A stretch of DNA of 22,339 nucleotides from the IMG/VR virus record IMGVR_UViG_3300024520_000529, positions 1-22,339 of that record. The stretch is one strand, 5' to 3'. Both the position numbers and the translations under genes were made by a program. How positions within the stretch are numbered: position 1 is the first letter of the stretch; each line of letters opens with the position of its first letter. This DNA is from a virus. Below, piece after piece: positions 1 to 22,339 of the stretch. Below the pieces are notes generated by a model. That model worked only from the letters and a program-made list of their open reading frames with translations. It did no database searches and was not told the DNA's origin.

Positions 1-1
1 T

Positions 2-511
2 GACCCTAATACCTTTACAACTTGGGCGGCGGCAGTACCCACATGGAGCAGTGCTTTGGGTTCTTGGTCACAGAGTTGGAGTCAGGTAGAGAACGTTCTT
101 GTAATGGCCGGATACACAGATACAAAGCTGTATCGCAATAATTCCGGGAATAGAGAAGACACTACAGACATGACCTCTTACATTCAAAGGACAGGTCTAT
201 CTACCACAGCACAAGGACAACCGGATCAAGTCGTTGTAAAAAGAATAAAAGCTATATACCCCAAGATGGAAGTATCTGGTTCTGATAACACGGTTAATGT
301 CTATGTAGGCACTCAGATGTCCACAGAAGAGGCCGTTACATGGACTTCTGCCTACACTTTTAACCCTGACACACAATCTAAAGTTTCAGTTAGAGCATCT
401 GGAAAGCTCTATGGAGTTAAGTTTGAATCCACCGGAGACTTTGATTGGAGACTTGATGGGTACTCAATAGAGATTGATGACGCTGGAACTAGAGGCTCTA
501 GGAGTTACTGA
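2..511 (+). CDS. Phage virion structural protein, C-terminal part (5' truncated by window edge)
   Basis: The frame is open from base 2, so the gene begins outside the window; the first in-window start-like codon is a TTG at 56 with no reason to be the true start. About 169 residues are visible. The last 40 residues carry a pattern (KLYGVKFES, then DWRLDGYSIEIDDAGTRG) that I associate with the C-termini of phage structural proteins of the DNA-stabilisation or tail-accessory sort, where a beta-rich domain ends in a WRLxGYxxxxxxxGxR segment. It is followed by further rightward virion-type genes, and its TGA overlaps the next ATG by one base, which fits a late operon. The exact virion role cannot be told from this fragment; head-tail stabilisation and tail spike are both possible. 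Confidence 0.6.
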   Translation, partial: DPNTFTTWAAAVPTWSSALGSWSQSWSQVENVLVMAGYTDTKLYRNNSGNREDTTDMTSYIQRTGLSTTAQGQPDQVVVKRIKAIYPKMEVSGSDNTVNVYVGTQMSTEEAVTWTSAYTFNPDTQSKVSVRASGKLYGVKFESTGDFDWRLDGYSIEIDDAGTRGSRSY

Positions 512-1170
512 TGACTGGATTATTGGATCCTTTACAGAAGAGAAAGGCTGCGGGGTTGCTTGATTTTGTTAGCAATGAAACGAATGAACCCTTAATTCTA
601 GCCAAACCACCATTAAGCAACAATGCGACTCTACAAGCACAAGAAAGAGACGCAAGAATAATGGCAAGGCGACAAGCGCAAGAAAGAGACACAAGAATAA
701 TGGCGATGGAGAACCAGAGGAGGGCGCAAGCTCAAGCACAACCACAAGCACAACCACAAGCGTGGAACCAAGAGGATATACCAGAGTATGCTTCACCGGA
801 AGGATCAAGGATACCGGATTACGCGGTTGCTGGACTTAATGAGGCCATAGAAAACATTGCAAGATATTCCAATGAATCTGCGCTTAACCCAGATGAGAAA
901 AATGATTTAAGAAGATATCTCATGTTTTTTAGAAGACACCTTGAAGGAATGGGGCTTAATAGCGGTAGTGCATTCTCCGACCTTTTTAAGAGATACATGA
1001 CGCCAGATCAACACAAATACTTTATGGAGGAAGGTGGGAGTGTTTTAGAGCCAGACCGCGCCCAATTCGAATGGTCTAGCGACTGGAGAGACAATCCAGA
1101 CCATTTCTATAGGAATGAAAGGGGTAAAGAACTTTGGGATATGATTTCACCGTTTATAAAAAGGTGGTGA
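511..1170 (+). CDS. Hypothetical phage protein with internal QAQERD repeats
   Basis: A 219-residue protein I do not recognise. The ATG overlaps the previous stop (TGATG). Residues 1-40 are hydrophobic and charged by turns (LLDPLQKRKAAGLLDF). Residues 42-67 hold two copies of a 13-residue unit (QAQERDARIMARR, QAQERDTRIMAME), and residues 72-84 are a Gln-Ala-Pro tract. The C-terminal half looks globular and mostly helical, with many aromatic residues (YLMFFRRHLEGMGL, FEWSSDWRDNPDHF). The middle is therefore probably an extended linker or coiled coil between two modules. Its place between virion genes suggests a structural or assembly protein, but that is context only. No signal peptide or membrane segment is visible. 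Confidence 0.6.
   Translation: MTGLLDPLQKRKAAGLLDFVSNETNEPLILAKPPLSNNATLQAQERDARIMARRQAQERDTRIMAMENQRRAQAQAQPQAQPQAWNQEDIPEYASPEGSRIPDYAVAGLNEAIENIARYSNESALNPDEKNDLRRYLMFFRRHLEGMGLNSGSAFSDLFKRYMTPDQHKYFMEEGGSVLEPDRAQFEWSSDWRDNPDHFYRNERGKELWDMISPFIKRW
633..704 (+). repeat. 39-bp-period direct repeat inside the 511-1170 gene
   Basis: Bases 633-665 and 672-704 are two 33-base copies differing at only two positions, offset by 39 bases (13 codons), so the repeat preserves the reading frame. It encodes the doubled QAQERD(A/T)RIMA unit. A second short tandem repeat follows at about 733-762. Confidence 0.8.
733..762 (+). repeat. 12-bp tandem repeat encoding a Gln-Ala/Pro tract
   Basis: A 12-base unit of the form CACAAGCACAAC recurs in frame and encodes alternating QA/QP dipeptides in the 511-1170 gene. 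It is a simple low-complexity linker sequence. Confidence 0.7.
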
Positions 1171-1174
1171 ACTA

Positions 1175-1459
1175 ATGGCTACATACAAAGACAGAGTAGT
1201 AAAGTCTGTCACTCATTATGAGCCGGGGCCATTACCACTAGATCAAGAGGATTTAGGAATATATGTTGTCACAGAACTTAAACGCTTGGCTGATATCATA
1301 TTCAACCAAGCCACATTCAGACTAGAGAGGATACATGTCGCGCCACAAAGACCAAGAGGGGGGGACGTCAGATACGCCGATGGATCGGACTGGGATCCGG
1401 GATCGGGCGAAGGAATCTATTTCTTCAACGAAACCTCATCCGCATGGGTCAAACTGTAA
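1175..1459 (+). CDS. Small virion protein with fibre/neck-type C-terminal motif
   Basis: A 94-residue protein starting four bases after the previous stop, behind an AAAGGTGG ribosome-binding sequence. Residues 26-50 (LGIYVVTELKRLADIIFNQ) suggest a helix. The C-terminal 35 residues carry a pattern known from many small phage proteins and fibre ends: a PxxPRxGDVRYADGSDW stretch, then PGSGEGIYFFNE and a terminal AWVKL. This places it among virion-associated proteins, probably a small trimeric or neck/fibre component, though the precise role is unknown. Its 3' end overlaps the next ORF by 125 bases in the +1 frame, which is unusual for this otherwise lightly overlapping gene set. Confidence 0.6.
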   Translation: MATYKDRVVKSVTHYEPGPLPLDQEDLGIYVVTELKRLADIIFNQATFRLERIHVAPQRPRGGDVRYADGSDWDPGSGEGIYFFNETSSAWVKL

Positions 1460-1871
1460 AATAGTCTTAGTCTCCCCAGAGGATATCCCATACATATGGG
1501 AAAAGGTGCATGAACACCTTAAATTAATGATGCCTCATTCTGAAGGAGAATTGAATCCTGAAGACTTTTATGACGCTATATACGAAGGAGAGATGCAATT
1601 ATGGGTAGCTGTAGACGGTGATGAATTGTTAGCTTCTATGGTTACTCAAATAGTTAATTATCCAAGAAAGAGGATAATGAGAATCATTTCCATTGCTGGA
1701 AAGAGCATGGAAGAATGGATTGAATATATGCCCATTATAGAAGATTGGGCTTTAGAACATGGGTGCGTTTCACTTGAATGTTGGGGGAGAAAAGGATGGT
1801 TAAAAGTATTAAAGGATTGGAAGTGTTCATACCACATAATAACAAAAGACCTCAAAGGTAGGATGCACTAA
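1335..1871 (+). CDS. GNAT-like acetyltransferase-type phage protein; start uncertain
   Basis: The recognisable domain begins at residue 43 (KIVLVSPEDIPYIWEKV) and runs to the end. It has the layout of a GNAT-like phage protein: an N-terminal strand with LVxPEDIPxIW, a central QLWVAVDGDELLASMVTQIVNYPRKR strand pair, then ALEHGCVSLECWGRKGW (the acetyl-CoA-site region of GNAT folds) and a final strand. The domain starts at base 1461, directly after the stop of the preceding gene, yet no ATG, GTG or TTG lies there. The ATG at 1335 has an AGAGAGG sequence upstream but adds 42 hydrophilic residues read from inside the preceding gene; ATG 1380 has no such site. ATA at 1461 or a frameshift are alternatives. 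The stop overlaps the next ATG (TAATG). Substrate unknown. Confidence 0.65.
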   Translation: MSRHKDQEGGTSDTPMDRTGIRDRAKESISSTKPHPHGSNCKIVLVSPEDIPYIWEKVHEHLKLMMPHSEGELNPEDFYDAIYEGEMQLWVAVDGDELLASMVTQIVNYPRKRIMRIISIAGKSMEEWIEYMPIIEDWALEHGCVSLECWGRKGWLKVLKDWKCSYHIITKDLKGRMH

Positions 1872-3181
1872 TGGCTAAAATCTGGAAATTTAATAGCGAA
1901 GGTGACTATGGACTCTTTGAAGAGGATTTTCACGAAAAAGCCCACAGGCTTAACGTTGAGGCTGCCAAGAAGAAGAATAATCCACCAAAAGTAGAAACCT
2001 ATACACACGCCTCCCAGCCCGGTTTTATTCACGGGACTAATGTTTCGCTTGATTCAGCGGATGACACATCAACACCCGAGCATGAAGGCCATGATATTAG
2101 CAGGGAATTATATAAGGCCGTTCAAGAGGATGATGTAGATAAGTATACAAAAGAGAATGTAGAAAAACTAATAGAAAAAGAAAGTGGTAAGGAAATACAA
2201 GGCGGTCTTCTTGATATCACTATAAAACCCATTGCAGATAGTGGTGGATACACTTGGGTTGATGATGTCGCTCCGGGAGCAAGTTTTGAGTCAGGCGGTG
2301 GAATTGATGCCATAACCGGCAAGCCTGAAACTGATTTTTATAGTAGAGGTGCAGGAACAGTAGATCAGCATGACGCCTATCTTGATTGGAGAGATGCGGG
2401 TGGCGGTATAGCATGGCCCGGTGGAGATCCAGATAGACCATTTGGTCTTGGAGGGTCATGGGATACAGATCTATATGATAAATGGCTCGCTGATAGAGGT
2501 GGAATAGAAAATGTTATTGATATGGTTAATTCGGGGAAGATCACATCTGGCGGGTTGGGGACTCAAGGTTTAATAGATTATGGTGGTGTTTCAGGCGGTT
2601 CAGGAACAGGAGCAGGATCAGGAGTTGCAGGATTGATGTACAACACCCCTTATACTCAGCCAGCCCCGAAAGATTGGTCACATTTGAGACATCAATTTGC
2701 AGGAAACCCAAACTCAGAACTTGCTCAGGTTCTTAATACTCCCGCTAGTGGAGCCATGTTTGGTGGCGAAGGTGCAGCAATGCAACCGTGGACAACAGGG
2801 CAAGGTGTTCCACCGGGTCTACTTAACTACCAGATTCCGGGAGGGCCAGCAGCAAACGTATCATTTTCTGGTGGCAATCCGGGGTTGTTTGATTTTAATG
2901 CAGGTGGTTCAGGAAACGGCGGTAATGGTGGCAACGGTGGTAATGGTGGTGGTGCATTAGATACATCTGTAGATGATGCAGCAATGGCAAGACTTTACGC
3001 TGCTGCCGGGGGTGATCCTCGGTGGAATGCTGTTTCATTTCAAGGTCGGCCATCTGGTCATGATGTTTGGTTTTATGGCCCTCGCGGAGCGAGTCCTGAA
3101 TCTTACGGATACGGTGGTCGTGATTACTCATATGACGCAATAATGAGTGACGCTCATTTAGCTAATACGTCAGGAAAATAA
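1871..3181 (+). CDS. Glycine-rich phage protein, unknown function
   Basis: A 436-residue protein I do not recognise. It starts at an ATG overlapping the previous TAA. The N-terminal 100 residues are charged. Residues 100-230 mix Gly and Asp with short Trp/Tyr motifs (GGSWDTDLYDKWLADRGG). Residues 235-360 are very Gly-rich, ending in a GGN repeat (about residues 348-361). The last 70 residues look like a small globular domain with aromatic and Gly content (HDVWFYGPRGASPESYGYGG). Such a make-up fits a structural linker or tail-associated protein. It lies between a GNAT-like gene and an ejection-type gene. No signal peptide, membrane helix or catalytic motif is evident. Confidence 0.55.
   Translation: MAKIWKFNSEGDYGLFEEDFHEKAHRLNVEAAKKKNNPPKVETYTHASQPGFIHGTNVSLDSADDTSTPEHEGHDISRELYKAVQEDDVDKYTKENVEKLIEKESGKEIQGGLLDITIKPIADSGGYTWVDDVAPGASFESGGGIDAITGKPETDFYSRGAGTVDQHDAYLDWRDAGGGIAWPGGDPDRPFGLGGSWDTDLYDKWLADRGGIENVIDMVNSGKITSGGLGTQGLIDYGGVSGGSGTGAGSGVAGLMYNTPYTQPAPKDWSHLRHQFAGNPNSELAQVLNTPASGAMFGGEGAAMQPWTTGQGVPPGLLNYQIPGGPAANVSFSGGNPGLFDFNAGGSGNGGNGGNGGNGGGALDTSVDDAAMARLYAAAGGDPRWNAVSFQGRPSGHDVWFYGPRGASPESYGYGGRDYSYDAIMSDAHLANTSGK
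2912..2954 (+). repeat. 9-bp GGN-codon repeat (Gly-Gly-Asn tract)
   Basis: A tandem array of a 9-base unit of the form GGTAATGGT (variants GGCAACGGT) in the 1871-3181 gene encodes consecutive Gly-Asn-Gly units. It is likely a flexible linker and a potential length-variable site. Confidence 0.75.
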
Positions 3182-3196
3182 TTAGAGGATAACATT

Positions 3197-4033
3197 ATGG
3201 CAGGTGGAGCAACAACAAGAACAGAACCGTGGGATCAGCAAAAGGATTATTTGACTGCTGGATTCAAAGAGGCAGGTAGGCTCTATGGTAAAGGTGTTCC
3301 TAATTATTATCCGGGGGCTACATTAGCAGGGTTCGATCCTAGTCAAACAGCGGCACAACAGGCTGTGTTAGGTTATGCACAAGGTGAAAGACCAGCTGCC
3401 TTACAAGAGGCTGCTCAACAGACAACGCTTGGGCAAATGCAGGGAGCAACCCCATTTACTGGCGGTCAGATGAATGACTTACTTGCTGGAAACGTAAGAA
3501 CAGGCGCGGGAACCCCGTATGGTGATTTGGCTAATATGTATGGTCAACAATACCTTTCCACAATTGGTGCGAATATGCCAGCCGTCAGGCAGCAGATGGT
3601 TGAATACCAGCCCGGCGGAGGGTCAAGGGGAGACATTGCCCAATCGAATGTTATCAGTGCTGCTGGGAAAACACTAGGCCAAAACCTAGCCCAAATGTAT
3701 AGCGGTGCTTATGATACAGCCCAAGCCCAAAGATTCCCTGCCGCTCAAATGAGGCTCTCTCAACAACAAGCAGGACAAGCTGCTTATCCATCTATTATGG
3801 GCGCACCACTAGAGATGTATAAAGCCGTAGGAGATGTAGGAGCGCAGAGAAGAGCTATGAGTCAAGAGGCAATTAACCAAGCTCAACAGAAGTATGCTTA
3901 TCAAGTAGGCGCACCACAGAATGCACTATCTCAATATATGGCTAATATATCAGGAGACTACGGTGGAACCACTACCGAAACTCCTAGCGCACTCTCATCA
4001 TTAGGACAGATTATTGGCATACTGGGGGCTTAA
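3197..4033 (+). CDS. Ejection-type internal virion protein (YPG-motif family)
   Basis: A 278-residue protein behind an AGAGGA ribosome-binding site eight bases before the ATG. The N-terminus shows a pattern widespread in phage proteins next to tail and ejection genes: WDQQKDYLTAGFKEAGRLY followed by YYPGATLAGFDPSQTAAQQ. The middle and C-terminal parts are rich in Gln, Ala and Gly, with long amphipathic stretches, and end in QNALSQYMANISG, another segment typical of this family. There is no signal peptide. By analogy with such proteins, it is probably packaged in the virion and released or assembled into a DNA-transfer conduit during infection; this is inference from family pattern and position upstream of two very large virion-like proteins. 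Confidence 0.6.
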   Translation: MAGGATTRTEPWDQQKDYLTAGFKEAGRLYGKGVPNYYPGATLAGFDPSQTAAQQAVLGYAQGERPAALQEAAQQTTLGQMQGATPFTGGQMNDLLAGNVRTGAGTPYGDLANMYGQQYLSTIGANMPAVRQQMVEYQPGGGSRGDIAQSNVISAAGKTLGQNLAQMYSGAYDTAQAQRFPAAQMRLSQQQAGQAAYPSIMGAPLEMYKAVGDVGAQRRAMSQEAINQAQQKYAYQVGAPQNALSQYMANISGDYGGTTTETPSALSSLGQIIGILGA

Positions 4034-4035
4034 TT

Positions 4036-4437
4036 ATGACATTTAGCTTATTTGGGAATAAAAAACCCCTTGATCCAAAACCACGATGGGAAACCTATGA
4101 CGTCCACGGCCCAGAATTTATTGGCGGCCCGGATGGGAATTTGCAAGAAGATGAAAATGCTGCGTTCCAACAGGCCTTATCTGATTGGAGGGAGATAAAA
4201 AATACAAGGGAAGATAGAGATAACATTTATAAACAAATGGCACAAAAAACTGGGGATACGGCTCAAGTTTACAGGTCAAAAGCCGGTACAAGAGAAGCCC
4301 CTCCCAATATGATGACCTCTCTTTTTCCGTCAAAATTTGGCGTTGCTAGTGCAGCGCCAGTAGATATTCTATCCCCAGAGATAGAGTCTGTTAATGATCT
4401 CTATAGAAAACGCCAAAACATGTTTAGGTATTCATAA
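4036..4437 (+). CDS. Hypothetical phage protein, virion region
   Basis: A 133-residue protein starting two bases after the previous stop, with a GGGGGC stretch upstream as ribosome-binding site. I do not recognise it. It is hydrophilic, with a proline-rich start (KKPLDPKPRWETYDVHGPEF), a charged central helix (ALSDWREIKNTREDRDNIYKQM) and a short C-terminal helix ending RKRQNMFRYS. It shares its TAA with the ATG of the next gene. Its size and position between an ejection-type protein and the 819-aa protein suggest a small virion or assembly component. Confidence 0.5.
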   Translation: MTFSLFGNKKPLDPKPRWETYDVHGPEFIGGPDGNLQEDENAAFQQALSDWREIKNTREDRDNIYKQMAQKTGDTAQVYRSKAGTREAPPNMMTSLFPSKFGVASAAPVDILSPEIESVNDLYRKRQNMFRYS

Positions 4438-6896
4438 TGTCTGCATATAATTGGACTCCAGAAGAAAAGCAACAATTCTTTAATCAGTATGGTTTTTACC
4501 CTGAGCAGTTCAGGGGTAATGCTCAGGCATTGTCGGGTGCGCCGAGATATGATGAAGCCGTTGATATTCTGGAAGAGGGTCTTAATGCACCTGAATTTTC
4601 AATGTGGCCTGATAGGGAAAAAGCCACCTATAACGAGATGTTTAATATTCAAGAACATGGTCAAAAAGAAGCTGATGAATTCAGGACTTTTGCTGCAAAA
4701 TCTCAGCAAGAAAGAGATGCAATATTAGATGGAGAATACAATCAAACTAGTAGGTTAGCCAATCTAGCTTCTGTGTTTGGTGTAAATGTTAATCTTCCCC
4801 AGAGAAGGAGTTCTGCTTCTACTGTTGATCCAGCAAAGGGGATTGCTGAAGCAGCAGCAACTAAAGCATTTATGGCAGAAATATACAGGAATCCACCACG
4901 GTCAAAATCGGAGGTTTGGGATCTTATAAGGAAGAGTAACGCCTCCAAGAAACAAATAGACATTATAAACTCTTTATTTCCTAAACTAAATCTTGGGGAA
5001 GTAGTGCCAATGCACAGATGGAATGAAAAAACTAATTCAATAGAAACAATCCATCGACATAAAGATGCGCCAAATCGCCTCGAAAAAGAAGCTGGATTTG
5101 GTTTTGCTAAAGATTGGGCAAAGATGGGTAAAGCTGATTTTGAGGCAGGTGTAACAACAGCGACAGAAGCCAAATCAGCTAGACTCTCTGCTGAGATAAT
5201 TAGTCTAGCACAAGATGCTAGAATAAAAACCGCAGCAGACCTTGATGCGTTTAAGGCTACGCTTTCTACTGAATTAGCTGCCGCATTAAAAATTGATTCA
5301 GAGGTAATGTCTGCCTTAAAAGAGGCTGTGCCAGAGAATGTATGGAGGTTCAAGGGAACAGAAACTCTGTTTGCAGTTGGCCCTGATGGAAAAACAATAG
5401 TTACCCAAGATTTTGACACTGGCGGGAAAGATTACTTAGAAGCCTTAAATGGAACTTTCATAAGGAAGTCAGAGAGAATTCTCGGCCCAGTAAAAGGACA
5501 GGCGTTGCAGTGGGCTAGGAAAGCAGCCGACTTGGATATAAATGCAAAACTTCACGCTACAGAATTTTTTGAGTCTGTGGTAACTGATCCAGCCAATGCA
5601 AATCTGACCCCGACAGAATTAAAGTGGAAGTTTGTGACAGGATTACCTCAACAGGGTATTCGCCTAGATTCTGCTGGTGAGATGTTTGACGAGTCTTATG
5701 ACGCAGAAAATAGAAAAGCAGAGAATGTATCTATGTATAGTAGCCTCTTATCCAACATCCTAGATGCTCCGCCAGACAGTGTTAATAGTATTATAGAAGC
5801 CGTAAATAAAATACAGGATGCAGCTACTGACCAAGCTGCATTTGTTGATGCTGAAGACTCGTTCTGGGAGAAATTTGAAGCTAGGTATCCTTATCCAGAT
5901 GATGAGCCTAGAACCCTATGGCATCCTGTGAATGGTGAGTTCATTGAGAACATAGGTACTTATGCTAAAAGAAACGAAGCCTTTAAGAAGGGATTTACAT
6001 CTGAAGACCCGATAAATACGTCACCTGCTACAGAAAAGAGAGCAGAAAAACAACATCATCTAATCACAAATACTATTAATCTACTTCCTGCCGGTGCATT
6101 AGAATGGCAGTATGAGGGGCAAGAACTCACCACCGCACAAAATAAAGCCTTCCTTGAAAGACACCCGCAAGGGATGACAAGGTTTACGAGAAAAGGAGAA
6201 CAAGATTTTGTAAAGGGATACAAGGATGATGTTGACGCGGAGATCGCTCGATTCGATGAATTGACAGATAACCTGAGAACAATCATACAAGCATCCAGAC
6301 AGGGGGGTGCTGCTGATATTGCACTCATCAACAAAGTTATCAAGATGTACGATGAAGAGGGTGTTGTTAGAGCAAGCGACACCGACATGGTTCAGAAGTT
6401 AGAGCCATTCATAAATACTCTAAAGTTGTGGGTTGACAAGCAGATAAAAGGACAGCCAAAACTTCTTAGCGATGAAATTGTCGCAGGGTTAGAAAGGGTC
6501 GCCTATTCCACATGGAGAATAAAGTGGAATAGTTTATCTGATCGTGTGAATGGAATGAACCAACTGTTTGATGCGAATGTTCTTCCTTCAGCCTACGATC
6601 TAGGAAAGGATGAATATGACCCATCTGCTGGCGAACAAACAAAGTGGGCAGGAGAGGGAGTAAAGAGAACTTGGACTTCTGCTGTGGGTAATAGGATACT
6701 GAAAATACAAAAACAGAATGAAGAGTTGATCCCGTATATAGAGCTTGAAAAAGCTCCACAAGACCCAGCAGAATATATCCTTACACTGGAGTATACACAA
6801 GAACTAGAAAGATTAAGGAAGATAATACTTGGTGATCTGGCAACGACAACACCTGCGGCAGAAGGCGGATTTAGCACTTCTGATTGGTTGGAATAA
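4437..6896 (+). CDS. Large putative internal virion protein (819 aa)
   Basis: The ATG overlaps the previous TAA (TAATG). The protein is almost entirely hydrophilic, Ala/Glu/Lys-rich and predicted by eye to be helical along most of its length. The N-terminal 20 residues (YNWTPEEKQQFFNQYGFYP) resemble a small docking helix pair. No lysozyme, transglycosylase or peptidase motif was found. A segment near residue 200 (NSIETIHRHKDAPNRLEKEAG) reads like a compact beta element between helical regions. Together with the next, 929-residue gene it forms a pair of giant genes at the end of the virion block, where podovirus-like phages keep ejected core proteins. The function is therefore inferred from size, composition and position only. 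Confidence 0.5.
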   Translation: MSAYNWTPEEKQQFFNQYGFYPEQFRGNAQALSGAPRYDEAVDILEEGLNAPEFSMWPDREKATYNEMFNIQEHGQKEADEFRTFAAKSQQERDAILDGEYNQTSRLANLASVFGVNVNLPQRRSSASTVDPAKGIAEAAATKAFMAEIYRNPPRSKSEVWDLIRKSNASKKQIDIINSLFPKLNLGEVVPMHRWNEKTNSIETIHRHKDAPNRLEKEAGFGFAKDWAKMGKADFEAGVTTATEAKSARLSAEIISLAQDARIKTAADLDAFKATLSTELAAALKIDSEVMSALKEAVPENVWRFKGTETLFAVGPDGKTIVTQDFDTGGKDYLEALNGTFIRKSERILGPVKGQALQWARKAADLDINAKLHATEFFESVVTDPANANLTPTELKWKFVTGLPQQGIRLDSAGEMFDESYDAENRKAENVSMYSSLLSNILDAPPDSVNSIIEAVNKIQDAATDQAAFVDAEDSFWEKFEARYPYPDDEPRTLWHPVNGEFIENIGTYAKRNEAFKKGFTSEDPINTSPATEKRAEKQHHLITNTINLLPAGALEWQYEGQELTTAQNKAFLERHPQGMTRFTRKGEQDFVKGYKDDVDAEIARFDELTDNLRTIIQASRQGGAADIALINKVIKMYDEEGVVRASDTDMVQKLEPFINTLKLWVDKQIKGQPKLLSDEIVAGLERVAYSTWRIKWNSLSDRVNGMNQLFDANVLPSAYDLGKDEYDPSAGEQTKWAGEGVKRTWTSAVGNRILKIQKQNEELIPYIELEKAPQDPAEYILTLEYTQELERLRKIILGDLATTTPAAEGGFSTSDWLE

Positions 6897-6902
6897 CTAA
6901 TT

Positions 6903-9692
6903 ATGGCTGAAGAAAATAAAAAAATACCATTAAACATCCCGCTGAAAGATGGAAGCACTCTCACCATCTATGTAACCGCAAGAGGCCCAGACAATAAAGG
7001 AAACATTGTTTCCTTTCATGAGCTTGCTGCCAATCCAGAAACCTCTCAACTGGCTGCTAGAGTAATAGCAGACGGTATGAAGGAGCAAATTGATCTTAGT
7101 CCTGCGGAGGTTGCTACTGGATGGTTAAACAGTATAGCATCAGGTGCATGGCTAGATGCAGCGGAGGAAGTAGGCTCTTCTATCCAAGCATTACCCGCTT
7201 TAACGGGTGGGTGGGATGAGTATACCGACAGAGCGCAACAACTAAGAGATGAGTTTAGGACATCTCAAGGGCTATTCCAAATAGCACATCCAGAGCAAGC
7301 TAACTGGGCGCGTTCTATTGGGTTTACTGTTCCAATGGGGCTTTCTATATTATCTGATCTTATAGCAACAAGGGGTGGAGCTTCTAGGGCTTCATTATCT
7401 AGGGCTGCTACTATGAGAGCCGCCAATCCATACCTCATGGCAACGGAGGGCTTCTTTCCAAACACCATAGAAGCTGCTCTAAAGATGTCTGCTTTAGCAG
7501 GAACAGAAAGCGTTATGACAAATGAGGGCTATCTTAGAGATAGGATAGAGGAGTTGCCCAGTGCATTAAGAGAAGGGGCTGAGTGGGGTGTTATATTAAA
7601 CTTTCTCCTTCATGGAGGCGTAAGATCTATTTCTGGTATTAACAATAGAGTAAAAAAGGTGAAGGATTGGTATGCAGCATCGAGAGATGAAGCAAGAATC
7701 GCAGATATAGAGGGCCAAAGAGTAAGACTGCCTTATCCACCAACAGAGGGAGGGACTACAACACCAGAAGTTTCTCCTTCCAGAGATGTTGCTTTAGATC
7801 TTGTTAATACTACATTAGCAAGTGATGCTCTTCGTGGTAGACCTACAACAGGAGCATCTCCAGCAATTATTTCTGATGCAACCACGGGTACAGGAACAGT
7901 TCATGGGCAAGCCCCTTTTATGCTAGGTGAGTTTGGTGGCCCAAGAACTCAGGTTCTACAAAAACAGTCCGTAAAAGATGATGTTCATTCTGGTCAAGAT
8001 GTTATTGATATGTTAAGAGAGAGGACAAATCTTGAAAATGTAAGAAGGGACGCTGCTTTGCCTCAAACGAATGCAGTAGATGATGTGCTTGCCTCAAGAG
8101 AAGGTAGACTAACTGGAAGGGTAGAAGGTGATGTAGTAGAGAGGCCCGGTGTTCTTGGTTCTGATCCACTTCCACCCGGAGTTGGCGTGGCAGATATCTA
8201 TTACTATAATGCTTATCAACATCCAGATGCTCCACTGTCTGGAGGGAGTGGTGGTCTTGGATTTAAGAATTTCTTTGGGGTGTGGAAGGGGTGGAATGAT
8301 GTATGGAAAAATGCTGTCAATCTTAGGGAACTAAGGATTACAGATAAGAAATCCCAAACACATACTGAAGATGGATTGAGCAACCAACTACCTGATGACT
8401 TCAATCAATTCTTGAGTGGTATTAGATTGGTTCCAAAGACTACACATAAAAGACATGGAACTAAAGTTGGTGTAGGGGCAGAAGCTAGGGTAGTACATGA
8501 GAAATACGATATTGTTCAACAACACTTTAACCCCAAGACTGAGAAGTGGGTTGATGTTGCTGCCGGTAGAAGCCCCAATCCTAAGTGGGAATCAAGACAG
8601 AAGTCTTCTAATGGGGATTGGGTAATTAGACTAAAACCAGAACATAATACTATCTCCTATGAAACCTTGCATGATATGAGGAAGGGATTACAGGCGAAGA
8701 TAAATGCTGCCGAAGCAAAAAATACTGGAGAAACCCCTGAGTTAAACGCTATCTATCGCCAGCTTAACGAAAGGATACACCCTAACAATCCAGACTTTGC
8801 TAAAGCTGATCGCTACCATCATCAGTACCAGAAAATGGTAACAGCATCAGGAGTGGGAACATCTGCGGTAGAATCTTCGCTTATTCCTCTGGAAAGAAGT
8901 GTTGCAAAAATGGGTGGCGATGAAATGAGAGCATACAAAGCAGCGCTTGTACAACAAATACAAAAATTAGGGTTAAGTCCAGAGGATCTAATAAAACCAA
9001 CTGGAAAAAGAATAAGAGATAAACTGCGTACCATGTTTCCAGCCGGTAGGACAGGGGATGATTTGTTTAACCAGATGATAAAAGAATTGTCTGATTCAGC
9101 AAAAATGGCAGAAACTGCCAAAGAAATTAAACCTGCATCTATCAAAGAACAAGCAGATGCCGCTATGCAAAATAAACGAGGATGGGGCAAAACTTTAGCT
9201 CTTTTAGCTAAGGTTCCTGCCTATAAATTTTCCCTGCCTTTTGCTTTGGGAAGAGATATTGTTGAGCAAGCTGGACGCATTGAGAAATTAGCAAGTGTAG
9301 CAACAGCTAGGGAATTGAATGATATCCTTAGTAGATTAAGCGGCCCTCCAGCCGAAAGACAGTTAGCGGAACTTGCATCACGAAAGGCTAGAGTTGAAGG
9401 CAATGACATTGAGGCTAATGCGATAATGGATTTAGTTCAATCTCTTAAAAAGGCTTCAGTACGTTACGGCGCATTACAGCACACTTTTATGGGGGAAAAA
9501 CAGGAAAGACAAAACTACCCCCTAGATACTTCTGATCCAAATGCTGCTTCTCTTAAATCGCTAATGCCGCAACAGCAAAGAGTTTATCCTGCATCGGATG
9601 CTATTAAAGGAGGTAGCTCTATGTTGATGGACGCAGGAGCAAAGTATATATTTAATCCTTTAAAGAGGCGGATTTTTTCAGGCCCAGAATGA
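6903..9692 (+). CDS. Very large putative internal/ejected virion protein (929 aa)
   Basis: The largest ORF of the window, starting six bases after the previous stop. The N-terminal about 60 residues form a small beta-type domain (IPLKDGSTLTIYVTARG). Residues 140-230 hold weakly hydrophobic helices (SIGFTVPMGLSILSDLIA; ALKMSALAGTESV; GVILNFLLHGGVRSI) like the membrane-prone hairpins of ejection proteins. Residues 250-450 are Thr/Pro/Gly-rich and probably extended. Residues 590-660 carry a helical pattern (LHDMRKGLQAKINAAE, then NPDFAKADRYHHQYQKM) that I have seen in large phage internal proteins. The C-terminal third is helical and basic. No peptidoglycan hydrolase motif is visible. It may form part of the DNA-transfer channel; this is inference. 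Confidence 0.5.
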   Translation: MAEENKKIPLNIPLKDGSTLTIYVTARGPDNKGNIVSFHELAANPETSQLAARVIADGMKEQIDLSPAEVATGWLNSIASGAWLDAAEEVGSSIQALPALTGGWDEYTDRAQQLRDEFRTSQGLFQIAHPEQANWARSIGFTVPMGLSILSDLIATRGGASRASLSRAATMRAANPYLMATEGFFPNTIEAALKMSALAGTESVMTNEGYLRDRIEELPSALREGAEWGVILNFLLHGGVRSISGINNRVKKVKDWYAASRDEARIADIEGQRVRLPYPPTEGGTTTPEVSPSRDVALDLVNTTLASDALRGRPTTGASPAIISDATTGTGTVHGQAPFMLGEFGGPRTQVLQKQSVKDDVHSGQDVIDMLRERTNLENVRRDAALPQTNAVDDVLASREGRLTGRVEGDVVERPGVLGSDPLPPGVGVADIYYYNAYQHPDAPLSGGSGGLGFKNFFGVWKGWNDVWKNAVNLRELRITDKKSQTHTEDGLSNQLPDDFNQFLSGIRLVPKTTHKRHGTKVGVGAEARVVHEKYDIVQQHFNPKTEKWVDVAAGRSPNPKWESRQKSSNGDWVIRLKPEHNTISYETLHDMRKGLQAKINAAEAKNTGETPELNAIYRQLNERIHPNNPDFAKADRYHHQYQKMVTASGVGTSAVESSLIPLERSVAKMGGDEMRAYKAALVQQIQKLGLSPEDLIKPTGKRIRDKLRTMFPAGRTGDDLFNQMIKELSDSAKMAETAKEIKPASIKEQADAAMQNKRGWGKTLALLAKVPAYKFSLPFALGRDIVEQAGRIEKLASVATARELNDILSRLSGPPAERQLAELASRKARVEGNDIEANAIMDLVQSLKKASVRYGALQHTFMGEKQERQNYPLDTSDPNAASLKSLMPQQQRVYPASDAIKGGSSMLMDAGAKYIFNPLKRRIFSGPE

Positions 9693-10018
9693 AAAAGATT
9701 TTATCTTTATTATTTCTAATATCTCTACCTGTCTCAGCAGAGATGAGGGTCGTTGAAGTTCCTACAAAAGTAGTATGCTGGGACTCTCTAACAGAGGCTC
9801 TCGATTACCATGCAGGAAAGTTTGGAGAGTATCCAATAGTAAAACTCTATTCCGGTGAGGATGGAGGTGGAATACTACTGGTAAAGCCAGATAAAACCAA
9901 GTGGACATTCCTCGCCTTTAAGCAAGACAAACCAAATAACAGAACAATTGTATGTGCCTTCTTTGAAGGATCTGCATGGGGCGTAGTTAATGTTCCACAG
10001 AATAAAATAGAGCTATGA
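9689..10018 (+). CDS. Exported small phage protein with signal peptide
   Basis: A 109-residue protein whose ATG overlaps the preceding TGA by four bases (ATGA), implying translational coupling. Residues 1-17 are a clear Sec signal peptide: KK, a hydrophobic core ILSLLFLISLPV and an SAE cleavage site. The mature part is about 90 residues with two cysteines (VVCWDSL and IVCAFFEG) that could form a disulfide in the periplasm, and it looks like a mixed alpha/beta domain (GILLVKPDKTKWTFLAFK). I know similar small exported proteins from environmental phages but not their role. Position at the head of the membrane-protein cluster suggests an envelope or lysis-related job. Confidence 0.6.
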   Translation: MKKILSLLFLISLPVSAEMRVVEVPTKVVCWDSLTEALDYHAGKFGEYPIVKLYSGEDGGGILLVKPDKTKWTFLAFKQDKPNNRTIVCAFFEGSAWGVVNVPQNKIEL

Positions 10019-10263
10019 CCAACGGAGTTCAATTCAGCAGGAGCATCTCTCTTGGACATATAATAGCTACTGTAGGTATTATAGTTGCAGGGTTTACCTT
10101 TATCTACGATCTGAGAGAAGCCATCAGCATCCTTCAGTTCAAAGGGGACACAGTTGAACAGAGATTAGATAGGATAGTAGATAGAACAGATTCCCAATTC
10201 GATCAGATTATGGATCATTTGGTTAGGCTTGAGGAAAAGATTGACACACTAAAAGAGGAATAG
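10015..10263 (+). CDS. Small single-span membrane protein with C-terminal coiled coil
   Basis: An 82-residue protein coupled to the previous gene through ATGA. Residues 12-32 (GHIIATVGIIVAGFTFIY) form one membrane segment, followed by a charged heptad region (RLDRIVDRTDSQFDQIMDHLVRLEEKIDTLKEE) that reads as a coiled coil. This topology, a short N-terminal anchor and long soluble coil, is seen in some holin-type and spanin-type phage proteins, so a lysis function is possible; nothing more specific can be seen. It lies between two genes for exported proteins. Confidence 0.55.
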   Translation: MTNGVQFSRSISLGHIIATVGIIVAGFTFIYDLREAISILQFKGDTVEQRLDRIVDRTDSQFDQIMDHLVRLEEKIDTLKEE

Positions 10264-10266
10264 TAA

Positions 10267-10926
10267 ATGCGTAAAATTTTAGCACTGATATTAATGTTAT
10301 CACCACTAGCTGTCTTAGGCGCAGACTTTGGAAAGATAGATGTAAACACAAAGATAAGCCATGAAGACGGTATACATGTAGGCTTAACTGGGAGTGGGAT
10401 ATATAGCTTCGGGTTAGCCGGTGACGGATACACATTTTCATTTAATGGAGAAGACAATGATATGGAACTTGGTGTTTCTGGAGTATATCTCAGCCATTCG
10501 GACTCAAAAAACATAGGGGTTGGTTATGGTGCTGGTGTTGGAATATTTGATGGCGGTGTTCATTATCACTGGATGTCGAACGGAGATCACGTTGTAGGAG
10601 GAGCCACTACGCTCACAGTTGGGGGTGTTGGCCTTGAAACTTCTGCAGATTGGAACCTGAGCGCCTCTGACATCACAGGAAAAGTGGGAACTTCACTAGA
10701 CTTGTGGGGCGCACAAGCATCCGCAGTATCTAAATGGGACATAGATGACCTATCTTATGACGGCTTGGAGCTGGGTGCAGGATATGCTATTCCAGTTGCT
10801 GCCGGTATACATATCACTCCGTCCGTTGGTATGGACTTTGACAGTGACTGGGGGCGTGGCGATGCAACTGCTTCTGTTGCTATTAACTTATCATTTGGCA
10901 GTAATGGAATTCAAACGCTATATTAA
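10267..10926 (+). CDS. Exported beta-rich, porin-like outer-membrane-type protein
   Basis: A 219-residue protein with an AGAGGA ribosome-binding site nine bases upstream. Residues 1-19 form a signal peptide (RKILALILMLSPLAVLGA, cleavage after LGA). The mature part is built of alternating polar/hydrophobic stretches with Gly and aromatic residues at intervals (IYSFGLAGDGYTFSF; GVGYGAGVGIFDGGVHYHW; LELGAGYAIPVAAGIHI), the pattern of transmembrane beta strands. The strand ATASVAINLSF near the end resembles the C-terminal beta-signal of outer-membrane proteins. About 200 residues would allow 8-12 strands. Similar phage genes can alter host surface or block superinfection; whether this one does is inference. 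A bacterial moron origin is possible. Confidence 0.55.
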   Translation: MRKILALILMLSPLAVLGADFGKIDVNTKISHEDGIHVGLTGSGIYSFGLAGDGYTFSFNGEDNDMELGVSGVYLSHSDSKNIGVGYGAGVGIFDGGVHYHWMSNGDHVVGGATTLTVGGVGLETSADWNLSASDITGKVGTSLDLWGAQASAVSKWDIDDLSYDGLELGAGYAIPVAAGIHITPSVGMDFDSDWGRGDATASVAINLSFGSNGIQTLY

Positions 10927-11025
10927 TTTATATTATGCAAATAACATCATCCCCCAGAGAGACGGTTGTCCTTCCTTACTTGTTTTGTCTTTGGTGGTTT
11001 CGGCAACGAACAACACCTAGAAAAA

Positions 11026-11217
11026 ATGTTAGCCTTCCAACACCTTGAAATAGTCAAGGAATCTTATAGACAACATCTATGGTTTACGGTTAAGCTCTCC
11101 TCTGTACTTTTTATACTGTCTATCTGCGCCCTTATTCATGGGCTACTCCCTTCTATACTGTTGGGAACAGTATCAGATAAGATCAAGCATTTAAATGCGG
11201 CACTTAGTGAAAGATGA
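11026..11217 (+). CDS. DUF6356-like small membrane protein
   Basis: The 63-residue form from ATG 11026 matches, by my recollection, the pattern of the DUF6356 family of small bacterial membrane proteins: HLEIVKESYRQHLWFTV followed by a membrane helix (LSSVLFILSICALIHGLLP), then LLGTVSDKIKHLNA. A TTG at 10966 would add 20 residues (FLTCFVFGGFGNEQ), but those do not fit the family N-terminus. Neither start has a strong ribosome-binding site. The gene overlaps the next by four bases (ATGA). The family has no firmly known function; here it sits among other single-span membrane proteins and could contribute to lysis or membrane modification. Confidence 0.6.
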   Translation: MLAFQHLEIVKESYRQHLWFTVKLSSVLFILSICALIHGLLPSILLGTVSDKIKHLNAALSER

Positions 11218-11648
11218 GCGATGCGATTGACGTAAGCGATAAAACTAAATTCGCTATGCCTATACGCAACCTGATATCTCTGGTTGCATCTGTGGCTGTA
11301 GGTGTCTGGGCTTACTTTGGCATTATTGAGCGACTTAACATGATTGAAACTCAAGCAATTTTAGTTCAGGCTGATCTAGTAAAGAACACCGAGTTCAGAA
11401 TTAAATGGCCCAGAGGCGAACTTGGAGCGTTGCCCGCAGATGCAGAACAGTTCATGTTAATTGAACACTTATCGGGGGAGTTTGACAAACTTCTTCACAA
11501 CATAGAAACTGGAAAGGCTCCATTCGACCAGCAACAGGCACTCACTCTGGACTTCTACAAGCAGAGAATAGAAACCCTTGAGGTTAAGGTTGAGACATTA
11601 AAAGATAACGTAGCAAACTTGAAGGCGCACAACGGTAATGATAATTAA
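11214..11648 (+). CDS. Membrane-anchored coiled-coil phage protein (spanin/holin-region)
   Basis: A 144-residue protein starting at an ATGA junction. One membrane span lies at residues 19-38 (LISLVASVAVGVWAYFGI), followed by a helix, then the segment TEFRIKWPRGELGALPADAEQFMLIEHL, whose WPRGxLGxLPADxEQFMLIE pattern I know from many marine phage proteins. The C-terminal 40 residues are a coiled coil (DFYKQRIETLEVKVETLKDNVANLKAH). The anchor and coiled coil with a periplasmic domain recall an inner-membrane spanin, but the WPRG family has no established role that I can name. It is followed by a small protein and a lipoprotein, the expected partner types in a lysis cassette. Confidence 0.6.
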   Translation: MSDAIDVSDKTKFAMPIRNLISLVASVAVGVWAYFGIIERLNMIETQAILVQADLVKNTEFRIKWPRGELGALPADAEQFMLIEHLSGEFDKLLHNIETGKAPFDQQQALTLDFYKQRIETLEVKVETLKDNVANLKAHNGNDN

Positions 11649-11895
11649 AACAATGTTTGTTCTAATGCTATTTGTTAATGGCAGTGTCATTGAGTTTATG
11701 GGACACCATGAGAATGAGAAAGGTGAATGGGTAGAGATGGGCGTACCGGGATGCCTCTCTATGAAGAGAACTCTTTCTAGGAATGGATGGAAAGATAATA
11801 CTGACACCAACACCAGATATGCCTGTGAAAAACATGAGGTTGCAGTAGAAGATGACTGGGAAGGCAGAGAAGTGGTAAGAAAAATCTTGGATTAA
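11638..11895 (+). CDS. Small conserved phage protein with hydrophobic N-terminus and cysteine pair
   Basis: An 85-residue protein overlapping the previous gene by 11 bases. The N-terminus (IIKTMFVLMLFVNGSVIEF) is hydrophobic but breaks into a beta-like VNGSVIEF turn, so it may be either a signal or anchor, or a buried strand. Two cysteines (GCLSMKRTLSRN and RYACEKHEVAVE) frame a charged helix, an arrangement seen in small proteins near lysis genes of environmental phages. The C-terminus is acidic then basic (DDWEGREVVRKILD). A second ATG at codon 6 is an alternative start. Function unknown. Confidence 0.5.
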   Translation: MIIKTMFVLMLFVNGSVIEFMGHHENEKGEWVEMGVPGCLSMKRTLSRNGWKDNTDTNTRYACEKHEVAVEDDWEGREVVRKILD

Positions 11896-11913
11896 CAACT
11901 ATGGAGACAATAA

Positions 11914-12006
11914 ATGGAAATACTCAAAAAGATATGGAAAGAAATCTCAGAAAAACCTTTATGGGCAATCGCTATTTTAATGGTTGCATGGTGGCTCTTT
12001 GCTTAA
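11914..12006 (+). CDS. Hidden 30-aa single-span membrane protein overlapping the lipoprotein gene
   Basis: A short ORF, below usual length cut-offs. GGAG at 11903-11906 lies seven bases before the ATG at 11914, the best ribosome-binding site in this neighbourhood. The product has a basic amphipathic start (EILKKIWKEISEKP) and a C-terminal membrane helix (LWAIAILMVAWWLFA), the topology of small phage membrane proteins. It ends at 12006, inside the start region of the lipoprotein gene in another frame, so translation of the two may be coupled. A holin-like or lysis-regulator role is possible but not shown. Confidence 0.5.
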   Translation: MEILKKIWKEISEKPLWAIAILMVAWWLFA

Positions 12007-12368
12007 TAATCCTGACGGGATGTTCAACGATCAAGAAGGCAGCGATAGTGGGGGCGTCGGCAGGATTGGGTGCGACTGCCGGGAGTGTGATCGCTGGGGG
12101 TGCGATTGCGCCAATAGCGGGGAGCATGATAGCTGCCTCTGCAGCATCTGCCGTGACGAGTACTACGGGTACAGACACCCAGCAATCTCTGGAGATAACG
12201 GGTGATGCCACAATTGTTCAGGAAGCGCCTTCAAATTTCTTTTCATTGTTACAACAGCTTGTGGAGGTTGGCGGATGGTTGCTGATCTTAATCTTTGTAG
12301 TTCCGATGGTGTTGGGATGGATAATTCCGGGGCCACTGACAACTCACAGGAAAAAGAAAAAGAGTTAG
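11961..12368 (+). CDS. Phage lipoprotein with glycine-zipper and C-terminal membrane helix
   Basis: From ATG 11961 the product is 135 residues. A lipoprotein signal (MVALCLIILTGC) ends in the lipobox LTGC, with Cys21 the expected lipidated residue and an Arg at position 4. Next comes a Gly/Ala-rich stretch with GxxxG spacing (IVGASAGLGATAGSVIAGG), like glycine-zipper proteins, then a Thr/Ser linker, a strong helix (WLLILIFVVPMVLGWIIPG) and a basic tail (HRKKKK). The frame is open back to 11901; ATGs at 11901, 11934, 11961 and 11988 are all possible, none with a clear ribosome-binding site, so start choice is uncertain. It overlaps the 30-codon ORF in another frame, reminiscent of Rz/Rz1 nesting. 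An outer-membrane spanin-like role is one possibility; the C-terminal helix argues against a plain Rz1. Confidence 0.6.
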   Translation: MGNRYFNGCMVALCLIILTGCSTIKKAAIVGASAGLGATAGSVIAGGAIAPIAGSMIAASAASAVTSTTGTDTQQSLEITGDATIVQEAPSNFFSLLQQLVEVGGWLLILIFVVPMVLGWIIPGPLTTHRKKKKS

Positions 12369-12616
12369 TCCTCGTAAAGTGGATGGATATCATATCCTAT
12401 TCAGACTGGACTACACACGATAAGATATCATGCCCCATATTTGAAAGTATTGGATGGTTGGTACACAGGGACAGTAAAGAGCTAAAAATAGCCACCACCC
12501 TAGACAGGCATGATGGCTTAGGAGAAAACGATGGTGAACCTACTTACTACGGGATAACTTCTTTTCCTTCTGGTTGCGTTCTTTCTTGCGTTCCTTTACA
12601 TAGTCTTCCAAGCTAA
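12275..12616 (+). CDS. Small conserved phage protein, last rightward gene of the late block
   Basis: A 113-residue product. The start at 12275 is supported by TGGAGGT seven bases upstream, although it overlaps the lipoprotein gene by 94 bases; ATG 12317 is an alternative. The conserved-looking part begins at residue 30: VLVKWMDIISYSDWTTHD, then SIGWLVHRDSKELKIATTL and ITSFPSGCVLSCVPL. I know this layout (a W-x-D start, a xSVGWLxxxDxxxxxxA core and an IPxGCVxxV end) from small phage proteins that look like one beta-barrel domain. Function is unknown. Its 3' end overlaps the convergent gene by 77 bases. Confidence 0.55.
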   Translation: MVADLNLCSSDGVGMDNSGATDNSQEKEKELVLVKWMDIISYSDWTTHDKISCPIFESIGWLVHRDSKELKIATTLDRHDGLGENDGEPTYYGITSFPSGCVLSCVPLHSLPS

Positions 12617-12788
12617 TACCCTCCATCTGCTCAAACCTCTTTTCCCAAGTAAGTGGTTGCCCAGCAGTTCTTAATTTCCCCTCTGGGGTGAGTTCATTTC
12701 TGTGCTTCCAACAGAACCTAGCAAAGTGTAGCCTCCTGTTGGCTTGATCCTTATTATATTTATCCTCCCAATTACTGAAGTCTACCAT
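12540..12788 (-). CDS. Small basic hypothetical protein, last gene of leftward block
   Basis: An 82-residue protein beginning five bases after the preceding stop. It is rich in charged and aromatic residues (NWEDKYNKDQANRRLHFARFCWKH; GQPLTWEKRFEQMEGISLEDYV) and ends in a strongly basic tail (KERKKERNQKEKKLSRSK). I do not recognise a family; the composition would fit a nucleic-acid-binding accessory protein. Its basic tail is encoded antisense to the conserved 3' end of the rightward 12275-12616 gene. Confidence 0.5.
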   Translation of the reverse strand: MVDFSNWEDKYNKDQANRRLHFARFCWKHRNELTPEGKLRTAGQPLTWEKRFEQMEGISLEDYVKERKKERNQKEKKLSRSK

Positions 12789-12793
12789 TATCT

Positions 12794-13333
12794 TCAGAAA
12801 GAAACGTCAAGTTTATCATACCGGATGTTATACATATCTACTAGGGTTTTAAACCCGTTTGATGAATCTTTGTCGCCCTTCCTCCATATTACGGCTTTCT
12901 GGAAAAATTCTTCTGCATCTATATCTCCGCAGTACCAAACTTTCTGAAGTTTTTTGTACCACTTTCCACCCATTCTTTTTAGACCGTCTGCTGGTTGTCC
13001 GTGGCGGCCACTTTTCTCAAACTGTAGGCTTATAAAAACATATTTGTCAGGCTGTTGGTGTTCGCTAGTTTTAGCAACCGATCCATCGTAATGAGGAAGT
13101 GGGGCAACAACACGGCGTTTTGTTTTTACTTCCAGCTTTTCTCCGTTATGTACTATGTCAAAGTCTTTACTGTCTTTTATGTTTTCCCCAATATAATTAG
13201 CAAAAGCGATCTCACCAAGCCTTCCTGCAAAATTTCCGGCTCCGCTTGTAATTGAATTATGTATGCCGCCCAGATTTTTTCCCCACTCAACGGCCTCTTC
13301 AATCATTGACTTATTAAAGGTAAGCTCTTTCAC
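12794..13333 (-). CDS. PD-(D/E)XK-type phage nuclease
   Basis: A 179-residue protein starting at GTG 13333 (ATG at codon 10 is an alternative). The restriction-endonuclease-like core is visible: GRLGEIAFANYIG with Glu41, FDIVHNGEKLEVKTKRR with Asp59 and the E68-V-K70 motif, which would bind metal and cut phosphodiester bonds. The remainder (DKYVFISLQF; KVWYCGDIDAEEF; LVDMYNIRYDKL) fits a core beta-sheet and C-terminal helices. It lies in the replication and nuclease operon between a metallophosphoesterase and a small basic protein. It could act in host DNA breakdown or recombination; restriction-type activity is less likely without a methylase beside it. Confidence 0.65.
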   Translation of the reverse strand: MKELTFNKSMIEEAVEWGKNLGGIHNSITSGAGNFAGRLGEIAFANYIGENIKDSKDFDIVHNGEKLEVKTKRRVVAPLPHYDGSVAKTSEHQQPDKYVFISLQFEKSGRHGQPADGLKRMGGKWYKKLQKVWYCGDIDAEEFFQKAVIWRKGDKDSSNGFKTLVDMYNIRYDKLDVSF

Positions 13334-13359
13334 GCTTTCTTACTTCGCCAACAAACGTG

Positions 13360-14106
13360 TTAGGTCATTATACTTCTTTGGGTTATCGCCCTTATCCCAT
13401 TGTAATATCCATCTCCGTCTAAACCCTCAAGCATGATAATGCCTCTCCACCATTGATACTCAGTGTCTTGACACCATGTTTCGGTGTACTTTGGGTGCGA
13501 GAAACATCCAGCAGATAATCCAAATATCTTTTGACCGTCAGGCTTAGTCTGTTCAGCATGGTTATACAGGTGAGAATGACCCTGTACCGCAGAACAATGC
13601 AACTTTGTAATCAAAGCGTGTCCTATATGTACAGAACTAATCGGTCTTCCTCCTACTCCTGATGTAAAGTAATGACTAAAGGTAATGCCCTGTATCGTTA
13701 CACACCTCTTAAATGGCGTGATCTTCCAGCCAAATCTTTCGTATTGTAAGTCTTCCATTCCAATAGATCCGTCAAGTTCTGGCGTAGTATTAACAGCCCT
13801 TGTTATCCTATCTTCATGGTTCCCTATGCACATATGCAGCTTGGGTTTGTACCCACGTATTCTTTTTATCGGAGCAAATAGTTTTTCTTGTGCATCTATC
13901 ACTGCCTTTACATCCTTGCTATACCTCCTACCCTCAAAGCCTTTGGTTCCCTTATCATAAGAGGACAGGCTAGGCATATCAGCCATGTCCCCTATGCACA
14001 CTATGACTTGAGGTTTTTCCCTTGCTATAAATTTTCCTAATGCAGTAAACCTTTTGTTGTCATAGTTAGGATGAGCGTGTGGATCACCGATAACCAGAAG
14101 ATTCAT
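13360..14106 (-). CDS. Calcineurin-like metallophosphoesterase
   Basis: A 248-residue protein whose ATG overlaps the preceding TAA. All the metal-site motifs of the family are present in order: GDPHAH (Asp8, His10), CIGDMAD (Asp40), CIGNHED (Asn96, His97), FSHYF (His145) and GHSH (His177, His179). Such enzymes hydrolyse phosphomono- or diesters with two metals; phage members are variously phosphatases or nucleases. The protein lacks the long capping and coiled-coil parts of SbcD/Mre11, so it is a compact stand-alone enzyme. Placed amid nucleases, DNA or nucleotide phosphate removal is likely, but the substrate is not predictable from motifs. Confidence 0.85.
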   Translation of the reverse strand: MNLLVIGDPHAHPNYDNKRFTALGKFIAREKPQVIVCIGDMADMPSLSSYDKGTKGFEGRRYSKDVKAVIDAQEKLFAPIKRIRGYKPKLHMCIGNHEDRITRAVNTTPELDGSIGMEDLQYERFGWKITPFKRCVTIQGITFSHYFTSGVGGRPISSVHIGHALITKLHCSAVQGHSHLYNHAEQTKPDGQKIFGLSAGCFSHPKYTETWCQDTEYQWWRGIIMLEGLDGDGYYNGIRAITQRSIMT

Positions 14107-14300
14107 TAGGATTCCCCCTTATAAATTTCAGCTCTGATTATTTCGTAATTTCTTTTACCTTTTTCTTTTCCCGGCTCTTCAAAGCCAAGACCTACGGTAT
14201 TAGGAACCAAGTCTAACACTCGTATTACCAGTGGTTTATCTTTTTCTCCAACAGGATTTATAACTATTGCTTGTTGTACATGTCTACTAAGTCTCAGCAT
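14106..14300 (-). CDS. csrA: CsrA/RsmA-family RNA-binding translational regulator
   Basis: A 64-residue protein with the pattern of CsrA. The start MLRLSRHVQQAIVI matches the first strands (E. coli MLILTRRVGETLMI), IRVLDLVPNTVGLGFEEP matches the core strands ending in the alanine/proline turn, and EIIRAEIY matches the C-terminal strand. Arg56 sits where the RNA-contacting Arg44 of E. coli lies, and Leu4 and Arg6 are also kept. The loops are 10-12 residues longer than in E. coli (VGEKDKPL and GKEKGKRNY). CsrA dimers bind GGA motifs near ribosome-binding sites and repress or stabilise mRNAs. In this phage it may act on host or phage mRNAs during takeover. It overlaps the upstream HTH gene by seven bases. 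Confidence 0.8.
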   Translation of the reverse strand: MLRLSRHVQQAIVINPVGEKDKPLVIRVLDLVPNTVGLGFEEPGKEKGKRNYEIIRAEIYKGES

Positions 14301-14476
14301 CTTAGTCTTTCACCTCGTATGGGATAAGAATAATTGTCCATCTTATGACAGAACCCTCTATTTATTTCGCCTATAAGTGAATTTGAAACCTTAAATTCTT
14401 TAGCTATTTCTTTGAATGTCTTTTCTCGCGCATAAAGTTCAACTATTATTTCATATGCTTTGTCCTCACTTATCAT
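14294..14476 (-). CDS. Small helix-turn-helix protein
   Basis: The coding part starts at ATG 14476 (60 residues); the open frame extends farther up, but that extension is antisense to, and composed unlike, real protein. Residues 1-18 form one helix (EDKAYEIIVELYARE). TFKEIAKEFKVSNSLIGEINRG is a typical helix-turn-helix with Ala/Gly-type turn, and the tail NYSYPIR recalls phage HTH proteins ending in YPIRxxR. It probably binds DNA as a small regulator. No clear ribosome-binding site precedes it, and 46 bases separate it from the exonuclease gene. Its TGA overlaps the csrA ATG, suggesting coupled expression. Confidence 0.6.
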   Translation of the reverse strand: MISEDKAYEIIVELYAREKTFKEIAKEFKVSNSLIGEINRGFCHKMDNYSYPIRGERLRC

Positions 14477-14522
14477 AAAATAACTATTACTAATAACAAA
14501 ACAACAACTATAACTACTTGCA

Positions 14523-15278
14523 TTACTTCCTGTTCTCCAACTCTTTAAGTCGCTTATACCCCACAAGGAATCCACGAAAAGCCATAAAGTTTTCATCGAT
14601 CTCAACAGAAGATCCAGACTCGAACTCCCCTGTCTTTTTATCAAACCTGAGAACATATGCCTTATCTACTGGCTTCCCTCTCATATCCTCTATGGCTTTG
14701 GCATAGGCAGCACATTGTAAATGGTAAGCTGAGTATATAGCCCCAGAAGTTTTGAAGTCTATAACACAGTATTCCCCATTGATTATAGCTGTAGCATCTA
14801 CTGTTCCTGCATATTTATAATCTCTGTGATAAACCTTCTCCTCAACAGTAAGCCACTCAACCTCATTAGATTTAACCCACTCCCTAAAAGCATTGATTGA
14901 GTTCTCTGCTTCCGCCCACTTGGTGGGCATATCGGGTATCTCGCCTCTCCCCAGCTTCCACAGGATTGCTTCTTCACACCACTTATGTACAGCCGTACCC
15001 ACGTTCAAAGCTGATCCCGATGTTTTTCTAAAAGCCCCTCTTATGCCCTTACCCATCTCAGCCTCAGTCATTGATGGGTTTTTACCTAACAGCTTGTGCG
15101 CGTTCATACCAAAGAACTTAGCCCCCTCATTGGCAGCCCACGGCACTAAAGCAGGTTTAGCGATAGAGTCAAGAATGGTGGTTACGGAAGGAGCATACTT
15201 CCCCTCTACGGTATAGTAGTGCTTCTTCTCCTCGAGATTTAATTCGATTACCTCACCGTCATGATATTCTATTTTCAT
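14523..15278 (-). CDS. RecB/Cas4-like PD-(D/E)XK exonuclease
   Basis: A 251-residue protein starting immediately after the preceding TAA. The full motif set of this nuclease group is visible: APSVTTIL near the N-terminus, GTAVHKWCEEA with the metal-binding His98, GTVDATAIINGEYCVIDFKTS with Asp161, Asp174 and Lys176, and YHLQCAAYAKA with the Q188xxxY192 motif of RecB-family nucleases. The Cys cluster of Fe-S Cas4 enzymes was not seen. In phages such proteins act as single-strand or end-processing exonucleases in recombination and replication. The adjoining upstream gene encodes an SSB-like protein, a pairing often found in phage recombination modules. Confidence 0.8.
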   Translation of the reverse strand: MKIEYHDGEVIELNLEEKKHYYTVEGKYAPSVTTILDSIAKPALVPWAANEGAKFFGMNAHKLLGKNPSMTEAEMGKGIRGAFRKTSGSALNVGTAVHKWCEEAILWKLGRGEIPDMPTKWAEAENSINAFREWVKSNEVEWLTVEEKVYHRDYKYAGTVDATAIINGEYCVIDFKTSGAIYSAYHLQCAAYAKAIEDMRGKPVDKAYVLRFDKKTGEFESGSSVEIDENFMAFRGFLVGYKRLKELENRK

Positions 15279-15635
15279 TTAGAAGTCGAAATCCTCGTCA
15301 TCAGCAGTTTTTTGTGGCTTGGAATAGCCCTGACCGCTATCTTGTGGCTTCGAGAATTTAAGAGAAAAGTATGGTTTCCCATTTTTGTCTTCATTCTTCC
15401 AAGCCTTAACTTTCCACTCTTCCCCATTAATCAAACCCTTTCCATCAAGCAACGGGTCTGTATCCTTGCTCCTATATTTGTTCTTAAAAATATTTATAGA
15501 GTTATCTTTAGGTTCCCATTCCATTTTCTTTCTTTCCTCTTGTTGCTGTTGGTTCAATAAATCGTTGTGATGGCTAGCCCCGCTAGCATCATCAAATTCT
15601 CTCATCCATCCATCTTCATCCGAAGGTGCTGACAT
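15279..15635 (-). CDS. Putative single-stranded DNA-binding protein with acidic tail
   Basis: ATG 15635 overlaps the preceding TAA by one base (TAATG) and has GTAGGAT upstream, so I prefer it to the ATG at 15677, giving 118 residues. The N-terminal 40 residues are Gln/Asp-rich and disordered. The core (SINIFKNKYRSKDTDP; GEEWKVKAWKNEDKNGKP; YFSLKFSKP) reads as a small OB-like or DUF736-like beta domain. The protein ends in an acidic, aromatic tail, DDEDFDF, similar in kind to the DDDIPF-type tip of bacterial SSB used to recruit partner proteins. Position directly before the exonuclease supports an SSB or recombination-accessory role, but the domain match is loose. Confidence 0.55.
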   Translation of the reverse strand: MSAPSDEDGWMREFDDASGASHHNDLLNQQQQEERKKMEWEPKDNSINIFKNKYRSKDTDPLLDGKGLINGEEWKVKAWKNEDKNGKPYFSLKFSKPQDSGQGYSKPQKTADDEDFDF

Positions 15636-15958
15636 TATCCTACCCCTGCCCTGCTGTTTGCCTGTAGTGTTCTCCATACTTCAATCTTAGCCTCTGCGAT
15701 TGTAAATAAATGTTTTAATCGTGTCTCTTCTTCAACAGAAATTTTAAGACCCTCCAAGACCCCATCGTAATCATCGTGAGCAGAAGCCCATGCTTTCTTG
15801 TATGAATCTGTTCCTTCTGGTGCTGCAAGCATAAGTATAGAATGTTTAACTTTCTTATAGTCGTCTAAATATTTTCTGTTAGCTGTAGCTTGAGAGAGTT
15901 TGGTAACGTTCTCCATCATCCAATGTAATGCTTTCTCTACTGTCTGCTCATCAGTCAT
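15635..15958 (-). CDS. Conserved phage hypothetical protein (WRT-motif helical family)
   Basis: ATG 15958 is preceded by AGGAC and gives 107 residues; an upstream ATG at 15982 lacks a ribosome-binding site. The protein is helical and shows a pattern I know from many phages: LSQATANRKYLDDYKKVKHSI, an LMLAAPEGTDSYKKAWASAHDDY segment, GLKISVEEETRLKHL and the C-terminal signature KIEVWRTLQANSRA. In those phages the family sits with SSB, RecB-like exonuclease or recombinase genes, as here. Its function has not been shown to my knowledge; an accessory role in DNA recombination or replication is the likely inference. Confidence 0.65.
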   Translation of the reverse strand: MTDEQTVEKALHWMMENVTKLSQATANRKYLDDYKKVKHSILMLAAPEGTDSYKKAWASAHDDYDGVLEGLKISVEEETRLKHLFTIAEAKIEVWRTLQANSRAGVG

Positions 15959-16145
15959 TAGTCTTGTCCTGTATACGGCCATCCCATATCGTAACTAATT
16001 CGGTGGTCACTTTTTGTAATTTCCTAATCGCCTTTTCATTATACCCGATCATTGACCCACCTCCCGTTTTGCAAATAAGTGGTTTATCCGATGTTCTATC
16101 AGAAACCCAAAGATACCACTTCTTAACTGATTGCTCTTCAGTCAT
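15951..16145 (-). CDS. Small hypothetical phage protein
   Basis: A 64-residue protein starting at an ATGA junction with the HNH gene and overlapping the next gene by eight bases. The N-terminal part may be a beta hairpin (KKWYLWVSDRTSDKPLICKTG), followed by an amphipathic helix (NEKAIRKLQKVTTELVTIWD). No family is recognised. Tight coupling on both sides shows it belongs to the replication operon. Confidence 0.5.
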   Translation of the reverse strand: MTEEQSVKKWYLWVSDRTSDKPLICKTGGGSMIGYNEKAIRKLQKVTTELVTIWDGRIQDKTND

Positions 16146-16510
16146 AAAATTGGAACCTCATAAGGATGATACTCAGCAGATATTACTCCTGTCTTCATGG
16201 CTTTGTCAAGAGTTTGAAGAATGAAAAAGAATTGGCTGTCCATCAACTCTCGATTTCCTTGGTGCATTTCTCCATGACATTCAAAGCACAGAGGCATAGT
16301 GAATATATCTGAAGCCTTAATTCCTGTTCCGCCAGACAGTGGTGTTCCCCTTCCTTTTAAGTGATGTGCTACCACAGTGTCATTCTTGACGTAACAGGCA
16401 CAGCAAGGCAACTCAGAGACAAACTTGATATAGTCTTTGCTTTTCCATCTGGTATGTTTGGGTATGGTTCCCTTTGCATACATGTGTCTTTTCTTTTCCT
16501 TAGATTTCAC
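16142..16510 (-). CDS. HNH-type nuclease (YbcO/DUF968-like)
   Basis: A 122-residue product from GTG 16510, chosen because AGGAG lies eight bases upstream; ATG at 16483 is a weaker alternative. Visible features are DYIKFVSELPCCACYVK with the first zinc Cys pair (Cys36/Cys39), AHHLKGRGTPLSGGTGIKASD with the His of the HNH site (His49/His50), and MPLCFECHGEMHQG with Cys75, Cys78, His79 and His83. This arrangement matches small phage HNH nucleases of the YbcO or DUF968 sort, thought to act on recombination intermediates or single strands. It overlaps the reductase gene by 11 bases, so the two are co-transcribed. Confidence 0.75.
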   Translation of the reverse strand: MKSKEKKRHMYAKGTIPKHTRWKSKDYIKFVSELPCCACYVKNDTVVAHHLKGRGTPLSGGTGIKASDIFTMPLCFECHGEMHQGNRELMDSQFFFILQTLDKAMKTGVISAEYHPYEVPIL

Positions 16511-18347
16511 AGGCGTCTCCTGTACAAGCTAGTTCCTGACTTGATGTGGTATTGTCATCGCTTTCTTGGAAAGATTCCCAATCAATCTCTTTTGGTTTAG
16601 GAAAATTAGCATATTCAGATGCGGTTATTTCTTCGTAGGGAGCCTGTTGGTAAACGTGGTGGTCATCCGCTTTAGGTAAGAAGCTAACCCCACTAAGGAT
16701 ATCAAAATTCTTGTAACACCACGCTCCTACATCGAGCCATTCATCCTCTTCAACATAGATCGTTACTGAGGGTTTGTGTTCGCACCAATATAGTGCAAAT
16801 TTCTTCCATGTCTCAAGGTGGGATATAGCATCTACCTTATCTTTTGTAATGGCTTTGGGGTGCGCCTTCACAGCAAAAGAGAATACCAGAGACTCTAAAT
16901 TAGCGTTATCTTCCTCGTATGGGATTCCTGCTTCTATTAAAGCTGTGTTCAAGGGGTCTTTCTTGTCTTGTCTCACTCTGCGGATGTAGTGTTTCCCAAA
17001 GGAAGGGTGTAAACCACTCCCTGCTACTCCAGTTAATTGAGATACCGTCCCGGAAGGCTTAACACAGGTCACAGCTACAGACTGTGGTATCTTTAATTTC
17101 TTAGCCCACTGTAGATTAGTAGCTACCGCATGATCTTTCCACGCAGTAAGTTGCTCAGGAGAGGCGTTTAGAACCACAGGGCAGTCATAAACCCCAGTGA
17201 AACTAACCCCTAATAGTCTTTCTTCTTCAGCGTTCTTTCTCCAAATGGGTCTAACGTACCTAAAGTTAGTTAAGGTAGATTGGAAAGTTCCCAGAATAGT
17301 AGCATCAGCCACCTTGCGAGACACATCATCTATGGTGTCCGTAGGACGCAGTACGCACTCAGAAAGGTTGCAAGTTTCTTGAGAAACAAGATTTATTTCC
17401 GAACAAGGATTAGTTCCGAATTCTTGGGTGTTATCTCTTCTCTCGGGAGCCATGTCTTGGACAGCTTTTCGATTGAATATTCCCCTTTCCCCGCTCTTTG
17501 ATTCATACAGGGAAATCCACTCACGCATGAAGATACCGATGTCAGGCTTCTCCGTGTAGCACACAGAGTTATTAGCTAAGGCTCTCTGTCCGTTCTCTAC
17601 CCACCACTGACCCATCTTAGCCCTCTGCATACGCTCGTCTGTGAGGTTGCTCAGGCTCAATTCGGCTGATCTACGTACACCCCCTACTACCACAGCCTCC
17701 CCATTGAAGCACAGGAGATCATGGCACTCTAAGCTGTTTAGCTTCCGTCCAGAAGCATTTCTGAATACACGAATATAGTTGTTAAATAGCTTAATCAGAG
17801 GTTCGCTGCCACTTGCTCTTCCCCCGAAAACCTTAAGCCTAGCACCAGACGGTCGAATACGGCTGTAATCTATCTTGGGTACTAGCCCTTGATACAATAG
17901 ACTGACCAGTTCCCTGAGTCCAGAAGCCCACCCTATTTTAGAATCCCTTACAACTATTGTGGTATCTGTATCATGGAACTCATTCGCTATCTCTGGAAGT
18001 TTACCAATGTACTGTCTTTCCACAGAGAACCCAACTCCAGTACCACAGAGAAGGACGTACAGGTTTTCATCGAAAGCCCTAACATGATCCACAGCAATGT
18101 AAGAACAATTGTATCCTGCCATTTCATCACGATCTAATGCAATTCCTGCTGTCATTAAACTCCGCATAGAAGGCATGACATTCATCTGAAGAATTTCTTC
18201 CTCTAGGTGGTCTGGGAAATTAGGAAAACGTCCTTTCATAAACGAGACATACCTACCCACGGTTTCTTCCCAAGACTCCCTGCGCTTGTGTTCGTCAAGA
18301 TAACGAGCGTACCTTGATTTGTGAATAAATTGCTGATACTGATTCAT
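16500..18347 (-). CDS. nrdJ: Class II (adenosylcobalamin-dependent) ribonucleoside-triphosphate reductase
   Basis: The enzyme makes deoxyribonucleotides without a partner radical protein, using B12. Counting from ATG 18347 (615 residues), the catalytic set is present: GYNCSY (Cys81), NPCSE (Asn313, Cys315 thiyl radical site, Glu317), ETCNLSE (Cys326, eleven residues on, as in the Lactobacillus enzyme), GTGVGFSVE, and the C-terminal C-x4-C pair (CTGDAC) that re-reduces the active site. The chain is shorter than the Lactobacillus monomeric enzyme. ATG 18359 would add four residues but has no ribosome-binding site, while AGGAAAAG precedes ATG 18347. The N-terminal FIHKSRYARY and RRESWEETVGRY are typical of the monomeric triphosphate type. 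No intein is seen. The cell must supply or import cobalamin. Confidence 0.92.
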   Translation of the reverse strand: MNQYQQFIHKSRYARYLDEHKRRESWEETVGRYVSFMKGRFPNFPDHLEEEILQMNVMPSMRSLMTAGIALDRDEMAGYNCSYIAVDHVRAFDENLYVLLCGTGVGFSVERQYIGKLPEIANEFHDTDTTIVVRDSKIGWASGLRELVSLLYQGLVPKIDYSRIRPSGARLKVFGGRASGSEPLIKLFNNYIRVFRNASGRKLNSLECHDLLCFNGEAVVVGGVRRSAELSLSNLTDERMQRAKMGQWWVENGQRALANNSVCYTEKPDIGIFMREWISLYESKSGERGIFNRKAVQDMAPERRDNTQEFGTNPCSEINLVSQETCNLSECVLRPTDTIDDVSRKVADATILGTFQSTLTNFRYVRPIWRKNAEEERLLGVSFTGVYDCPVVLNASPEQLTAWKDHAVATNLQWAKKLKIPQSVAVTCVKPSGTVSQLTGVAGSGLHPSFGKHYIRRVRQDKKDPLNTALIEAGIPYEEDNANLESLVFSFAVKAHPKAITKDKVDAISHLETWKKFALYWCEHKPSVTIYVEEDEWLDVGAWCYKNFDILSGVSFLPKADDHHVYQQAPYEEITASEYANFPKPKEIDWESFQESDDNTTSSQELACTGDACEI

Positions 18348-18477
18348 TCTTTTCCTCATAAGTACGGTTAATTCAGATGTGGTTGTGTGGTTGGATGTGG
18401 TTAGTCATACAAGGGTATGCTCCGATAGGAAGAACGTTTATAGAGCCTCGGAGCAACAACTCTCACTACAGGGGGAG
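18348..18477 (-). promoter_or_regulatory. Leader of the reductase gene: inverted repeat and three AACCACA repeats
   Basis: This is the only gap over 100 bases inside the leftward operon. Read on the minus strand it holds a perfect 7-base inverted repeat (GCTCCGA at 18454-18448, TCGGAGC at 18425-18419), directly followed by a small hairpin (ATAC CCTT GTAT, 18418-18407) and then three AACCACA copies between 18402 and 18378 just before the gene. No cobalamin-riboswitch box, NrdR box or good promoter could be recognised. It may be a structured leader, an operator region or a processing site. Confidence 0.4.
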
Positions 18478-18837
18478 TTAACCTGTTCCACCATAATTAA
18501 AATCTTCTTTGTTCACTGCTTCCTTTAGTTCTTTTTCATCATAATAAGACAATATAGCTACCATGTCGGCTAGATCATCGAAGTTTATCAACGCATACAT
18601 TTTGGAATTACTCTTCTCTGTCATAACGACAACTGGAATTTGATCTTCAGTTGAGCCTCTCTCTGCTTGAGAATACCAATCCTTTAGGTATTGAGGCAGC
18701 TTATTTCGATACTTGCACTCTATACCCATATGCGGATGATCTACATCGAGATCAGTTTTTCTATCTGAAACGCTTATCCTAGTACCTCCACATTTTTTTG
18801 CAACTCGCCTCTCAAACGCCTTCCAGTTTTTGTCCAT
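18478..18837 (-). CDS. Holliday-junction-resolvase-like PD-(D/E)XK nuclease
   Basis: A 119-residue protein behind a very strong ribosome-binding site (GGAGGGG). Motifs: NWKAFERRVAKKCGGTR with Glu9, SDRKTDLDVDHPHMGIECKYR with Asp31 and E40-C-K42, then KLPQYLKDWYSQAE. This order (helix with Glu, Gly-x-Arg turn, Asp, ExK, LPxWLxxWxxQA) is that of phage and archaeal-type resolvase-fold nucleases. It probably cuts branched DNA during recombination or before packaging. It overlaps the ATPase gene by 26 bases, so both belong to one transcript. Confidence 0.7.
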   Translation of the reverse strand: MDKNWKAFERRVAKKCGGTRISVSDRKTDLDVDHPHMGIECKYRNKLPQYLKDWYSQAERGSTEDQIPVVVMTEKSNSKMYALINFDDLADMVAILSYYDEKELKEAVNKEDFNYGGTG

Positions 18838-19639
18838 CTTCCCCTCCGTCTTCGTAGTCGTCTGGAATAATTGGATACGTTGATTGTTTAGCGGTTAAAA
18901 GATTCATAGATTCAAGATCCATCCACAGATCAATTGCACATTCTGCCATGTCCCAATGTCGCGCTTTTGAGATTTCAAACGAAACATCTGGATCTTCTAT
19001 GTCTTCGTTGTAGTATCTTTGGAGAAGAATTACGTTATCAACCCTATCTGTTAGTTCCCCTGCGCCTCTAATAGAGAATCTATCTATTTTATCCTTTATT
19101 GAGAATGACTTACGTGCATGAGCCACAAGAATAATATGGCACTCCAAATCCCTTGCTAGATCAGCTAACCTGCACACCACATCTTTTTGTGCGCTGTAGT
19201 CATCATTTTTAATTCCTGATATTGTCATGAGGGAATCAACCATAATGATATCTGTATGGTAATGGTGGATAGCATAACGAATCCCTGCTTCCAGTGTGTC
19301 TAAATCCATCGAGCCTTCTTTGTCAAAGAAGTAGAGTTTATCGTTGCTCCATCGGTTGAAATTCAATCCAAAGTCTAATTCTGGTTTAACGACTCCAGAA
19401 GCCATGCGCCACATTCTTATTAACTGAGAACGTACAGACATCTCTAAGGAAACTGAAAGTACCTTAGCCCCTTGAGTCATACATTTAAGGGCAATTTGTC
19501 CTAGAACTAGACTTTTTCCTGACGAATTTATTCCTGCTAAGATGCTACATTCGCCTGTTCTGAGGCGAAACTTGCTGTCAAGAATAGACCACGGCAGTTT
19601 ATACCCAGACTTATCTTCACCAAGAACGTAATAATCCAT
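18812..19639 (-). CDS. DnaB/RecA-fold ATPase, probable replicative helicase; true N-terminus lies upstream
   Basis: From ATG 19639 the product is 275 residues. Walker A is GINSSGKS (36-43), a SLEM segment holds the catalytic Glu66, Walker B is IIMVD (Asp135), and VAHARK and RGAGELTDRVDNVILL complete the RecA-like helicase core. The GECSILAGINSSGKSLVLGQ stretch matches phage DnaB-type helicases. ATG 19639 has no ribosome-binding site, and the frame stays open upstream for 39 protein-like codons (NVLDIPNEEVHLTPEIL, then APYLRIEADHSIQSASNY) with no ATG, GTG or TTG until it meets the preceding gene at an A7 tract. A -1 frameshift fusion, an ATA start or a sequence error could supply the N-terminus. 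It likely unwinds DNA at the fork. Confidence 0.8.
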   Translation of the reverse strand: MDYYVLGEDKSGYKLPWSILDSKFRLRTGECSILAGINSSGKSLVLGQIALKCMTQGAKVLSVSLEMSVRSQLIRMWRMASGVVKPELDFGLNFNRWSNDKLYFFDKEGSMDLDTLEAGIRYAIHHYHTDIIMVDSLMTISGIKNDDYSAQKDVVCRLADLARDLECHIILVAHARKSFSIKDKIDRFSIRGAGELTDRVDNVILLQRYYNEDIEDPDVSFEISKARHWDMAECAIDLWMDLESMNLLTAKQSTYPIIPDDYEDGGEDGQKLEGV

Positions 19640-19752
19640 AACATCTTTGGTGTAATTGCTGGCACTCTGTATAGAGTGATCCGCTTCAATACGCAGATAC
19701 GGAGCCAGAATTTCTGGTGTTAAGTGAACTTCTTCGTTTGGAATGTCAAGGA

Positions 19753-19765
19753 CGTTTATTTTTTT
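19753..19765 (-). other. A AAA AAA TAA slippery sequence: candidate programmed -1 frameshift site
   Basis: On the minus strand the preceding gene ends ACA AAA AAA TAA, that is, a perfect X XXY YYZ heptamer (A AAA AAA) in the zero frame with the stop right behind it. A slip of one base back continues into ATA AAC GTC, which is exactly the open upstream frame of the ATPase. GGGGA lies just upstream of the heptamer. A short CCAGA AAT TCTGG hairpin lies roughly 45 bases downstream. The same site would also be prone to homopolymer sequencing error. Confidence 0.45.
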
Positions 19766-20253
19766 GTTCCCCAGTAGCCTGAATCCATTAAATCTAACAA
19801 CCTTCCGTGCTTATCCCTCTTTCCGCTCCCCGGTTTCCAAAATGGATTGTATTGTTTTTCCTTTTGCACATAAATGAATCTCCAATTAACCACAGCATAC
19901 CCCAAACCATGAGCGTAAATCATTGGGGATGGATTGTCAACCCCCTCGCTGAAATTATTCACGGTAGCACTAAGAACCATGTTCACAGGCACACGACGCT
20001 CATCCCTTATTTCGTTTTTGTCGTTCATACCCTGTACGTTCAAATACACAGCAAAAGCCTGAGCCACACAATCCTTTTTAATTTCTTGTGGCACTCCAGA
20101 CAGAAGTCGCATTCTATGGATATTATTCAGAATCCTATTTAGGAATGTTTCCTTGTCAAACCATCCCGTTTTTTTGCGAGTCACAATAGCTTCTTTTTCG
20201 ATGTTACTCACAACCACGACTAGCTTTTTTATTGTTTTGACTGATCTAAGCAT
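19756..20253 (-). CDS. Unknown protein upstream of the helicase, possible N-terminal part of a frameshift fusion
   Basis: A 165-residue protein from ATG 20253 (a TTG two codons earlier is also open). I do not recognise a family. The start is basic and hydrophobic (LRSVKTIKKLVVVVSNIEKEAIV), followed by helices (KETFLNRILNNIHRMRLLSG; IKKDCVAQAFAVYLNV), then a beta-type region (PSPMIYAHGLGYAVVNWRFIYVQ) and a basic, aromatic end (QYNPFWKPGSGKRDKHGR; MDSGYWGTKK). No zinc ribbon or Toprim motif is seen, so it is not an obvious primase. The gene ends at the A7 tract in the frame next to that of the ATPase. It is the first leftward gene after the divergent promoter region. Confidence 0.55.
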   Translation of the reverse strand: MLRSVKTIKKLVVVVSNIEKEAIVTRKKTGWFDKETFLNRILNNIHRMRLLSGVPQEIKKDCVAQAFAVYLNVQGMNDKNEIRDERRVPVNMVLSATVNNFSEGVDNPSPMIYAHGLGYAVVNWRFIYVQKEKQYNPFWKPGSGKRDKHGRLLDLMDSGYWGTKK

Positions 20254-20265
20254 CCTCAAATTATA
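20254..20265 (-). promoter_or_regulatory. Possible leftward -10 element (TATAAT) for the replication operon
   Basis: A consensus TATAAT lies on the minus strand at 20265-20260, six bases before ATG 20253. Transcription from it would begin about at the ATG, giving a leaderless message. TTGACG is present farther up but about 26 bases away, too far for a normal -35. It is a weak call. Confidence 0.3.
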
Positions 20266-20306
20266 CCCCCAAAAATGCCATGCTCCATTAACGTCAACAA
20301 CTGAAC

Positions 20307-20336
20307 TTGACTCCCAATACGAGCGTAATTTACAAT
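20307..20336 (+). promoter_or_regulatory. Sigma70-like rightward early promoter
   Basis: TTGACT at 20307-20312 and TACAAT at 20331-20336 are separated by 18 bases, so transcription should start near 20343. This excludes the ATG at 20335, which lies inside the -10 box, as a start for the next gene. The promoter is divergent from the leftward operon. A GCGTAATTTACAA element at 20323-20335 overlaps the -10 box and may be an operator. Confidence 0.6.
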
Positions 20337-20364
20337 GGATTTTTTAACTACAGGGAAAGAAACA

Positions 20365-20661
20365 ATGCATTTCACTAAGACAATGGAACATGCTGAAAAT
20401 CTTGTTGAAAAGTTATCGCAAGAACTATCTGATCCTAACGCCGATCCGTGGAGACTTTTTATCAGACTGCATAATTGGGTGAACCATGACATGACCGATT
20501 GTAAAGATGCGTGGTTGTCTAAAAACAGAAAGAGACAAGACGATATTTTAGATTTTTATGTTCGCTACAATTGGGGGAAAAGACGTTGCCATTGGTCTTA
20601 TAGCGATTATTACCAATACGCGAGAATTTGTCTGAATTTAGATCGGCAAGGTAAGCTGTGA
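20365..20661 (+). CDS. Early hypothetical phage protein
   Basis: The start is set at ATG 20365, behind AGGGA (eight to nine bases) and downstream of the predicted transcription start; the ATG at 20335 is ruled out by the promoter. The product is 98 residues, highly charged and aromatic (HAENLVEKLSQELSDPNADPW; LFIRLHNWVNHDMTDCKDAW; KRRCHWSYSDYYQYARICL). No family, membrane segment or catalytic motif is recognised. As first gene of the rightward early block it is a candidate host-takeover or regulatory protein. The opposing leftward ORF in this stretch is its antisense shadow. Confidence 0.55.
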   Translation: MHFTKTMEHAENLVEKLSQELSDPNADPWRLFIRLHNWVNHDMTDCKDAWLSKNRKRQDDILDFYVRYNWGKRRCHWSYSDYYQYARICLNLDRQGKL

Positions 20662-20662
20662 T

Positions 20663-20699
20663 GCGTAATCTACGCTTGCGGAATTATCGCACGTATATT
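20663..20699 (+). promoter_or_regulatory. Two tandem 13-bp dyads and a -10-like box: candidate operator/promoter
   Basis: GCGTAATCTACGC (20663-20675, perfect GCGTA/TACGC dyad) and GCGGAATTATCGC (20678-20690, imperfect dyad) share the form GCGnAATnnnCGC and start 15 bases apart. TATATT at 20694-20699 could be a -10 box, with a poor -35 (TACGCT) 17 bases up, which would put the second dyad inside the spacer. The HTH gene at 20934 is a plausible source of the binding protein. Confidence 0.4.
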
Positions 20700-20737
20700 G
20701 GGTTAGTATTTAGAAACTCTAACAAGGGGAATATCAC

Positions 20738-20947
20738 ATGAAATTAGGAGAAGCCATAAAATTCGCAAAGCCGGATTTGTTTGAATTGTCAGAAGCCCGA
20801 AAGGATCTGCTGTGTAAAAGGATTCTGGATTCAAGCACCGAAACCCTAATATATTTTTCCAACCAAATTGACTCGGAATTACAGGATCGAGACATGAGAG
20901 ACTACGGCACTGAAATCGAATGGAGAAAACAAAATGCCAATGTATAG
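20738..20947 (+). CDS. Small early hypothetical protein
   Basis: A 69-residue protein with AGGGGA about nine bases before the ATG. It is acidic and helical (KLGEAIKFAKPDLFELSEAR; KDLLCKRILDSSTETLIYF; NQIDSELQDRDMRDYG) with no recognised family. It overlaps the HTH gene by 14 bases, so the two are probably translated together; it may be a partner or accessory of that regulator, which is only inference from the overlap. Confidence 0.55.
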   Translation: MKLGEAIKFAKPDLFELSEARKDLLCKRILDSSTETLIYFSNQIDSELQDRDMRDYGTEIEWRKQNANV

Positions 20948-21266
20948 AAAACCGCGTAATGAGTACGAAAAAATAGAGTGGGTTCGCAGGAAAGAGATGG
21001 TTAAGAGCAACGTGAATTTAGCGTTTGATTCACTCAATTTGTCAAAAAGAGAATTTACTAAGAGGGTTTTCCCATATTCGACTAACATCACTGACGACTC
21101 TAAAAACGTTTTCAATTGGCTGAGAACCGGACAGATGACCAAACCTATGTTGATACCGTTTTCAAGGGCTACAGGAGTCCCCATAGAATTTTTGCTAGGT
21201 GAAGAAAATAAAATGCTAGAGCGGGAACTTAAATCAAAAATAATGCTTAGAACCCCAATGGGGTGA
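20934..21266 (+). CDS. Helix-turn-helix DNA-binding protein (XRE-like), putative early regulator
   Basis: A 110-residue protein with GGAG eight bases before its ATG. The central part reads as an XRE/Cro-type domain with a longer loop: VNLAFDSLNLSKREFTKRVF, then DSKNVFNWLRTGQMTKPM (recognition region, with the W-x-x-G turn common in such domains) and LIPFSRATGVPIEFLLGEEN, which is the classic final helix of XRE repressors (xxxxxAxxLxVsxdxLLxGxx). The short basic N-terminus (YRKPRNEYEK) may contact DNA too. It is a candidate repressor or switch protein acting at the GCGTAAT-type dyads around 20323-20690. Confidence 0.65.
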   Translation: MPMYRKPRNEYEKIEWVRRKEMVKSNVNLAFDSLNLSKREFTKRVFPYSTNITDDSKNVFNWLRTGQMTKPMLIPFSRATGVPIEFLLGEENKMLERELKSKIMLRTPMG

Positions 21267-21277
21267 GAGGAGTCTAC

Positions 21278-21607
21278 ATGTCGAATAAAGTTGATAATGT
21301 GGTTGATGTGATCTCGTCTAAATATGGACATCTTTTGCGAGATAAAGAAGTAAAAGAGAATTTTTATATGCAAGAATTTGACGGTGCTTCTTATGGTGAT
21401 AAAGATTCAAGAGAATGGGTGAAGAATCTGGATATAGATCGGTCAAAATATGAAAATAGCTTGGATGATGAAGACCCAAGACCGGAGAAGATTCAACAAC
21501 ATTTAATCATGTGGCAAATGAAGTTAGGAGTAAAACTCAAAGACAGAGCATCATTGCGTAGGGCAGTTATAGATGAACTGCTGAAAAGATACCCACTTAG
21601 CGAATGA
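21278..21607 (+). CDS. Early hypothetical phage protein
   Basis: ATG 21278 is preceded by AGGAG at seven bases and gives 109 residues; a GTG at 21263 overlapping the previous stop is less likely. The protein is very charged and mostly helical (NKVDNVVDVISSKYGHLL; RDKEVKENFYMQEFDG; KIQQHLIMWQMKLGVKL; SLRRAVIDELLKRYPLSE). No family is recognised. It belongs to the rightward early block after the HTH gene. Confidence 0.55.
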   Translation: MSNKVDNVVDVISSKYGHLLRDKEVKENFYMQEFDGASYGDKDSREWVKNLDIDRSKYENSLDDEDPRPEKIQQHLIMWQMKLGVKLKDRASLRRAVIDELLKRYPLSE

Positions 21608-21620
21608 AGAGGAGCCTATA

Positions 21621-21812
21621 ATGTTTCACATATCTGGACTTTCACAAGGACGACCCTATGCGGTAGGGAGAAGAGTCATTAAAATATCACCCAGTGGCGA
21701 ATTAATGGGCGAACCTCCGTTGGAGCCTGATGATGATGAGCCAGACCAATACGGCAGAGAAGAGTTTGGAATAGAGGTTGAAGATGGCGACACAGACCTA
21801 AATCTGCCTTAA
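21621..21812 (+). CDS. Small acidic early protein
   Basis: A 63-residue protein with AGGAG before the ATG, 13 bases after the previous stop. The first half is a basic beta-like segment (GRPYAVGRRVIKISPSGEL) and the second half is strongly acidic (EPPLEPDDDEPDQYGREEF; IEVEDGDTDLNLP). Small acidic early phage proteins often bind host nucleic-acid-binding proteins as decoys, but no family is recognised and this is only a suggestion. A 6-base inverted repeat (AACTAT/ATAGTT) follows the stop directly at 21811-21824. Confidence 0.55.
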   Translation: MFHISGLSQGRPYAVGRRVIKISPSGELMGEPPLEPDDDEPDQYGREEFGIEVEDGDTDLNLP

Positions 21813-22124
21813 CTATCAATAGTTTACACGAGAAACCTTACATTATTAGAGGGGGGGAATAACCACTGAAAATCCAGATGCTGGGCTGGAGAAGAATTGG
21901 GATGGTGGAACCCGAAACCCACAAGCACCACTACTAATCACACCGCTATGACAGGGGGCGGTACAGCAAAACATGGGTCTATGTGATATTAGTAAAATCC
22001 ATTCTATTTGAATGCCATGACAATAGCTGATTAGCACTAAGATTTAGAAATGACAGGTACATATCACAATGCCCTGTCAAAAAGACAGTTATGTCTGCAC
22101 AGGGGAGTATTAGTAAACTCTAAT
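21813..22124. other. Stretch with no convincing gene; inverted repeats, possible structured RNA
   Basis: No ORF with good start signals covers these 312 bases. The stretch holds a run of seven G (21851-21857) after GAG, a 30-codon open frame from ATA 21859 to 21951, and several mutually complementary elements: TGACAGG at 21949 and at 22051, CCTGTCA at 22073-22079, and GACAG at 22084-22088. CCTGTC can pair either with the upstream TGACAGG (7 pairs, 15-base loop) or with the downstream GACAG (5 pairs, 5-base loop). TATTAGTAAA occurs at 21987 and 22108. Confidence 0.4.
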
Positions 22125-22286
22125 ATGACAATAACACAGAAGTCCGACACACAGAGTGAAAAATATAAACGAGCCACACGGAGACACAGAAACCTTACAC
22201 AGAAAGACAACAAATTCAAAGGTTACTATCACAAGCCCACTACTGCATACAACAGGAAAAAAAGATTTGATTTCGATGTGAAATAG
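22125..22286 (+). CDS. Possible small basic protein
   Basis: A 53-residue product from ATG 22125; the same frame is open from ATG 22050, but that upstream part lies across the inverted repeats. The protein is strongly basic and hydrophilic (SEKYKRATRRHRNLTQKDNK; FKGYYHKPTTAYNRKKRFDF). No ribosome-binding site is visible before either start, so the call is weak. It could be a small nucleic-acid-binding early protein. Confidence 0.3.
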   Translation: MTITQKSDTQSEKYKRATRRHRNLTQKDNKFKGYYHKPTTAYNRKKRFDFDVK

Positions 22287-22339
22287 CTGTACAGTGTCGT
22301 TATGGAATTGGCACACTTAAAAATTACAAAAGGCACTGG

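Follow-up and report, generated by a model that had tools for sequence, protein, structure and literature searches.

Overlapping gene pairs that share ATGA are translationally coupled (PMC6728339). Near-cognate codons can also serve as starts: AUA codons with strong Shine-Dalgarno (SD) sequences reach about 10–30% of AUG in Staphylococcus aureus (PMC13009471), and for CUG in E. coli, the value is about 0.86% (PMC11497404). For −1 frameshifting, Sharma et al. considered four criteria: whether the motif is efficient, whether it is conserved, whether the sequence around it is conserved, and whether it is flanked by stimulators (PMC4066793). A7 is a proven frameshift heptamer in IS elements (PMC4066793), and a 0-frame stop is believed to stand right behind the shift site of some bacterial dnaX genes (PMC5009743). 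Work with frameshift reporters in E. coli also raised the suspicion that G-rich motifs serve as SDs for an AUA that lies 7 nt downstream in the −1 frame (PMC4066793), which is also the geometry of the locus that we describe here.

This locus is in a virus record of 22,339 bases (IMGVR_UViG_3300024520_000529), which we will call the window. Gene A (19756–20253, minus strand; 165 amino acids) is an open reading frame from ATG 20253, with the in-frame TTG 20259 as a possible alternative start. Its 3' end reads, in frame, TAC TGG GGA ACA AAA AAA TAA. Thus an A AAA AAA heptamer (19759–19765, minus strand) is in phase with gene A and is followed by the TAA stop (19756–19758, minus strand). The helicase frame is exactly −1 relative to gene A and extends to 18812 (minus strand). 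It has 57 open codons, without any ATG, GTG, or TTG, ahead of its first standard start, ATG 19639 (19637–19639, minus strand). An earlier note on this DNA had described both the in-phase heptamer with its stop and a helicase whose only standard start lacks an SD. We confirmed both observations; the SD duplex for ATG 19639 is estimated at −0.9 kcal/mol.

The same A7-TAA junction, with the heptamer in phase, is present in contigs L002 and L003, whose helicase is about 3% divergent from that of the window, which makes an indel error improbable. (The two contigs hardly differ from one another, and a single sample may be the source of both; we found only two distinct haplotypes in the window's group.) A DNA search with the exact junction matched the L002 and L003 contigs only. 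The earlier note had suggested looking in close relatives for eight or six A's and one continuous reading frame, and no fused reading frame was found.

The downstream gene encodes a DnaB_C or Twinkle-like RecA ATPase. Counted from the ATA discussed below, the coding region is 18812–19759 (minus strand; 315 amino acids), and it has a RecA core, a DnaB_C profile, and a Walker A motif (GINSSGKS). It matches DnaB_C (PF03796, 1.1e-14, which exceeds the Pfam cut-off), the primase/helicase family PHROG 239 (4.8e-40), and Twinkle in PDB (9e-15). The DnaB-like motor that had been read from the sequence is thus borne out. The quality of the structural model for the helicase was too poor for use.

The helicase does not begin at ATG 19639. 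The codons upstream of this ATG (LTPEILAPYLRIEADHSIQ..) align with the N-terminus of related helicases, and they include a conserved N-terminal segment (LTPEILAPYLRIEADHSIQSASNYTKDV; 19640–19723, minus strand). The relatives' starts are 3–14 residues ahead of a conserved motif, LTPE.LAPYL, which places them about 33–45 codons upstream of the position of ATG 19639, and the window's helicase has this motif as well as the residues that follow it. At the position of ATG 19639, six relatives (L004 and L006–L010) have CTC or CTG. Given the conserved upstream codons, the CTC or CTG in these relatives, and the lack of an SD, we rejected ATG 19639 as the start. The homologues start upstream of its equivalent and share similarity with the upstream codons, which are protein-coding.

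Comparing the helicases of the window and L002, 31 codons differ, with 27 synonymous and 4 nonsynonymous changes, which implies purifying selection (binomial p ~6e-11 against 70% nonsynonymous). The first 40 codons have just two changes, both synonymous. Together, the aligned N-terminus and the synonymous-only changes indicate that the helicase is translated from upstream of ATG 19639 and is maintained by selection. Because there is no ordinary start, yet the helicase is kept intact by selection, a non-standard event must be needed to make it. On this point the earlier note was right.

To see how related viruses make this helicase, we applied profiles of gene A and of the helicase to all of the collected loci, which include 81 distinct helicases. 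Close relatives of the window's helicase are encoded by 20 viral contigs. Relatives from cultured phages all have below 60% identity, and no relative was found in prokaryote genomes. Among the 81 helicases, only those of the window and L002 (with L003) have no ATG, GTG, or TTG ahead of the conserved motif; all of those outside the window's group have their own standard start. No reading frame among the collected loci fits both profiles, so there is no fused relative. The earlier note had asked if homologues form a single reading frame or conserve the heptamer; instead, they are separate genes with their own starts.

In nearly all of the loci that reach far enough, gene A is upstream of the helicase, and there are two layouts. 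In one layout, gene A overlaps the helicase directly, in the −1 register. Helicases in this layout start with TTG and the SD AGAGGA (L056 and L065), with TTG (L082 and L094), with GTG (L081), or with ATG (L068, L072, L096, L171, and L179). Because direct −1 overlaps recur in several clades with ordinary starts, the −1 register is itself no sign of frameshifting. So, although the earlier note correctly placed the helicase at exactly −1 relative to gene A, ordinary stop/start overlaps give the same register, and no frameshift is needed to account for it. These relatives have true overlaps with standard starts, while in the window, the stop is co-located with a putative start, in ATAA.

In the other layout, gene A is followed by a stretch of DNA; among the nearest relatives of the window, this stretch contains a small gene B. 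Gene B is in frame A+1 and overlaps the end of gene A; it lies between gene A and the helicase in L004, L011, L023–L027, and others, and is absent from the window's group. In some loci, such as L011, gene B has no obvious start of its own. The tree places the window and L002 as sister to L004, inside the clade that has gene B. This nesting indicates that the window's lineage has lost gene B and has acquired a new junction.

We propose that the helicase is probably made as a separate protein of 315 amino acids, by termination-reinitiation at AUA, or possibly CUG; we infer both the use of these codons and the coupling to gene A. Gene A and the helicase would then form a stop/start-overlapping pair, like those of many relatives, but with a non-standard start codon. 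Within ATAA (19756–19759, minus strand), the TAA stop of gene A overlaps the ATA, with the geometry of an ATGA overlap. The overlapping AUA would be used for initiation by ribosomes that have just terminated at the UAA of gene A, or by fresh 30S subunits for which those ribosomes open the GGGGAA site, and the helicase would be made at a reduced level. A CUG that is 15 nt upstream would be the second choice. The junction might have a simple origin, as ATGA could become ATAA by one transition that preserves the stop of gene A.

The SD-like GGGGAA (19767–19772, minus strand) is 7 nt before the ATA and 1 nt before A7; if just the GGGG is considered, these distances are 9 nt and 3 nt. Its duplex with the anti-SD is estimated at −5.5 kcal/mol, as compared to −5.8 for the TTG starts of relatives. 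In a scan of 30 codons ahead of the conserved motif, no near-cognate codon but ATA 19759 had an SD this strong (−5.5 kcal/mol, at 7 nt); CTG 19774 has an SD of −3.1 kcal/mol, and ATT 19744 has no SD. The locus thus combines a near-cognate ATA, an SD within 5–9 nt, and the lack of a standard start, as expected for non-AUG initiation. The GGGG arises from a glycine codon (GGA) after the conserved Tyr-Trp in gene A, where nearly all relatives have valine, alanine, or another residue (valine and alanine are the commonest); none of the relatives in the alignment has this glycine. The ATA is 12 codons from LTPE, which matches the length of the tail from the ATG in L025, although the tail sequences are unlike. 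The pattern of ATA and SD is weak evidence by itself, because AAA TAA always holds a −1 ATA and an SD this good is found at about 12% of random sites. Also, AUA and CUG are poor starts, and initiation at AUA does not explain why an in-phase A7 is at this exact place, which has a probability of roughly 1–15% by chance.

The rival that the earlier note put forward is a programmed −1 frameshift at A AAA AAA UAA, which would yield a fusion of gene A and the helicase (480 amino acids) beside free A (165 amino acids). A ribosome on the last two lysines of gene A would slip back one base, evade the UAA, and enter the helicase. This does explain the in-phase heptamer directly ahead of the 0-frame stop, with an open −1 frame that passes through the heptamer and has no standard start of its own. 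The heptamer is kept in the 3%-divergent haplotype, the sites in IS elements and in dnaX offer precedents, and gene A is a plausible fusion partner because it adjoins the helicase. The placement of the heptamer also favors a frameshift. There are four in-phase A AAA AAR heptamers among the window's 6,836 codons, and only the one at the junction opens a long −1 frame, as the other three run for 4–10 codons in that frame. (One of the three, A AAA AAG at 20224–20230, minus strand, is within gene A and serves as an internal control; its −1 frame closes after 6 codons, and it is unlikely to be functional.) The chance of such a heptamer in an overlap of 17–18 codons is about 0.01 if codons are counted blindly, while for the residues Thr-Lys-Lys, the window's codon usage would give ACA AAA AAA with a chance of about 0.15. 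On the other hand, none of the 81 helicases is fused, and within the family, a heptamer near the end of gene A is found only in the window, L002, and L003. In a distant clade, L072 and L073 have an independent A AAA AAA that is likewise in phase, about 14 codons ahead of where gene A ends, and there A7 coexists, within the same overlap, with a normal ATG for the helicase. Downstream of the heptamer, we found no stimulatory hairpin beyond chance (z of about −0.5 to −1 over 50 nt, 48th percentile), using nested folds only and comparing to shuffles and to the rest of the strand. Upstream, no SD-type stimulator was found at about 10–14 nt: the GGGG is 3 nt from the heptamer, whereas in dnaX the spacing of the stimulator is roughly 10 nt. 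A_AAA_AAA is also far less prone to shifting than A_AAA_AAG (PMC5009743), and in E. coli, a motif that has no stimulator yields no more than about 10 times the background of 0.055% (PMC4066793). Among the criteria of Sharma et al., the junction has the motif only. A programmed frameshift that gives a fused protein is thus not supported by the relatives, by conservation of the heptamer, or by a stimulatory structure, and we consider it a lesser, though real, possibility. In its strongest form, a −1 frameshift without a classical stimulator would be the sole source of helicase, whose own start has been lost, and every subunit would carry the protein of gene A as an N-terminal domain; we consider this, too, a lesser though real possibility. 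If true, it would be a recently evolved recoding that replaced ordinary initiation.

Within non-standard initiation, whose probability includes this variant, the helicase might instead start at CUG (CTG 19772–19774, minus strand), but we consider this improbable. This CTG has the same position, relative to the conserved Tyr-Trp of gene A, as the UUG start of L056 and L065 (TAT TGG → TAC TGG), and TTG with the SD AGAGGA is the likely start at that position in L056–L058, L065, and L066. But any TAY TGG yields TTG or CTG there, so the match in position is cheap; other relatives are nearer than the L056 group; and the SD of the CTG is weak. Alternatively, transcriptional slippage on the A7 run at the junction could produce some mRNAs with eight A's, in which gene A and the helicase are in one frame. 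Slippage on a run of A's does express dnaX in Thermus, but documented runs have about nine A's (PMC5009743) and A7 is short, which makes this very unlikely. A homopolymer at the junction and an odd gene structure might also hint at an error in the sequence or at a helicase pseudogene. This is the least likely explanation, and we rejected it given the second haplotype with the same junction and the strong purifying selection that acts on the helicase, its first 40 codons included. Overall, we favor non-standard initiation over a −1 frameshift, and AUA over CUG: the comparative evidence favors separate synthesis, while the placement of A7 favors the frameshift. By the values cited above, neither route is efficient in E. 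coli. Surveys of frame transitions of the type performed by Georg show that coupling does not exclude recoding and that the two can interchange among homologues (PMC3711429), so reinitiation and frameshifting may both contribute.

Gene A encodes an uncharacterized protein, which is conserved immediately upstream of the helicases of this family (we aligned 46 members). AlphaFold2 places helices at residues 3–29, 34–50, and 56–74, with high pLDDT, so the N-terminal part is predicted to be three helices; the C-terminal part of the model is unreliable. Past the conserved Tyr-Trp, the C-terminus is often basic (KK, KR, or RK). The family adjoins the helicase in marine-type viral contigs. Gene A had no match in PHROG or among PDB sequences, a Foldseek search found nothing significant, and it was not found in cultured phages. 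Because of its constant place beside the helicase, its position suggests that the product is a partner of the helicase, such as a loader or an accessory factor.

In the window, a TATAAT box is 6 nt ahead of the ATG of gene A (20253–20265, minus strand). Because of this short distance, the mRNA of gene A could be nearly leaderless in the window. In relatives (noted at about 640–665 in L002), the TATAAT is followed by a proper SD, as in aaggaggtacttatATG.

Elsewhere in the window, a block for nucleotide metabolism (13360–18837, minus strand) encodes a metallophosphoesterase, an exonuclease, a possible single-stranded DNA-binding protein, a ribonucleotide reductase (16500–18359), and a RusA-like resolvase (18478–18837). 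The plus-strand genes that we tested (511–12616), which include proteins of 819 and 929 amino acids, had no match in PHROG.

Whichever explanation is correct, this locus illustrates a way for an essential gene to survive the loss of its start codon. Gene finders that are limited to ATG, GTG, and TTG would start the helicase at ATG 19639 and drop 40 conserved residues. If initiation at AUA is confirmed, the window would offer a rare case of natural non-AUG initiation within a gene overlap, and an in-phase heptamer together with a missing start would be insufficient to call a frameshift. If the frameshift is confirmed, recoding at this site would be young, with ordinary ancestors that are still visible.

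How does the locus compare to known systems? The helicase shares a RecA-like core with Twinkle and phage T7-type helicases and with DnaB. Unlike those proteins, it is short, it has no N-terminal domain, and it is encoded beside a separate uncharacterized gene. The junction resembles the transposases of IS1 and IS3 and bacterial dnaX (PMC4066793, PMC5009743) in its −1 register, its A-rich in-phase heptamer, and a second frame without a standard start, but it lacks their conserved heptamer, stimulatory structure, and fused homologues. It would share a near-cognate start that is backed by an SD with ccpN, citZ, infC, and cvfC1 of S. aureus, which start at AUA or AUU. Those starts have strong extended SDs (PMC13009471), whereas the window has a moderate SD (−5.5 kcal/mol) inside a gene overlap. 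As in termination-reinitiation at ATGA overlaps (PMC6728339), the window has a four-base overlap of the stop with the putative start, a −1 register, and an SD that lies in the upstream gene, at its 3' end; the difference is that the putative start would be ATA, within ATAA, instead of ATG.
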